A stretch of 64,000 bases of DNA from Prevotella sp. (GTDB lineage: Bacteria; Bacteroidota; Bacteroidia; Bacteroidales; Bacteroidaceae), in contig JAFZRU010000008.1 of the NCBI GenBank assembly GCA_017619755.1, positions 1 to 64,000 of the forward strand, in the 5' to 3' direction. The position numbers and the translations under genes were made by a program. Under the pieces are notes generated by a model. That model was given only the letters and a program-made list of their open reading frames with translations. It did not search any database and was not told where the DNA came from. Positions 1 to 64,000 of this stretch are shown here, one piece after another. Position 1 is the first letter of the stretch. Each line of letters begins with the position of its first letter.

Positions 1-213
1 GATGTACGTACTGATGGCGTCGGTGAGCGTGGCGGCATCAGTGTCCAGTGTTGCAGCAATCGCCGAGAGTTGGAACTGATAGGCCGATGCCGAATAGTCC
101 GTCGTGGGATACTGCGCTGCTTCTGCACTGAATTGTGCATTTGCTTGAATGCCCGTCAAAAGACAAGCAACTGCGACGAGCAGCTTTTTCATTCGGTTAG
201 TAAACATTTTCAT
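1..213 (-). CDS. Secreted protein, N-terminal fragment (runs off the window)
   Basis: An open frame reads from a start at 213 on the minus strand to the window edge, giving about 71 residues. The N terminus (MKMFTNRMKKLLVAVACLL...) is a clear signal peptide ending near NAQ, and a second possible start lies 21 bases further in (192). After the signal come segments such as DYSASAYQFQLSAIAATLD and DAATLTDAI. This resembles the start of Bacteroidales secreted domains of the DUF4859 kind, but that is from memory and weak. A well-spaced Bacteroidetes promoter lies upstream at 269-300. Function unknown; most of the protein is outside the window. Confidence 0.7.
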   Translation of the reverse strand, partial: MKMFTNRMKKLLVAVACLLTGIQANAQFSAEAAQYPTTDYSASAYQFQLSAIAATLDTDAATLTDAISTYI

Positions 214-268
214 AAGCTTGAAATTAATAAAAATTTAGGGTTTTTTCAGTTATTTGATTTTTCAAAGG

Positions 269-300
269 CAAAGATATGAAATTTTTCATAAAAAGTCAAA
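269..300 (-). promoter_or_regulatory. Bacteroidetes-type promoter for the leftmost minus-strand gene
   Basis: Read on the minus strand, TTTG (297-300) is followed after 20 bases by TATCTTTG (269-276), which fits the sigma-ABfr consensus TTTG-N19-21-TAnnTTTG. It lies about 55 bases before the start at 213. Confidence 0.7.
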
Positions 301-410
301 CAATCAAAGTTGAAATATTGTGCAATTAGACTATATTTTCATTGTTTTGGACGATATTGCAAACGTTTTGAGGGTGATTGTTTTTTTGCTGTTTTTTTTC
401 CTTTATTTTC

Positions 411-441
411 TTGCAAGGAATCAAAAAAAAAGTTATTTTTG
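411..441 (+). promoter_or_regulatory. Bacteroidetes-type promoter before the fasciclin locus
   Basis: TTG (411-413) and TATTTTTG (434-441) are separated by 20 bases in a very AT-rich stretch. This is the likely start of the transcript that runs through the small reading frame at 493 and into the fasciclin-SusCD operon at 785, leaving a leader of about 340 bases if the small frame is not translated. Confidence 0.6.
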
Positions 442-492
442 TTCGGTTTTTAATCAGAAACCCCTAAAAACAACCATTAACCAACCTAAAAG

Positions 493-762
493 ATGCCCTC
501 TTGTTTTAGGAAAATGCTGACTGTCGTCACCAGCCTTCTGTCCACTCTGGCCATTCAAGGTCAGAGCCCATCCAATCTGTCTCAGAAGGCCACGATGATC
601 ACTTCATCGGTGAACAATGATGCTTCCCTATTGAAATACCTGAACGACGCATACAATTATATAATAGGTGAGCAAGCCTGCGGCCTACGTGAATACCAAG
701 GGACATTACTTCATGTATCTCTATCATGCATGCTCTCAATGGTAAATAGACAGCAAGTGTAA
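493..762 (+). CDS. Small secreted-type hypothetical protein, possibly a broken gene
   Basis: This 89-residue frame sits 22 bases upstream of the first fasciclin gene and just downstream of a good promoter. The N terminus has R/K followed by a hydrophobic stretch (MLTVVTSLLSTLAIQGQ), which looks like a signal peptide. The middle (NNDASLLKYLNDAYNY) is plausible protein. From about base 671 the DNA carries GCCTGCGGCCTACG, similar to the palindromic intergenic element at 22836-22858, and the last 30 residues look random. I read it as either a short leader-region gene or the start of a gene truncated by such an element. Not recognised as any family. Confidence 0.35.
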   Translation: MPSCFRKMLTVVTSLLSTLAIQGQSPSNLSQKATMITSSVNNDASLLKYLNDAYNYIIGEQACGLREYQGTLLHVSLSCMLSMVNRQQV

Positions 763-784
763 AGATAATCATCAAATAAAAGAT

Positions 785-3376
785 ATGAAAAAGACAATCA
801 TACCAAAATTCCCCGGTACGACTTTCCTCGTAGTCTGTGCATTGGCTTTGACCTTTGCCTCATGCAGCGAGAAAGACGAACTGATGGATGAGCCATCCTG
901 GTTGGGCAGTTCCATATACAACTGGCTGAGCCAAGAGGGCAATTACAGCTATACGCTACGACTGATTGACGACCTTGGGCAGAAAGACGTGCTCAATCAG
1001 ACAGGTTCGAAGACGCTCTTCGTAGCCGACAATGCTGTCTATGACCTTTTTTTCCAGCAGAACGCATGGGGAGTCGGCAGTTACGACCGCCTGTCAGAAG
1101 CGCAGAAGAAGTTGCTTTTCAACAGTGCCATGGTCAACAATGCCTACCTCGTGGAGTTGCTGAGCAGCGTGAGCGGCACGAAACCCTTGAAAGGCCAGTG
1201 CATGCGTCGCCCCACAGCGGCCTCGGTTTTCGACTCCGTATCGTATATCCATCCCGCCGACATGCCTGAAACGTCATACTGGCAAACCCATCGTGACGCC
1301 GGCAGCCGCATCGTGCTTCTACGCGACAACACCACAAAACCGATGATCCATTTCCTGCCTGCATTCATGCGCAACAACAAGATTACCGACGAAGACCTGT
1401 CCATACTCACCAATGGCGTCTCGACATCTACCAGTGACTCATGGGTCAACGGCAAGAAACTCACGGAAATCGACATCACCTGCAAGAATGGCTACATACA
1501 CAAGGTGGATGGCCTTCCCACTGCTACGGAAAACATGGCAGAGATTGTGCACAACCATCCGAACATGTCGCTTTTCGCCATGTTGCTCGACCGTTTTTCC
1601 GCTCCCTACTACGACGAAGGAGCCACGAAGGAGTACAATCGTCTTTACAACAACCAAGAGAAAGTCTATACGCTTAAGTATTTCTCCCAAAACAGCAACA
1701 TCAGAGAGTATCCTCAATCGGAAGGCGGCGTGCTCGACACCGATCCAGACGGTCGTACTGTAGATGCCACACTGGCCTTCGACCCAGGCTGGAACCAATA
1801 TATGTATTCCAACACAGCCGGTCGCGACCTGCATTATGATGCTGGCGCACTGCTTGTGCCATCCAATGATGCCCTGACTTTCTGGTGGAACAACGACGGC
1901 CGCAGTCTGCAAGACATGTACAAGGCTTGGGAAAAGGTGCCTATGAAAGTCCTTGTGAAACTCTTGGACATCAATCTTGTCCGTTCGTTCACCGAAACGG
2001 TGCCGTCCAAGTTCAAGAATATTGTAGATAACACCAACAAGGTGCCTATAGGCATCACCACAAATGATGTGGACTCCTGCTTCATGGGTTGCAACGGTGT
2101 TGTATATCTGCTGAATCGGGTCTTCACACCAGCAGCATATAGTTCGGTATCCTTCCCAGCACTTGTCAACGAGACAACGATGAACGTCATCTACTGGGCC
2201 ATTGAGAAGTTGGAGTTTGAGCCCTATCTCAACTCCATGGACTCCTACTACAGCTTCATCATCCCCACCAACAATGCCATGCTGACTTACGTGGACCCAT
2301 GCACATACGGCAGCAACACCACCGTTCTCTATGAATTTTACTGGGATGCCGTCCGTCAGACCGTTGGTGCCCATCGCTACAACTACGACATTGCTTCCGG
2401 CACGAAGTTGGAAGGGGAGTTGAATGACGCCAGCGACGGCCAAGTACAAAATCGTCTCCGCGACTTGCTCGACAACCTCATCATCATCGACTCACTGGAA
2501 AGCGGCCACCAATATTACGCAACCAAGGGCGGCAGTGCCATCCGGGTGGCCAATGCCGGGCTAGCCAATGTCATGACCTTGGCCGGAGGGTTGCAGATAG
2601 AGCAGCAGAATGCCATCAACGTCACACGCATCTACGACCAAACCCGCACCGGCAACGGCAAGAGTTACATCATCGAGAGCCAGTTGCCCTTGGGAAGCCG
2701 TCGCTCGCTTTACAGCCTTCTCAACGGCCATGAAGGCTGCGGCCGTTTCTTCGACCTGTTGACAAAGGGAGGCTCTGCCAACACCTTGATGAAGAACCGT
2801 ATGGGTGGATACACATGCGCCGACTACAACTGTTCGCTTTTCGATGCCTACAACTACACTGTCTATGTGCCATCCGACGCAGAACTCGACCGCCTTCACG
2901 AGCAAGGTTGCCTGCCCTACTGGAGCGACTATGAGGCGCTGGCAGAAGACGCCACCATGGATGCCACACAACTGCGTCAGGCCAGGAAGATTGTTTCCGA
3001 GCGCATCATGAATTTCGTGAAATACCACATCCAGGACAACTCCATTTTCATCAGTGGCAACCCTGTCAACCATGTCAAGTTCGAAACTTCCACACTGAAT
3101 CCGAAAAACAAGCGTTTCTATAGTCTTGAGGTGACAGCCGACGACAACAGTCTCACCATCATCGACTTGTTGGGCAACATCCGCCATGTGTTGAAAGGTG
3201 CCGCCACGGCGAATCTCATAGGACGCGAATACTGGATACAGAATGCCAACAATCCCAACCACAACGAAATGCTCTACAACGCCAGCGACGTGGTGGTTCA
3301 CCAGATTGATGGTCCCTTGTTTTACGATGCCACCCAACTCACCAATTGGCAAGATGAAGTGGCAGCCCTCCAATAA
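785..3376 (+). CDS. Fasciclin-domain lipoprotein, four FAS1-like domains
   Basis: The 863-residue product has a lipoprotein signal with cysteine at about residue 27 (TFASC). Four fasciclin-like units follow at roughly 38-240, 245-450, 455-665 and 670-855. The marks are recurring FAS1 cores such as KTLFVADNAVYDLFF, SFIIPTNNAML and YTVYVPSDAELD, and domain ends such as NGYIHKVDGLP, NGVVYLLNRVFTP and VVVHQIDGPLF. FAS1 domains usually mediate adhesion or protein-protein contact, so this is likely a surface-exposed binding partner of the following SusC/SusD pair. Its stop codon overlaps the next start (TAATG), so the two are translationally coupled. The substrate cannot be told from sequence. Confidence 0.85.
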   Translation: MKKTIIPKFPGTTFLVVCALALTFASCSEKDELMDEPSWLGSSIYNWLSQEGNYSYTLRLIDDLGQKDVLNQTGSKTLFVADNAVYDLFFQQNAWGVGSYDRLSEAQKKLLFNSAMVNNAYLVELLSSVSGTKPLKGQCMRRPTAASVFDSVSYIHPADMPETSYWQTHRDAGSRIVLLRDNTTKPMIHFLPAFMRNNKITDEDLSILTNGVSTSTSDSWVNGKKLTEIDITCKNGYIHKVDGLPTATENMAEIVHNHPNMSLFAMLLDRFSAPYYDEGATKEYNRLYNNQEKVYTLKYFSQNSNIREYPQSEGGVLDTDPDGRTVDATLAFDPGWNQYMYSNTAGRDLHYDAGALLVPSNDALTFWWNNDGRSLQDMYKAWEKVPMKVLVKLLDINLVRSFTETVPSKFKNIVDNTNKVPIGITTNDVDSCFMGCNGVVYLLNRVFTPAAYSSVSFPALVNETTMNVIYWAIEKLEFEPYLNSMDSYYSFIIPTNNAMLTYVDPCTYGSNTTVLYEFYWDAVRQTVGAHRYNYDIASGTKLEGELNDASDGQVQNRLRDLLDNLIIIDSLESGHQYYATKGGSAIRVANAGLANVMTLAGGLQIEQQNAINVTRIYDQTRTGNGKSYIIESQLPLGSRRSLYSLLNGHEGCGRFFDLLTKGGSANTLMKNRMGGYTCADYNCSLFDAYNYTVYVPSDAELDRLHEQGCLPYWSDYEALAEDATMDATQLRQARKIVSERIMNFVKYHIQDNSIFISGNPVNHVKFETSTLNPKNKRFYSLEVTADDNSLTIIDLLGNIRHVLKGAATANLIGREYWIQNANNPNHNEMLYNASDVVVHQIDGPLFYDATQLTNWQDEVAALQ

Positions 3377-6300
3377 TGTCAATCTCTCAAAAGGTCATCC
3401 CCATGATTAGAAAAAAGAACAGCAAACGACACAGATGGACAATGCTTTTAGCATTTTTCGTCATTCAATGCACATGGTCCATCAGCACAGCAGAGGCCCA
3501 AATCAACAACGTGCATGGCACAGTGCATGACGAAATGGGCGAACTTGTCGGAGCCTCGGTATGCGAGATTGACGACAATGGCCGTATCATCGAGGCCACC
3601 GTTACAGACCTCAACGGCAATTTCTCCATGCAAATACGCAGCACGAAACACAAGCTACGTTTCAGTTATGTGGGCTGCACGACGAAGACCCTCCCGATAG
3701 ACCGTGAAATCTACAAAGTGACCCTGGAATCAGAGAACACCCTCGTCGAATTGGTTGTCACATCAAAAAAACGCCTCAACGGCGGTGGACTCGCCATTCC
3801 CGAGCGCGAGATTTCATACGCCACACAAACCATCGACATGAAAGAGTTTGAAGGTCTTGGAATGACCACTGTTGATGAAGCCTTGCAAGGTCGCATTGCC
3901 GGTCTGGACATCGTTGCCAACAGTGGCAACTTAGGCGCGGGGACGACAATGCGCCTCCGTGGAGCATCGTCCATCTCGACCCTCACCAGCTCCAACCCGC
4001 TCATCGTTGTCAACGGCAACACATGGAACGTTGATATGAACAACTTCGACGTGAACAACGCCAACGATGAACAGTTCGCCCAACTGTTGAACGTCAACCC
4101 CGAAGACATTGCATCCATCACCGTGCTGAAAGATGCTGCCGCAACAGCCATCTACGGCTCTCAAGGAGCCAATGGCGTCATTGAGATTACCACCAAGCGA
4201 GGAACGCGCGGTGCACCGAAATTGACCTACTCACTACGCCTGACAGGAACCTACCAACCCAAAGGATACGAGATGCTCAGTGGCGACGACTATACGATGT
4301 TGCTCAAGGAAAGTTATTTCAACCCCCAACAGAACGACGCGGCCTCCGACATCCGGGAGTTGAACTACGACCCCACCTTCTCCGAATACGAGCAGTACAA
4401 CAACAATACCGACTGGGTGGATGCCGTCACGCAATGGGGTCTCAGGCAAAACCACTACCTCTCCGTAACCGGTGGTGGTGAGAAAGCCACCTTCCGCATT
4501 TCCGGAGGTTTCGATCATGAGACGGGGTCGGTGATTGAGCAGAGACAGGACCGTTTCTCCACCCGCGTGGCCCTCGACTACTATGTTTCCGACCGCATCA
4601 AGGTATCTACCAACTTTTCGTTGACCTACACCGACACCAAGCGCAACTACGACGACTTGTTGAGCATCGCCTACAAAAAGATGCCCAATATGAGTATCTA
4701 TGAACAATATCCCGTAGGTCATCCTCGGCAAGGACAGAATACTGAGAAGTTCTACACCATGCTGCAGTCCGCACCCTCTGTGTTCGATGGTGACCAAAAG
4801 ACATACGTCAACCCTGTGGCTTCCGCCAAACTGGCCAAGTTCGACGACCGCACTTACGACATCACACCCGAACTGGAATTGAACTACCATCTATGGGGCA
4901 TGGACGAAGGCCATCACCAGTTGAACTGGCAAGGGCGTGTCTATATCAACATCTTCAACGAGTACATCAACAAATTCTATCCAAAGGAGTTGGTGACGGT
5001 GCCTTGGAACAATGGTGTGAACAACGCCAACACGGCAAGTTCGAAGAGCGTGGCATTGAACACGAAGCAGACACTGACCTTCATTCCGCATTTTTCCAAC
5101 AAGAACCATTCCTTGATGGCCATGGCACGCTTTGAACTGACCAGCGGTTCCAGCAACGGTCAGGCCACCGACGCGACAAAACTACCCTCCAGCGGCATCA
5201 CCACCCCGATTGGTGGTGGCCGCGTGACAGGAATGAGCTCTAATTTCAGCGAATGGCATTCGATGTACTACACCTTCTCCACCCACTACGCTTACAAGGG
5301 CCGCTACATGTTCGACTTCAGCATTCGTGCCGATGGCACGACCAAGTTCGGCCCGGAACGCCAGTGGGGCTACTTCCCCGCCGTGTCGCTTCGTTGGAAC
5401 ATCATCGACGAACCCTGGTTCCAAAAACTTGTTGGTGTAAAATCTTTGGATGACAATCCTTGGATTTCCATGCTTGCCATTCGACCCAGTTGGGGTCGCG
5501 TGGGCAACCAACCCAACCGCGACTACCTCTATGAGAGCATCTACAGCAGCGACGCCAAGTACATCAACATGGGTGCCATGAAGCCCGAAAACATCCGTCT
5601 GACCGACCTTCGTTGGGAGACGACGACGACTTGGGATGTCGGTTTTGACTTGGGATTGTTCAACGATCGCCTAATGCTCCAAGCCGAATGGTATCACTCC
5701 ACCCGCCGCGACATGCTTATGGAAAATGTGAGCATACCTTCGAGCACCGGCTACCCCACTCTATCCTATCGAAATGTGGGTTCAATGCGCAACATTGGAT
5801 GGGAATTGAACCTCAACACCAACAGACTTGTGAGAAGAGGCAAATTCACCGCCGACGTGAACTTGACTTTCGGCAACAACAAGAATGAAATACTCACGAT
5901 GGACGAGACCGTGCTCAACTCCCTCAATTCCGTGTTCCATTACGACAATCGTGAAGTGCTGCAGCGAGTGCAAATCCACAATCCCTTTGGTGCCATATAC
6001 GGCTTCCGCTTCAAGGGAGTGTATGAATATCAATATGAGACATTCCTTGACATGACCCCCGAGGAACGACTGCGGTTTGTGTCGGAAGGCCACACCGCCC
6101 CCTTTGTGCTCAGTGAAACAGGCGAAATCGTGGTGGACGATGAAAACAAGCCCGTTCACATGGTCTATAACTACTCCCACGACGGCACAGGCAAGAACTA
6201 CGAATTCCAGGGGGGCGATGCCATCTACGAAGATGTCAACTACGACGGTCAAATCAACGCCCTCGACATCGTCTATCTCGGTTCTTCCCTTCCCAAACTC

Positions 6301-6789
6301 ACGGGTGGTTTCGGTTTTACGCTCAATTATGGCCGCTGGAAACTCAACTCCCAGTTCAACTACCGTGTCGGTAACAAGATATTGAACCTTGCTCGTCTTG
6401 ATGCCGAAGCCATGTCGACCAACAACAACCAGAGCAAGGCAGTGAACTGGCGTTGGCGCAAGGAAGGCAACCAAACCTCCATACCGCGAGCCATGTATGG
6501 CGCATCGACCAACTACAACACGCTTGTCAGCGACCGTTTCGTAGAGGATGGTTCTTTCCTCCGCCTCAACTACCTTCAATTATCCTATTCGTTCGACCCG
6601 AAGGTGGTGGCTCGAAAACTGGGCATCAATCGCCTGAGTTTGTATCTCAGTGCCAACAACCTCTTTGTTATGACCAAGTATAAAGGCGTCGATCCCGAAG
6701 TGGGCTATGGTGGCTACGGAGCCTCCGTTGACAGTGGCAAGACCCCTCGTGCCAAATCCTACACCTTGGGCATCACCGTGGATTTCTGA
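3376..6789 (+). CDS. SusC/RagA-family TonB-dependent outer-membrane transporter
   Basis: The 1137-residue product imports ligands across the outer membrane with TonB energy. It has a signal peptide (cut near AEAQ), a carboxypeptidase-regulatory-like beta-sandwich at about 43-120, a plug domain at about 135-275 with the SusC signature AAATAIYGSQGANGVIEITT, then a long barrel ending in an aromatic residue (LGITVDF). The start at 3376 overlaps the previous stop; an internal ATG at 3403 (MIRKKNSK) gives a more typical signal peptide and may be the true start. The adjacent SusD and flanking fasciclin lipoproteins suggest one surface complex. Length is at the upper end for the family. Confidence 0.93.
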   Translation: MSISQKVIPMIRKKNSKRHRWTMLLAFFVIQCTWSISTAEAQINNVHGTVHDEMGELVGASVCEIDDNGRIIEATVTDLNGNFSMQIRSTKHKLRFSYVGCTTKTLPIDREIYKVTLESENTLVELVVTSKKRLNGGGLAIPEREISYATQTIDMKEFEGLGMTTVDEALQGRIAGLDIVANSGNLGAGTTMRLRGASSISTLTSSNPLIVVNGNTWNVDMNNFDVNNANDEQFAQLLNVNPEDIASITVLKDAAATAIYGSQGANGVIEITTKRGTRGAPKLTYSLRLTGTYQPKGYEMLSGDDYTMLLKESYFNPQQNDAASDIRELNYDPTFSEYEQYNNNTDWVDAVTQWGLRQNHYLSVTGGGEKATFRISGGFDHETGSVIEQRQDRFSTRVALDYYVSDRIKVSTNFSLTYTDTKRNYDDLLSIAYKKMPNMSIYEQYPVGHPRQGQNTEKFYTMLQSAPSVFDGDQKTYVNPVASAKLAKFDDRTYDITPELELNYHLWGMDEGHHQLNWQGRVYINIFNEYINKFYPKELVTVPWNNGVNNANTASSKSVALNTKQTLTFIPHFSNKNHSLMAMARFELTSGSSNGQATDATKLPSSGITTPIGGGRVTGMSSNFSEWHSMYYTFSTHYAYKGRYMFDFSIRADGTTKFGPERQWGYFPAVSLRWNIIDEPWFQKLVGVKSLDDNPWISMLAIRPSWGRVGNQPNRDYLYESIYSSDAKYINMGAMKPENIRLTDLRWETTTTWDVGFDLGLFNDRLMLQAEWYHSTRRDMLMENVSIPSSTGYPTLSYRNVGSMRNIGWELNLNTNRLVRRGKFTADVNLTFGNNKNEILTMDETVLNSLNSVFHYDNREVLQRVQIHNPFGAIYGFRFKGVYEYQYETFLDMTPEERLRFVSEGHTAPFVLSETGEIVVDDENKPVHMVYNYSHDGTGKNYEFQGGDAIYEDVNYDGQINALDIVYLGSSLPKLTGGFGFTLNYGRWKLNSQFNYRVGNKILNLARLDAEAMSTNNNQSKAVNWRWRKEGNQTSIPRAMYGASTNYNTLVSDRFVEDGSFLRLNYLQLSYSFDPKVVARKLGINRLSLYLSANNLFVMTKYKGVDPEVGYGGYGASVDSGKTPRAKSYTLGITVDF

Positions 6790-6848
6790 TTATCGAAAAA
6801 TATGGAAAAGAATTATCTATCATCGTAGAAGGAAAAACCATAAAGACC

Positions 6849-8612
6849 ATGACAAATAAGATCAACAACATACGGAAAAGAAGCCCATGGGCAACGTGCA
6901 AGGTGGCTTTGTGTTCGCTCTTCGTCCTCACCACCTTCCTCACCTCCTGCTCCGACTTCCTTCAAATCGAGCCAAAGGAAATCATCGTGCTTGACAAATA
7001 CTGGGACGAGGAGGCCGATGTGGAAGGCGTCGTCGCCGGTTGCTATTCCTCGATGCAGACACAGTCGGTCATCAGCCGAATGATGGTTTGGGGTGAATTC
7101 CGCTCCGACAACATCGTAGGCGGACGTAATTACGAGAACGACATCCAGATCGCCAACATCTTCAAGGAGAACATCAACGCCAGCAACACTTACGCCAAAT
7201 GGGGTGACTTCTACAACGTCATCAACCGTTGCAACATCGTGCTGAAATACGCTCCCGAGGTGGCTCAGAAAGACCCCAGTTACACCCCGAGCAAACTCAA
7301 TGCCACCATCGCGGAAGTTTCAGCCTTGCGCGACCTGATGTATTTCTACCTCATCCGCTCGTTCTGCGACGTGCCTTACATCACCGAGCCATACCTTGAC
7401 GACAATCAGCAAATGGACATCCCGGCCAGCTCGTTCGACGACGTGCTGACATCGCTCATTGAAGACTTGGAATCCAAGCAGTCGATGGCCGTCAAGCGTT
7501 ATCCACTGACACAGACCTATTACCAGCGTGGACGCATCACGCAAGATGCCATCCATGCACTTTTGGCCGACCTCTATTTGTGGAAACAAGACTACGCCAA
7601 CGTGGTGCGCTATGCCGACATGGTCATCAATGCCAAACTTGACGAATATGAGACAGAGATGAGAAAACGCATGTCGTCAGCCAATGGTGGCAATGAACTC
7701 ATTGATGGCTATCCCCTCATCAGCGACGCATACACCACCGGCAATTACTATGGCACCGCTTTTGAAGGCATCTTTGGCAGCGGCAACAGTAGTGAAAGCA
7801 TCTTCGAACTCATTTTCATGAACGATGACGACATGCTGGCCAACGGAGCCGTCAGTTCATTGTATGGCAACGCCACGACATTCCCCGGTCTGGCCCGCCC
7901 TGCCGACTTCATCGGTACCGATGTAAGCGACGAATCGTTCAATATTTTCCTCTCAAAGTATGATGTCCGTTTTTACGAGAACCTCCAACCCGTGCAGGGG
8001 CAATCCAACACCTATGGTATCAACAAATATGTCACATCGTCGGCCATGGTGGATCTTTCGAAAGCCGAGATTCAAAGTTCATACTCTTCGCCTTACGCTG
8101 ACGGGAAGTGCCATTCCAACTGGATCATCTACCGTCTCACCGACGTGATGCTGATGAAGGCCGAAGCTTTGGTGGAAATGAGCCCTGAGGGCGAGGACGA
8201 ATACTCCAAGCAACAGGCCGATACGCTGCTCCGCCAGGCATTCTCCATCGTCAACGCCATCAACAAGCGGAGCAACTGCAGCAAGGAAGACAAAAACCTG
8301 GTCTGGGACATGTACTCCTCGAAGTCCTCAATGCGCAACCTCGTCTTGGAAGAGCGCCAGCGAGAATTGATGTTCGAAGGCAAGCGGTGGTATGACTTGG
8401 TGCGCCGCTCACGGCGCGATGGCAACACCTCCTATTTGGTCGGAACTGTTTCTCGCAAGGGGACAAGCGGTTCCGGAGCACTTTCCAGCAAACTGTCACG
8501 CATGGAAGCCATCTACTGGCCTTACCACATCGACGAACTGAAAGTGAATGGCAACCTCAAGCAAAACCCAGCCTTCGGAAGCGGCGAGGACAGTTCGATA
8601 GTGCCTCACTGA
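6849..8612 (+). CDS. SusD/RagB-family surface lipoprotein
   Basis: The 587-residue protein is the ligand-capturing lid of the SusC at 3376. The lipobox (FLTSC, cysteine 34) is followed by the usual SusD start (SDFLQIEPKE), a TPR-rich helical body, and the family's C-terminal motif with RQRELMFEGKRWYDLVRRSR at about 500. It begins 59 bases after SusC, in the same operon. Nothing is truncated. The ligand is unknown; no glycan hydrolases lie in this operon. Confidence 0.93.
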   Translation: MTNKINNIRKRSPWATCKVALCSLFVLTTFLTSCSDFLQIEPKEIIVLDKYWDEEADVEGVVAGCYSSMQTQSVISRMMVWGEFRSDNIVGGRNYENDIQIANIFKENINASNTYAKWGDFYNVINRCNIVLKYAPEVAQKDPSYTPSKLNATIAEVSALRDLMYFYLIRSFCDVPYITEPYLDDNQQMDIPASSFDDVLTSLIEDLESKQSMAVKRYPLTQTYYQRGRITQDAIHALLADLYLWKQDYANVVRYADMVINAKLDEYETEMRKRMSSANGGNELIDGYPLISDAYTTGNYYGTAFEGIFGSGNSSESIFELIFMNDDDMLANGAVSSLYGNATTFPGLARPADFIGTDVSDESFNIFLSKYDVRFYENLQPVQGQSNTYGINKYVTSSAMVDLSKAEIQSSYSSPYADGKCHSNWIIYRLTDVMLMKAEALVEMSPEGEDEYSKQQADTLLRQAFSIVNAINKRSNCSKEDKNLVWDMYSSKSSMRNLVLEERQRELMFEGKRWYDLVRRSRRDGNTSYLVGTVSRKGTSGSGALSSKLSRMEAIYWPYHIDELKVNGNLKQNPAFGSGEDSSIVPH

Positions 8613-8642
8613 ATCATCTGTAGATAAGAAAAGAAAAGTACA

Positions 8643-10724
8643 ATGAATCACAAGCAAGAAATGAAGAATCCCATGTCCAGTATGAAATATTCATTCTACC
8701 TTCTGATATGTTGGTTGGCTTTCAGCATTGCCGCCACTTTCTCCATATCATCGTGCAGCGACGAACCCGACACGTCGAACTTCTACACCTTCAAGGGCCA
8801 GATGATGAGCGAATATCTCGTCAGTCACGAGAACTACAGCCAGTTTACCACTTTGGTGGAACGTACCGGCATGATGAAACTGCTCTCCACTTATGGTGAG
8901 TACACCTGCTTCGTACCCACCAACCAAGCGATGACCAATTATCTGTCGAAGAAAGGGCTTGCGAGCATCGACCAACTCAGTCTTGACGACTGCGACACCT
9001 TGGTGCGCACCCATTTGGTGAAAGACATGTACACGACTGCCGACATGAACGACGGCGTGCTTTCCACCTCCAATATGAACAGACGTTATATCGAGGTCAG
9101 CCATGGCGTTGATGAACAAGGCAACATGGTGGTGTTCCTCAACGGCACCTCGCACATCATCTTCGAATTGCAAGACGACTCCGTGGAGAATGGATTCGTG
9201 CAACCGGTCACCGAAGTGTTGGAGAGCAGCAACCGCATGATCCTTGACATGATGGAGCAAAATCCAAATATCAGCATCTACTCACAGGCGCTTCGTGCCG
9301 CTGGTTTCGCCTCTGTCCTATATCAATATCGTGACGAGGAATGGGAAAGAGTCAAGGCCAACTATCCTCGCATTCGATATATCTCGCACGTCAACAAGGA
9401 AACCGCCACCGTACCCGATGAGCGACGGATTGGTTTCACCATCTTCGCCGCCACCGACTCCGTGCTGTATGAGAAATACGGCATCACCTCCGTCGAGCAA
9501 CTTTATCTAAAAGCATGCGAGATATACGACGAGCAATACCCCGAAGATGCCCATGCGGAGTATCATGACTTCGCCCACATCACCCACGAGAAGAACCCAC
9601 TGCACCGTTTCCTTGCCTACCATATCCTCACACGCGATGTCAAGGGATGGAACTATCTCACCCCATACAACGACATCGGCATAGAAATCCGTGATATGAA
9701 TCCCGTGGACTGGTATGAGACGATGCTCCCCCATGCGATGATGAAATTCGAGCGTCTGACGGTTCGCAAATGGGCAGGTCCGAGCATCGTCGGCCAGCGC
9801 TATGCCAACCGCCGTTGGGACGATGAGTTCCAAATCCCCGGCGTCTATATCCACCCCACCGTCGAGACCGATTACAAGCAAGACGCCCTCAACGGCCGTT
9901 ATTTCTACGTAGATGACATCTTGGCATTCGACGACCAGACGCGCAACGAAGTGTTCAATTCCCTTATCCGAATGGATTTCTCGACCATCTTCCCCGAACT
10001 GATGACCAATGACATCCGTCTCAACCAGCGCAACAACGGGGTGAAGAACCAAGACCCCGACTATGACGAAACGGGGAAATATGGCCGCAACTACTATTTC
10101 CCCAACGGTTATCTTGATGGAGTGACCATCAACGAAGGCAGTTGGTTTGTCTATCGCCGTCCACACGACTGGTATGACAGTTACGAAGGAGACGAGATGA
10201 ACCTCTTCAAGGACTTCGACTTCACATTCCGTCTTCCTCCCGTCCCCTTCGACGGACAATGGCAGATACGTCTCGGCTTTGCCGCTGAACCCACCCGTGG
10301 CGTGGCCCAGATCTACTATGACGACAAGCCACAGGGCATACCACTTGACATGACGAAGAACCTAAGCGACGCCTCCATCCTCGGCTCAAACTGGAAAGCC
10401 GACTACAACTCCATGTCAACCCTTGAACTATCCACCGACCAGAAGGAGTTGAAAAACAAAGGTTACTACCGCGGACCAACCGGTGGCTACCATTACCCAT
10501 ACGGCGGCGGCAACGACCATGTGTATTTTGCACGCCAGGCAAACACCTACCGGATGGTGCTCTGCACGACCAACATCAGTTCCGGCGAAGACCACTACCT
10601 GCGTATCCGCTGCGTGTCGGCCAAGCAGGGCAATGACAACGAGTTCATGCTCGATTTCCTGGAACTTGTACCACGCAGCGTCTTCGGCATTACCGATGAA
10701 GGTGCGATGGAGCCCATGCTTTAA
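8643..10724 (+). CDS. Fasciclin-domain lipoprotein with C-terminal sandwich-like domain
   Basis: The 693-residue product has a lipoprotein signal (cysteine at about 38, ISSC); in-frame ATGs at 8661 and 8673 could also serve as start. Two FAS1-like domains lie at about 45-190 (core YTCFVPTNQAM) and 195-445 (core FTIFAATDSVLY, end GRYFYVDDILAF). The last 200 residues form a separate beta-rich region (e.g. WQIRLGFAAEPTRGVAQIYYD, ending LDFLELVPRS), suggestive of a jelly-roll ligand-binding fold, though I cannot name a family. It follows SusD by 30 bases and precedes a similar gene, so it probably belongs to the same surface complex. Confidence 0.82.
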   Translation: MNHKQEMKNPMSSMKYSFYLLICWLAFSIAATFSISSCSDEPDTSNFYTFKGQMMSEYLVSHENYSQFTTLVERTGMMKLLSTYGEYTCFVPTNQAMTNYLSKKGLASIDQLSLDDCDTLVRTHLVKDMYTTADMNDGVLSTSNMNRRYIEVSHGVDEQGNMVVFLNGTSHIIFELQDDSVENGFVQPVTEVLESSNRMILDMMEQNPNISIYSQALRAAGFASVLYQYRDEEWERVKANYPRIRYISHVNKETATVPDERRIGFTIFAATDSVLYEKYGITSVEQLYLKACEIYDEQYPEDAHAEYHDFAHITHEKNPLHRFLAYHILTRDVKGWNYLTPYNDIGIEIRDMNPVDWYETMLPHAMMKFERLTVRKWAGPSIVGQRYANRRWDDEFQIPGVYIHPTVETDYKQDALNGRYFYVDDILAFDDQTRNEVFNSLIRMDFSTIFPELMTNDIRLNQRNNGVKNQDPDYDETGKYGRNYYFPNGYLDGVTINEGSWFVYRRPHDWYDSYEGDEMNLFKDFDFTFRLPPVPFDGQWQIRLGFAAEPTRGVAQIYYDDKPQGIPLDMTKNLSDASILGSNWKADYNSMSTLELSTDQKELKNKGYYRGPTGGYHYPYGGGNDHVYFARQANTYRMVLCTTNISSGEDHYLRIRCVSAKQGNDNEFMLDFLELVPRSVFGITDEGAMEPML

Positions 10725-10769
10725 ATGCTGCTGAAAACAAATAGCGAACAATGAATTTATTTTAGGAGT

Positions 10770-12410
10770 ATGAAAAGAATGAAGCCTTTATTTTTCTCCA
10801 TGGCATACCAAATGTGCTGCGGCCTTGCCGTAGCCCTCGCTCTCACGGCCTGCACAGATGACATTGACGACCATTACGAGTCAGCGACATCGGTTGGTGG
10901 CACACTGTGGAATGCCATCTCCTCCAATCCGGAACTAAGTTATTTTGCCCGTGTGGCCCAAGCCTGCGGTTACGACCGCATCCTCAATGGCGACCAAACT
11001 TTCACCGTTTTCGCCCCTGTGAACACGACATTCACCGCCGCTGAGGCAGACGAACTGATTTCCTCATACAACCAACAATCGACATCTGGTGTGCGCAGCA
11101 ACGACAACACTGTCGTCCGTCGTTTCGTCCAGAACCACATCGCGCTCTATCGCCACACGGTGTCTTCGCTCACCGACTGCACCATCAAGATGATCAATGA
11201 CAAATACGCCACACTCACCGACAGTCACCTGAATGGCAATGCCTTCTCGATGAAAAACTCCCCTTGCGACAACGGCCTGCTCTTCACATTGGTTAAGAAG
11301 ATGGAATACATACCCAACGTGTTGGAATGTCTCGACATGGAAGAAAACCTCGACAGCGTCTTCCATTTCCTAAGCAGCCACAACGTTTATGAGTTCGATG
11401 AGTCACAAAGCGTACCTGGTGAGATCATCGACGGAATGACCCACTATCTTGATTCCGTGACAGTGCTGACCAACGACCTGCTCTCCATTTACGGACTCAT
11501 CAACTCCGAGGACAGCACCTACTGGATGGTGGCTCCCACGAATGCAGAATGGAACCGTTTAGTGGAGGAATACACGCCCTATTTCAATTACGCCGACAAT
11601 GTCTCCCGCCGCGACTCCTTGTCCTACACCAACACCCGCTTAGCCATCATCGGTGGCGGATTTTTCAGCCGCACCAACAATCCCGATGTCGCATTTGCCG
11701 ATTCCGCCGTTTCCACTCAGGCTCTCAGCGCCCTGGTTCGCAAGCAACAAGGCATCACCGACAACTACTACATCTACCAACACCCATTTGATGAAGGCGG
11801 GGTGTTTTATGGCACCACCGACATCCCATGCAGCAACGGACATGTGCTGAAAGCGGAAAGAAGCCAGATTTCAAAATATGAGACTTTCCTGCAAACCATC
11901 ACGGTGGAAGCCGAGAACAACCAATACCAGGACACCCTCATCAATGCCGTTTCACCTATGACGGTTACACAAGTGACCTCCAACAATGAGTTCTACGGCC
12001 ATGTTTCCGGCAACTCCTACGTGGAGGTCATCCCCACGACGCCCTCCGCCCGTGTCGCCGTTGGCTTCAAGGTACCCAACTTGTTGTCGGGAGTGAAGTA
12101 CGACATCTATGCTGTTTTTGCTCCCGCCACGGCTGCTGACCCCCAGGCCGTCGAAGAGGCCGGCAAACCCTTCAGGGTGCTCAGCCGCATTCGACAAGCC
12201 AACCAAGATGGCATCATCACCGAACCACCATTCCGATATGCCAAGAGCGTGGATGGCACCAAAGTGGATGAAGTGCTTCTGCAATCTGGCGTACGCCTGA
12301 CGACCTGCTCCTGGGGCCTCCCAAATCCTACTGTGCGGTTGGAGTTGCAGTCCAACACCGACGGTGCTACGCTCAGGATAGACCGTATCATTTTCCGACC
12401 GGTGGAGTAA
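10770..12410 (+). CDS. Fasciclin-domain lipoprotein, shorter relative of the preceding one
   Basis: The 546-residue product has a lipobox (ALTAC, cysteine 28) and two FAS1-like domains, about 38-195 (core TFTVFAPVNTTF) and 200-375 (core YWMVAPTNAEWN, end NGHVLKAERSQ). The C-terminal 170 residues are a distinct beta-rich module (YVEVIPTTPSARVAVGFKVP, end LRIDRIIFRPVE) of the sort seen in carbohydrate- or protein-binding sandwich domains. Its arrangement mirrors the gene at 8643 (lipid anchor, paired FAS1, sandwich). It lies 45 bases after that gene and 48 before the next SusC, so it is co-transcribed. Probable surface adhesion or ligand-binding component. Confidence 0.82.
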   Translation: MKRMKPLFFSMAYQMCCGLAVALALTACTDDIDDHYESATSVGGTLWNAISSNPELSYFARVAQACGYDRILNGDQTFTVFAPVNTTFTAAEADELISSYNQQSTSGVRSNDNTVVRRFVQNHIALYRHTVSSLTDCTIKMINDKYATLTDSHLNGNAFSMKNSPCDNGLLFTLVKKMEYIPNVLECLDMEENLDSVFHFLSSHNVYEFDESQSVPGEIIDGMTHYLDSVTVLTNDLLSIYGLINSEDSTYWMVAPTNAEWNRLVEEYTPYFNYADNVSRRDSLSYTNTRLAIIGGGFFSRTNNPDVAFADSAVSTQALSALVRKQQGITDNYYIYQHPFDEGGVFYGTTDIPCSNGHVLKAERSQISKYETFLQTITVEAENNQYQDTLINAVSPMTVTQVTSNNEFYGHVSGNSYVEVIPTTPSARVAVGFKVPNLLSGVKYDIYAVFAPATAADPQAVEEAGKPFRVLSRIRQANQDGIITEPPFRYAKSVDGTKVDEVLLQSGVRLTTCSWGLPNPTVRLELQSNTDGATLRIDRIIFRPVE

Positions 12411-12458
12411 CTCACAAGAAAGAACAAGAAAAAGCTAATAAAAAAGACGAACATAGCT

Positions 12459-15400
12459 ATGAGAAGAATCATCATAACCTGTCTCTCACTCATGACGCTG
12501 GGCATCAGCCACCTCCCTGCTCAGGATAACGACACCTCGCCAGCAGGTGCGCCACCATCTACAAGCAAGGCAACCCCCGCAAGGCAATATCCCATTCGTG
12601 AGGTGAAAGGCCGCGTGGTAGAGGCCACCACCGGGCGTCCCCTTGGTGGCGTGGTGGTCAGCGTGGCAGAGATAGAAGGCTTCGGTACTTTGACGGAGTC
12701 AGACGGAACCTATACGCTTCAGGTGCCGCTGATAGCAACATCCCTATCTTTCAATTCGCCCAGCCACAACCTGTCGAAAGCTGGTTTGTCGAAGAGCGAG
12801 GAGCAACGTGAAATCGGTCTTTTTCCCAAAACCTTCCGTGCAGAATACACCCCTCGTACCAACATGGCAGCCACCAACAGTGCCGAGGGTTTTGAGTTTT
12901 CCAACGCTGTAAGCATAGAAGAAGAGATTCAGAAGCAACTTGGCGCACAAGTCCACACGATTACACGAAGCGGCACACCCGGCATTGGCAGCGTGATGCT
13001 GATGAATGGCTTGAATTCCATCAACGCCAACGCCCAACCCCTCATCATCGTAGATGGTGTGATCTTCGACCAGCAATTCGACCGTACCATGCTGCACGAC
13101 GGCTTCTACAACAACATCTTGTCGAACATCTCCCCCACGGACATCGAGCGTGTCGAAGTGCTCAGAAACGGCACCTCGCTTTATGGTGCCAAGGGAGCCA
13201 ACGGCGTGATACTCATCAGCACACGACGCAACCACTCCATGGCCACACGCATCACGGCAAGCCTGTCGGGCGGCATCACCTTCATACCAAACACCTTCGA
13301 CGTGATGAACGCCTCGCAATACCGCAGTTATGCCAGCGACATGCTTCAAACCACCAACACGACATTGAAGGAATTCAAATTCCTCAACAATTCTCCCACC
13401 AATTACTATCTGCCCCAATACAGCAACGACACAGACTGGAAAGACCACGTGTACCGCAACGCCCTTACCCAGAATTACAGCATCAACGTCGAGGGAGGTG
13501 ACAACATAGCCGACTACAACCTCTCATTAGGTTACATCGACCAGATGTCCACACTGGAAAACAACAAGATGAACCGCATCAACATCCGTTTCAACTCAGA
13601 CATCCACATCACCCAAAAACTCGGTGTGCGCTTTGATGCATCATTCGCCAACCAAACACGAAACCTTCGCAATGACGGAGCAATGGCCAATTACACGGAA
13701 GGCACCCCCACTTCGACCGCCTTCCTGGCATACGCCAAGAGTCCGATGCTTTCACCATGGACTTTCTCCAATGGAGAAATACACGCCGGATACATCGATG
13801 TGAACGACGAAAACTATCTCGACGAGGCTCTCTCCGGCTACAGCAACTATAATTACAAATTGGCCAACCCATTGGCCATCAACGAGTATGGAGATTCAGA
13901 AAACAAGAATCATTTTGAAAATTCGATGATCAACCTGTCGGTAACCCCCTGTTTCCGTTTCAATCCACATCTGTTGTTGAGCGAGCATTTCAGTTACAAT
14001 TTAGTGAACACCAACGAGAAATTCTACATTCCTCGCAATGGCGTTCCCAGTTATTACGTTTCAGGGGTCAATGCCTACTGCGAAAACGAAGTGCGCTCCA
14101 TGGCAGCCAAGCAGAACTCTGTCATGAGCGACACCCGCTTGGCGTGGAACAACCGCTTCAATGCCCACCATCTCCATGCATACGGCGGCATGCGCTTCAA
14201 TTGGGAGGAATACACCCAGAACAACCAGTTGGGCTATAACACCACGAGCGACAAGATGCCAGCCATCAGTTCGACACTTGACAATGCCATCCCTTCCGGC
14301 TATTCCAACGCATGGAAAAACATTGCCTGGTACTTGCAAGCGAGTTACGACTATCTACAACGCTATTACATACAAGTAAACGCAGCCATGGAGACCTCGT
14401 CGCGATTTGGTAGTGAAGCAGACAAATCCATACAATTATTCGATGTGCCATGGGGCTTTTTCCATGGTGTCATGGCGTCCTGGGTTGTCACCAATGAGCC
14501 ATGGTTGGCGAACGTGAAAGGAATCGACCATCTGCAACTTCATATTGGCTACGACCTCAGCGGCAACGACGACATCAGTTACAATGCAGCCCGCAGTTAC
14601 TTCGCCTCTCACAATTTCTTAGAGGATGTCTCCGGCCTTTCCTTTGAGAACATTGGCAATACCCGTCTGAAATGGGAAACGACCACCCGTCTCAACGCCG
14701 GTGTTGAAAGCAACTTCTTCGGCAATCGGCTGAACCTGCGCTTCGATTATTTCACCAGCAAGATCGACGACCTGTTGATGTACCAACCCCTCAGATACGT
14801 CACCGGCCTTGGGCAGAACTGGTCGAACAATGGTGCGATGAAAAACCAAGGCTTTGATGTCAGTGTCACTGCGAAAGTCATTGCGTTGAAAGACTTCCAA
14901 TGGGAACTGGGTGCCAGTCTGGGTCATTACAAGAATGAAGTCACCCAATTGACCAACAATATGCGATACATGGACCACACCGTCTATGGAGCCACCATTC
15001 GCACAGCCGTAGGCAAGCCAGCCAATCTCTTCTATGGTCATAAGGCCTTGGGGGTGTTCGCCACCTCGGAAGAGGCGGCAAGCGCCAACCTCTTCATCTT
15101 GGGAACCGACGGCATTTCGCGTCACTATTTCGAGGCGGGCGACATACAGTATGCCGACCTCGACGGAGACCACCAGATCACCGATGCCGATCGCACGGTC
15201 ATCGGCGACCCCAACCCCGACGTCTATGGCAACATCTTCACCACCTTTAATTATAAACGGTTGAGGCTCGACATCAATTTCAACTACTCGTTAGGCAACG
15301 ACGTTTACAACTATATGCGCCAGCAATTTGAAAGTGGCTCACGTTTTATGAACCAAACCACAGCGATGACCCGTCGCTGGCAAACCGAAGGGCAGCAGAC

Positions 15401-15704
15401 CGATATTCCCCGTGTCTTTTTCCAAGACCCGATGAGCAATGCACGTTTCAGCGACCGATGGATAGAAGACGGTTCGTATCTCAGGCTCAAGACCGTAACC
15501 CTGTCTTATTCACTGCCCATCAACTCCACGTTCCTTCAAGGACTACAGTTCTGGATTCAAGGCAACAATCTCCTTACGTTTACCAAGTATCTCGGCACCG
15601 ACCCGGAATTTGCCTTGTCGGGCAGCGTAATCGGACAAGGCATAGACTTGGGCCGTCTGTCGCAAAGTCCTTCCTTGGTAGCAGGAATAAAAATCAACCT
15701 GTAG
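12459..15704 (+). CDS. SusC-family TonB-dependent transporter, second and divergent type
   Basis: The 1081-residue product has a signal peptide (cut near LPAQ), a carboxypeptidase-regulatory-like domain at about 45-130 (GRPLGGVVVSVAEI), a plug with QPLIIVDGVIFDQQ and TSLYGAKGANGVILIST, and a full barrel. It is not a close copy of the SusC at 3376. Its nearest relative in this window is the minus-strand SusC at 60881-64000: both have R..LHDG.YNNIL.NI.P.DIE and then R.HSMATRI after the plug signature. The long linker before the plug (about 130-165) is unusual. It pairs with the SusD starting at 15745. Confidence 0.92.
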   Translation: MRRIIITCLSLMTLGISHLPAQDNDTSPAGAPPSTSKATPARQYPIREVKGRVVEATTGRPLGGVVVSVAEIEGFGTLTESDGTYTLQVPLIATSLSFNSPSHNLSKAGLSKSEEQREIGLFPKTFRAEYTPRTNMAATNSAEGFEFSNAVSIEEEIQKQLGAQVHTITRSGTPGIGSVMLMNGLNSINANAQPLIIVDGVIFDQQFDRTMLHDGFYNNILSNISPTDIERVEVLRNGTSLYGAKGANGVILISTRRNHSMATRITASLSGGITFIPNTFDVMNASQYRSYASDMLQTTNTTLKEFKFLNNSPTNYYLPQYSNDTDWKDHVYRNALTQNYSINVEGGDNIADYNLSLGYIDQMSTLENNKMNRINIRFNSDIHITQKLGVRFDASFANQTRNLRNDGAMANYTEGTPTSTAFLAYAKSPMLSPWTFSNGEIHAGYIDVNDENYLDEALSGYSNYNYKLANPLAINEYGDSENKNHFENSMINLSVTPCFRFNPHLLLSEHFSYNLVNTNEKFYIPRNGVPSYYVSGVNAYCENEVRSMAAKQNSVMSDTRLAWNNRFNAHHLHAYGGMRFNWEEYTQNNQLGYNTTSDKMPAISSTLDNAIPSGYSNAWKNIAWYLQASYDYLQRYYIQVNAAMETSSRFGSEADKSIQLFDVPWGFFHGVMASWVVTNEPWLANVKGIDHLQLHIGYDLSGNDDISYNAARSYFASHNFLEDVSGLSFENIGNTRLKWETTTRLNAGVESNFFGNRLNLRFDYFTSKIDDLLMYQPLRYVTGLGQNWSNNGAMKNQGFDVSVTAKVIALKDFQWELGASLGHYKNEVTQLTNNMRYMDHTVYGATIRTAVGKPANLFYGHKALGVFATSEEAASANLFILGTDGISRHYFEAGDIQYADLDGDHQITDADRTVIGDPNPDVYGNIFTTFNYKRLRLDINFNYSLGNDVYNYMRQQFESGSRFMNQTTAMTRRWQTEGQQTDIPRVFFQDPMSNARFSDRWIEDGSYLRLKTVTLSYSLPINSTFLQGLQFWIQGNNLLTFTKYLGTDPEFALSGSVIGQGIDLGRLSQSPSLVAGIKINL

Positions 15705-15744
15705 CGTGATTCGACTATTTGAAAAAATAAAGAAATTACACATC

Positions 15745-17511
15745 ATGATGAACAAGATATCCACTGGAAAGAAGAAAGCAATGAGTTCAAGGCTGATTGT
15801 TTTTTCACTTGTTATTTGCGCCTTGCCCATGACCATTGCGTGCAGCGACTTTTTGTACGATGACTCCGACATCGTCACCTACTCCGACAAGGAATTCCTG
15901 AACAGCGATGCCGACACCCTCTGGTCCGTGGTGGGCATCATCAACAAGATGCAAGCCATCGCCGACCGCACCATCCTGCTCGGCGAGTTGCGCGGCGACC
16001 TTGTGACCGTCACCTCGTATGCCGATGCCGACCTGCGTGATGTGTCGCAGTTCACCATGGGAAATGACAACAAATATGATTCACCCGTCGATTATTATGC
16101 CATCATCAACAACTGCAACTATTTCATCGCCCATGCCGACACTGCATTGAGAAACAACCGCAACGAGACGATTTTCATCAAGGAATATGCAGCAGTAAAG
16201 GCATTCCGTGCGTGGACATACCTGCAGTTGGCTCTTGTCTATGGAAGGGTGCCGTTTGTCACAGAGCCCATCACGAGCATGGAGCAGTCTGAGCAGTCGT
16301 TCCCTTACTATGGCTTGGAAGACATCTGCCAATACTTCATTGCCGACATCGCACCATACGCCGAGATAGAGCATCCTGGTTACGGAATCATCCGCAACAC
16401 AGACTCCAACCTGTTCTATTTCCCCATCTACATCCTCCTTGGCGACCTTAACCTATGGTCAGGCAATTATCGTGCCGCCGCCGAAAACTACTACAAGTAT
16501 GTCAGTCTGAGAAACGGCCGCAACTCCTCCTATCCCATCAGCACCAATTCCGTGCGTTTCGCCACGAACGACAGCCACTGGATGAGCACCATGGACAGTT
16601 GGTCGGTGATGGCATTCGGAACAGAGACCAGCTCCATCAATTCCGAACTCATCACCATGATTCCAGGCGACTCCATTCCTTCAGAAGGCAACTACAGTGA
16701 ATTGCGCGACCTCTTCAACACCAATGACCGCAATGAATACAAGGAGTCCATCATCGCCTCGCCATACCTCTACCAATTGTCCGAGGCACAGCGCTACTGC
16801 CACTACACCACTGGTGGCGAGTATGTGTTCTCCCCCGACGGCCTTGACAATCATCTCTCTGGCGACCTCCGGCTGCAGTCCTCATTCCGCCAATCATTCG
16901 TCAACATGACAATCAATGGAAAGCATGTCACCAACTATGTGTCCAACAACAAATACTCCACCCGCAACGTTCATATCTATCGACGCGCCATGGTGTATCT
17001 ACGCATGGCGGAGGCGCTGAACCGCGCCGGTTTCCCCCGTTTCGCTTTCCAAATCCTGAAAAGCGGTGTCAACAATAGTGTCATCGAAAACGAGGTGCTT
17101 CCCTATTATCCCTCAGACGAGGCATGGTTAAGAACTTTCAACTTCCCCGACAACATCTACGTTCTTGAGACCACAGCCCGGGGAAGCAATGAGAACACCA
17201 TGGGGTTACATTCCCGTGGCAGTGGCTATTCCAATGCCAACACATCCTACATCCTGCCCGACAACGAGCAACTTGATGACGCCCAACGGCTGCAATATCA
17301 AATCGAGAAAGTAGAGGATCTCATCGCTGATGAAGAAGCCTTGGAATTTGCATTCGAGGGTCATCGTTACTACGATCTCATGCGCATAGCCCTGCGTCGC
17401 AACGACCCTTCCTATCTTGCCGGCCATGTAGCACGTCGTAACGGCGCCACAGACCCTTCCCTGCTTGAAAAGCTCTCTTCGAAAGAGAATTGGTATTTGA
17501 AATTGGAATAA
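15745..17511 (+). CDS. SusD-family surface lipoprotein, partner of the second SusC
   Basis: The open frame extends back to a GTG at 15706, but the ATG at 15745 (MMNKISTGKKK) is preferred because it gives a normal lipoprotein signal ending in PMTIAC; ATG 15781 is also possible. From 15745 the protein is 588 residues. It has the SusD-type helical body (EYAAVKAFRAWTYLQLALVY) and C-terminal motif (ALEFAFEGHRYYDLMRIA). It resembles the SusD at 58928: both carry GE.RGDLV followed by a conserved INNCNY segment. It ends 12 bases before the regulator, so the sensor gene is in the same transcript. Confidence 0.9.
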   Translation: MMNKISTGKKKAMSSRLIVFSLVICALPMTIACSDFLYDDSDIVTYSDKEFLNSDADTLWSVVGIINKMQAIADRTILLGELRGDLVTVTSYADADLRDVSQFTMGNDNKYDSPVDYYAIINNCNYFIAHADTALRNNRNETIFIKEYAAVKAFRAWTYLQLALVYGRVPFVTEPITSMEQSEQSFPYYGLEDICQYFIADIAPYAEIEHPGYGIIRNTDSNLFYFPIYILLGDLNLWSGNYRAAAENYYKYVSLRNGRNSSYPISTNSVRFATNDSHWMSTMDSWSVMAFGTETSSINSELITMIPGDSIPSEGNYSELRDLFNTNDRNEYKESIIASPYLYQLSEAQRYCHYTTGGEYVFSPDGLDNHLSGDLRLQSSFRQSFVNMTINGKHVTNYVSNNKYSTRNVHIYRRAMVYLRMAEALNRAGFPRFAFQILKSGVNNSVIENEVLPYYPSDEAWLRTFNFPDNIYVLETTARGSNENTMGLHSRGSGYSNANTSYILPDNEQLDDAQRLQYQIEKVEDLIADEEALEFAFEGHRYYDLMRIALRRNDPSYLAGHVARRNGATDPSLLEKLSSKENWYLKLE

Positions 17512-17523
17512 TCCTTTCCGGCT

Positions 17524-20500
17524 ATGCCCAGGATGATATCAAGCACATATATGGCACGACACCCATTATTGATATTTACCATGTTGATGCTACTGTTCAC
17601 ACCGACAGTTGCACAAGATGGCTATCGCTACCGAAACCTCACGATGAATGACGGTTTGGCTGCGAATGCCGTGCGCAACATCGTCCAAGACAAATATGGG
17701 TTCATGTGGTTTGGCACAGACAACGGCCTGTGCCGATACGACGGTGTCCATGTGCTCACCTTTCACATCCCCGATTTGGGCAGGAACCAGTATGTAACTT
17801 CACTTTTAGCTGCCGATGACGGCATCTATGTCGGCACCGAACTCGGTGTCTTTCTCCTTAGTTTCGAGCATGAGAACTTCGAGAAGCAACCCATTGACAT
17901 CCACACCAGGGTGACGAGCATCGCCAAGGACAAGGAAAGCCGGCTGTGGGTGTCCACGAATGGGCAAGGTGTGTTTTGCGGTGGGAAGCAATACGACTTC
18001 AAATCGTCCGGCGGGGTCATCTCACAAGTGTTCATTGACAACAGCAACCAGGTATGGACTTTGTCCAACACCGGCGAGCCCACACTCCACAAACTGAATC
18101 GTCTGCACGACCGTTTTGAACCCGTAACACTGGATTTCCCCACCAATTACAATTCCCTGCGCATGCTGCAAAGCCGCGACGGTCGTATTTGGCTTGGAAG
18201 TTGGGAGCACGGTCTGCTTCTGATGCACAACGACGGCAGGTTGGAACAAATGCTCAATCCAGCAGAGACAAAAGTCGGAATACACATCCACACGCTCTAC
18301 GAACACGCTGACGACTGCATCTGCATAGGATGCGACGACGGACTCATCTGCCTGAATCCCAAGACAAAAGAATGGTATCGTCTCTCAGAGAAGTTACAAG
18401 TTCCCCAAAACAAATTGACCGACCGCTTCGTTTATTCCATCATCGGCGACACAGAAGGAGGATTGTGGGTGGGCACCTTTTACGGAGGCGTGAGTTATTT
18501 GTCACCCATTGGCAAACGTTTCGACGGTTACACTGTAGGAGAAGGGTTGACGGGCAATGTGATTTCCCGCTTCTGTGAAGACCGCCACGGCCACATCTGG
18601 GTGGCCAGCGACGATGGCGGACTGATATGCTTCTCGCTTGCTGACCAAAACTTCATACCGTACCCACATCGGGAGGAACTGCGTTGGCTCAACATTCACG
18701 CTCTTGCCATCAAGGGCGACGACCTATGGATAGGCACCTATACCAATGGAGTCTATGTGTTGGACACATCGACAGGAAACCTGAGACAATTCTCCAAGTC
18801 GGACAATGTGAACAGCCTCGATGACAATAGTTCGTATGCCATTCTCCACGACAGCCAAGGCAAGACTTGGGTGACAACCATGACAGGCATCAATCTCTAC
18901 GATGCCGCCAAAAATCAATTTGAAAGAATCGGCAAGACCGGTGCCATCACCATCGACATCGATGAAGACAAAGACGGCAGCATCTGGTTTTGCACCCAGG
19001 GCGAAGGTTTTTTCCGTCTGAACCGCAAGAACAACAAGTTGAAGAGTTACCGTTACAATCCCAAAGACAACCACTCGATATGCGACAATCAAGTGAACTG
19101 TGCCTATCGGGATGAGAGTGGAAAATTATGGATTGGCACGTTCAGCGGCCTCTGCACCTACGATCGTGAGCACGACAACTTCAGCCGGATTCACCTTGAC
19201 ATCCCCAACCAGAACATTCAGGGCATCGTGGAATCCCATGGCTCGCTATGGCTTTCCACCGATTATGGCGTGGTGAAATATGTGCCAGGTGAGGGAGTGC
19301 AACATTTCACGCTTCACGATGGCTTGGTGGGCAACCAATTCCAAACCAACAGCGTGTTGAAAGCCAACGATGGCCGCATATACTTTGGTGCGACAAATGG
19401 TTTCAACGCTTTTTATCCCCATCTCATCAAGACCAACGACATCCCTCCACCAGTCTATATCACGTCGCTCCGCATCATGAATCGCGAGAGGAATGCTGGA
19501 AACGGAGTCACACTCAACTTGTCAGGAAAACTTGACCTTGGCTACAACGACGCCCGTATGATCACCATATCGTTCGCCTCGCTGAGTTATTGCTCGCCAG
19601 AGAAGAACCAGTATGCATACATGCTCGATGGCTTTGACAAGGAATGGAACTACGCTGGCAACCTGTCGCAAGCCACCTACACGAATCTGCCAGCCGGAAA
19701 ATACACCTTTCGCGTAAAGGCCACCAACAACGACGGCATTTGGTCTGAGAAAGAGGCTACGCTCCTTCTTGTCGTTCATCCACCACTTTGGTGGAGTTGG
19801 TGGGCGAAATTGCTGTATCTGCTGCTCTTGGTGGGTATCGTGTGGTATTACGTCCACCTTCGTCTTAAGCGTGAAAAGCACCGCCATCAACTCGAAATGG
19901 AAAGTCTGACTCTCAAAAAAGAACAAGAGGTGCGTGATGCCCGTCTGAGATTCTTCACCATGATTGCACACGAGATACGCACCCCTGTTTCACTCATCAT
20001 CGCTCCTTTGGAAAAAATCATAAAGCGTGGCAATCCTTCTGAGGAGATGAGGGTCATAGACCGCAACTCACATCGACTGCTCGAATTAGTGAACCAACTG
20101 CTCGACTTTCGTAAAATAGAGGAACAAAGCATGTTGATTCACTTTGTTCCTCAGAACATCCACCAACTGATTGAGGACGTGGTGGTGAGATTTGCCCCCA
20201 CCATCGAACAAAGTGGGAAAAAATTCACCGTGGAATATCCCGACCCGCATTTCACAGCCATCGTCGATCGTGAGGCCTTGACGAAAGTGTTGAGCAACCT
20301 GCTCACCAATGCCAACAAATACACCAAGGACGAAGTGTCGTTGCGTTGTGTGGAGGAGCCCTCCGGCGAACATTTCCATATCATCGTCAGCGACAATGGC
20401 ATAGGCATCAGCGAGAAAGACTTGCCGCATATCTTCGACCCATTCTACCAGGCTGAAGGTAACAAGCCCGGTACAGGCATTGGGCTGAACATCGTGAAAA

Positions 20501-21471
20501 ACATCGTCGATCATCATCATGGCACCATCATGGTGAATTCCGAAATTGGCAAAGGTTCCACCTTCACCGTCGTCCTGCCGGTCAAACAAGACATCTCCGA
20601 AACAGCCTCCATCCCATCAGAAACGAGTTCTCCAACATCGCAAGACAACGAAACCACTCCACAGACACCCACCCCACAAAATGCGAAAAAGGGAGAATCC
20701 ACACATGCCATCACCATGCTCATCATTGAGGACTCGGAAGATATGATGGCTTTTTTAGAGAGCAACTTCAGGCAAAAATACAATGTTATTACCGCCCACG
20801 ATGGAATAGAAGCACTCGACGTGCTATCCAAGCAAGAAATAGGCATCATTGTCTCAGACTGGATGATGCCCCGCATGGACGGTGCAGAACTCTGCCGCCA
20901 TGTGCGACGTAATGCCCTGACAAGCCATATCCCCATCGTGCTGCTCACTGCCAAGACCGATGATGAATCAAAAGTCGAAGGTATGGATGTGGGTGCCGAC
21001 GCCTATATCGAGAAACCATTTTCGATAGAATACTTGGAGGCTTGCATACGCAACATGCTCCACATGCGACACATCCTGATGAAGAAATTCTCATCACAGC
21101 CGCTTGAGCCTGTCACGAAGATAGCTCACAATCCTACCGATAACGAATTTTTGGCGAAGATGTACAAGATTATCGAGGATAATTTCTCCAACTCGGAATT
21201 GAACGTGAATTTCCTCGCAGAAAAGTTGAACATCAGCCGCAGTGGTCTTTTCGCCAAGATCAAATCGCTTGCTGATGTAACCCCCAACGAAATGATTTTG
21301 ATTGTCCGCCTGAAACGTGCGGCACAATTACTCCTTGAAGGTGGTCACACGGTGAGTGAAGTGAGTTACATGGTTGGTTTCTCCAATCCCTCTTATTTCT
21401 CAAAATGTTTCCACAAGCAATTTGGCATTCGTCCCACTGACTACCAAAAGTCTGGCAAACCCAACCAATAA
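17524..21471 (+). CDS. Hybrid two-component system regulator (sensor, kinase, receiver, AraC)
   Basis: This 1315-residue protein carries a whole signalling pathway. After a signal/anchor segment come two-component-regulator propeller repeats (about 35-660, e.g. GFMWFGTDNGLCRYDG), a Y_Y_Y domain (about 695-752) and a transmembrane helix (about 762-782). Inside the cell are the kinase with phospho-histidine H816 (IAHEIRTP), ATPase boxes (NLLTNANKYT, DNGIGI, GTGIGLN), a receiver with acceptor D1112 (VSDWMMPRMDG), and an AraC-type helix-turn-helix (about 1215-1312). All key residues are present. Starts at 17524, 17533 or 17551 are possible. Such regulators normally sense a degradation product in the periplasm and switch on the linked SusC/D genes, here the fasciclin locus. 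Confidence 0.95.
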   Translation: MPRMISSTYMARHPLLIFTMLMLLFTPTVAQDGYRYRNLTMNDGLAANAVRNIVQDKYGFMWFGTDNGLCRYDGVHVLTFHIPDLGRNQYVTSLLAADDGIYVGTELGVFLLSFEHENFEKQPIDIHTRVTSIAKDKESRLWVSTNGQGVFCGGKQYDFKSSGGVISQVFIDNSNQVWTLSNTGEPTLHKLNRLHDRFEPVTLDFPTNYNSLRMLQSRDGRIWLGSWEHGLLLMHNDGRLEQMLNPAETKVGIHIHTLYEHADDCICIGCDDGLICLNPKTKEWYRLSEKLQVPQNKLTDRFVYSIIGDTEGGLWVGTFYGGVSYLSPIGKRFDGYTVGEGLTGNVISRFCEDRHGHIWVASDDGGLICFSLADQNFIPYPHREELRWLNIHALAIKGDDLWIGTYTNGVYVLDTSTGNLRQFSKSDNVNSLDDNSSYAILHDSQGKTWVTTMTGINLYDAAKNQFERIGKTGAITIDIDEDKDGSIWFCTQGEGFFRLNRKNNKLKSYRYNPKDNHSICDNQVNCAYRDESGKLWIGTFSGLCTYDREHDNFSRIHLDIPNQNIQGIVESHGSLWLSTDYGVVKYVPGEGVQHFTLHDGLVGNQFQTNSVLKANDGRIYFGATNGFNAFYPHLIKTNDIPPPVYITSLRIMNRERNAGNGVTLNLSGKLDLGYNDARMITISFASLSYCSPEKNQYAYMLDGFDKEWNYAGNLSQATYTNLPAGKYTFRVKATNNDGIWSEKEATLLLVVHPPLWWSWWAKLLYLLLLVGIVWYYVHLRLKREKHRHQLEMESLTLKKEQEVRDARLRFFTMIAHEIRTPVSLIIAPLEKIIKRGNPSEEMRVIDRNSHRLLELVNQLLDFRKIEEQSMLIHFVPQNIHQLIEDVVVRFAPTIEQSGKKFTVEYPDPHFTAIVDREALTKVLSNLLTNANKYTKDEVSLRCVEEPSGEHFHIIVSDNGIGISEKDLPHIFDPFYQAEGNKPGTGIGLNIVKNIVDHHHGTIMVNSEIGKGSTFTVVLPVKQDISETASIPSETSSPTSQDNETTPQTPTPQNAKKGESTHAITMLIIEDSEDMMAFLESNFRQKYNVITAHDGIEALDVLSKQEIGIIVSDWMMPRMDGAELCRHVRRNALTSHIPIVLLTAKTDDESKVEGMDVGADAYIEKPFSIEYLEACIRNMLHMRHILMKKFSSQPLEPVTKIAHNPTDNEFLAKMYKIIEDNFSNSELNVNFLAEKLNISRSGLFAKIKSLADVTPNEMILIVRLKRAAQLLLEGGHTVSEVSYMVGFSNPSYFSKCFHKQFGIRPTDYQKSGKPNQ

Positions 21472-21522
21472 ATGGCAAATGTCACCCATTCATCACAAAT
21501 TAGCACACTCTAATCCCAAATA

Positions 21523-21554
21523 TTTGGTGATTTCCACAATAAACCGTACCTTTG
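21523..21554 (+). promoter_or_regulatory. Promoter for the M28 peptidase
   Basis: TTTG (21523-21526), 20 bases, TACCTTTG (21547-21554). This is a near-perfect sigma-ABfr promoter located after the regulator's stop, so the peptidase has its own transcript. Transcription would begin about 15 bases before the ATG at 21575. Confidence 0.75.
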
Positions 21555-21574
21555 GACTGTCAAATGATTTAGAA

Positions 21575-22834
21575 ATGAAAAGGATAGTCATCATCATTTT
21601 TTTGGCATTGGCCATCAAGCCGTTGGGTGCGCAAGACCTGACACATTACAAACAAGTCATCAAGGTGTTGAGCTCCGCCAAGTATCAAGGGCGCGGCTAT
21701 GCCAAGGATGGGGCCAACAAGGCGGGAAAATACCTGCAAAAAGAGTTTGAAAAAGCGGGAGTGGATGAGGTGATACTTCAACCATTCAAGTTGGACATCA
21801 ACACGTTCTGCGGGAAGATGAAAATGCTGGCCGACGGCAAGAAACTGCGTGCCGGTGTCGATTTCTCCATGCGAGAGTATTCCCCCGGCGCATACGGAAC
21901 GTTCCCCGTTTACCATGTGGACACCTTGAATTACAACGCAGACAGGATGTTTGCCGACTTGGCCCAACCTGAGTACTCCAATTGTTTGGTGGTATGTGAA
22001 TTTTGGTTCACCTACCGTCATCGTGAAGACTTCTCCCGTCTGCAAAAAACTGGCGAATGCACCAACGCCGGCCTCATATACACGTGGGAAGCACCCATCA
22101 AGTTTTTCAAGGCTTACGGTCAGCGCGTGGTGGACAAGCCCATCTTTTGGGTAACGCCCGAGGCCATTGAGGGCGTGAAGAATGTCCATGTGGAAGTGGA
22201 TAACAAGTTCCTGAAAGACTATGAGTGCTTCAACGTCATTGCCAAGGTGAAGGGTCAGCGGCACGACAGTTGCTATGTCTTCACAGCGCATTACGACCAT
22301 ATTGGCAATTTGGGCAAGAAGGTCTTTTATGCTGGTGCCAACGACAATGCCTCTGGCACCGCCGCCATCGTGACATTGGCGGAATACTATGCTCAACATC
22401 GCCCTTTGTACGACATGTATTTCATTGCTTTCTCCGGCGAGGATGCCAACCTGCGTGGCTCCAACTGGTATGTCGCGCATCCCATAGTACCACTCCAGCA
22501 AATCAAATACCTATTTAATATAGATATGATTGGCGACAACAATCCCGTTCAATACTGCGAGGTGAGTGAAAATGGCATACGAGGTTTCTCGCTCTTTGAA
22601 CAGATCAACGAGCGCGAGCACTATTTCAAGACCCTGAATCGTGGCGAGTTGGCCGCCAACAGCGACCATTATCCCTTTGCCACAAGAAATGTGCCCTGCA
22701 TCTTTCTTGAAAACGAGAAAGGCGACGCATTCCAATACTACCATACCATCTTTGACACATACAAGACTGTTCGTTTTGATAGTTATGAACCGGTGTTCCG
22801 GCTGATTCGCGACTTTGTAGAACAGTATAAATGA
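21575..22834 (+). CDS. M28-family zinc peptidase, secreted
   Basis: The reading frame is open from 21374 but would overlap the regulator gene and the promoter; ATG 21575 gives a signal peptide (MKRIVIIIFLALAIKPLGAQ) and a 419-residue protein. The M28 co-catalytic zinc set is visible: H239 and D241 (TAHYDHIG), D257 (GANDNASG), E289/D290 (FSGEDANLRGS), D317 (IDMIGDN) and H365 (NSDHYPF). GED replaces the common GEE. Members are aminopeptidases, or less often glutaminyl cyclases; I favour an exported aminopeptidase. Its place behind a fasciclin/SusCD/sensor locus without glycosidases hints that peptides or glycoproteins are handled there. Confidence 0.88.
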   Translation: MKRIVIIIFLALAIKPLGAQDLTHYKQVIKVLSSAKYQGRGYAKDGANKAGKYLQKEFEKAGVDEVILQPFKLDINTFCGKMKMLADGKKLRAGVDFSMREYSPGAYGTFPVYHVDTLNYNADRMFADLAQPEYSNCLVVCEFWFTYRHREDFSRLQKTGECTNAGLIYTWEAPIKFFKAYGQRVVDKPIFWVTPEAIEGVKNVHVEVDNKFLKDYECFNVIAKVKGQRHDSCYVFTAHYDHIGNLGKKVFYAGANDNASGTAAIVTLAEYYAQHRPLYDMYFIAFSGEDANLRGSNWYVAHPIVPLQQIKYLFNIDMIGDNNPVQYCEVSENGIRGFSLFEQINEREHYFKTLNRGELAANSDHYPFATRNVPCIFLENEKGDAFQYYHTIFDTYKTVRFDSYEPVFRLIRDFVEQYK

Positions 22835-22835
22835 A

Positions 22836-22854
22836 GCCGAGGCAAAGCCTCGGC
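22836..22854. repeat. Palindromic element after the peptidase
   Basis: GCCGAGGC-aaa-GCCTCGGC forms an 8-base stem with a 3-base loop two bases after the stop codon, followed by CTACGG. There is no T run, so it is more like a repetitive palindrome than a classic terminator. A related GCCTGCGGCCTACG occurs at 675-688. Confidence 0.6.
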
Positions 22855-22861
22855 CTACGGA

Positions 22862-22909
22862 GAACAGATGAAGGAACGGATGAAGGAACAGATTATTGAA
22901 CGGATGAAT
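22862..22909. repeat. Four-copy 12-base tandem repeat
   Basis: Four consecutive 12-base units: GAACAGATGAAG, GAACGGATGAAG, GAACAGATTATT, GAACGGATGAAT. The array lies between the palindrome and the promoter of the next gene. No function is evident. Confidence 0.75.
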
Positions 22910-22945
22910 ATACTTACCATGAAGAGAGAAAAAAATGAGAAATAA

Positions 22946-22977
22946 TTTGGGATTATAGTCAAAAACGCCTACTTTTG
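22946..22977 (+). promoter_or_regulatory. Promoter for the triple-repeat secreted protein
   Basis: TTTG (22946-22949), 20 bases, TACTTTTG (22970-22977), matching the Bacteroidetes consensus. It lies about 30 bases before the first possible ATG at 23006. Confidence 0.75.
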
Positions 22978-23005
22978 CAGCATGTTATGAAATTTTAACA
23001 TCCAA

Positions 23006-25768
23006 ATGACATTATCAACTAAAAAGCGTATGAGAAAAATTACTCTACTGACCGTGCTATATACACTCATCGGTGTGGTAGCATTCGCACAAAAAGACTT
23101 GGGAAGACTACCGATGGAGGACATGCAAAGTCCAAGTCCTGCGTTCAAATGTCTCGACCGGCATACCATACCGGCCACACAAGCGACAATGAATGCCGAA
23201 ATAGAACTGGTGACTCCCCCCGCCACCGCCCAAGTGGAGACGTGGTACACCATAGATGGCAAGTTCATAGCAAATTCCCCATACGGTGTGCAAGATTTCA
23301 CGTCAATGATGCCAACTATCAACGTGGCCATCGACGGTTCCGACATCTATATCCAGGGACTGGCCTACTATTTTAGGGATGGATGGATCAAGGGGACAAT
23401 CGACGGAAATAAAGCCAGTTTCCCCAATGGCCAGGTTGTCGGTGAAGACGACTTTGGAATAGAATATTTCTGCGGTGCCAACGACGCGGAAACGCTGGTT
23501 GACAACATCGTTTTCAACTATGATGCTGAGGCAGGTTTGATGGAGTCGGCGACGATTTACCTTTTAGAGAACAGCAACGCCACCGAACCGTCTCCCTACA
23601 GTTACTGGTACAGGCCTGTTTTCAGCAAGACAGAGCCAGCTTCGAAACTTGTGTCTTTACCTGAAGGCGTGGTGGCCGAGGACTGGGTGATTACCTATCA
23701 TAACAACATGGATGTGCTCTCTTCCGCTTCGCTGAAGATTGGTTTCGACGGTTCCGATGTCTATCTGCAAGGGTTGAATAGTTACATTCCCGAAGCCTGG
23801 ATCAAGGGGTCGCTGAATGGCACGACCCTCACTTTCCCCGGTAGCCAGTATTTCGGATTCCACAATGACACCCCCTACTCCGGCTACGACATGTACCTCC
23901 AGGAAGATGACATCGTGTTCACCTATGATGCGGAGGCGAACAAGATGACGGCAGTGAACGCCGAGATCACCGTCTATACCTCCACGTTGTTGAAAGCCGA
24001 CATTTATAAGAATGCCGTCATTACAAAGGTGATAGAGAAAGCGACGACACCTGCCACCCCCAATATCTCACAGATTTACGATTCATCGACAGGCCCTGTA
24101 GTTTTGTTCTCCGTGCCAGTCCTCGATGTCGATGGCAATGGGATCGTTGCGACAAAGTTGACCTTCCAATTCCTCAGCGACATCGAGCAGGAAATCACTC
24201 CGGTGACTTTCGATCCCGCCGACTACGCCAGTTTGAATGAGGCCATGTCCGTCTTCCCCTATGGCTTCACAGACGACACGGAACTCTTCCCCACCTATAT
24301 GTATCTGAAACAAGCCGACTACAGCAAGTGGAACAAGTTGGGCATTCAGAGCATCTATACTGGAGGCGGCGAGGAGAACAAGTCGGAAATCTTCTGGTGC
24401 TTCATCAAGGATTACCAGGCAGTCACCTTCAACTTCAATGCCATGACCGAAGAGCCTTGTTCTTCCAATGACAGCGATGCCGGCAACATCACCGAAGACC
24501 GTCAGTTGAAGGAAGGTGCTGTGACACTGACCGTCTCGCCTAACCCGGAGGGCACGCCCAACCGTTTCTGGAGTACGAATAATGGTCCCCAACTAAGAGT
24601 CTATGGTGGAACACTGACCTTTGAGGCCGCCCCAGGCAAGATTCTCAACAAGATCGTGTTCAATAATGCCAAGTGGAATAACAACAACAGCGCCGACACA
24701 GGCGCCTTCGACGGTTCGACCTGGACTGGCGAGGCCCAAAAGGTCGTGGTGACCATCGCCGGCAACACCCAACTAAACAGCATTAACGTGATACCATCCG
24801 ATTTCGTACCCACAGCGATTGAGGCTCCTGAAAATCTCGTGACAGACACATACGTTCTGCAGGCCAACTCGCTCAAGCCCTACTACGATCCTGCCGAACT
24901 GACGCTCTGGCTGAAAGTTGGTTTCGACGGCGACGACGCCTACATCCAGGGTCTGGCAGCCGATGTCAACTCAAGTGCCGACCAACTATGGGTGAAGGGC
25001 ACCAAGAACGATGCCGGACAATATGTCATCCCCGCCAACCAGTTCATGGGTTCGGTAAGTTTCTGGATGTCGAACAACGATTACTATTTCACCGCCCTCG
25101 ATGCAGAAGGAAAGATGACAGACGTCGTGTTTGACTACGATGCAGAGAAGTCGCTGTTCACGACAGCACAGACGCTGGTGCTCAACGCCCTTTCCACCGA
25201 CGTGTATGCCTACCAAACCTTCACCGATGTCACCATTACGAAGTTTAACGAAGTGGCCGCCTCACCTTCCGACCCGACCATCAAATCCATCGACTTCGGC
25301 GAATGGTCAAGTGGCATTTCCTGTACGATTCCTTCTGTAAGCAGCACCGGTGAGACACTGAATCCCCAAAAACTGTTCTACACGGTATGGATTGAGAAGG
25401 ACGGGCAACAGGCACCTTATACCTTCAAGACCGACATGTACTATGGGGTGGATCAGGACACAAATGAAGTTCCTTACAGTTTCAACTACAGCACATGGGA
25501 CGGTTCCCATAACATCTATTTCCAGGATGGTGTAGAGGAATGTGGCACATGGACGAAAGTTGGTATTCAGAGTGTCTATTATGGTGGTGACGAGTGCAAC
25601 AAGTCAGCCGTGGCATGGATTGATACTCCCAACGCTTCCGCCATCAACGACATTGAAGCAGACCTCGAAGCTGGCAAGGCTGAAATCTACAACATTGCCG
25701 GCCAGCGTTTAGGCGCGCCCCAAAAGGGGTTGAACATCATCAATGGCCGCAAGGTCATGGTCAAATAG
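23006..25768 (+). CDS. Large secreted protein with three internal repeats and a C-terminal sorting-type tail
   Basis: The 920-residue product starts at 23006, or at 23030 (MRKITLLTVLYTL), with a signal peptide cut near AFAQ. Three copies of a roughly 85-residue repeat are visible at about 108-190, 245-330 and 635-730. Each has a core of the type GFDGSDVYLQGL, then W(I/V)KG, and later V.(F)(N/T/D)YDAE. Between copies two and three lies a beta-rich segment (about 500-610) common in Prevotella secreted proteins. The end (YNIAGQRLGAPQKGLNIING, then a short basic tail) resembles a type IX secretion C-terminal signal. No catalytic domain recognised. It is monocistronic, with its own promoter and terminator. 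Confidence 0.8.
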   Translation: MTLSTKKRMRKITLLTVLYTLIGVVAFAQKDLGRLPMEDMQSPSPAFKCLDRHTIPATQATMNAEIELVTPPATAQVETWYTIDGKFIANSPYGVQDFTSMMPTINVAIDGSDIYIQGLAYYFRDGWIKGTIDGNKASFPNGQVVGEDDFGIEYFCGANDAETLVDNIVFNYDAEAGLMESATIYLLENSNATEPSPYSYWYRPVFSKTEPASKLVSLPEGVVAEDWVITYHNNMDVLSSASLKIGFDGSDVYLQGLNSYIPEAWIKGSLNGTTLTFPGSQYFGFHNDTPYSGYDMYLQEDDIVFTYDAEANKMTAVNAEITVYTSTLLKADIYKNAVITKVIEKATTPATPNISQIYDSSTGPVVLFSVPVLDVDGNGIVATKLTFQFLSDIEQEITPVTFDPADYASLNEAMSVFPYGFTDDTELFPTYMYLKQADYSKWNKLGIQSIYTGGGEENKSEIFWCFIKDYQAVTFNFNAMTEEPCSSNDSDAGNITEDRQLKEGAVTLTVSPNPEGTPNRFWSTNNGPQLRVYGGTLTFEAAPGKILNKIVFNNAKWNNNNSADTGAFDGSTWTGEAQKVVVTIAGNTQLNSINVIPSDFVPTAIEAPENLVTDTYVLQANSLKPYYDPAELTLWLKVGFDGDDAYIQGLAADVNSSADQLWVKGTKNDAGQYVIPANQFMGSVSFWMSNNDYYFTALDAEGKMTDVVFDYDAEKSLFTTAQTLVLNALSTDVYAYQTFTDVTITKFNEVAASPSDPTIKSIDFGEWSSGISCTIPSVSSTGETLNPQKLFYTVWIEKDGQQAPYTFKTDMYYGVDQDTNEVPYSFNYSTWDGSHNIYFQDGVEECGTWTKVGIQSVYYGGDECNKSAVAWIDTPNASAINDIEADLEAGKAEIYNIAGQRLGAPQKGLNIINGRKVMVK

Positions 25769-25824
25769 CATCTTCTCTTTTGATGTGCATTTCGTATAGA
25801 GCTGTTAACGGCTTCACTCCAATC

Positions 25825-25865
25825 ACGATGGGGTTGCAAGGTTTGTCACCCTGCAAGCCCATCGT
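25825..25865 (+). terminator. Hairpin terminator after the triple-repeat protein
   Basis: Arms 25825-25841 and 25849-25865 pair over 17 bases with two mismatches around a 7-base loop, followed by TTTT. Positioned 57 bases after the stop codon. Confidence 0.7.
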
Positions 25866-25868
25866 TTT

Positions 25869-26190
25869 ACTACCTGCACAGGTGGAAAAAATCATTCAAA
25901 TCCGTGACGTGAACCATACATCTTCAACGAGACGAACATCTACACCATTTCGAAAATCAGCAAATTTGTGTTTCATTTGTCAAAAAATTAACTTTTTGAA
26001 AATGTAACTGCAAAAATTTCCTTTAAATTTGAATTAACGGGTAAAAAATCTTGTTTTATCAACAAAATACACACAATTCGTATATTTTACGAAGATAAAC
26101 ATATCCCTTCATTTGACCAATAAAAAAACGGAAATGTGTACAAAATGGGGGATTGTTACAAATAAAAATGTTTTTGATACAACGAAAATG
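25869..26190. other. AT-rich intergenic region without a convincing gene
   Basis: About 320 bases rich in A/T separate the terminator from the promoter at 26191. A 75-residue frame at 25780-26007 crosses the terminator hairpin and has no signal peptide or recognisable motif, so I do not call it. Extra upstream sequence here may hold activator sites for the SusC operon, but no specific site is visible. Confidence 0.5.
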
Positions 26191-26220
26191 TTGCGAAAAT
26201 AAAAAATTATACTAATTTTG
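26191..26220 (+). promoter_or_regulatory. Promoter of the stand-alone SusC-SusD operon
   Basis: TTG (26191-26193), 19 bases, TAATTTTG (26213-26220). The leader to the ATG at 26278 is about 50 bases and AT-rich, as in strongly expressed Bacteroidetes genes. Confidence 0.7.
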
Positions 26221-26277
26221 CACCTAAAAGCATAATTATTCCTAACAATCAAAATTATCAAAACAAAAACAGGTATT

Positions 26278-29200
26278 ATGTGGAATTTAAATTTAACAAA
26301 AAAAATGCGAACACTATTGTTCCTTTTTTGCTTCCTTCCCTTGGGAGTAATGGCACAGACCGTGCGTGGAACAGTAAGTGATGAAGCTGGTGAACCTGTG
26401 ATTGGTGCAAGCGTGCAAGTGCAAGGCACCAAGACGGGAGCAGTCACCGACTTCGATGGAAACTTCAGCGTGGAGGCAGCGAGCAACGCCACACTGATTA
26501 TCTCTTACATTGGCTACGTCACTGAGGAAGTCAGTGTCCAGGGCCGTAACAACATCCAGGTTACTCTGAGAGAGGACGTATCATCCCTGAACGACGTGGT
26601 TGTCATCGGTTATGGTACGATGAAGAAGAAATTGGTGACGGGTGCCACTGTTCAAGTAAAGGGTGAAGACATCGCCAAGTTGAACACCACCAACGCTCTC
26701 GAAGCCATGCAGAGTTCAACGCCCGGTGTGCAGATTACCCAGAGTTCCACACAGCCTGGCAAGGGTTACAAGGTTTACATCCGTGGTATCGGTACCACAG
26801 GCAACGCCACCCCACTTTATGTGATTGACGGTGTGGCCGGTGGCAACCTTGACGGCATCAACCCCAACGACATCGAGAGCATCGACGTGTTGAAGGATGC
26901 TGCTTCTGCAGCCATCTACGGTGCCCGTGCCGCCAACGGTGTCATCCTCGTGACCACCAAGCAAGGCAAGGCTGGCAAGATCGAGCTCAGCTACAATGGT
27001 GCCATGGGTTGGTCCAACGCCTACAAGCGCCCGCAGCTTCTCAATGCTCAGCAGTACATGACCATCATTGACGAGTACTCCTTCAACACCTCAGGTCAGA
27101 AGATGAATTGGGCAGGCACAGGCAATAACGACGGCTTCGTTCCCCAGGACATACTCAAGAAGGTTGCCGACGGTTGGGAAGGCACCGACTGGTGGGGTGC
27201 ATTCGAAAACGAGAACGCTGTTCAGCAGAATCACTCAGTGACCTTGACCGGTGGTACAGACCGTTCCAAGTTTGCCATGTCCTACACCTATACTGGCAAC
27301 GAAGGTATCATGGGTGCAGAGAGGGCTTCCTTCTACAAGCGTCACACCATCCGCATCAACAGCGATCATGTGCTCTTGAGAGTCAAGGACTTCGATGCCA
27401 TCACCATCGGTGAGAACATCTCGATTGGTTACACCAAGAGTCACGATTTGGCAGAGGACGGCATGTATTGGAGCTACATCCACAGCTTGCTCCAAACCTG
27501 TCCACTCGTGCCACAGTATGCCGACAATGGCGACATCTATTATTATCAGGACTTTGACGGTAATGTCAAATATGGTCAAGGCTGGAACGCTTCTTTGTTC
27601 AGCAATCCATGGGAGAACCTCATGAAAGGTGGTTTTAACTCCATGGCAGAAAGCCGCAACATCAACACCAACGCCACCGCTTTCCTCACCATCCAGCCCA
27701 TCAAGGGTCTGAGGTTCCGTTCACAGTTCAACTACAGCTGGGGTTCAGGTGCCTATCGCAACTACGGTGAGCCTGTCTCATCTGGTTATGGAAATGCCAC
27801 CTCACCTATTTATAGTGTGAGCCAGAGTACATGGATCAATACCAATTGGTCTATCGAGAACACCCTCACCTATGACCTTCCCATCATTTCAGGTCACAAG
27901 ATCAGCGCGATGGTAGGTCAGACCTTCCAAAGCACCGACTGGAGTGTTAATCTTGGTGGATCCAACAAGGTGAATTATGGCGACCAGCTCGCCACCTTGA
28001 AGGGTTGGAATTCCGCTTGGCTGTCCAACATCAAGTTGGTGAATGCCACTGATGCCACTTTGACTGGCAAGCCCAATGATGAGGAGTATCTCGCTTCTTG
28101 GTTCGGCCGTGTGAGCTGGGACTGGAATGAGACCTATATGGCAACCGTCACCATGCGTTATGATGGTTCAAGTATCTTCACCGATGGCAAGCGTTGGGGC
28201 TTCTTCCCATCAGTGTCTGCAGGATGGGTTGTCAGCAATGAGAAATTCATGGATAGCACCAACAGCTGGTTAGACTTCTTCAAACTCCGCGCTTCCTGGG
28301 GTCAGAACGGTAACAAGGACATCTCCAAGTACCAGTATCTTGCCACCATCGCTCTTTCGGGTGAGTCTGGAGACTCTGGCTACAAGTTCGGTTCCGATAT
28401 GGCGACTTCTGTTGCAGGAAGTCCCAACGTAGGTGCTTACGCCAACATCGTTCCCAACCCCGACCTTACCTGGGAGACCTCCGAGCAGCTTGACTTCGGT
28501 TTCGACGCTCGTTTCCTCCACAGCCGTTTGGGCTTGAACTTCGACTGGTATAAGAAGACCACCAAGGACTGGTTGATTGGTGGCAACCTGCTTGCCATCT
28601 ATGGAACCAACCCCGCCGCCATCAATGGTGGTGACGTGGAGAACACCGGTATTGAGCTTGCCCTGACTTGGAACGACAGGATTGGCAGTGACTTCAGCTA
28701 CAACGTAGGCGTCAACTTTGCCACCAACAAGAACAAGGTCACCCGTATCGCCAACGACAACCACTACATCAATGGTCCTTCAGGTGTCCTCTCACAGGGT
28801 ACAGAGTACTGCTACCGTGCAGAGGAAGGCAAGCCCATCGGTTACTTCTACGGTATGTCCTACAGCGGCATCTGGCAGAACCAGGCCCAGATTGACGCAG
28901 CCCGTGCAGCCGGCAAGGCAGTTCTTGACAACGCACAGCCCGGTGACTGCATCTGGGACGACTACAATGGTGATCATGTGATTACCTACGCAGAAGGCGA
29001 CAATTGCGACCGTCATGAGATTGGCAACCCCAATCCCGACATTATGGTTGGTCTCAACCTTGGTCTGAGCTGGAAGGGATTTGACTTCGCATTAAATGGT
29101 GCCGGTGCCTTTGGCATGCAAATTATGCGTTCTTACCGTTCATTCAGCGACGCTCCTTACCAGAACTACGACACCACCATCCTTGACCGTTGGGTGGGCG

Positions 29201-29529
29201 AGGGCAGTTCCAACACCATGCCTCGCATTTCCGCTACTGGTCACCAGAACACAAACTGGGTCTCCACTCGTTACATGGAGGATGCCGACTACTTCAAGAT
29301 CAAGACCGTCACGTTTGGTTACGATTTCAAGCATATTTGGAAGTCTTGCCCACTCCAGCAGCTTCGTCTTTATGTCCAGGCTCAGAACCTCATCACCTTC
29401 ACTGGCTACACAGGCCTCGATCCTGAGGTAGGTAACTCAGCAGGTGGTAGTGGTTGGGCATCTGGTATCGACCTGGGTCTCTACCCACCATCTCGTACAT
29501 ATTTGGTAGGTGCAAGTATTAAATTCTAA
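26278..29529 (+). CDS. SusC/RagA-family TonB-dependent transporter
   Basis: The 1083-residue protein has a signal peptide (cut near GVMAQ; ATG 26305 is an alternative start), a textbook carboxypeptidase-regulatory-like domain at about 25-105 (VRGTVSDEAGEPVIGASVQV), a plug (LNDVVVIGYGTMKKK, then ASAAIYGARAANGVILVTT) and a C-terminal barrel ending GASIKF. Codons ending in T (GGT, CGT, GTT) are more frequent than in neighbouring operons, which fits high expression. Only SusD and one small lipoprotein accompany it; no enzymes or sensor are linked, so the ligand is unknown. Confidence 0.95.
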   Translation: MWNLNLTKKMRTLLFLFCFLPLGVMAQTVRGTVSDEAGEPVIGASVQVQGTKTGAVTDFDGNFSVEAASNATLIISYIGYVTEEVSVQGRNNIQVTLREDVSSLNDVVVIGYGTMKKKLVTGATVQVKGEDIAKLNTTNALEAMQSSTPGVQITQSSTQPGKGYKVYIRGIGTTGNATPLYVIDGVAGGNLDGINPNDIESIDVLKDAASAAIYGARAANGVILVTTKQGKAGKIELSYNGAMGWSNAYKRPQLLNAQQYMTIIDEYSFNTSGQKMNWAGTGNNDGFVPQDILKKVADGWEGTDWWGAFENENAVQQNHSVTLTGGTDRSKFAMSYTYTGNEGIMGAERASFYKRHTIRINSDHVLLRVKDFDAITIGENISIGYTKSHDLAEDGMYWSYIHSLLQTCPLVPQYADNGDIYYYQDFDGNVKYGQGWNASLFSNPWENLMKGGFNSMAESRNINTNATAFLTIQPIKGLRFRSQFNYSWGSGAYRNYGEPVSSGYGNATSPIYSVSQSTWINTNWSIENTLTYDLPIISGHKISAMVGQTFQSTDWSVNLGGSNKVNYGDQLATLKGWNSAWLSNIKLVNATDATLTGKPNDEEYLASWFGRVSWDWNETYMATVTMRYDGSSIFTDGKRWGFFPSVSAGWVVSNEKFMDSTNSWLDFFKLRASWGQNGNKDISKYQYLATIALSGESGDSGYKFGSDMATSVAGSPNVGAYANIVPNPDLTWETSEQLDFGFDARFLHSRLGLNFDWYKKTTKDWLIGGNLLAIYGTNPAAINGGDVENTGIELALTWNDRIGSDFSYNVGVNFATNKNKVTRIANDNHYINGPSGVLSQGTEYCYRAEEGKPIGYFYGMSYSGIWQNQAQIDAARAAGKAVLDNAQPGDCIWDDYNGDHVITYAEGDNCDRHEIGNPNPDIMVGLNLGLSWKGFDFALNGAGAFGMQIMRSYRSFSDAPYQNYDTTILDRWVGEGSSNTMPRISATGHQNTNWVSTRYMEDADYFKIKTVTFGYDFKHIWKSCPLQQLRLYVQAQNLITFTGYTGLDPEVGNSAGGSGWASGIDLGLYPPSRTYLVGASIKF

Positions 29530-29543
29530 TTCGACAACAAGTT

Positions 29544-31499
29544 ATGAAGAAATTTATTATATCATCGTTAGCAGTTTTGTCCGCAGTAACTTTGTTTACA
29601 GCTTGTAATGACATGCTGGACACCGATCCACGTGTTACAGAGTTGACTGCAGCTACATTCCCTGGCAAGCCAGGCGATGTTGAGGCGTTGAATGCAGCTA
29701 CCTATAGTATCATGAATACATTAGGTGGCGGTGACCAAAGTGGCATCTTGAACAATCCTTTCTATTGGTGGTCTCTTATGTCTGACGACTGCTACGGCAG
29801 TGGCGGTTTGCAGGACAATGTGGCCAAATCGTTGCATCATTTCACAACGGCAAGTGCCAACCAGTATGAGCAGGATTTCATCCTTCTCTATGGTGGTATT
29901 TCACGTGCCAACAACCAGATTGAGACCATCGACAATGTGGAATGGACTGAAGCTCAGAAAGCTCAGCGCAATCAGTTGCTTGGCGAGGGCTTCTTCATGC
30001 GTGGTTTCTATACTCTGTTGCTCACCCAGATGTACGGCGACGTACCTCTGATTACCACTACCGTTATTACTGAAGACATGTGGGATGAGGTGAGTGCCGA
30101 GGACGTGATTTACCCACAGATACTTGCAGACTTTATTTCTGCCAAGAATCTCATGAAGCCAGAAAGAGCCAATGGTTCAGGTCATGCTGACAAGTTCTGT
30201 GCCGAGGCATTCATTGCCCGTGCTTGGATGTTCTGGGCCGGCTTCTATAAGAAAGCTGGTGAGCTCGCCAACGCTGATGCTACCATGAACCTTGTGAACG
30301 CCGCTGGTGAGCCTATCACTCAGGAGGGCCTTAATGTCACTTCCATTTCCAAGGCAGATGTCGTAGCTGGTCTTCAAGACATCTATTCCAATGGCGGTTA
30401 CAAGCTTTGCGAGGATTTCCGCTCACTCTGGCAATACTCCAACAGCTACCTTTGGGACGAGGCACACGACAACGCAGATGGCACAGGCAACCTTGAAGGC
30501 ACCCATGCATACGCTTTCATCGCTGACATGAAGCGTGAGAACTGCTTCGACCAGCCTGGTATGGGCAACGGCAACACCGAGGAGCTTTTCCAGATTCAGT
30601 TTATGAACGCATCCGATTGGGGCATTGGTGGTACATACAACAATCCCCGTATGTATTCCAACTACCTTTCCTGCTTCTGGGGTCTTCGTAATGGTGCCAC
30701 CAATGATAATGGTAGGCGTGACAAAACCTATCCGTTCAACCAAGGTTGGGGTCAGGGAACTCCTTCTTGCAACATTTGGGATGATTGGACAGACGCTGAG
30801 AGAGCTGGTGGTTACACGGACATGCGTAAACTCGCTACTCTGATTGACCTCGACAATGAGCTTGAATCCTATACTTATGAGAAGGATGACAATGAGGAGT
30901 CTGGCTATGCTGTCAAGAAGTATGCCGATGTCAACCTCGACGCTTGCGCAGCCGACAACGATTCATGGTGGTCAAAAGCTGGAGGTGATAGCTATACCAG
31001 CTCACTGAACAACAAGCAGCAGGGCGACCACTTCGAGGACTACTACCTGATGCGTTATGCTGACGTTCTGCTCATGCTGACCGAGCTTACAGGAAATGCT
31101 TCTTTCATGAACCAGGTTCAGAAGCGTGCCGGTGTTCCTGAGACGCCATATTCTTGGAAGGCACTTCAGGACGAGCGTCGTTGGGAATTTGCTTTGGAGG
31201 GACTTCGTTTCAACGACATGCGTCGCTGGTCTGGCAAAGACTCTGGAACGAATTCATACGCTGCTCAAGCCCTCCAGAAGCAGAAAGGCAAGCAGGTTGT
31301 ATGCTATGGCCAGAAGAGTGCCAAGCGTTCTTTGGAACACATGACATCTGCAGGTTGGGCCAAGCGTTACGCTGACACCAATGGTTTCCTCCCCAAGCCT
31401 CAAGCTCAGATGACTCTGATGAACAACAGGATGAAGCAGAACCCAGGATGGGATGAAAATACTCCTGCTGAAGAGTGGACATATAAAGTTCTTTATTAA
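29544..31499 (+). CDS. SusD/RagB-family surface lipoprotein
   Basis: The 651-residue lipoprotein (lipobox LFTAC, then NDMLDTDPRV) is the lid of the SusC 14 bases upstream. SusD landmarks include the early helical repeat (GEGFFMRGFYTLLLTQMYGD) and the C-terminal DERRWEFALEGLRFNDMRRW. It is longer than a typical SusD, with an extended middle part (about 300-440). It belongs to a three-gene operon. Confidence 0.93.
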   Translation: MKKFIISSLAVLSAVTLFTACNDMLDTDPRVTELTAATFPGKPGDVEALNAATYSIMNTLGGGDQSGILNNPFYWWSLMSDDCYGSGGLQDNVAKSLHHFTTASANQYEQDFILLYGGISRANNQIETIDNVEWTEAQKAQRNQLLGEGFFMRGFYTLLLTQMYGDVPLITTTVITEDMWDEVSAEDVIYPQILADFISAKNLMKPERANGSGHADKFCAEAFIARAWMFWAGFYKKAGELANADATMNLVNAAGEPITQEGLNVTSISKADVVAGLQDIYSNGGYKLCEDFRSLWQYSNSYLWDEAHDNADGTGNLEGTHAYAFIADMKRENCFDQPGMGNGNTEELFQIQFMNASDWGIGGTYNNPRMYSNYLSCFWGLRNGATNDNGRRDKTYPFNQGWGQGTPSCNIWDDWTDAERAGGYTDMRKLATLIDLDNELESYTYEKDDNEESGYAVKKYADVNLDACAADNDSWWSKAGGDSYTSSLNNKQQGDHFEDYYLMRYADVLLMLTELTGNASFMNQVQKRAGVPETPYSWKALQDERRWEFALEGLRFNDMRRWSGKDSGTNSYAAQALQKQKGKQVVCYGQKSAKRSLEHMTSAGWAKRYADTNGFLPKPQAQMTLMNNRMKQNPGWDENTPAEEWTYKVLY

Positions 31500-31519
31500 T
31501 ATTATAATTAGTAATCAAA

Positions 31520-32254
31520 ATGAAAAAGATATTATTGCTTATTGCCACAGTATTCGTTTTCGCTGGTTGCGACCCTACTCATGAGGATATCAGCAATGGT
31601 GGCCACATCACTGTTGATGAACTCAAGGCGAAATCCAGTGTCACTGTTGACAAGGCTGCGGACGGCCAGAATGGCAACGTGGTCACTTGTTCTACCTCAG
31701 CCCCCGTCAATGCCAAGTGGAGCATTGGTGGCAAGGATATCATTGGCAATTATGCTTGGAAGAAGATGAAGCTTGGTGATCATGTCGTCGTGCTAACTGC
31801 TATTTGCCCCGACGGCACCGAGCTTAAAGCTGAATACCCTATCACCTGCAGCGTCGTTACCAACGCTCTCGAGAAGTTCTACATCTATGGCGACCCTTCC
31901 AAGCCTGAAGAGGTTCCCTTCCAGCCAGGTGCTTGGGATGCAGCAGCCATGCGTTTCAGCTCCACTGAAGGCGCCCATCTGCCCACCATTCCCGATGATG
32001 TCTATTTTGGCTTCAAGACTTTGATTTTTGACGTCTCAGATGTTACTGACGACTTTGATTTGAAGGTCATGAACGGCTGGTGGAGTAACACCTATTACGA
32101 TCATGTGAAGTGGGTTTCAGGTTTGAATGAGCTTCAGATTACTGAGACCATGGCCAAGGAGTGCGCCAAGGGTAACGGTGGCGAAGGCCGCGACCTCGAC
32201 CTCATGCTGTACAGCGGCTCCATGACGCTCAATTCTGTTTACTATGAGGAATAA
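31520..32254 (+). CDS. Surface lipoprotein, SusE/SGBP-like accessory of the SusC-SusD pair
   Basis: The 244-residue product has a lipobox at cysteine 17 (FVFAGC), then an Ig/PKD-like region at about 30-115 (NAKWSIGGKDIIGNYAW ... HVVVLTAICPDG) and a C-terminal beta-rich domain at about 120-244 (LKVMNGWWSNTYYDHVKW). Small lipoproteins in this slot are usually surface ligand-binding proteins working with SusC/D. The W/Y-rich C-terminal domain supports ligand binding but names no substrate. It is the last gene before a strong terminator. Confidence 0.75.
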   Translation: MKKILLLIATVFVFAGCDPTHEDISNGGHITVDELKAKSSVTVDKAADGQNGNVVTCSTSAPVNAKWSIGGKDIIGNYAWKKMKLGDHVVVLTAICPDGTELKAEYPITCSVVTNALEKFYIYGDPSKPEEVPFQPGAWDAAAMRFSSTEGAHLPTIPDDVYFGFKTLIFDVSDVTDDFDLKVMNGWWSNTYYDHVKWVSGLNELQITETMAKECAKGNGGEGRDLDLMLYSGSMTLNSVYYEE

Positions 32255-32286
32255 TCATTCCTTATCGGTATAAATAATTAATATTA

Positions 32287-32316
32287 GGCTGACCCATTTG
32301 ATTGGGTCAGCCTTTT
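32287..32316 (+). terminator. Strong rho-independent terminator after the SusC-SusD-SGBP operon
   Basis: GGCTGACCCA (32287-32296), loop TTTGAT, TGGGTCAGCC (32303-32312), TTTT. A perfect 10-base stem with a T run 32 bases after the stop. Confidence 0.92.
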
Positions 32317-32417
32317 ATGGCAAAAAAAATGACTGATAAAAAGATTCTCAAAAGTTGTGCGCTGCTGTAGGCATAGAAGAACTTGAAACATTGAAAGAGG
32401 AGTTTTTTCAGTTGTTA

Positions 32418-32449
32418 TTTGGCTGATTGGCAGAAAATGCTTATCTTTG
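32418..32449 (+). promoter_or_regulatory. Promoter of the AAA-ATPase / membrane-propeller operon
   Basis: TTTG (32418-32421), 20 bases, TATCTTTG (32442-32449). The leader to ATG 32477 is about 20 bases. No other strong promoter is seen before 40770, so it may drive the whole run to 40670. Confidence 0.78.
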
Positions 32450-32476
32450 TCGCTATGAAACAAACAGCTGTAGAAT

Positions 32477-34060
32477 ATGAGGACCAACCAGCGCAAGTAT
32501 CCAATAGGAGTACAGACCTTTGAAAAGATAATCAAAGGAGGATTTGTTTATGTGGACAAAACCGATTTGATGTGGAAGATGACAAAGGTGAGCAATTATG
32601 TTTTCCTTAGCCGCCCCCGCCGCTTCGGAAAGTCGCTGTTATCATCCACTCTCCATTCATTTTTTGCCGGACAAAAGGAGTTTTTTGAGGGACTGAAGGT
32701 GATGCAGTTGGAGCAGGAATGGAAGGAGTATCCTGTCATCCATTTGGACTTGAGCATGGCCAAAGGCAAGGAGTCAGCCGACGAACTTCAGCGGACGTTG
32801 ATGCTGATGCTGTCACGATGTCCATATTTCGATGGAAATGATTTTGAGAAGACACCAGGTGAACGATTGACAGGTATGATTCAGCGTGCATATCATCAGA
32901 CCCAACGTCAGGTAGCGGTCATTATTGACGAATACGATGCACCTTTGCTCGAAGTGCTCCATGAGGAGGAGAATCTGCCTACATTCCGCAAGGTGATGCA
33001 GGAGTTCTATGTGCCGCTCAAGGCCTGCGACCCCTATATCAAGTTCTGCTTCATTACAGGTATCACGAAATTCTCCCAATTAAGCATCTTTTCCACCATC
33101 AACAACCTGAAAAACCTCTCCATGCGCCCTGACTTTTCTGCAATCTGCGGCATTACGGAAGAGGAAGTGAAGACTGTCTTTGCTGAGGACATCCAAAGGA
33201 TGGCAAGAAAATATGAATGCACACCCGAGGAGATGTTTCTTAAGATCAAGAACAGGTATGACGGCTATCACTTCGCAAAGGAGTCGCCCGATATTTACAA
33301 CCCTTTTAGTCTGCTCAATGCTTTCGATGACTGTGAGCTAAATAGCAGTTGGTTCGCCTCGGCCACACCCTCCTATCTTATCCAGCAGATGAAGCATTTC
33401 CGAACAGACATTACCTCTTTGGATAATATGGAAGAGCCAGCAGATGCTTTCGACATTCCTACGGAGGCCATGACCACAGCCCTTCCTTTACTCTACCAGA
33501 GCGGCTATCTGACCATCAAGAGCTATGACCGCGAGACGGAGATGTACACACTCTCCATCCCCAATCAGGAGGTGCGCATAGGTTTTACCAAGGGGTTGTT
33601 GCCTACTTATACAGGAATAGAGGTTGGCTATACGCAAAAAGGCTTTGCCCTGAGATTCTGGCAAGCTCTGAGAAAGAATGACTTAGAATTAGCCTTGCAA
33701 GAGATGAAGTCTTTCCTCGCCGCCGTACCCTATGTAGAGGGTTTCAAAAAGAAACTGGAGGAGGCCGCCACGGCAGAGGGGTTCTATGAGTACACCTTTT
33801 GGCTCATCTTCAACATGCTCAACGTCTATACCCGCACGCAAGTCAAGTGTGCCGGAGGCAGAACGGACATAGTGGTATGGATGCCCGATACCATCTACGT
33901 ATTGGAGCTAAAGGTTAATGGTACGGCAAAAGAGGCTCTCCATCAAATCAACACAAAAGGCTACGCCACACCATACGCTACTGATGGACGTCGTGTGGTA
34001 AAGGCCGGCATTCGTTTCAATATAGATTTCCGTACTATTGATGATTGGATAATAGAATGA
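32477..34060 (+). CDS. AAA-ATPase-like / PD-(D/E)XK nuclease family protein
   Basis: The 527-residue product belongs to a family that is abundant and often multi-copy in Bacteroidales, with an N-terminal AAA-ATPase-like domain (PF09820 type) and a C-terminal PD-(D/E)XK nuclease-like domain (PF08011 type). Visible marks are IGVQTFEKII, a Walker-A-like RPRRFGKS with K52, a Walker-B-like VAVIIDEYDAPLLE near 150, and a nuclease core GGRTDIVVW (about 460) followed by VLELK (about 478). All catalytic-type residues are present. The biological role is not established. Its stop overlaps the next start by four bases (ATGA). Confidence 0.88.
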   Translation: MRTNQRKYPIGVQTFEKIIKGGFVYVDKTDLMWKMTKVSNYVFLSRPRRFGKSLLSSTLHSFFAGQKEFFEGLKVMQLEQEWKEYPVIHLDLSMAKGKESADELQRTLMLMLSRCPYFDGNDFEKTPGERLTGMIQRAYHQTQRQVAVIIDEYDAPLLEVLHEEENLPTFRKVMQEFYVPLKACDPYIKFCFITGITKFSQLSIFSTINNLKNLSMRPDFSAICGITEEEVKTVFAEDIQRMARKYECTPEEMFLKIKNRYDGYHFAKESPDIYNPFSLLNAFDDCELNSSWFASATPSYLIQQMKHFRTDITSLDNMEEPADAFDIPTEAMTTALPLLYQSGYLTIKSYDRETEMYTLSIPNQEVRIGFTKGLLPTYTGIEVGYTQKGFALRFWQALRKNDLELALQEMKSFLAAVPYVEGFKKKLEEAATAEGFYEYTFWLIFNMLNVYTRTQVKCAGGRTDIVVWMPDTIYVLELKVNGTAKEALHQINTKGYATPYATDGRRVVKAGIRFNIDFRTIDDWIIE

Positions 34061-35844
34061 AAAACAAAAGCAAAGCACCCAGTGTCCTCCTCTATGTAAG
34101 TGTGTTGGTTTTCATTGCATTTGTAGCATATATACTACACATCAACCAGGAGGTACTCTACACGGCACACGACCGTTCCGAATTCATTTACGGAGCCCCC
34201 TTCTTCCATACGCTCCTGTCAAAACCCTTTGGTTTGATGCGGTATGTAGGCGCGTGGCTCACACAGCTCTTTTGTCGTCCAGCCATAGGTGCAGGTGTGC
34301 TGGTGATCATCTGGGCACTCATCTACTTTGTAGGTGCCAAGGCATTCCGTTTACAGGGAAGCCTCTCCGCACTGATGCTCTTGCCTATAGCCTGCTTGCT
34401 CACCTCCATTGTCGATTTGGGCTATTGGGTTTATATCTCAACCATCAGAGGCTATTGGTTCTCACAGTCGGTGGGTTATCTCCTCATGCTGTTGCTTTTG
34501 TGGGCGGCACGTTGCACCCCCCGCAAATGGCATCTTGCCTGGTGTCTGCTTGCCGCATGCCTCTATCCTGTGCTTGGATGGTTTGCTTTGCTTTTCATTA
34601 TCTGCCTCGCGCTCACAGAGAAACCCACCTGGCGCGAGTGTGTAGGCATCGTCCTGCTCGTGTTTACCGCCGGCATCTGGCATACGCAGGCCTATTCCTA
34701 TCTGAGAGCCAACGATGTCACGCTGGCCGGCTTCCCCCGCTTCGAAACCCCCATGGACTCAAGCCCGCATCTCTCCATCCCGTTCTGGATACTTGCTGCT
34801 GTCTCCGTGCTCATTCCTATTTGTGGCCAATACCTGGCTCGACCAAAATTCAAGTGGCTTGTGCCGGTGCTGTGTGCCATTGCAGGCATCTTCATCACCA
34901 CGTCGTTTATGTTCCATGACAAGAACTACATCGACGAAATGCGGATGGTGCGCCTTGCTTCCGACGACAACTGGCAGGAAGTCCTCAAAATGGCAGAAGC
35001 GAACAAGAAGCCAACGAGCACGATGGTATTTCTCAAGAATATAGCCCTGATGAACGAAGGCGGCTTATTAGACCGTTCGTTCAAATTGGGCAACGATGCC
35101 GCCAACCTCCACAACCCCGACACCTTGCACGTCACCCTTTTGGACATCGCTTCGCCTTTGGTATATTACAACTACGGCATGATGAATGAAGCCATCCGTC
35201 TTAATTTCGAGAATGCTATCCAAGCCGGTTTCTCGCCCTTCTACCTGAAGATGCTTACCCGCTGCGCCTTGGCTGTCGGCGACAAGAAGTTGGTGGAACG
35301 CTACACCACCCTACTCCATCATCTCCCATTCTACGGCGACTGGCAACCGGCACCGGTCACAGAAAAAATCAAGGAACTTCAAACATGCTATCCCGATGAG
35401 ATCACCGGCGTTGAGAACAGCGAGAGCTATCTTGTCAATGGCATCAGTCTATGGTACGAATCCGATAGCAAAGTGGCTTCCGAACAGGCGTTGTTCTATT
35501 CCATGCTGCGTTGCGACTCTCGTCGTTTCTGGGCATCGTTGAAAAACTATGTGAAATTGCATCTTGACGAAGAATTTCCCCTGCATGCGCAGGAAGCCTA
35601 TATCCTGTTCATGGACAAGTCGCCGGAAGAAAAGCGGATGATGCTCCCCGTGGAGCAGTCCGTTTTCGACCGTTACAAACAGTTCTGGGCTACCTTGGAA
35701 AGTCTGGCACAGCCAGGCATGACCCTTCAAAAAGTAGGTGAGGCCATGCATAAAGAATATGGAGACACCTACTGGTGGTACAACCTCTTCGGAAGAAAAC
35801 CTCTTCAATTATCAGGAAAGATTGGAAACGACATTCATGCGTAA
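34057..35844 (+). CDS. Polytopic membrane protein, module A copy 1 (DUF6057-like)
   Basis: The frame can be read from a TTG at 34045, but ATG 34057, overlapping the previous stop as ATGA, is the natural start and gives 595 residues. The first 300 residues hold about eight or more hydrophobic helices; the rest is soluble and helical, repeat-like (about 310-595, e.g. NYGMMNEAIRLNFENAIQAG). I recall this architecture as DUF6057, from memory. It is paralogous in layout to the gene at 37372: both start with one helix, share a YWW/FH periplasmic segment, and end in TPR-like helices. Function unknown. Its end overlaps the next gene by 8 bases. Confidence 0.7.
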   Translation: MKNKSKAPSVLLYVSVLVFIAFVAYILHINQEVLYTAHDRSEFIYGAPFFHTLLSKPFGLMRYVGAWLTQLFCRPAIGAGVLVIIWALIYFVGAKAFRLQGSLSALMLLPIACLLTSIVDLGYWVYISTIRGYWFSQSVGYLLMLLLLWAARCTPRKWHLAWCLLAACLYPVLGWFALLFIICLALTEKPTWRECVGIVLLVFTAGIWHTQAYSYLRANDVTLAGFPRFETPMDSSPHLSIPFWILAAVSVLIPICGQYLARPKFKWLVPVLCAIAGIFITTSFMFHDKNYIDEMRMVRLASDDNWQEVLKMAEANKKPTSTMVFLKNIALMNEGGLLDRSFKLGNDAANLHNPDTLHVTLLDIASPLVYYNYGMMNEAIRLNFENAIQAGFSPFYLKMLTRCALAVGDKKLVERYTTLLHHLPFYGDWQPAPVTEKIKELQTCYPDEITGVENSESYLVNGISLWYESDSKVASEQALFYSMLRCDSRRFWASLKNYVKLHLDEEFPLHAQEAYILFMDKSPEEKRMMLPVEQSVFDRYKQFWATLESLAQPGMTLQKVGEAMHKEYGDTYWWYNLFGRKPLQLSGKIGNDIHA

Positions 35845-37366
35845 GAAAACAATGAAAAGACATACCCTCCCCTATTTGCAACTTTTGGCCGTTGCCATGT
35901 TGCTCTTGTCCTCGTGTGTGCATCACCCCGACATCCCTTCTTCGTCCAAAGAGGCCAAGTGCCTGCCAGCCATCTTCCCTGACTATTGCGGCGTCACCGT
36001 GCCGTACAACATCGCTCCCCTCAATTTCATGCTTGCGGATAGCACGTACAATGAATGTGTGGCACGTATCACCACCCCCGACGGCCAGCAGCAGACCTAC
36101 GGCAGTGGCGTGAAGGTGCAGATACCCGAGTCGGAATGGCATGACATGCTCGATGCCTCGAAAGGCAAGAGCATAAAGGTAGAGGTATGGGGGCAGAAAG
36201 ATGGCGAATGGCTATCGTTCAACCCGTTTGAGATACATGTTGCCGAAGAACCCATTGACGAATATGTGTCGTATCGCCTCATCGAGCCATCGTACGTGGC
36301 TTGGACCTTCATGGAGATAGCCCAGCGCCATCTCACCACATTTGAAGAGACACAAATCTTCAACAATGAGATCACGATGAATGACAAGACCATCGGCCAG
36401 TGCATCAACTGTCACAGCTATCAGAACTACAAGACCGACAACATGCTCTTCCACGTGCGCCTCTCCAATGCCGGCACCGTCATTGTGAACGATGGCAAGG
36501 TTTCGAGAGTCAATATGAAGCGCGACTATACCATTTCAGGTGGTGTTTATCCTGCATGGCATCCCACCGCCAAACTGATAGCCTTCTCCACCAATAAGAC
36601 AAGGCAGGCATTCCATACTGTCAATCCCAACAAAATCGAGGTTTACGATTTGGAAAGCGACATGATTCTCTACGACGTAGAGACCGACTCTGTGAGCATC
36701 GTCAGCAATGATTCCACGCTTTTGGAGGTGTATCCCACCTGGTCGCCCGATGGCAAATACCTCTATTACTGCAAGTCCGTACCACTTCCTGAAGAGATGC
36801 GCGACAAGGACGTCCGATCCACCTACTCGAAAATACAATACAACCTCTATCGCCGTTCATTTGATTTGGCAACACATGGCTTCGGCGAAGAGGAGCTTGT
36901 CTATGATGCAGCCTCTGCCGACAAGAGCGTCACGCTGCCACGCATCAGCCCCGATGGCCGCTACCTGCTCTTTGCCCTTGGCCAGTATGGCTGTTTCCAT
37001 AGCAGGCACCATGATGCAGACATTGTTTGCATCCCTATGAACCAGTATTCCGGCACTGCCCTCACCGCAGAAACCTCTTCGGCCATCGACCTCACCCCTC
37101 TCAACAGCGAAGGCTATTCTGACAGCTACCCCTCCTGGTCGAGCAACGGTCATTGGATCATGCTTGCCAGTCGTCGTGACGATGACAACTACAGCCGTGT
37201 CTATTTCTCCTATTTCAACAACGGGAAAGTAGGAAAGGCCTTCCTCATGCCGCAGGAAGACCCAGAAGACAACCTCTTCCTTCTGAAGAGCTACAACCGT
37301 CCGGAGTTCATGGTGGAACCTGTCAAAATCAGCGTTGAAGAGTTTAGTAGGGTGTTTGACAAATAG
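35837..37366 (+). CDS. Beta-propeller lipoprotein with CxxCH heme-type motif, module B copy 1
   Basis: An upstream ATG at 35738 would lie inside the previous gene; ATG 35837 (or 35852) gives a proper lipoprotein signal (LLLSSC) and about 509 residues. The N-terminal 170 residues are beta-rich (IFPDYCGVTVPYNIAPLNFM). C189-I-N-C-H193 is a perfect CxxCH, the attachment signature of c-type heme, in an exported protein. The C-terminal 300 residues are TolB/PD40-type propeller blades (YPTWSPDGKYLYYC, LPRISPDGRYLLFA, YPSWSSNGHWIMLASRRDD). Heme binding is inferred from the motif only. The same layout recurs at 38901. Confidence 0.8.
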   Translation: MRKKTMKRHTLPYLQLLAVAMLLLSSCVHHPDIPSSSKEAKCLPAIFPDYCGVTVPYNIAPLNFMLADSTYNECVARITTPDGQQQTYGSGVKVQIPESEWHDMLDASKGKSIKVEVWGQKDGEWLSFNPFEIHVAEEPIDEYVSYRLIEPSYVAWTFMEIAQRHLTTFEETQIFNNEITMNDKTIGQCINCHSYQNYKTDNMLFHVRLSNAGTVIVNDGKVSRVNMKRDYTISGGVYPAWHPTAKLIAFSTNKTRQAFHTVNPNKIEVYDLESDMILYDVETDSVSIVSNDSTLLEVYPTWSPDGKYLYYCKSVPLPEEMRDKDVRSTYSKIQYNLYRRSFDLATHGFGEEELVYDAASADKSVTLPRISPDGRYLLFALGQYGCFHSRHHDADIVCIPMNQYSGTALTAETSSAIDLTPLNSEGYSDSYPSWSSNGHWIMLASRRDDDNYSRVYFSYFNNGKVGKAFLMPQEDPEDNLFLLKSYNRPEFMVEPVKISVEEFSRVFDK

Positions 37367-37371
37367 TTCCA

Positions 37372-38904
37372 ATGAAGATTATTCGTTCTATCTGCACTCT
37401 CCTTTTCGGTGTGGCCGTTGTCCTCTTTTTCGGACTGGCCTATCCGCATCATCTGCATTATCAGGAGCAGTATCAACTATTCCTCTTCGACAGCACCTAC
37501 TGGTGGGAGGTTGTCAAGTTATCAGGTGGCATAGCCGACCTTTTAGGACGCTTCTGCACACAGTTTTTCCTATTTGCCTGGGTGGGTGCCCTTATCATTG
37601 GGGCAATGCTCACGGCAGTGCAGCTCCAGACGCTCCAGTTGGTCAATTCATGGACGAGCCAAGCGGCAAAGCCGAGTGAGGGATGGCTCTATGGCCTGAG
37701 CTTTGTGCCTTCGTTTCTGCTCTGGCTCTTCCTGCTCGACGAGAATGCGCTATTGGGTGGTGTCTGGGCTGTCCTCCTCACACTTCATGCGTCTTGGCTA
37801 TTCTCCAAACTACCCAAAGGCAGGGTACAACGTGTTCTGCTCGTTGCCGCCATTCCCATCCTCTATTGGATGGTGGGTCCTGTCTGCATCGTATTCTTTT
37901 TCCTGCAGGCTCTACGCCCTCAACGCTCTGCATGGTATTGCGGAGTGTTCGTACTTTTGGCTGCCATGCCCATCCTGCTGTCATACTATCTCCCGGTACC
38001 AGCCGACAAGCTATGGTACGGCATCCATTACCATCGCTATCCAACAGAAATACCAGTTCTGCTTTGGGCCGCTGCCTTTTCCATCTTCGTCCTCGCACTC
38101 ATTATCCGTGTCTTGACCCATTGGAACAAGGCTCTTCAAACCTCTTTCCTCATTCCTCTTTTCTCATTCCTATCGGTGTTTATTGGCATGGGGAGTCTCG
38201 TCTGGACAAGCAGCAATTTCAAAGCAGAAAAGGTGATGCAATATGATTTCATGGCCTGCCACCAGCAATGGAACCGCATCCTTGAGACCATCAACGCCGA
38301 AAAGCCCAACAACCAAATCGGTGTCACGGTGCAAAACCTTGCCTTGGCCATGCACGGTCTGCTCGGCGACCACCTGTTCGACTATCACCAAAATGGCCTC
38401 CATGGACTTCTGCCCGATGTTGAGAGCGATGCGACCAGTCCCATGCCAACAGCCGAGGCATTCTATCAGTTGGGCATGATCAATGTCGCCCAGCGAACGG
38501 TATTCGAGGCCCAGGAAGCCATCCTTGATTTCCAGAAAAGCGCCCGATGCTACAAGCGCTTGGCACAGACCAATCTCATCAACGGCAGTTACGAAGTGGC
38601 TCGCAAATATCTCACGGCGCTGCAAAAAACCCTTTTCTATCGTGGATGGGCCAATGAAACCCTGTCGCTGTTGGGCGACGAAAAGGCGATAGCCAAGCAC
38701 CCCGAATACGGACATCTGCGTCAATTTGCCTACGACAAAGACTTTTATTTCAGCGACCATGTACCCCCTGAAATGCTCGAAAGACTCTACTATGGCAATA
38801 CTGACAACCGCCTTGCATACGAATATCTGAGAGCCTATTACATGCTGACGGGCGACCGCGAAAGCTATGCCAAGTTACTACTTCACACCTCCACCAAGCA
38901 ATGA
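37372..38904 (+). CDS. Polytopic membrane protein, module A copy 2 (DUF6057-like)
   Basis: The 510-residue product starts with a hydrophobic helix (LLFGVAVVLFFGLAYP), has about eight helices to residue 290, then a soluble TPR-like C terminus (YQLGMINVAQRTVFEAQEAI ... ANETLSLLGDEKAIAKHP). It matches the gene at 34057 in topology and in local features (YQLFLFDSTYWWE here, LYTAHDRSEFIYGAPFF there), but identity looks low, so the duplication is old. It starts 5 bases after the first propeller gene and overlaps the next gene by 4 bases (ATGA), consistent with a co-translated module. Confidence 0.7.
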   Translation: MKIIRSICTLLFGVAVVLFFGLAYPHHLHYQEQYQLFLFDSTYWWEVVKLSGGIADLLGRFCTQFFLFAWVGALIIGAMLTAVQLQTLQLVNSWTSQAAKPSEGWLYGLSFVPSFLLWLFLLDENALLGGVWAVLLTLHASWLFSKLPKGRVQRVLLVAAIPILYWMVGPVCIVFFFLQALRPQRSAWYCGVFVLLAAMPILLSYYLPVPADKLWYGIHYHRYPTEIPVLLWAAAFSIFVLALIIRVLTHWNKALQTSFLIPLFSFLSVFIGMGSLVWTSSNFKAEKVMQYDFMACHQQWNRILETINAEKPNNQIGVTVQNLALAMHGLLGDHLFDYHQNGLHGLLPDVESDATSPMPTAEAFYQLGMINVAQRTVFEAQEAILDFQKSARCYKRLAQTNLINGSYEVARKYLTALQKTLFYRGWANETLSLLGDEKAIAKHPEYGHLRQFAYDKDFYFSDHVPPEMLERLYYGNTDNRLAYEYLRAYYMLTGDRESYAKLLLHTSTKQ

Positions 38905-40382
38905 AAAAAACCATCTATACACTGCTGTCCGTTCTGCTGTTTTCTTCATGCACCGAGACTGTCAGCGATGCCAAGCAGGAAAGTGTTCTGCCACCTATCT
39001 ACCCCGACTACGTCGGTGTCACCATCCCCGTGAACATTGCTCCTCTCTGCTTTTGCATGGCAGACGAGGGGGTGGAGCGAATTGATGCCGTCATCACAGA
39101 CCGCCACGGAAACGACCTTCACTGCCAAGGTGAGAAATCGCTTGATTTCGACCTTTCCGACTGGCATGCACTGCTTGACCAGAACCGTGGAGACTCGCTC
39201 AGCGTCACCGTGTCGGCCAAGCATGCTGATGGTTGGCACACCTACCGTCCCTTCTCCATCTACGTCAGCCCTGACAGCATCGACTACGGCCTCTGTTATC
39301 GTCTGATCGAGCCAGGATACGAGGTGTGGAGCAAAATGGGCATTTACGAGCGCGACCTTTCCTCGTTTGACGAGCGTGCGTTGATAGAGAACACACAGTT
39401 CGAGGGGTGCGTCAACTGCCATAGTTTCAACCGTGGCAACCCTGACGACATGAGCCTGCACATCCGCGGCCCGCATGGTGCCACGCTGCTGCGCCACTCT
39501 ACCTCCAAGTCACTCCTACCCCTCACCGCTTACAACACCAAGACCGACCAAACGCTCGGCTTCTGTGTCTATCCCTACTGGCATCCTTCGGGCCACTACA
39601 TCGCCTATTCCACCAACGCCACGAGTCAGCTGTTCCACAGTGCCGACCCCAACCGTATCGAGGTCTTTGACACCGCCTCCGACCTTCAAGTCTATGACGT
39701 TGAAAATAATGAGTTACTGCTTTCGCCCCTTCTCAAGCAAGACTCCATCTATGAAACCTTTCCCGTTTTCTCCGCCGATGGCCGTTCGATCTATTTCTGC
39801 GCAGCCCGCGCCCTTCCGAAGGACAGCCATCAACTCGACTCCGTCCGATATAATCTCTGCCGCATCGATTTCGACCCAGCAACAGGTCGCTTTGGCAGCC
39901 AAATAGAAACCATTGTCGATGCAGAGTCCCAACGCAAGTCGGTCTCCTTCCCCCGCCCCTCCTACGATGGCCGTTTCCTTTGCTACACCCTCTCCGACTA
40001 CGGACAGTTCAGCATCTGGCATCATGAGGCCGACCTCTATCTCCTCGACCTTGCCACAGGAGAGAGCCGCCCCATGTCCGAGGCCAATTCTAAAGATACG
40101 GAATCGTTCCACAACTGGAGCACCAACTCTCGCTGGTTGGTGTTTAGTTCCCGTCGTGACGACGGTCTCTTCACGCGCCCCTATTTCTGTCACGTCGATG
40201 CCAAGGGGGTTGTCAGCAAGGCCTTCATGCTACCGCAGCAAAATCCTCGCCGCTTCTATCGCGAGCGTTTCCTTTCCTTCAACGTGCCAGAATTCATCAT
40301 CCGCCCCACCCGCTTCGACAGTCACAAAGCCAGCCGGCTCATCAACGATGAATACCGCAAGGACTTTGGGGTGAGGAAATAA
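38901..40382 (+). CDS. Beta-propeller lipoprotein with CxxCH heme-type motif, module B copy 2
   Basis: The 493-residue lipoprotein (VLLFSSC lipobox) is paralogous to the one at 35837: IYPDYVGVTIPVNIAPLCF near the start, a CxxCH at C170-V-N-C-H174 followed by SF/SY, then YWHPSGHYIAYSTNATSQLFH and further propeller blades (SFPRPSYDGRFLCYTLSDYG, WSTNSRWLVFSSRRDD). Both copies keep the CxxCH and the order around it, so the motif is under selection rather than chance. Heme attachment would need a cytochrome c maturation system, which is not in this window. Confidence 0.82.
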   Translation: MKKTIYTLLSVLLFSSCTETVSDAKQESVLPPIYPDYVGVTIPVNIAPLCFCMADEGVERIDAVITDRHGNDLHCQGEKSLDFDLSDWHALLDQNRGDSLSVTVSAKHADGWHTYRPFSIYVSPDSIDYGLCYRLIEPGYEVWSKMGIYERDLSSFDERALIENTQFEGCVNCHSFNRGNPDDMSLHIRGPHGATLLRHSTSKSLLPLTAYNTKTDQTLGFCVYPYWHPSGHYIAYSTNATSQLFHSADPNRIEVFDTASDLQVYDVENNELLLSPLLKQDSIYETFPVFSADGRSIYFCAARALPKDSHQLDSVRYNLCRIDFDPATGRFGSQIETIVDAESQRKSVSFPRPSYDGRFLCYTLSDYGQFSIWHHEADLYLLDLATGESRPMSEANSKDTESFHNWSTNSRWLVFSSRRDDGLFTRPYFCHVDAKGVVSKAFMLPQQNPRRFYRERFLSFNVPEFIIRPTRFDSHKASRLINDEYRKDFGVRK

Positions 40383-40394
40383 AAGCACCATGCC

Positions 40395-40670
40395 ATGACA
40401 GAAATACAGAGACTGTTACTGATTTACTACGTTGTCACCAACGTGGCCACTTTCCTCACGTTCGGCATTGACAAGTGGAAGGCAAAACGCTCCAAACAAC
40501 GTATCAGGGAGGCCGCTCTTTTGGTACTGGCCGTTCTTGGGGGTAGCTTCGGGGCTTGGATGGGCATGCAAGTGTTTCATCATAAGACGATGCACAAGAA
40601 GTTCAAGTATGGCATTCCAGCTTTCATCATTGTCCATCTCGTCATCATCGGATATTTATTCTTCATATAG
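40395..40670 (+). CDS. DUF1294-family small membrane protein
   Basis: The 91-residue protein has an N-terminal helix with NVATFLTFGIDKWKAKR, a middle ALLVLAVLGGSFGAWMGM and a last helix (IIVHLVIIGYLFF), the pattern of DUF1294 (YdcC/YwcE-like short membrane proteins). The FHHKTMHKKF segment between the helices is typical. Function unknown in the family. It starts 12 bases after the second propeller gene, ends that operon, and is followed by a long hairpin. Confidence 0.82.
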   Translation: MTEIQRLLLIYYVVTNVATFLTFGIDKWKAKRSKQRIREAALLVLAVLGGSFGAWMGMQVFHHKTMHKKFKYGIPAFIIVHLVIIGYLFFI

Positions 40671-40686
40671 ACAAAATCACATAACA

Positions 40687-40724
40687 TAAGTCCGCCATGT
40701 CTGTTCATTGACATTGCGGACTTA
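40687..40724. terminator. Long hairpin terminator after the membrane-propeller operon
   Basis: Arms 40687-40701 and 40710-40724 pair over 15 bases with one mismatch around an 8-base loop. The T run is poor, but the position 16 bases after the last stop suits a terminator. Confidence 0.7.
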
Positions 40725-40769
40725 TTAACTGTCAGTTATTTGTTTTTAAAGGAAGTATGCGGCAATTAT

Positions 40770-40800
40770 TTTGAATATTTTAAAAAAAAGTGTATCTTTG
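40770..40800 (+). promoter_or_regulatory. Promoter of the esterase-GH3-esterase operon
   Basis: TTTG (40770-40773), 19 bases, TATCTTTG (40793-40800). The ATG at 40833 follows after about 32 bases. Confidence 0.78.
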
Positions 40801-40832
40801 CACTACAATTACTAACTTAACCAATCAAGACG

Positions 40833-42041
40833 ATGAAAAAACTATTTGTATTGGCTGCCCTCTGCCTAATGGGTATGGCAGCGCAGGCCCAGCAGAACCT
40901 AAGTTGGGGACAAGGCCCACAGGTGGCTTCTCCCGATGTACATGCAGACAACAGTGTGACTTTCAACATTATTGCCCCCGAGGCTCAGAAGGTGCAGATT
41001 ACCGGCGACATGTTGCCACCCAAAAAGGTGGAATATCAAGGCAACACCTACGACACCTCAGGCGTGGTTGACCTCGTGAAGAACGACAAAGGTGTTTGGA
41101 GTTATACCACAGAACCCCTGAAGCCCGAGCTATATACCTATAACATGATTGTAGATGGTGTGAAAATCCTTGATCCGCTCAATGTGTACAACATCCGCGA
41201 CATCAACAATCTGTTCAGCGTGCTGCTCATTGGTGGCGACGCACGTACCGATTTATATCAAGTCAACAAGGTGGCTCACGGTACCGTCAGCAAGGTGTGG
41301 TACGAGAGTCCCACAGCAGGACTGACCCGTCGCCTGACGGTATATACCCCCGCAGGCTACGAAACCAGCGGCAAGGAATACCCCGTGTTTTATCTGCTGC
41401 ACGGCATCGGTGGCGACGAGAATGCTCGGAGCGAGCTCGGTCGTGCTGCCCAGATTCTCGACAACCTGATAGCCCAAGGGAAGGCCGAGCCCATGCTGTT
41501 GGTGATGACCAACGGCAACATCTCGCAGGAGGCGTGCCCGGGTGAGACCAGCGAAGGATTTCGCGTGCCAACCATGATGTTGCCCAAGACGATGGAGGGA
41601 AGTTTCGAGACCGCATTCCCCGATGTGGTGAAGTTTATCGAGAAGACCTATCGAGTGAAGAAAGACAAGGCCCACCGCGCCATTGCCGGACTGTCGATGG
41701 GTGGTTTCCACAGCCTCTTCATCAGCATCAACAATCCTGATTTGTTCGGCTACATAGGACTGTTCTCCGCCGCTGTTGACCAGCAGCAGCCCGACCCCAA
41801 CGGTCATCCAGAAATCTACGCCGACCGCAATGCCAAGATTGACGGGTTGTTTGCCAAGAAACCCAACCTCTTCTGGATAGGCATTGGCAAGACCGACTTC
41901 CTCTTCAAGAACAACAGCGACCTGCGCGCCTATCTCGACTCCAAGCACCACAAATACACCTACCTTGAAACCGAAGGAGGTCATATCTGGCGCAACTGGC
42001 GTATCTATCTTTCAGAATTCACACCCCTATTATTCAAATAA
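40833..42041 (+). CDS. Secreted carbohydrate esterase (CE1 / esterase D type), copy 1
   Basis: The 402-residue product has a signal peptide (cut near AAQAQ), an N-terminal E-set/CBM48-like domain (about 28-130: SVTFNIIAPEAQKVQITGDM) and an alpha/beta hydrolase domain (about 150-402). The catalytic triad is visible: S288 in GLSMGG, D355 in GKTDFL and H384 in EGGHIWRNW. Such enzymes remove acetyl or feruloyl groups from xylan side chains. It has GDENARSELG where its paralogue at 44408 has [10 protein letters not shown], and lacks a glycine-rich insert seen there, so the two may differ in specificity. First gene of a three-gene operon with a GH3 in the middle. Confidence 0.88.
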   Translation: MKKLFVLAALCLMGMAAQAQQNLSWGQGPQVASPDVHADNSVTFNIIAPEAQKVQITGDMLPPKKVEYQGNTYDTSGVVDLVKNDKGVWSYTTEPLKPELYTYNMIVDGVKILDPLNVYNIRDINNLFSVLLIGGDARTDLYQVNKVAHGTVSKVWYESPTAGLTRRLTVYTPAGYETSGKEYPVFYLLHGIGGDENARSELGRAAQILDNLIAQGKAEPMLLVMTNGNISQEACPGETSEGFRVPTMMLPKTMEGSFETAFPDVVKFIEKTYRVKKDKAHRAIAGLSMGGFHSLFISINNPDLFGYIGLFSAAVDQQQPDPNGHPEIYADRNAKIDGLFAKKPNLFWIGIGKTDFLFKNNSDLRAYLDSKHHKYTYLETEGGHIWRNWRIYLSEFTPLLFK

Positions 42042-42046
42042 CGCTT

Positions 42047-44404
42047 ATGAAAAAGACTTTGTTTTATGCCCTCGGTATGGCAGCCCTCCTCATCGGTTGC
42101 GCCCCTACCGACACAGTGAAGAACACCATCAATCAGGAGGACGTGATGAGCAAGCTGTCGCTTGAGGACAAGGCTCACTTCGTGATTGGTACTGGTATGA
42201 CAGGCTTCTCCGGCGACGATGCCGTGATAGGCGCCACCAAGAATCTCGTTCCCGGTGCCGCCGGCACCACCTATCCCCTCGATTCATTGGGCATCCCCGC
42301 CATCGTGCTGGCTGACGGCCCTGCCGGACTGCGCATCGACGCCACCCGCGAGGGAGACTCCGCTACTTACTATTGCACCCATTTCCCCATTGGCACCTTG
42401 TTGGCCTCGACTTGGAACACCCAATTGATTGGAGAGGTTGGACAGGCCATCGGTGAAGAAGTGAAGGAGTATGGTGCAGACGTGCTGTTAGCTCCTGCAC
42501 TGAACATCATGCGCAACCCTCTCTGCGGACGCAACTTCGAGTATTACTCCGAAGACCCTGTGGTGGCTGGAAAGACTGCCGCAGCCTATATCAAAGGCGT
42601 TCAGAAGAACGACGTAGGTACGAGCATCAAGCACTTCGCCGCCAACAACCAAGAGACCAACCGTATGAACACGGATGCCCGCATCTCGCAGCGTGCGCTA
42701 CGCGAAATCTACCTGAAAGGCTTTGAGATTGCCATCAAGGAGAGCAAGCCGTGGACGGTGATGACCTCTTACAACTACATCAACGACACGTACACCTCCG
42801 AAAGCAAGGACTTGGTGGAGACCATCCTGCGCGACGAGTGGGGCTACGAGGGCACCGTGATGACCGACTGGTTTGGTGGCAAGGACGGTGCCAAACAGAT
42901 GTGGGCCGGCAACGACATGCTGCAACCTGGCAAGCAAGAGCAGTTCGACTCCATCGTGGCAGGTGTGAAGAGTGGCAAACTGGCAGAGGCCGACCTCGAC
43001 CGGAGCGTCAGCCGTACATTGAAGCTCGTTGAGAAGAGCCCACGCTACCAAGGCTATCAGTATAGCAACAAGCCCGACTTGAAGGCCCATGCCGCCGTGA
43101 CACGCCAGTCTGCTGCCGAGGGCATGGTGCTTATGAAAAATGAGAAGACCCTGCCCTTTGCCGAGAGCATCAAAAATGTTGCCCTCTATGGCAACACCTC
43201 CTACGACTTCATTGCCGGAGGAACAGGTTCCGGCAACGTCAACCATGCCTACGTGATCTCTCTGCTCGACGGTCTGAAAAATGGCGGCTATGCCGTCTCT
43301 GAAGAACTAAAGACAGCTTACGAGACATATATCGCCGACGCCAAGGAAAAAGCCAAGGAAGACCTTGAGAGACAAGCCAAGAAAGATCCCAAGAATGCCA
43401 TGCTCCTCAGTTTCCTGCCCCAACCGCTGCCAACAGAAAAACTGTTCTCCGCCGACGAACTGACGAAACAAGCCGAGGCTGCCGACATAGCAGTCATCAC
43501 GTTCGGACGCCTGTCTGGCGAGTTTGTCGATCGCAAGGTAGCAGACTTCAACCTGAGTGCCTCCGAGCGCCAACTGCTCCAGCAGGTGTGCGACGTCTAT
43601 CACAGAGCCAACAAACAGGTGGTCGTACTTCTGAACATAGGCGGTGTCATCGAGACAGCCACGTGGAAGGACATGCCCGACGCCATTCTCTGTGCCTGGC
43701 AGGCAGGACAGGAGGGTGGCAACAGCGTCGTTGACGTGCTTAGTGGCAAGCAATCGCCCTCTGGCAAGTTCACCATGACATGGCCAGTGAACTTCACCGA
43801 CGCCTACTCCTCGAAGAATTTCCCCATCGACGAGAATCCGAGAATCGACATGACCAACCAGGGTCAGAAGGGCAACGTTCGCAACGTTGACTATACCGAA
43901 TATGAAGAGGACATCTATGTGGGCTACCGTTACTTCGACTCGTTCGACATCCCCGTGAGTTATCCTTTCGGCTATGGTCTGAGTTACACCACTTTCGAGT
44001 ATAACGATGCCAAGATTGCCCAGAAAAACGACATCTACGACGTGACCGTCACTATCAAGAACACAGGTTCCCACGAGGGCAAGGAGGTCGTGGAGCTTTA
44101 CGTTGCCGCCCCTGACTCGAAGGCTGCCAACAAGCCCGCCAAGGAGTTGAAGGCTTTCGCCAAGACGAAGAATCTGAAGCCGGGCGAGAGCCAGTCTCTT
44201 ACACTGAGCGTTACCGCCGACCAGTTGGCTTCCTTCGACGAGGAAGCTTCCGCATGGGTGGTTGCCGAGGGCGAATACCAATTCCTCGTCGCCGCCTCTG
44301 TCCAGGACATCAAGGCCACGCTCACGGCTTCTGTCAAGAACCAGCAGACGAAGGCCCACGACGTGCTGAAGCCCACTGTGAAGCTCAATTTACTAAAAAG
44401 ATAA
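42047..44404 (+). CDS. Glycoside hydrolase family 3 lipoprotein (beta-glucosidase / beta-xylosidase)
   Basis: The 785-residue product has a lipobox (LLIGC), the GH3 N-terminal barrel with KHFAANNQE and ADGPAGLRI, the nucleophile D274 in VMTDWFGG, the second GH3 domain (about 340-620), and a fibronectin-III-like C-terminal domain (about 660-785: GKEVVELYVAAPDSKAANKP). GH3 enzymes remove terminal beta-glucose, xylose or related sugars; sequence alone does not fix which, but flanking esterases and nearby GH30/GH67 favour beta-xylosidase. It sits 5 bases after one esterase and 3 bases before the other. Confidence 0.93.
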   Translation: MKKTLFYALGMAALLIGCAPTDTVKNTINQEDVMSKLSLEDKAHFVIGTGMTGFSGDDAVIGATKNLVPGAAGTTYPLDSLGIPAIVLADGPAGLRIDATREGDSATYYCTHFPIGTLLASTWNTQLIGEVGQAIGEEVKEYGADVLLAPALNIMRNPLCGRNFEYYSEDPVVAGKTAAAYIKGVQKNDVGTSIKHFAANNQETNRMNTDARISQRALREIYLKGFEIAIKESKPWTVMTSYNYINDTYTSESKDLVETILRDEWGYEGTVMTDWFGGKDGAKQMWAGNDMLQPGKQEQFDSIVAGVKSGKLAEADLDRSVSRTLKLVEKSPRYQGYQYSNKPDLKAHAAVTRQSAAEGMVLMKNEKTLPFAESIKNVALYGNTSYDFIAGGTGSGNVNHAYVISLLDGLKNGGYAVSEELKTAYETYIADAKEKAKEDLERQAKKDPKNAMLLSFLPQPLPTEKLFSADELTKQAEAADIAVITFGRLSGEFVDRKVADFNLSASERQLLQQVCDVYHRANKQVVVLLNIGGVIETATWKDMPDAILCAWQAGQEGGNSVVDVLSGKQSPSGKFTMTWPVNFTDAYSSKNFPIDENPRIDMTNQGQKGNVRNVDYTEYEEDIYVGYRYFDSFDIPVSYPFGYGLSYTTFEYNDAKIAQKNDIYDVTVTIKNTGSHEGKEVVELYVAAPDSKAANKPAKELKAFAKTKNLKPGESQSLTLSVTADQLASFDEEASAWVVAEGEYQFLVAASVQDIKATLTASVKNQQTKAHDVLKPTVKLNLLKR

Positions 44405-45652
<1,248 letters not shown>

Positions 45653-45672
45653 ACATCCCTTCCTTCACGCAA

Positions 45673-45708
45673 GATGCCGCAAACTCTCGTTAGAAAGTTT
45701 GCGGCATC
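45673..45708 (+). terminator. Hairpin terminator after the esterase operon
   Basis: GATGCCGCAAACT (45673-45685), 10-base loop, AGTTTGCGGCATC (45696-45708): a perfect 13-base stem 20 bases after the stop. The T run is weak. Confidence 0.8.
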
Positions 45709-45765
45709 GCATCTTGTTATGGATGATGTCATTCGCCGTATTTTTCCGTACTTGGTTATGCAAAG

Positions 45766-45839
45766 ACGGCCTGAAAGGCCAACGAGATACCAGCCGAGGG
45801 CAACGCCCTGGGCTAATTGCTTTTGGCCTTTCAGGCCGT
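45766..45839. repeat. Nested palindromic intergenic repeat between convergent genes
   Basis: Outer arms 45766-45782 and 45823-45839 are perfect inverted copies (ACGGCCTGAAAGGCCAA and its complement). Inside is a second imperfect palindrome, 45792-45813 (AGCCGAGGG ... CCCTGGGCT). Each outer arm also contains GGCCTGAAAGGCC-type internal symmetry. It matches the kind of multi-copy palindromic element found between genes in Bacteroidales and ends three bases from the Nudix stop. Confidence 0.75.
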
Positions 45840-45841
45840 TT

Positions 45842-46276
45842 TTAACTGCACAGCTCGAATTTTGCCAAGGCGTCAGCCATGATTTCGTCATGATCGAAAG
45901 CAAGTGGAGGGAGGGAATTGACGGGAAACCACTTGGCGTTGGCGGCATCATCCTGTCCACTCACCTCCAATGGTTGATTGACAATGGCAAGGTATGCGAC
46001 GGATATGGTGCGCCCACGTGGGTCTCGATCCACCTTGGAATAGGCTCCAATTTGTTGTACGCGGCTTATTTTCAGTCCTGTTTCCTCTTCCAGTTCACGA
46101 ATGGCACATTGCTCCGTCGTCTCATCCATATTGAGGAAGCCACCAGGGATTGCCCACCGACCTTTATAGGGTTCATTTCCACGTTCAATGAGCAACACAC
46201 GCGGCTCAACCTCGGAAGTTATCACCACGCAATCAGCGGTGACAGCAGGTCTTGGATATTTATAAGTGTAACCCAT
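45842..46276 (-). CDS. Nudix hydrolase
   Basis: The 144-residue protein has a complete Nudix box: GFLNMDE, seven residues, RELEEETGL, fitting Gx5Ex7REUxEExGU at about 46-68. Nudix enzymes cleave nucleoside-diphosphate derivatives, using metal held by the E residues. It is single-domain: the C-terminal winged helix of sugar-responsive Nudix regulators found near xylose/arabinose genes is absent, so it is likely an enzyme, not a repressor. It starts 29 bases after the GH30 gene on the same strand and may be co-transcribed with it. Confidence 0.9.
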   Translation of the reverse strand: MGYTYKYPRPAVTADCVVITSEVEPRVLLIERGNEPYKGRWAIPGGFLNMDETTEQCAIRELEEETGLKISRVQQIGAYSKVDRDPRGRTISVAYLAIVNQPLEVSGQDDAANAKWFPVNSLPPLAFDHDEIMADALAKFELCS

Positions 46277-46305
46277 GATCCCACTCCGTTATGTTCTTGG
46301 TTTCG

Positions 46306-47859
46306 TCAGTTCTTGATGAAGACCTTCTTGGAGGAACCGTCCGTGTATTTTTCTATACACAGCCCGTGCGGGGATTCCAACCGCCGACCGTGCAAGTCAT
46401 AATATGCCTTCACCTTGTTTTCGGTCGCCTCCAACTCCTTGATAGAGGCAGATTCGTCGTCAATCATGAAGACGAAAGTGCTCAAGCTTCGTGGAGGAAT
46501 GGGAATGGTCAGTTGGTTCACCGGTTCGTCAATCTCGATGGTCTGCTTCTGGCAGAGCTCCGCCGTCCCATTGCCTGTGGAAAGCAGTTGCATGCCACTC
46601 TTCACCTTGAAGGGCAACTTCAGCAGCATTTCGCGACCGTTCTTGGTCGTGTCGATGGCCATCACGATGAGCGAGTCGCCCTTGATGTAGGCTGAATGCT
46701 CAAACATGGCATTGGTGGTGGTGGGTATGGTGGAAGTGGTCTTCAAGCGGGTGGAGCCTGTGACGTACTTCGAGAAGTGAGACATGACGTAAGCACGAGG
46801 CAGAAGCGTGTTCTTGGTGTTGCCAGGATTATACTTTGACTCACCAGTGCCGACGAATGCCCAGTGAGCGCGCATGTACCAGTAGATGTAACCCGTGCAT
46901 CCAGCCTGCATGCACTCGTTCAACTCTTCGGCGAAAATCAGTTGCTCGTGCCAGTTGGGCAGACGGTCGATGTTGTCTGTCACGGAGTGCTCTGTCATCC
47001 ACACCTCCTTGCCATATTTTTCGGCCAATTGGGCGGCGCTCTTCATATTGACCAATGGCGGGTGACCGTAAAGGTGACCGGCAATGATGTCAATCTGGTC
47101 GCGTGCCACCGCGTCGTTCAACAGCATGTTGGAGTACGAGGGGTCAAAGCCCAGAGGCTCGGCACTGATCAAGCGAACCCCATTGTACTTCTCGCGGTCC
47201 AGCATGTGGGCGTAGTTCTTCACCAAAGTGAGTTGCTGCTGGGGAGTGTAGAGACAGCCGGAATAGCTGACCCACCAGTCGGGTTCGTTCTGAATGGAGA
47301 CGGCATCAACGTTGACACCATTGCTCTTCATATACTCCAAGAAGGTGTTCAGCCAAGGGAAGAACTTGTCATAGCAGTCTGTGCGCAACTGCCCGCGCTG
47401 GTTGCCCTGGTCATCGGCATTGCCACCTTGTGCCGTGCCGTTGGTCTTGTACTCACCAGGAGGCGACCACGGTGTGCCGAAGACGATTCCACCACGCTGC
47501 TTGACAATCTTTGCCGAAGGAAGCGATCCTTTCCAGTCATAGGGAGTGTCCCAGTTGCCCCACTCAGGCACGACAACATCGCCCACGAAATTGGGAGAGA
47601 TTTCCATACGCATGATGTTCAGGCCCACCTTTGACAGAGGCCCATAGAGCAGTTCCACAGGTTTGGTGTCAGTGCCGAAGGGACACATGGCACCATCGCA
47701 GCAAGCAGCGCCGAAGCCCGTCACTTTCTGCAGTGGTTCGTTCTTGACTGTGACCATCACTTTATCTGCGGCGTAGGTTGTCGTGACAGCTGCCAACAGA
47801 AGAATGGTTGCCAAAAAATGACGCATTGTCTGAATAGTAATAGTAAATAGTTGTTTCAT
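46306..47859 (-). CDS. Glycoside hydrolase family 30, probable (glucurono)xylanase
   Basis: The 517-residue product starts at 47859 or, more likely by signal peptide, at 47826 (MRHFLATILLLAAV). It shows the GH30 fold: QKVTGFGAACCDG, FGTPWSPPGEYKTNG, the acid/base E192 in SIQNEPDW and the nucleophile E290 in VWMTEHS, then the family's C-terminal beta domain (about 400-470). The short tail (VKAYYDLHGRRLE ... KKVFIKN) resembles a Prevotella-type secretion signal. Residues needed for catalysis are all present. GH30 includes glucuronoxylanases, other xylanases and glucosidases; the GH67 and esterase context favours glucuronoxylan. Numbering is from 47859. Confidence 0.9.
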   Translation of the reverse strand: MKQLFTITIQTMRHFLATILLLAAVTTTYAADKVMVTVKNEPLQKVTGFGAACCDGAMCPFGTDTKPVELLYGPLSKVGLNIMRMEISPNFVGDVVVPEWGNWDTPYDWKGSLPSAKIVKQRGGIVFGTPWSPPGEYKTNGTAQGGNADDQGNQRGQLRTDCYDKFFPWLNTFLEYMKSNGVNVDAVSIQNEPDWWVSYSGCLYTPQQQLTLVKNYAHMLDREKYNGVRLISAEPLGFDPSYSNMLLNDAVARDQIDIIAGHLYGHPPLVNMKSAAQLAEKYGKEVWMTEHSVTDNIDRLPNWHEQLIFAEELNECMQAGCTGYIYWYMRAHWAFVGTGESKYNPGNTKNTLLPRAYVMSHFSKYVTGSTRLKTTSTIPTTTNAMFEHSAYIKGDSLIVMAIDTTKNGREMLLKLPFKVKSGMQLLSTGNGTAELCQKQTIEIDEPVNQLTIPIPPRSLSTFVFMIDDESASIKELEATENKVKAYYDLHGRRLESPHGLCIEKYTDGSSKKVFIKN

Positions 47860-47887
47860 AAATGTAGGGGAAACTATAAATCGGCTG

Positions 47888-47919
47888 CAAAATTACAAAA
47901 ATGCGGATGAAAAGCCAAA
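47888..47919 (-). promoter_or_regulatory. Promoter of the GH30-Nudix transcript
   Basis: On the minus strand TTTG (47916-47919), 20 bases, TAATTTTG (47888-47895). It lies about 30 bases before the 47859 start. Confidence 0.75.
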
Positions 47920-48203
47920 CAGATTCAAGAAAAACCGCTTCGGATGAAGATAAATAAATAAGGTGTATGATGAATGTTTTGACCGCTTTGAGAATGTAAA
48001 ATGAGTGAAAGACCCTTTTATTCTGCAAATGAGAGAAAATCAAAAGTAATTGAAACATTTCAAAAAGAACGATGCAAGATAGTGAATTAACTTTGCAACA
48101 TCATTTCAAGAAACTCCATTAATCATTGATGAAATTCAATTTCTTCCTTATAATACCTTAAGTGAATAAACCAAAAATCATAACCCAATCAAAACAAAAC
48201 ATT
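47920..48203. other. Divergent intergenic region between GH30 and SusC
   Basis: About 340 bases separate the two divergent starts. It holds the GH30 promoter above and a -7-like TAACTTTG at 48088-48095 for the SusC gene, whose -33 partner is poor. A shared activator site here would fit divergent genes of one xylan locus, but none is recognisable by eye. Confidence 0.45.
48088..48095 (+). promoter_or_regulatory. Probable -7 element for the xylan-locus SusC
   Basis: TAACTTTG fits TAnnTTTG, about 100 bases before ATG 48204. No TTTG is found at the right spacing, so the promoter probably needs an activator. Confidence 0.45.
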
Positions 48204-51200
48204 ATGTATGTAAACTTAAGAAAAACCATCAGCATGTTGGGCCTTTGCTCCTTGTTAGGGGCGGTTGGCACAACACCAACTTTTGCTGCACCCTCTGGTT
48301 CGCCCATTTCGGACGAAGTGCAGCAAAGCAAGAAAGTGACCGGCAAGGTAATCGACTCCGAGGGCGAGCTCACCGGCGCCACTGTCATGGAAAAAGGCAC
48401 CACGAATGGTGTGATTACGGACTACGACGGCAATTTCTCCATCGACGTTGCCCCCGGCGCCACATTGGTCATCTCTTATGTGGGCTACGTGACCCAAGAG
48501 GTGCGCGTAGGCAACCAATCCCATCTGAACATCACCCTTGAGAGCGAGGGTGGCAATCTGAACGAAGTCGTGGTCATCGGTTACGGCACGCAGCGTCGCG
48601 AGGCCGTCACCGGTTCTGTGGCCAATGTGAACGGCGAGAAGCTCAACCAAATTGCCGCCACGAATGCCGCCCAGGCCCTCCAAGGCCGTGTCGCCGGCGT
48701 GTTGATGACACAGACATCCTCCCAGCCGGGAGCAGAGATGCAGATCCGCATCCGCGGCCAGCGCTCCCTTAGCGCTTCCAACGACCCGTTGATTGTCCTC
48801 GACGGCATCCCCTTCATGGGCCAGCTCTCCGACATCAACCCCTCCGACATCAAGTCACTCGACATCCTCAAAGACGCCTCCGCTACCGCCATCTACGGTT
48901 CCCGCGGCGCCAATGGTGTGATCATCATCACCACTGTGAAGGGTGTGCAAGGCACTCCCGCCAAGGTGACGTACAACGGCTATGTGAATTTCAAGACCGT
49001 CTTCCACGACTATCCCATGATGGACGGCCCCACATTCTCCAAATTCCGCAAGTATGCGGGCTTGTACCAGAACTCCCTTGACGAGAGCGACGACACCAAC
49101 ACCGACTGGCAAGACCTCTATTACCAGACGGGCGTGAGCCACAACCACGACGTGAGCGTTGCCGGCGGCACCAACGGCGGCAGCTACAGCTTCGGCGCCG
49201 GCTACTATCACGACGAGTCTCCCGTTCCCACACAGGCCTACGACCGTGTGAGCGTTCGCGGCAATTTCGACCAGATGGTGGGCAAATGGTTCCGTTTCGG
49301 TCTCAGCACCAACACGAGTTACCGCAAGACCCAAGGCATCAACGACATGTATGGTGTTTTGAGCAAGAGCCCCCTCGCCAGTCCATACGACGAGAACGGC
49401 AACATCCGCCGCTACATCTCTCTTCCTGCCGACGACCAAACCGTTGTCACCAAAGATGTTGTGGAGAGTTTGAAGGACGTCTGGCTTAATGAGAACAAAG
49501 GTATCGGCACCTACAACACCCTCTTCGGAGAAGTGAAATGCCCGTGGGTGGAAGGCCTCAGCTACCGCATCAACATCGGTTTGAACTTCCGTTCCTCCAA
49601 GGGTGGCAATTTCACCGGAACAGGTGTGAACAACAAGGACGAGAACGCCATCAACGGCGGCGGCATTTCCGAAAACCAGACACGCAACTGGGCCATTGAG
49701 AACATCGTGACCTACGACCACACGTTCGCCCAGAAACACAACTTCAACATCGTAGGCATGTACTCCGCCGAGGAGACCACCTACGAGTCCACGGGTGCTT
49801 CCGCCCAGGGCATCCCCGCCGACTATTTCCAATATTACGCGCTCGACAAAGCCACAGGTGAGGTGAACCTGAACAACTACAACTACTGGCAGAGCGGCCT
49901 GATGTCTTGGATGGGTCGTGTGATGTACTCATACGACAACAAATACATGGCCTCCGTTGCCATCCGTTCCGATGCTTCCTCCCGTCTGTCCAAAGGTCAC
50001 CAGTGGCACACCTACCCCGCCGTCAGTGCCGGTTGGAACATCAGCCGCGAGAGTTTCATGGAGCCTATCACATGGGTTGACAACCTCAAACTCCGCGTAG
50101 GCTACGGCGAGACCTCCAACCAGAGCATCAGCCCCTACTCCACCCTTGGCGGCCTTGCCGTGCGCAACTACAACTTCGGCGACAGCTACAAGGCAGGTTA
50201 CTATGTCAACGCCCTTCCCAATCCCGAGTTAGGTTGGGAGTATTCCAAGACATGGAACGTAGGTTTGGACTTCTCGTTGTTGAGCGGCCGACTCTACGGT
50301 TCGTTTGAATATTACATCCAAAAGACCAACGACATCCTTCTCGATGTCTCCCTCCCCTCCACCTCCGGCGTGAGCAGTTTCACCGGCAATATCGGCAAGA
50401 CACAGAACAAGGGATGGGAGTTCACCCTCAACGGCATCATCTTGGAGAACAAGAATGGTTGGCATTGGGAGGCTGGTCTGAACTTGTATTCGAACCACAA
50501 CAAGCTGACCGCCTTGGCCTCCGGCGAGGATCGCGACGAGGGCAACCGCTGGTTTGTGGGCCATCCCATCGACGTGATTTACGACTACGAATACGAAGGT
50601 CTTTGGAACCAGGAAGACATCGTGACCGCAACCCTGCCCGACGGCACCCAGAAGACCAACTTCGAGATTTTGGAGCCGGGCGGCAACTTGGGTATGATCA
50701 AGGTGAAATACACTGGCGACTATGACGCCAACGGCCTTCCCACCCGCGCCATCGGTCCCGAAGACCGCCAAATCATGAGCATGGAGCCCGACCTCATCGG
50801 CGGTTTCAACACCACTGTAGGCTACAAGAACTTCGACTTGACGGTCATCGGCGCCTTCCAGGTTGGCGGCAAGCTGATCAGCGCCATCCACTCCTCCAAC
50901 GGCTACCTGAACATGCTCACCGGTCGTCGTGGCCAGCTCGACATTGACTATTGGACAGAAGACAACACGGGTGCCAAGTATCCGAAACCCGGTGGCATCC
51001 AGAGCGGTGACAACCCGAAATACGGCTCAACCTTGGGTTATTTCGATGCCGGCTATCTGAAGATTCGCGCCATCACCTTGGGTTACAATTTCGACAAGCT
51101 GAAGGCCGTGAAGGACTTGGGCATCAGCCGCCTCCGCCTCTACGCCACCATTCAGAACCCGTTTGTTCTCTTCTCACCGTTCAACAATGAGAGCGGCCTT

Positions 51201-51341
51201 GACCCCGAGACCAACTCCTGGGCCACGGAGAACACGGCAGTGGCTTACAGCGAGTATGCCGGCAAGCACCGCATGCCCATTGTAGGTTACAACACTCCCG
51301 CCACCCGCAACTTCCTCTTCGGTGTGAATGTCACGTTCTAA
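48204..51341 (+). CDS. SusC-family TonB-dependent transporter of the xylan-type locus
   Basis: The frame can be opened at a GTG at 48162, but ATG 48204 (MYVNLRKTISMLGL) gives the proper signal peptide (cut near TFAAP) and 1045 residues. It has a carboxypeptidase-regulatory-like domain (about 38-115: GVITDYDGNFSIDV), a plug (LNEVVVIGYGTQRREAVTGS; SATAIYGSRGANGVIIITT) and a full barrel ending LFGVNVTF. It has no N-terminal extra signalling domain. It pairs with the SusD at 51388 and lies divergently from GH30, so xylo-oligosaccharide import is the likely role (inference from context). Confidence 0.93.
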   Translation: MYVNLRKTISMLGLCSLLGAVGTTPTFAAPSGSPISDEVQQSKKVTGKVIDSEGELTGATVMEKGTTNGVITDYDGNFSIDVAPGATLVISYVGYVTQEVRVGNQSHLNITLESEGGNLNEVVVIGYGTQRREAVTGSVANVNGEKLNQIAATNAAQALQGRVAGVLMTQTSSQPGAEMQIRIRGQRSLSASNDPLIVLDGIPFMGQLSDINPSDIKSLDILKDASATAIYGSRGANGVIIITTVKGVQGTPAKVTYNGYVNFKTVFHDYPMMDGPTFSKFRKYAGLYQNSLDESDDTNTDWQDLYYQTGVSHNHDVSVAGGTNGGSYSFGAGYYHDESPVPTQAYDRVSVRGNFDQMVGKWFRFGLSTNTSYRKTQGINDMYGVLSKSPLASPYDENGNIRRYISLPADDQTVVTKDVVESLKDVWLNENKGIGTYNTLFGEVKCPWVEGLSYRINIGLNFRSSKGGNFTGTGVNNKDENAINGGGISENQTRNWAIENIVTYDHTFAQKHNFNIVGMYSAEETTYESTGASAQGIPADYFQYYALDKATGEVNLNNYNYWQSGLMSWMGRVMYSYDNKYMASVAIRSDASSRLSKGHQWHTYPAVSAGWNISRESFMEPITWVDNLKLRVGYGETSNQSISPYSTLGGLAVRNYNFGDSYKAGYYVNALPNPELGWEYSKTWNVGLDFSLLSGRLYGSFEYYIQKTNDILLDVSLPSTSGVSSFTGNIGKTQNKGWEFTLNGIILENKNGWHWEAGLNLYSNHNKLTALASGEDRDEGNRWFVGHPIDVIYDYEYEGLWNQEDIVTATLPDGTQKTNFEILEPGGNLGMIKVKYTGDYDANGLPTRAIGPEDRQIMSMEPDLIGGFNTTVGYKNFDLTVIGAFQVGGKLISAIHSSNGYLNMLTGRRGQLDIDYWTEDNTGAKYPKPGGIQSGDNPKYGSTLGYFDAGYLKIRAITLGYNFDKLKAVKDLGISRLRLYATIQNPFVLFSPFNNESGLDPETNSWATENTAVAYSEYAGKHRMPIVGYNTPATRNFLFGVNVTF

Positions 51342-51387
51342 TTTGACCATCGACAAAGACCATTGACAATAAAATAAAGAGTAGAAT

Positions 51388-53340
51388 ATGAAAACTAAAA
51401 ATATCAAATACATTCTCGCTGCGGGATTGATGTGCTGTGGCCTCTTCACCACTTTCACCTCCTGCTCCGACATTCTCGACGAGCAACCACGCAGCCAATT
51501 CGACCCCTCTTTCTTCACCACGAAGACGGGTATCGAGGGCGGCCTCACCTCTCTCTATGCTCACCTTCGCTACTTCTACGGCAACGGCTACTGGCTGAAC
51601 ATCTGCGAGACAGGCACCGATGAATACACCTACGCCCAGTCCGCCGACGGCAACTTCAAGGACGCCGACCTCTCCGGCGCCGGCTCCCTGACATCGACGA
51701 GCAGCCGCTCCGACCTGCTCTGGGGTACCGCCTTCGCCAACATCAACACCGCGAGCGGCATCATCGAGAACGGTGCCTCCGCAGGCATCAGCGACGCCCT
51801 CTTGGCCGAGGCCTACTTCTTCCGCGCCTTCGACTACTTCCTCTTGGTTCAGACCTTCGGCGGCGTTCCCCTCGACCTTGGAGCCGGTGAGTTGAAATTC
51901 AACACCTCCACCGTCCGCACCTCTGTTCGCAACACCGTTCCCGAGGTTTACACCGCCATCTTCGCCGACTTGGAGAAGGCCGTGGCCGACCTCCCCGACA
52001 ATCCTCGTCTCACCGGCACGGTGACGAAGAACGTAGCCCGCCTGTTCCTCTCCAAGGCCTACCTCACCTACGCATGGTGGCTGCAGAACCCGAACAACAT
52101 CCCCACCTACCCGGAGTGCAACCGTAATTCCGGCGAAGCCACCAGCTATTTCCAGAAGGCTTACGACACCGCTGTTGCAGCCATCAACGCTCCCGGCCCT
52201 TACGGACTTCAGCCAACTTTTTATGACGTGAACGTTGCCACCAACGACCGCAACTCCGAGATCATGCTCTACGCCGACCATGACGAGAACGAGAAATACG
52301 GCAACGGCGGCGCCGGCTACGGTTGGGGCAGCGGCAGCTCTCCCGAAAACTTCGCTTACTGGATGGAGACTTGGAACTACACCGAGATGACAGCCCAGGC
52401 TGCCTCCGGCGCCATCATCAACCCCGTTCAGCGCGAAGCCGTACAGGCTCTTGGCCGTCCCTGGACCCGTATGGCCCCCATCGCTGACAACTTCATGAAC
52501 GGCGGTGTGTGGGAAGATGCAGTAAAAACCATCGACTCCCGCTACGATGCCACTTTTACCCTTCGCTACCACACCAACTGGCAGAAAGCCGGCGGCACAG
52601 AGCCCTACGTGTTAGGTGCCAACAAAATGCAGGTGGGTCCCAACGAGGTTTATTTCAGCTGGGTGCCTGAGAGCGAAGACGGAAACATCAACTACACCGG
52701 CGCCGACGGCAAGTTAGGCTTCGGCGAGATGCCCGGTCGTGCCGACTTCGTAGTGGCCGTGAACCACATCAGCCGCAAGAAGTATCCCATCAACTGGAAA
52801 CTCGGCATCTATCGCACCGACAACAACGGCGGTCTTGGCAGCAAGGTGAACGGCGGCAGCCCCCGTCCTTTCAACATCGCCAAGTTCTCAGAATTCTATC
52901 TCATCGCCGCAGAGGCAGCCGTGAAGCTCAACCGCAATGCCGAGGCAGTGCAATTGGTCAACGTGCTTCGCGCCCGTGCCGGCAAGCAGACATTCAATCA
53001 GAACGACAATGTAGCCGTCTCTGTTGACAACAGCGCCGCCATGGTAGCCGCCACACCCGCCGTCATCTCCATCGACTACATCCTGGATGAGCGCAGCCGT
53101 GAGTTCTGGGGCGAGGGCTACCGTTGGTACGACCTCGTACGCACACAGAAGTGGGCAGAGCGCGCCAGCACCTATCAAATCGCCGGTACCGGTTACACCG
53201 ACAAGGACTTAGCCACCTACAAGCGTGACATCCCCGCCGGCTATTACCTCCGTCCGATTCCTCAAGGTCAGCTCGACGGCATGGAGATGTCTGACGACGA
53301 AAAGGAGAATTACCAGAACCCCGCCTATCGTAAGCAATAG
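51388..53340 (+). CDS. SusD-family lipoprotein of the xylan-type locus
   Basis: The 650-residue lipoprotein (lipobox FTSC, then SDILDEQPRS) captures ligand for the SusC 46 bases upstream. Helical body marks include AEAYFFRAFDYFLLVQTFGG; the C-terminal motif is LDERSREFWGEGYRWYDLVR. Codon use is very C/G-ending compared with the SusD at 29544. A terminator follows directly. Confidence 0.93.
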   Translation: MKTKNIKYILAAGLMCCGLFTTFTSCSDILDEQPRSQFDPSFFTTKTGIEGGLTSLYAHLRYFYGNGYWLNICETGTDEYTYAQSADGNFKDADLSGAGSLTSTSSRSDLLWGTAFANINTASGIIENGASAGISDALLAEAYFFRAFDYFLLVQTFGGVPLDLGAGELKFNTSTVRTSVRNTVPEVYTAIFADLEKAVADLPDNPRLTGTVTKNVARLFLSKAYLTYAWWLQNPNNIPTYPECNRNSGEATSYFQKAYDTAVAAINAPGPYGLQPTFYDVNVATNDRNSEIMLYADHDENEKYGNGGAGYGWGSGSSPENFAYWMETWNYTEMTAQAASGAIINPVQREAVQALGRPWTRMAPIADNFMNGGVWEDAVKTIDSRYDATFTLRYHTNWQKAGGTEPYVLGANKMQVGPNEVYFSWVPESEDGNINYTGADGKLGFGEMPGRADFVVAVNHISRKKYPINWKLGIYRTDNNGGLGSKVNGGSPRPFNIAKFSEFYLIAAEAAVKLNRNAEAVQLVNVLRARAGKQTFNQNDNVAVSVDNSAAMVAATPAVISIDYILDERSREFWGEGYRWYDLVRTQKWAERASTYQIAGTGYTDKDLATYKRDIPAGYYLRPIPQGQLDGMEMSDDEKENYQNPAYRKQ

Positions 53341-53360
53341 GCTTGGAAACATACACTGCG

Positions 53361-53394
53361 AGAGGGCTGTTCCTGTATGGGGGCAGCCCTCTTT
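53361..53394 (+). terminator. Terminator after the xylan-locus SusCD pair
   Basis: AGAGGGCTG (53361-53369), 14-base loop, CAGCCCTCT (53384-53392), TTT. Twenty bases after the SusD stop. Confidence 0.82.
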
Positions 53395-53451
53395 CAGTAT
53401 CAGGCAAGTTTTTGGCTTGATTCTTGCTGTGGTGGTATAAAAAGTATCAAG

Positions 53452-53658
53452 ATGTTGCAATATGTCATTGTGTCAATCGTAGTGGGGCTTAGCGTGGGTT
53501 ATCTATGCTTTCGAGCCTGGCGTGCATGGAAAAGTGCCGCCGACCCCTGTTCTGGTTGCGACGGTTGTGCACTGAAAGATATGAAAAGAGGTGGGAGGGC
53601 GTTGAAAAAAGCGAAAAGAGAGTGTATTGACAAAAAAAGAGAGAAAAAATTTGGCTGA
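53452..53658 (+). CDS. FeoB-associated Cys-rich small membrane protein
   Basis: The 68-residue product from ATG 53452 has one N-terminal transmembrane helix (YVIVSIVVGLSVGYLCF), then CSGCDGCALK and a lysine-rich tail. This is the pattern of the FeoB-associated Cys-rich membrane proteins (PF12669 type). A longer frame from 53377 runs through the preceding terminator and is rejected. Normally it sits beside feoA/feoB in ferrous iron uptake; no feo genes are here, so it is an orphan copy. Confidence 0.8.
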   Translation: MLQYVIVSIVVGLSVGYLCFRAWRAWKSAADPCSGCDGCALKDMKRGGRALKKAKRECIDKKREKKFG

Positions 53659-53681
53659 ATGAAATAAAAGGCTTACCTTTG
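53650..53681 (+). promoter_or_regulatory. Promoter of tRNA-Cys
   Basis: TTTG (53650-53653), 20 bases, TACCTTTG (53674-53681), ending 17 bases before the tRNA. The -33 element overlaps the last codons of the FeoB-associated gene. Confidence 0.75.
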
Positions 53682-53698
53682 CAACTGCTTTATGAGAC

Positions 53699-53770
53699 GG
53701 TGCCTTGGATGAGTGGCTTAGTCAACGGTCTGCAAAACCGTGTACGGCGGTTCGATCCCGCCAGGCACCT
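53699..53770 (+). tRNA. tRNA-Cys (anticodon GCA)
   Basis: Full cloverleaf: acceptor GGTGCCT / AGGCACC, discriminator T, anticodon stem ACGGT / ACCGT with loop CTGCAAA (anticodon GCA at 53732-53734), and T arm GGCGG-TTCGATC-CCGCC. CCA is not encoded. A promoter lies just upstream and a hairpin just downstream. Confidence 0.96.
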
Positions 53771-53774
53771 CTAA

Positions 53775-53801
53775 AAACCGCAACCTTTTGGGTTGCGGTT
53801 T
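53775..53801. terminator. Bidirectional terminator between tRNA-Cys and the glucosaminidase gene
   Basis: AAACCGCAACC (53775-53785), 5-base loop, GGTTGCGGTTT (53791-53801), with T-rich tails on both strands. It serves the tRNA on the plus strand and the convergent gene ending at 53823. Confidence 0.9.
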
Positions 53802-53822
53802 CTTGTTTTTGTCAACTATGCT

Positions 53823-54749
53823 TTAGTAAACTTTCAGTAGGTCTCCCACCTTGATTTGGTAAGACGGTTCGAGGTGGTTGATTTTATATAACGAGGCGAG
53901 TCTCATCCCATATTTTTGCGAAATGGAATACATGCTCTCCCCCTGCGCCACGACATGGCACTGGTTTTTATATTTCCTATCCGCCTTTTTCTGCTTTTTT
54001 CTGAGGTAAACCACTTCTCCCTCATGCAGTTGGTCACCCTTCTCTCGTTCATTGTACTTTGCCAAGTTGGCAGCCGACACGCCGACTTCCTTTCCTATGC
54101 TTTCGTAGGAGTCACCCTTTCTGGCATAGACATAGTAGTTTTGGTTGTAAGCCTTGATAGGATGGATTTGATACGATGTCCTTTTGGCCACTTCAGTCTG
54201 CGTTACCGTCTGCACGGGCTTGTTGTTTTGCTTCGTAGTCATCGTGTCATACTGGTAGAGCTTGTAAGTTTCGATGATGCTGATGAGCCTTTGGGCGTAT
54301 TGTGGATTGGTGGCATATCCACACTCCTTGAGACCATTGGCCCATCCCACATAGTCGGTGGTTTTCAGGTCAAAGAGCTTTTTGTACCTCTCCCGGTAAG
54401 CGAGGAACTTGCTATGGTCTTCATAGCTCTCCCTTGCAGAGTCGTAAGCTCTGAATTTCTCCTGCTTCTTGTCATCGTCGTGCCTGATGGTTTTCCCAGT
54501 CCAGCCATTGCACTTGATACCAAAATGGTTGTTGCCACGAGTTGACAAATAACTTTTCCCCGCACCACTTTCGAGCAATCCTTGCGCGAGCGTGATACTT
54601 GCCGGAATTCGGTATGTCATCATTTCCTCGATGGCAATGTCCTTGTACTGGTCGATGTAAGCCTGAAAATCGGCATTCCATCTCACTTGCGCCAAAGAGG
54701 CATTGGCGCATAACACGAGGCATACGCAAATCAACAAAGTTCTTTTCAT
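53823..54749 (-). CDS. Exported N-acetylglucosaminidase (GH73 type) with LysM domains
   Basis: The 308-residue product has a signal peptide (cut near ASLAQ), a glucosaminidase domain at about 25-165 with the catalytic glutamate E60 in LAQGLLESGAGKS and NNHFGIKCNGWTG, a Q/T-rich linker, and two LysM repeats at about 200-250 (YYVYARKGDSYESIGKEVGV) and 262-308 (HVVAQGESMYSISQKYG). It would cut the glycan chain of peptidoglycan, held to the wall by LysM. It is a housekeeping-type gene sitting inside the carbohydrate region. A TATCTTTG -7 element on the minus strand is at 54839-54846. Confidence 0.93.
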   Translation of the reverse strand: MKRTLLICVCLVLCANASLAQVRWNADFQAYIDQYKDIAIEEMMTYRIPASITLAQGLLESGAGKSYLSTRGNNHFGIKCNGWTGKTIRHDDDKKQEKFRAYDSARESYEDHSKFLAYRERYKKLFDLKTTDYVGWANGLKECGYATNPQYAQRLISIIETYKLYQYDTMTTKQNNKPVQTVTQTEVAKRTSYQIHPIKAYNQNYYVYARKGDSYESIGKEVGVSAANLAKYNEREKGDQLHEGEVVYLRKKQKKADRKYKNQCHVVAQGESMYSISQKYGMRLASLYKINHLEPSYQIKVGDLLKVY

Positions 54750-54838
54750 ATCCTATCAATCAGATACTTGCCTTTTCATATAGGCAAGCATTGTGTTAAA
54801 AAGTAGTAGTAAAATAGTGACTTTTAAAGATTATAGTG

Positions 54839-54846
54839 CAAAGATA
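54839..54846 (-). promoter_or_regulatory. Probable -7 element for the glucosaminidase gene
   Basis: TATCTTTG on the minus strand, about 90 bases before the start; no good -33 at the expected distance. Confidence 0.45.
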
Positions 54847-54912
54847 GTGAAAAATCTGTGAAATCGTGTTTCAGTTTGTATTTTTTAACAAAAAAGGGGC
54901 GCCCTACATTTT

Positions 54913-56211
54913 TTACTCCACCTCGATGATGTCCGTCCACCTTGTGGTGTAATAGGGGCTTTTCTTCTCCCTCTTGATGGCCTGTGCGAAGCCCTCCGCC
55001 TTTCCTTTTCCCCCTTGGACAGTGTATTGCTGTGCTCCCAGGACAATGGCTTCAGCCCCATTGACCTTGTTGATGTGGTCCATGACCTCATCGATTTTCT
55101 TCATCTTTTCATATTTTTCGGCATCATAGTCCATAAAATTGGTTTGCACCGCGCTGTCGGGCGAGATGCCCATCACCATGACCCCCGCCTTTTTATATTG
55201 ATATCCAACGAGAAAGACCTTGTTCAGGCATTGCAGGGCCGCCTGTGTGATGGGTATGGTGGATGCGGTGGGTGTAGGCAGCGTGAGTGTTCTGAACATT
55301 CCATATTGCGGGAGGTCTTCCCTGAAATGGTTGGTGTCCACAAAGACCCCCACGACCTCTGCCACGGAGTGCTGCCTTCTGAGTTTGGCGGCACATCTGG
55401 CAGCATAGTAGGCCACATGAGTTTTGACTTGCTCGATGTCGGTGATGTTTTTGGGGAAGGAACGTGAGGTGATGATGCTTTTCTTGGTGACCATATCCAT
55501 ATCATCCACGGGTATGCAGTCGATGCCGTTGAGTTCCTTCCACGTCCTTTCAGCCACGATGTTGAAGCTTGACCTCACCCAAGACTGTGCGTGTGCAGCG
55601 AAGTCGTAGGCCGACATCACCCCCATGGTGTTGAGCTTTCGCTCCCATTTCCTTCCAATGCCCCACACGTCTCCAATGGGGAACAACCTCAGTGCTATTT
55701 CCCGCTTTTCATCGTCATCGATGATGCAGCAATGGTTGTAAGCAGGGAATTTCTTGGCAAACTTGCTGGCCACCTTGGCGAGGGTCTTTGTTGGTGCGAT
55801 GCCTATGCTCACGGGCATTCCCAAGCCTTGTTTGATGGTGCGATAGAGGTTTTCGCCCCATGCCTTGAGGTCGATGCCCTCCATTCCCTTGAGCGTGCAA
55901 AATCCCTCGTCGATGCTGTAGCGGTGAAATTCGGGAGCAGCGTTGCGCACGATGTTCATCAGCCGCCTTGTCATGTCGGCATACAGCTCGTAGTTGGAAG
56001 AGAAGGCGTAGATGTTGTGTTGTGGGAAAAGGTCTCGGAGTTGGTAGAACGGCGTGCCGTCCTTCACTCCGAGCCTTTTGGCCTCGTTGCTTCTTGCGAC
56101 AACGCACCCGTCATTGTTGGACAGCACGACGACGGGCTTTCCGATGAGGTCGAGGCGGAACACCCGCTCGCAACTCACATAGCAGTTGTCAACATCAACG
56201 AGGGCGTACAT
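54913..56211 (-). CDS. umuC: Y-family DNA polymerase, UmuC-like
   Basis: The 432-residue product is a lesion-bypass polymerase (DNA polymerase V catalytic subunit type). It begins [18 protein letters not shown] with metal-binding D6, has [15 protein letters not shown], and the second acidic motif YSIDEGF near 105. The C-terminal little-finger region (about 240-360) is intact, and the length is normal. It starts 3 bases after the end of the UmuD-like gene, the usual umuDC operon arrangement. Confidence 0.94.
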
Positions 56212-56214
56212 GTT

Positions 56215-56676
56215 TCATTTGGGCATGCGCCAGTTTTTGATGGTGTATTGCACGACCCCCCAGATGACGAGTTGTTCCTCGGCGGTGATTTTGATGGTGG
56301 GAAAATCCTTGTTGGCCGGCACGAGGTTGATGTACCCCTCGTCAATGTGTGTGTTGTCGAAGAACTTGAGGGTGTATTTGTTTTCGTAGAAAGCCACCAC
56401 GACATCCCCGTTCCGAGGCATGAGGGAGCGGTCGATGACGAGAATGTCACCGTCGCAGATGCCGGCGTCCATCATGGAGTCCCCCCTCACCCTACCATAG
56501 AAGGTGGTGTCGGGATGGCGTATCATGTCCTTGTTGAAGTCCAGCACATCCACCTCGTATGCCTCGGCCGGCGAGGGAAAGCCAGCCTTGATGCCCGGTG
56601 CATAACTTAGTGTCAGTTTGGTGGAGAACTCACTGATGAGAAACTCCACCTCGTTTTGACGTTCATTTTCCATCAT
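56215..56676 (-). CDS. umuD: UmuD-like S24 self-cleaving peptidase
   Basis: The 153-residue product is the UmuD partner of the polymerase. It has the cleavage site A31-G32 (IKAGFPSPA), catalytic S67 (RGDSMMDAG) and K104 (YTLKFF). The spacings A31-S67 (36) and S67-K104 (37) equal those of E. coli UmuD, so autocleavage is expected. It has no DNA-binding domain, unlike LexA. The start lies only 20 bases from the end of the GH67 gene, leaving little room for its own promoter, and I see no clear SOS operator. Confidence 0.92.
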   Translation of the reverse strand: MMENERQNEVEFLISEFSTKLTLSYAPGIKAGFPSPAEAYEVDVLDFNKDMIRHPDTTFYGRVRGDSMMDAGICDGDILVIDRSLMPRNGDVVVAFYENKYTLKFFDNTHIDEGYINLVPANKDFPTIKITAEEQLVIWGVVQYTIKNWRMPK

Positions 56677-56696
56677 AAGACAAGTTGGATGATGGT

Positions 56697-58661
56697 CTAT
56701 TTGTCATAGCCATATTCCGGGTTCTCATACATCGAGATGTTGATTTTGAATCGCATCATCTCGTCGAGGTTGTGTACGGGATGCTCCATGTCCTGCGGTA
56801 TGGGCCTGTTGGAGAATGTTTGGAAATAAAGCAGGCAAGCATCACGCCACCAAACGGCGTCCCGCGCCTGAATGCGCAATTTCCGCTGCACCTCCTCGAA
56901 TCGTTGTTTGTCCACAAAAGGCTTCATGGCATCCCATGTAGCCAGGAAGCCACGTGCTTGTTGCACCCCCTTGTCATACCTGTGACACAACTCATCCCAC
57001 AACGTTCTTCCATTCTTCATCTTGTAATCCCATGGCAGGTGGTGGAACCATAGCAAGTATTTGTCCGGGCAAGTGTTGACATCGTTGTACAAGGCGCATA
57101 ACTCCGCAGGATATTGCGACACGGCATCGGAGCCGTTCTTTGTCCGGTCGAAGCCCAGTCCCATCGAGTCAGCCTTGTGATAATAGGCCGGTGTCCAGTC
57201 GCGTCGAATGCCGGGAACATCATACCATGGCTCTGGTCCGTAATGATGCCCACCGGCGAAGATGTGGTGCAGCCCCAATGGCATCATATAGTTGACGCAG
57301 GCGTCGCGGCTCTCCGTCATCACCTTCACCATGGGTTTCACCAATCCATTCTCATTGTCAAAGGTCTGCCTCATCCATTCCTCTGCAATGTTCTCCGATG
57401 ACAGGTCAGGATTCCAGGCAAGTCGTCCGAAAGCATACCAATTTGCCTGTGCAAAATGATGTCCACACCAGTTGACATCATCTCCGATGTTGGCCACCCC
57501 GGCCATGGCCCTCAGGCTTTGCGGCTTGACCAAAGAGAAGAACTCCTTCCACATGGGAGCGAGGAAGACGAGGTGGTTTGCCGCCCCCAGATATTCCTGC
57601 GTGATTTGGAACTCCACCATCACAGGTGTCTTTTGGACAGAGGTGAAGAGCGGGCTGTATGGCTCGCAAGGTTGGAAGTCCACCGGTCCGTTTTTGATTT
57701 GGATGATGACATTGTCATGGAAAAGTCCGTCAAGCGGCATGAACTCCTCACAAGCTTGCTTGGCCCTGTCCTTGCTTTGCGGGTTATAGACAAAGGCCCT
57801 CCACATGACCATTCCCTTATGCGGCTTGAGGACGTCTGCCAACATGTTGGCTCCTTCCGCATGTGTGCGGCCATAATCGCATGGTCCCGGCTCCCCCTCC
57901 GAATTGGCCTTGACAAGGAAGCCTCCGAAATCGGGTATCATCTTGTATATTTCCGTCACCTTTCCCTTCCACCATTCCACGACATTCTTGTCCAAAGGGT
58001 CGGCCGTCGCCAATCCTCCCAACTTGATAGGAGAAGCGAAATTAACGGAAAGATAGACCTTTATGCCATAGGGTCTCAGGATATCAGCGATTTGTTTTGC
58101 TTTTTGCAAGTTTTCAGCCCCCAGCGCATCCGGCTTGGCATTCACATTGTTGAGCACCGTTCCGTTGATGCCAATGGAAGCATTAGCCCTGGCGTATGTC
58201 TTTAATCTCTGAGGATCAAACTTCAAAAAGATGCTCTTCCCCGCGAATCCACGTTCTACGGTGCCATTGGGGTTGTCCCAATGGTTGAGTATGCGCAAGT
58301 CGAAGGCTGGCTTCTCGCTGACATTGACGGGAACGTCCCCCTGCCCCATCTGCTGGAGTCTGAGCAGATGGTATGCTCCATAGAGCATTCCTGCGTCATT
58401 ACTGGCAGCGATGGTGGTTTTCCCACCCTTTGTCGTGATGACATATCCATCCTTAGGCACTCCTTTCTGTTTTTTCAACACCACAGGATTGCCCGTCCAA
58501 TACTGCTTGAGTTCATCCATCGCCACTCCCTTGACACCGGTCACTTCAGCCTTGCCGAAATCCTTGTAGCGAAGCCACAGTCTGCTGCCATCCTCCGCAC
58601 GTGCCACGGAGGCCACTGTCAAGAGGATTCCCAACATGAATAGGAAAGGTATTCTTTTCAT
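56697..58661 (-). CDS. Glycoside hydrolase family 67 alpha-glucuronidase
   Basis: The frame is open from 58796, but the first 45 residues lack a signal; ATG 58661 (MKRIPFLFMLGILLTVA) gives an exported 654-residue enzyme. GH67 marks: N-terminal domain (VITTKGGKTTIAASNDAGML), barrel with AYARANASIGINGTVLNNVN-type segment, the probable acid E255 in NSEGEPGP, and further catalytic segments NGPVDFQPCEPYSPLF and VEFQITQEYLG. It removes (methyl)glucuronic acid from the end of xylo-oligosaccharides and so completes GH30/GH3/esterase action. It is not beside the other xylan genes. Confidence 0.94.
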   Translation of the reverse strand: MKRIPFLFMLGILLTVASVARAEDGSRLWLRYKDFGKAEVTGVKGVAMDELKQYWTGNPVVLKKQKGVPKDGYVITTKGGKTTIAASNDAGMLYGAYHLLRLQQMGQGDVPVNVSEKPAFDLRILNHWDNPNGTVERGFAGKSIFLKFDPQRLKTYARANASIGINGTVLNNVNAKPDALGAENLQKAKQIADILRPYGIKVYLSVNFASPIKLGGLATADPLDKNVVEWWKGKVTEIYKMIPDFGGFLVKANSEGEPGPCDYGRTHAEGANMLADVLKPHKGMVMWRAFVYNPQSKDRAKQACEEFMPLDGLFHDNVIIQIKNGPVDFQPCEPYSPLFTSVQKTPVMVEFQITQEYLGAANHLVFLAPMWKEFFSLVKPQSLRAMAGVANIGDDVNWCGHHFAQANWYAFGRLAWNPDLSSENIAEEWMRQTFDNENGLVKPMVKVMTESRDACVNYMMPLGLHHIFAGGHHYGPEPWYDVPGIRRDWTPAYYHKADSMGLGFDRTKNGSDAVSQYPAELCALYNDVNTCPDKYLLWFHHLPWDYKMKNGRTLWDELCHRYDKGVQQARGFLATWDAMKPFVDKQRFEEVQRKLRIQARDAVWWRDACLLYFQTFSNRPIPQDMEHPVHNLDEMMRFKINISMYENPEYGYDK

Positions 58662-58722
58662 CTTTTTATTGTTTTTGATTATTATGGTTATTTCAAAAAG
58701 TTTTCGACATTCAATATTAGTG

Positions 58723-58730
58723 CAAAGATA
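58723..58730 (-). promoter_or_regulatory. Probable -7 element for GH67
   Basis: TATCTTTG on the minus strand, 62 bases before ATG 58661. The -33 region is weak, suggesting activator dependence. Confidence 0.5.
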
Positions 58731-58842
58731 CACATTTTCTTTCAAAAATGCTTTAGAAATTGTTTCACTTTTTTGAGATTCTGTGTCACCGCCCATTTGT
58801 TATGGTATCAGCCTTGGAAATCATACCCCAAAAGACACCTAA

Positions 58843-58867
58843 AAGCCCGGGGTGGTAGCCCCGGGCT
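58843..58867 (-). terminator. Terminator of the minus-strand SusC-SusD operon
   Basis: AGCCCGGGG (58844-58852), loop TGGTAG, CCCCGGGCT (58859-58867): a perfect GC-rich 9-base stem. On the minus strand it is followed by TTTT, 60 bases after the SusD stop. Confidence 0.82.
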
Positions 58868-58927
58868 GAGAACAACGTGCCATCCAAACCTTCTTGGAAA
58901 AATGAAATCCAAGACATGGCTCCATGC

Positions 58928-60841
58928 TCATTTGAATGGCAGATACCAGTTTTTCTTGTCTTCGAGGTTGACAGTTGGGTTTTTGAATGCCAGTTTTCTT
59001 GCCAACCATCTGCTACCGAAATTGGCATCATATAGTCCGGCCTCGTTCTTGTGCCTTGCGAGGCGCATGAGGTCGTAATACCTGCAACCCTCGAAAGCGA
59101 GTTCCAGCGCATACTCGTCACATAGCAAGTCCTCCACGGCGTTGATGGTGTCCTGCTTCGTGACACCCACGTTCACCCCGAAGGTTTCTGCAATCTCCTT
59201 CATCTTCTTTCCCACGATTCGGTCAAGTTTGTAAGGTGACTTTCCCGTTTGGTAGCTGGAGCCTCCCTGGCCTCCCCCTCCGGCATAGTCGCTTGCGGCC
59301 TTTCCTGCTCCATGGGTATGAATGCCGAAGGCTGAAGTCCTTGGGAAGAGATAAAGGTTTTCCTCGGAAAGCAAAGGATAGATGCTTTGCAGTTTGCTGC
59401 GCGTTTCCTCAGACAGGTAATTGGCGTAATACTCCCCATTGCTATTTCTCTCAATGAGGTTGTCGCTCAGTCCGTCCTTGAGAATGGCGAAAGCGGCATC
59501 GGGCATTCCGAGTCTGTTGAAAGCCTCTGCCAAGTGGAGCAGCACGGTGCTTGTCCTGTAAAGTACGATATTTGCATACTTGTACTTGTCGATCCATTGG
59601 TGCGTGGAGTCATCCACGAGTGTCTGGTGGATGATGCTCCTCAACCGCATGTCTCCGCATTTGGCGACATTGATGCTGTCGTAGTCATTGATGCCACCCT
59701 TTGCATAATAGTAGTACTCCGTGGAGTCAGACAAGAGGTTGAGAGCGTCGGAAGCCTGAATCTGTATTTCATCGATGTACGGGTTGGTGTTTCCGTTGGC
59801 GCTAAGTTCCTCCGATGTGGCGTAATAGTTGAAGCCAAAAGCGAGCGGGACGTTTGTGACGCATCCGTTCTGACGGTTGACGGCCATGGGGATGTACGAG
59901 ATGATGTCCGTGGTGGAGTTCCTGCCGAAAATGTCGCTCCACTGTGGCGAAGTCGTGACCCTGGCCCCAATGAGACTTTGGTCGGGCAGGTCGTCGTCCC
60001 CTTGTTCCCCAAATCTTCCCGAACTGATGCTCTTGGATGCCATGGGTGCGACGTATGGGCTGCTGGTTTCTTGCGCCACTTGTGTGAGATACGTGACGTA
60101 TGTCTTGGCAGCCTGGTCGTAGTTCCCCGTTTCGAGGTACAAGTCGCCGAGGACGACAGCCACGGGGATGAAACACAACCTTGGGAGGAAGGTCTTCGCC
60201 GTGCTCTCCCAGTTGGGCGAGCCTACGGCATGCCCTGCCGTCAGTCCGTATGTCGGCACATTGTATGCCTTGTATTTCTCCAATTCGGGTGCGAGTTGGT
60301 CCACGATGCCTTGAAGGTCGAGTTCCGGATACTTGTTGTCATCGATTTGCGTGATTTTCGTCAGCGGCTCGGTGAAGAATGGCACTTTCTCGTAATTTCT
60401 TCCGAGTTGCAAGTACGCCCAAGCCCTAATGGCCGTCACGGCAGCATATTCATCCATGACAACATTCGTGGAGCCTGTATATAGTTCCGTATTTCTCTTC
60501 GCCAAGTAATAGTTGCAGTTGTTGATGACGCGATAATAGACGTATGCGGAATCGTATTTGTTGGTGATGTTGGCAGAGAAGTTGGCGAGCTGTCTGAGGT
60601 TGTTGTCCGTATAGATGGTGGTTTTCACCAAGTCTCCCCTCATCTCCCCTTGGAAGACATACTGGTCGGCGAGCTGTTGCATGGCCTGGAGTATTCCATA
60701 TCCGTAGAAGACGGAGTCTGTCTTGTCGTTGATCTCCGGTTCGATGTTCTGTCTTGTGCTCTCAGTCTCCAAGATGTCGGAGCATGCCGTCAATGCCGCG
60801 ATGACGCAGCATGCGAAGAGCATTCGTTTGATATGTTTCAT
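58928..60841 (-). CDS. SusD-family surface lipoprotein, paralogue of the one at 15745
   Basis: The 637-residue lipoprotein (lipobox ALTAC, then SDILETEST) pairs with the SusC upstream on the same strand. It shares with the SusD at 15745 the segments GEMRGDLV, NKYDS, VINNCNYYLA and DEYAAVTAIRAWAYLQLGRN, and the end ALELAFEGCRYYDLMRLARH. It has a glycine/serine-rich insert near 525 (DYAGGGGQGGSSYQTGK). The shared features place it in the same SusD subfamily as the fasciclin-locus pair. Confidence 0.92.
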   Translation of the reverse strand: MKHIKRMLFACCVIAALTACSDILETESTRQNIEPEINDKTDSVFYGYGILQAMQQLADQYVFQGEMRGDLVKTTIYTDNNLRQLANFSANITNKYDSAYVYYRVINNCNYYLAKRNTELYTGSTNVVMDEYAAVTAIRAWAYLQLGRNYEKVPFFTEPLTKITQIDDNKYPELDLQGIVDQLAPELEKYKAYNVPTYGLTAGHAVGSPNWESTAKTFLPRLCFIPVAVVLGDLYLETGNYDQAAKTYVTYLTQVAQETSSPYVAPMASKSISSGRFGEQGDDDLPDQSLIGARVTTSPQWSDIFGRNSTTDIISYIPMAVNRQNGCVTNVPLAFGFNYYATSEELSANGNTNPYIDEIQIQASDALNLLSDSTEYYYYAKGGINDYDSINVAKCGDMRLRSIIHQTLVDDSTHQWIDKYKYANIVLYRTSTVLLHLAEAFNRLGMPDAAFAILKDGLSDNLIERNSNGEYYANYLSEETRSKLQSIYPLLSEENLYLFPRTSAFGIHTHGAGKAASDYAGGGGQGGSSYQTGKSPYKLDRIVGKKMKEIAETFGVNVGVTKQDTINAVEDLLCDEYALELAFEGCRYYDLMRLARHKNEAGLYDANFGSRWLARKLAFKNPTVNLEDKKNWYLPFK

Positions 60842-60880
60842 CGTTATGATAGTTTTAGCCGAAAATAAAAATCTTTCTAC

Positions 60881-63800
60881 TTAGAGGTTGACTTTGACCC
60901 CCATCAAGAACGCCCTGCTGTGGGCGAGGTTTCCACAGTCGATGCCTTGGTACAGCACGCCCGCCCCATTGGAGAATTCGGGGTCGCTTCCGAGGTATTT
61001 GGTGAACGTGAGCAGATTTTGCGCCTCCGCCCATACGGACAGTCCTTGCAGCCAAGTCCACGACCCAGGAATGGGCAGTTTGTATGAGAGATAGACAGAC
61101 TTGAGGCGGAGATATGACCCATCCTCTATCCATCTGTCGCTGAACCTGTTGTTGCCCATGGGGTCACCGAACGTGGCCTTGGGGATGTCTGTCACCTGCC
61201 CCTCGTATCTCCATCTTCCCATTTCTGCCACTTGCTGGTTGTAGAAGTTGGAGCCGGCGTTGAGCACCATTCTCTGGTAGTTGAACACATCGTTGCCCAT
61301 GCAGTAGTTGAATGCGAGACTTAGGGTGAGGTTCTTCCATGTGACAGTGCCGAAGATGTTTCCGTAGAAGTCGGGGTTGGGGTCTCCGATGACCTTCTTG
61401 TCGGCCTCACTGATCATCCCATCGTTGTTGACGTCGATGAAATGCACGTTGCCCGCCTTGAACTCATGCTTCTGACCAGCCTGGTCTTCCATATAGAGGT
61501 ATGTTCCCTTTCCGGCGGCCCTTGCGTCAGCATCGGTGGCGAAGACACCGGCCGTCTTGTATCCGTAGAACATACCTACGGGTTTCCCCACGGCGGTGAG
61601 GATGTTGTTGTCACCATAGATGGATGAAGTGTATGCGCCGTCCGGAAGTTTGGTCACCTCGTTGTCGTAATGACCGGCGGTGATGCCGAGTTCCACGTTC
61701 CAATCCTTGGAAACGACAGGCTTGACAGTGAGTGTTCCCTCATATCCCTTGTTCTCCAGTTCACCCTCGTTGCTCCAATACCTGTTGATTCCAGCGATGG
61801 GATTGGAAAAGGACTTCAACGTGAGCAGGTTGTCGGTTTTGTTCATGAAATAGTCGAACTTGAGGCCGATTCTATTGTCGAGCAAGAAAGCCTGGAGACC
61901 GATGTTGATTTTGCGGGTGCTTTCCCATTGGATTTTGTCATTACCCACATTGGTGAGTTGCGTTCCGATGGCGTCATAGTTGTATCTCACCGTTGTGTAT
62001 CCTGTTCTTGCAGCATAGTTGCTGATGCCGTCGTTTCCGCTGATGTCGTATCCTGCATTGAGGCGCAGGTAGTTGACGCCGGCGTTCTTGGGGAACCACT
62101 TCTCATTGGTGATCACCCAACCCAATTGCACACTTGGGAACATGGCCCATTTCGTTCCGAAGAGACTCAACCCGTCGGCATTCTCTCCGAAGCGGCTGTT
62201 GGCCTCTCCGAGCATAGTCAGCGTGGCGAAATACCTATTCATGAAGTTGTAGTCAGCATTGACGTATGCCTGTATCTGCCTCCACTCGTCGTTGGCACCG
62301 GTAATGGTCCTGTATCCCGACCACCCCAACGATGGGTTTTTGTCGCTTGTCGCTCCGTTGGCCTCCACGGCAATGTCGTTGGAGTCGAAAGTAAATGAGT
62401 TGTATCTCACACCTCCGAATGCGGCAATGGCATGCTTACCGTATTGATGCGACCAGTCGAGCTGCAGCTTCCCTACGATGTTGTTCTCCTTGGCGAACAT
62501 GGACTGTGCCTTTGCATACACCCTTCCTGTTCCGGCGATGTTGAAAGACGGCACGTCTCCATAGGGTCTGAAATAGCGTTGAGCGTTTCTGTTGAGCGTG
62601 TAACTGAACATGGCCGTGAGGTCGAGCCCCTTGACGATGTTATAGACCGGCTCCACCCTGACGTTGAAATAGGTGTTCTCCGCCTTGTTCTTGTTGTCGC
62701 CCTCAGCATTCTCGATGATGGAGACGGGATTGGCCAAGTCGTAGGCATGGTTTCTCTCCAGTTGGAAGAAGAGGTCGTCGGCTCCAGAGAGCAGCGAAGA
62801 AAAACCTCCTTTGCCGTTGTTGACGTGCTCGTTGTATTGATAAGGAGCGACGAGCGGCGACTTGATCATGGCCAAGGCGATGGGCGAGACGACGGTTCCC
62901 TTGGAGAAGTCTTCGGGCATACCGTTGTCGAAGAGGAAGTTGTTGGTCCTTGCGATGGAGATGTCGAATTTGGTTTTGAGGTTCCACAGGATGCTGATGT
63001 CGGTATTGAACCTGACGTTCATTCTGTTGAACGAGTTTTCCTTGGCGGCATAGTCGGCATTGACATATCCGAGCGAGAGGTTGTACATGCCGATGTCGTC
63101 TCCACCCTGCACGTTGATGCTGTAGTTCTGGGTGAGGGCCTGGTCATAGACATAATCGCTCCAGTTGGTGTCGTTGTGATACATGTGGTAATAATACCCG
63201 TTGGGGTCGTCGTTGAGGAACCTGAAGTCGATGCTCTTCTCCATGATGCCATCGATGGTACCGAGCAACTCCGTTGCATAGGTGCGGTACTGCTGTGCAT
63301 TCATGAGTTTGGGCAGTTTCGGCACGAGCGTGAGCCCTGCGGAGATGTTGGCATCGATTCTCGTAGCCATGGAGTGCCCTCTCTTCGTCTCGATGAGAAT
63401 GACACCGTTTCCTCCCCTTGCTCCATAAAGTGCGGTGGCGTTTTTCAGGACAGTGACTTTCTCGATGTCATCAGGTGCGATGTTGGCGAGGATGTTGTTG
63501 TATTGTCCGTCATGGAGAGAGTATCTGTCTCTTTGCATATCGAGTTCCACCCCGTCCACAACGATGAGAGGTTGAGCATCGCTTGTGATGCTGTTAAGTC
63601 CCCTGACGAACATGGCCGCTCCACCATCGACTGCCGCGGAACGCATGATGAGGCGCACGTCTCCTCCGAGTTTGCTTGTCATCTCGTTATCGACCGTTAC
63701 TCCAAAGCGGTTGATTTTCGCCTCTGCCTTGGCGGTGTAGTCGGTACCTGTCCCATACATGGGTTGGAACTTGTCCTTCATCATCTTGATGTGAACCGCC

Positions 63801-64000
63801 TGGGTGTCGTCACCAGGGATGATGGCCACTTGCTGGGACATGTAGCCCGGAGCGTGCACATACAAAGCCGTGGCAAAGTCAGGCACCTTGATGCTGAAAT
63901 TCCCATAGTCGTCGGTCATGGCAGTGTATCTGACATGTCCAAGTGCTTGCAGTTGCACGCCGGCCATGTTTTGGTTGGAGCCCATTTCAGTAACCTTTCC
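60881..64000 (-). CDS. SusC-family TonB-dependent transporter, N terminus beyond the window
   Basis: The frame stays open to base 64000, so the visible 1039 residues lack the signal peptide. The visible part begins inside the carboxypeptidase-regulatory-like domain (GVQLQALGHVRYTAMTDDYG), then plug (QPLIVVDGVELDMQRDR; TALYGARGGNGVILIETKRG) and barrel ending MGVKVNL. R..LHDGQYNNILANIAPDDIE and GHSMATRI match the SusC at 12459 closely, much more than any other SusC here. The SusD gene starts 39 bases downstream. A false start would be called at 63985, inside the domain. Confidence 0.92.
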   Translation of the reverse strand, partial: GKVTEMGSNQNMAGVQLQALGHVRYTAMTDDYGNFSIKVPDFATALYVHAPGYMSQQVAIIPGDDTQAVHIKMMKDKFQPMYGTGTDYTAKAEAKINRFGVTVDNEMTSKLGGDVRLIMRSAAVDGGAAMFVRGLNSITSDAQPLIVVDGVELDMQRDRYSLHDGQYNNILANIAPDDIEKVTVLKNATALYGARGGNGVILIETKRGHSMATRIDANISAGLTLVPKLPKLMNAQQYRTYATELLGTIDGIMEKSIDFRFLNDDPNGYYYHMYHNDTNWSDYVYDQALTQNYSINVQGGDDIGMYNLSLGYVNADYAAKENSFNRMNVRFNTDISILWNLKTKFDISIARTNNFLFDNGMPEDFSKGTVVSPIALAMIKSPLVAPYQYNEHVNNGKGGFSSLLSGADDLFFQLERNHAYDLANPVSIIENAEGDNKNKAENTYFNVRVEPVYNIVKGLDLTAMFSYTLNRNAQRYFRPYGDVPSFNIAGTGRVYAKAQSMFAKENNIVGKLQLDWSHQYGKHAIAAFGGVRYNSFTFDSNDIAVEANGATSDKNPSLGWSGYRTITGANDEWRQIQAYVNADYNFMNRYFATLTMLGEANSRFGENADGLSLFGTKWAMFPSVQLGWVITNEKWFPKNAGVNYLRLNAGYDISGNDGISNYAARTGYTTVRYNYDAIGTQLTNVGNDKIQWESTRKINIGLQAFLLDNRIGLKFDYFMNKTDNLLTLKSFSNPIAGINRYWSNEGELENKGYEGTLTVKPVVSKDWNVELGITAGHYDNEVTKLPDGAYTSSIYGDNNILTAVGKPVGMFYGYKTAGVFATDADARAAGKGTYLYMEDQAGQKHEFKAGNVHFIDVNNDGMISEADKKVIGDPNPDFYGNIFGTVTWKNLTLSLAFNYCMGNDVFNYQRMVLNAGSNFYNQQVAEMGRWRYEGQVTDIPKATFGDPMGNNRFSDRWIEDGSYLRLKSVYLSYKLPIPGSWTWLQGLSVWAEAQNLLTFTKYLGSDPEFSNGAGVLYQGIDCGNLAHSRAFLMGVKVNL

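Follow-up and report, generated by a model that had tools for sequence, protein, structure and literature searches.

A recurrent pair of DUF6057 membrane protein and CxNCH propeller lipoprotein genes in gut and rumen Bacteroidales, often beside glycan-uptake genes

The DNA analysed comprises positions 1-64,000 of contig JAFZRU010000008.1 from Prevotella sp. (assembly GCA_017619755.1); this entire stretch of 64,000 nucleotides is referred to as the window. It includes two consecutive pairs of genes, each formed by a gene for a DUF6057 membrane protein (D) and a gene for a PD40 propeller lipoprotein (P). These genes and the features preceding them are listed here, with the basis of each assignment in brackets.

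26278-29529, plus strand: SusC/RagA-type TonB-linked outer membrane transporter (model match)
29544-31499, plus strand: SusD-type surface lipoprotein (Pfam)
31520-32254, plus strand: lipoprotein-like protein of 244 aa without Pfam match, the third lipoprotein (homologues, signal)
32286-32313, plus strand: 11-pair hairpin, downstream of the SusC-SusD-lipoprotein genes and upstream of the D-P genes (folding, covariation)
32477-34060, plus strand: AAA-ATPase_like/PDDEXK_9 gene, between the hairpin and D1 (Pfam)
34057-35844, plus strand: D1, DUF6057 membrane protein of 595 aa (Pfam, ORF check)
35852-37366, plus strand: P1, PD40 propeller lipoprotein of 504 aa, subfamily A1, with CINCH (Pfam, motif, tree)
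37372-38904, plus strand: D2, DUF6057 membrane protein of 510 aa, subfamily B2, with a shorter tail (Pfam, tree)
38901-40382, plus strand: P2, PD40 propeller lipoprotein of 493 aa, subfamily B2, with CVNCH (Pfam, motif, tree)

The reading frames of D1, P1, D2 and P2 have no internal stops and are separated by 7, 5 and -4 nt, in agreement with the overlapping or nearly abutting junctions described in an earlier, sequence-only reading of this DNA. Both propeller proteins match Pfam PD40 (E 1e-14, 54.4 bits for P1 and E 2.8e-8, 33.9 bits for P2, with a curated cut-off of 20.9 bits), begin with a lipoprotein-type signal, and contain one CxxCH each, at residue 184 in P1 (CINCHSY, codons from 36401) and at residue 170 in P2 (CVNCHSF, codons from 39408). 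The propeller lipoproteins with these two motifs are thus verified. Alignment of the two copies, proposed in the same reading, gave 36% identity across 502 columns for P1 and P2, while the best BLASTP segment between D1 and D2 covers 169 columns at 24% identity (E 4e-9); the D proteins have diverged far more than the propellers. A Pfam scan of P detected neither a cytochrome c domain nor the TolB N-terminal domain. Comparison of P with solved structures gave 13 sequence matches, mostly to TolB chains and all weak (best TolB E 0.0025), and the protein falls outside the NCBIfam TolB equivalog (30 bits, cut-off 343). In three Parabacteroides distasonis records, P is annotated only as “PD40 domain-containing protein” and D as “DUF6057 family protein”.

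D1 and D2 are full members of Pfam DUF6057 (PF19529), with E values of 2.6e-73 and 5.7e-142 and scores of 248 and 475 bits against a curated cut-off of 29.8. About eight hydrophobic segments are followed by a long soluble tail, and the membrane protein with a TPR-like tail proposed previously is therefore upheld in its membrane part. For the tail, Pfam detected no TPR in either D protein at E ≤ 1, and a weak hhalign match to real TPRs (probability 2.6%, E 0.018, score 22, compared with at most 15.2 in ten column shuffles) faintly suggests that it may be TPR-like. D evolves fast and has few conserved polar residues; no His, Cys or acidic residue is conserved at ≥ 85% in the D alignment. A GT-C glycosyltransferase identity was set aside because no acidic residue reaches this level. 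DUF6057 was named in no paper found in a literature search that omits most subscription titles, consistent with the earlier remark that the function is undescribed.

Conservation of the motif was followed in two sets of propeller gene calls, 106 in 84 stretches and 135 in the loci of the best 80 of 411 relatives; the sets share some genomes and are hence partly dependent. CxxCH is present in 106/106 and 132/135 calls, 130 of the latter in the form CxNCH, and the three calls without it are short (281, 81 and 134 aa). Only the longer of two overlapping frames was kept in gene calling, by which some genes were lost (modules of L188, a propeller of L129). Recounting on open frames without gene picking raised the numbers to 109 and 136 propeller frames, and all near-full propellers carry CxxCH (109/109 and 133/133, 242/242 in total), as CxNCH in 108 and 131 of them, respectively. 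Three partial frames lack it, two of them adjacent pieces in L229 and one in L269; the L229 copy looks broken, because its two pieces omit the motif region. One poorly chosen stretch, L133, contains no module. In the alignment of 225 propellers obtained after removal of short and identical rows, both Cys and the His of CxxCH are kept in every row, the Asn in 98.7% and the lipobox Cys in 97.8%. Positions W88, Y133, R134, R189, G294, S354, N396 and W412 (P2 numbering) are also invariant. The claim that the heme-type motif is conserved was therefore correct, and its loss in most homologues, which would have spoken against it, did not occur. Apart from the motif His, no His or Met is invariant across the 225 propellers. 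The best candidates for a distal ligand are H374 (94%), H228 (90%), H404 (88%), H187 (85%) and M184 (44%), and the ligand could still differ between subfamilies.

Many of the host organisms acquire heme by uptake instead of synthesis and, to our knowledge, c-type cytochromes are not considered abundant in fermenting Bacteroidales of gut and rumen beyond nitrite reduction and iron-linked loci. The loci described for Bacteroides thetaiotaomicron include nrf and iron-regulated ccsA (PMC10434189). A CcsA-type lyase (PF01578) was detected in 223 of the 249 genomes in our family survey. It is missing from 6/179 P-bearing compared with 20/70 P-less genomes (Fisher p 5.8e-8, kinship ignored), and within the genus of the window it is present in 8/8 P-bearing and 9/15 P-less genomes. 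The number of P-bearing genomes with a lyase match rises from 173/179 to 175/179 when two ResB matches are added (G304 and G368, which match only the N-terminal part of the CcsBA-like protein from the genome of the window). The four negative genomes (G327, G332, G404 and G492) are assemblies of 60-350 contigs, G327 being 99% complete, and their propellers keep CxxCH. The genome of the window has two CcsA-type matches, one in a 736-aa protein adjoining a CxxCH protein; we take the neighbours of this lyase to be an imelysin and di-heme set. The co-occurrence with cytochrome c maturation genes suggested for survey in the sequence-only reading is thus found in most P-bearing genomes, and the presence of P without any heme-attachment system, which would count against heme, is limited to these four assemblies, which keep the result from being clean. 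Motif and lyase distribution together suggest that P carries a covalent heme c at CxNCH.

The genome of the window contains five DUF6057 genes and five propeller genes, always adjacent, at four loci, three pairs being outside the tandem. All five propellers carry the motif. In a draw of 296 genomes from the phylum, DUF6057 exceeds the cut-off in three, including this one, and 21 more have sub-cut-off matches (E 5.9e-5 to 9.5e-4). At E ≤ 1e-8, the profile of the propeller matched in 14 of the 296: strongly in the three DUF6057-positive genomes and clearly, as distant forms, in two (E 5.1e-32 and 2.7e-35). The matches in the other nine, at E 6.8e-9 to 9.3e-12, we take to be other PD40 proteins. 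The survey of 249 family genomes, with thresholds of E up to 1e-20 for D and 1e-30 for P, found D in 180 and P in 179, with up to six P matches per genome. Both occur in 179 genomes, D alone in one, P alone in none and neither in 69. The exception, G510, is a single contig with D, no P and no lyase match, where a looser P search reached at best E 8.5e-4. Four stretches have D without P (L132, which is G510, L157, L159 and L161). The best 80 of the 411 relatives, counting those in named genomes, are mostly rumen and gut Prevotella, and also include Bacteroides, Parabacteroides, Phocaeicola, Dysgonomonas, Tannerella and Marinilabilia.

D and P constitute one unit. The median distance at 222 D-to-P junctions is 1 nt, with 205 junctions at ≤ 30 nt, and absence of linkage elsewhere, a possible outcome that would have weakened the earlier reading, was not observed, since the two genes are linked in nearly all genomes examined. 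Evolutionary distances of D and P correlate at 0.91 in 188 of 219 pairs, the other 31 being left out because one member had already been filtered. At 54 multi-pair loci the correlation is 0.95, compared with a mean of 0.26 and a maximum of 0.50 in 500 partner swaps within the locus. This indicates inheritance as a unit and is not proof of contact, because linkage alone can produce such a correlation. Better evidence for contact comes from three proteins (L283, L284 and L295) in two distant Bacteroidota genomes, in which an N-terminal domain, CxNCH, propeller and TPRs form one protein. Their CxNCH aligns with the motif of P, and no D over the cut-off was detected in these two genomes. The presence of propeller and TPR repeats in a single chain of these relatives leads us to propose that the tail of D docks P.

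The tree of 225 propellers splits into 104 and 121 sequences (support 0.989), with P1 and the three other propellers of its genome separated from P2; the same four lie inside a group of 45 members from which P2 is excluded (support 0.999). A recent tandem duplication of the pair is ruled out by this grouping. The pair does repeat at once within 34057-40382, as previously described, and the two units of the window are two old subfamilies kept adjacent. Eighteen complete arrays have exactly the arrangement D(A1)-P(A1)-D(B2)-P(B2), which also occurs in one longer array. A D gene follows 22 of 25 A1 propellers and the remaining three stand alone; two adjacent pairs are therefore frequent without being obligatory. 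Outside this ortholog group, the four commonest forms of single D-P runs count 33, 27, 18 and 10, and double runs 16, 9 and 4. The comparison of single and double modules, recommended in the sequence-only reading, therefore shows fixed doubles in the 18 arrays and a prevalence of singles elsewhere. The fixed order and the D genes behind most A1 propellers would suit an obligatory heterodimer of two non-identical halves, as had been suggested. With three solitary A1 units and single D-P units so common in the family, such a heterodimer does not hold as a rule and is improbable.

Surface lipoproteins of Bacteroidetes have been reported to carry acidic residues right behind the lipidated Cys (PMC5080379). 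We scored a surface-type signal as at least two D/E at positions +2 to +6 after the lipobox Cys, in proteins with a lipobox recognised by pattern (168/225 P, 22/25 SusD and 14/14 third lipoproteins). It was found in 6% of P, compared with 86% of SusD and 86% of the third lipoproteins. P is mostly without a surface export signal and is therefore placed in the periplasm.

The glycan-uptake gene context, overlooked in the sequence-only reading, gives the strongest hint at what the unit does. The tandem of rumen Prevotella and relatives lies behind SusC-SusD-lipoprotein genes and a covarying hairpin. Clusters of SusC or SusD type, including the window's own, occur in 40/84 stretches, and matches to the window's SusC or SusD in 48/80 loci of the best 80 of 411 relatives; within the examined parts of the remaining 44 stretches and 32 loci they are absent. 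A contiguous block of SusD, lipoprotein, D, P, D, P was found in nine of these 80 loci (L198, L200, L203-L207, L210 and L267), with -11 to 86 nt between lipoprotein and D1. The third-lipoprotein homologue stands directly before a D gene at 11 of 14 named loci. The AAA-ATPase_like/PDDEXK_9 gene of the window does not belong to the module, and these 11 loci have nothing in its place. The hairpin lies in this gap between lipoprotein and D1 and, in the window, folds with a z of -6.3. In an alignment of the window with nine loci (L199, L201 and L207 left out), 99.1% of cells pair and 4/11 pairs vary on both sides; 6/500 shuffles matched the double-sided changes and 84/500 the number of pair types. 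The consensus scan was terminator-like on the minus strand only, and the hairpin may act as a terminator, attenuator or stability element.

Other surroundings are diverse. In Parabacteroides distasonis, one pair of units is arranged as DUF4369-D-P-D-P and followed by genes for a glycosyl hydrolase, a glycosidase, an MFS protein and an AGE epimerase, which we interpret as a mannan operon. Another unit adjoins the housekeeping genes pfkA and meaB, which indicates that units are not all tied to glycan operons, and a third lies behind SusC, SusD, a “6-bladed beta-propeller” and an ATP-binding protein. GH10 xylanase tracks P only weakly in the family, where p is 0.024 (106/179 P-bearing, 30/70 P-less genomes); the association is clearer in the genus of the window (8/8 and 5/15). 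A Pfam scan covered 105 of 244 neighbour genes, from which recognised genes for D, P, SusC, SusD and the third lipoprotein had been excluded; a residue cap admitted 111, of which three were omitted and three extended beyond the end of a locus. No family exceeded 5 of the 105 genes; the commonest was RidA-type and the others were diverse. A paper on Segatella copri glucomannan (PMC12704710) does not contain “propeller”, “heme” or “RidA”. A defence-system reading of the module was rejected after PADLOC, at E up to 0.01, returned no match for D1, P1, D2, P2 and the AAA gene.

We propose, with about an even chance of being right, that the pair is an accessory unit of glycan-uptake operons, composed of a periplasmic c-type-heme propeller and an inner-membrane partner. 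Each D-P pair would be one functional unit. P would be an exported, periplasm-facing lipoprotein with an N-terminal domain, a short segment whose CxNCH holds one covalent c-type heme, and a TolB-like PD40 propeller. D would reside in the inner membrane and dock P by its soluble tail. The unit would serve SusCD loci and mannan-type operons, with P binding a ligand or oligosaccharide and then signalling to, or working with, D. Since a distal His or Met is not invariant, a sensing or catalytic heme appears likelier than a plain electron carrier; that it senses or catalyses is our guess. A more specific version, in which a five-coordinate c-type heme propeller and its dedicated membrane partner act as a novel type of heme sensor or enzyme in the periplasm and adjust the uptake of polysaccharides to the gut's redox or gas state, is speculative and rather unlikely as formulated.

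Alternatively, P could be a redox enzyme subunit or an electron carrier for a periplasmic partner, for example in redox conversion of imported sugars or their aromatic decorations. Known quinohemoproteins likewise unite a propeller and a motif for heme c, a RidA/FkbO-like gene recurs adjoining the D-P pair, and the window has an esterase gene downstream whose weak matches include a feruloyl-esterase model (130.7 bits, cut-off 1200). A variable distal ligand may also be compatible with electron transfer. We nevertheless consider this role unlikely, given that the 225 propellers lack an invariant distal ligand, that no His, Cys or acidic residue of D reaches 85% conservation, and that redox enzymes are absent from the 25 commonest families listed for the 105 scanned neighbours. 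A purely structural heme is a minority possibility of similar weight: D-P would connect the inner with the outer membrane as a TolB-like scaffold or transport link, helping SusCD or a second import step. The weak TolB matches among solved structures, the fast evolution of D with its few conserved polar residues, and the proximity to SusCD and mannan-type genes fit such a link, but few residues of P are as well conserved as C, C and H of the motif, beyond the need of a structural extra, and P has no match to the TolB N-terminal domain. Finally, that CxNCH is a metal or thiol site without heme, as the four P-bearing genomes without a lyase match would allow, is quite unlikely in view of the exact CxxCH in exported proteins, the lyase association, and the same motif in fused relatives.

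Gut and rumen Bacteroidales thus carry a two-gene unit, often beside fibre-uptake genes, and 179 of 249 genomes in one family encode a putative heme-c lipoprotein. Should the heme prove real, fibre use would in part depend on periplasmic heme. The parts are of known kinds and their combination appears undescribed; nothing recognised as matching the system was found in the literature search, which left most subscription titles outside.

Among known systems, SusE/SusF-type and surface glycan-binding lipoproteins of polysaccharide utilization loci are likewise encoded beside SusC-SusD. Unlike the SusE/SusF type, P mostly has no acidic surface signal and has a membrane partner. TolB of the Tol-Pal system is also exported and has PD40 propeller repeats; P differs from it as a lipoprotein with CxNCH and no match to the TolB N-terminal domain. 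With c-type cytochromes matured by CcsBA (System II), P shares export, CxxCH and genomes that usually contain a CcsA-type lyase, but it has neither a Pfam cytochrome c domain nor an invariant distal ligand. The propeller-TPR proteins share a similar N-terminal domain, CxNCH and propeller with P and, unlike D-P, are a single chain with what reads as an N-terminal membrane anchor. DUF6057 itself is a family of no assigned function, to which D1 and D2 fully belong and which here gains a propeller partner and a testable role.

The SusC-SusD-lipoprotein genes and the D-P units (DUF6057 membrane protein D, followed by P, a PD40 propeller lipoprotein with the CxNCH motif) form a block in the window that includes or lies near the following features:

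32286-32313, strong covarying hairpin inside the block
32477-34060, AAA-ATPase_like/PDDEXK_9 gene immediately upstream of D

Covariation of the hairpin was observed in an alignment of the window with nine other loci, and this structure may set the expression ratio between the uptake genes and the D-P units. An AAA-ATPase_like/PDDEXK_9 gene also lies upstream of D in Parabacteroides distasonis (L306, 8546-10114). Unlike this arrangement in the window, the lipoprotein gene is followed by D without any intervening gene in 11 of the 14 named loci. At 785-17511, three fasciclin-domain proteins are interspersed among two additional SusC-SusD sets, and a hybrid two-component regulator (17524-21471) comes after these.

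Near D-P units of other Bacteroidales, two neighbours recur, exemplified by one locus:

L142, 10403-11011, DUF4369 lipoprotein
L142, 11022-12143, RidA/FkbO-like protein of 373 aa

The former is represented by 34 matches, one of which (L009) does not adjoin the D-P unit, and the latter by 20.

Lone or disrupted copies were also detected. Four genomes of one genus (L132, L157, L159, L161) carry a DUF6057 gene of 604-605 aa without a propeller, as in:

L132, 12622-14436, lone DUF6057 gene

Searches of the single-contig genome containing L132 (G510) found neither propeller nor heme lyase, yet the DUF6057 gene is retained. On the plus strand of L229, the propeller copy is divided into two adjacent open frames that both leave out the CxxCH region; it is likely a broken copy.

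Proteins that join a propeller, TPRs and CxNCH in a single chain (L283, L284, L295) come from the genomes of two distant members of the phylum. One stretch, L302, also codes for CxxCH proteins, read as cbb3-type oxidase subunits.
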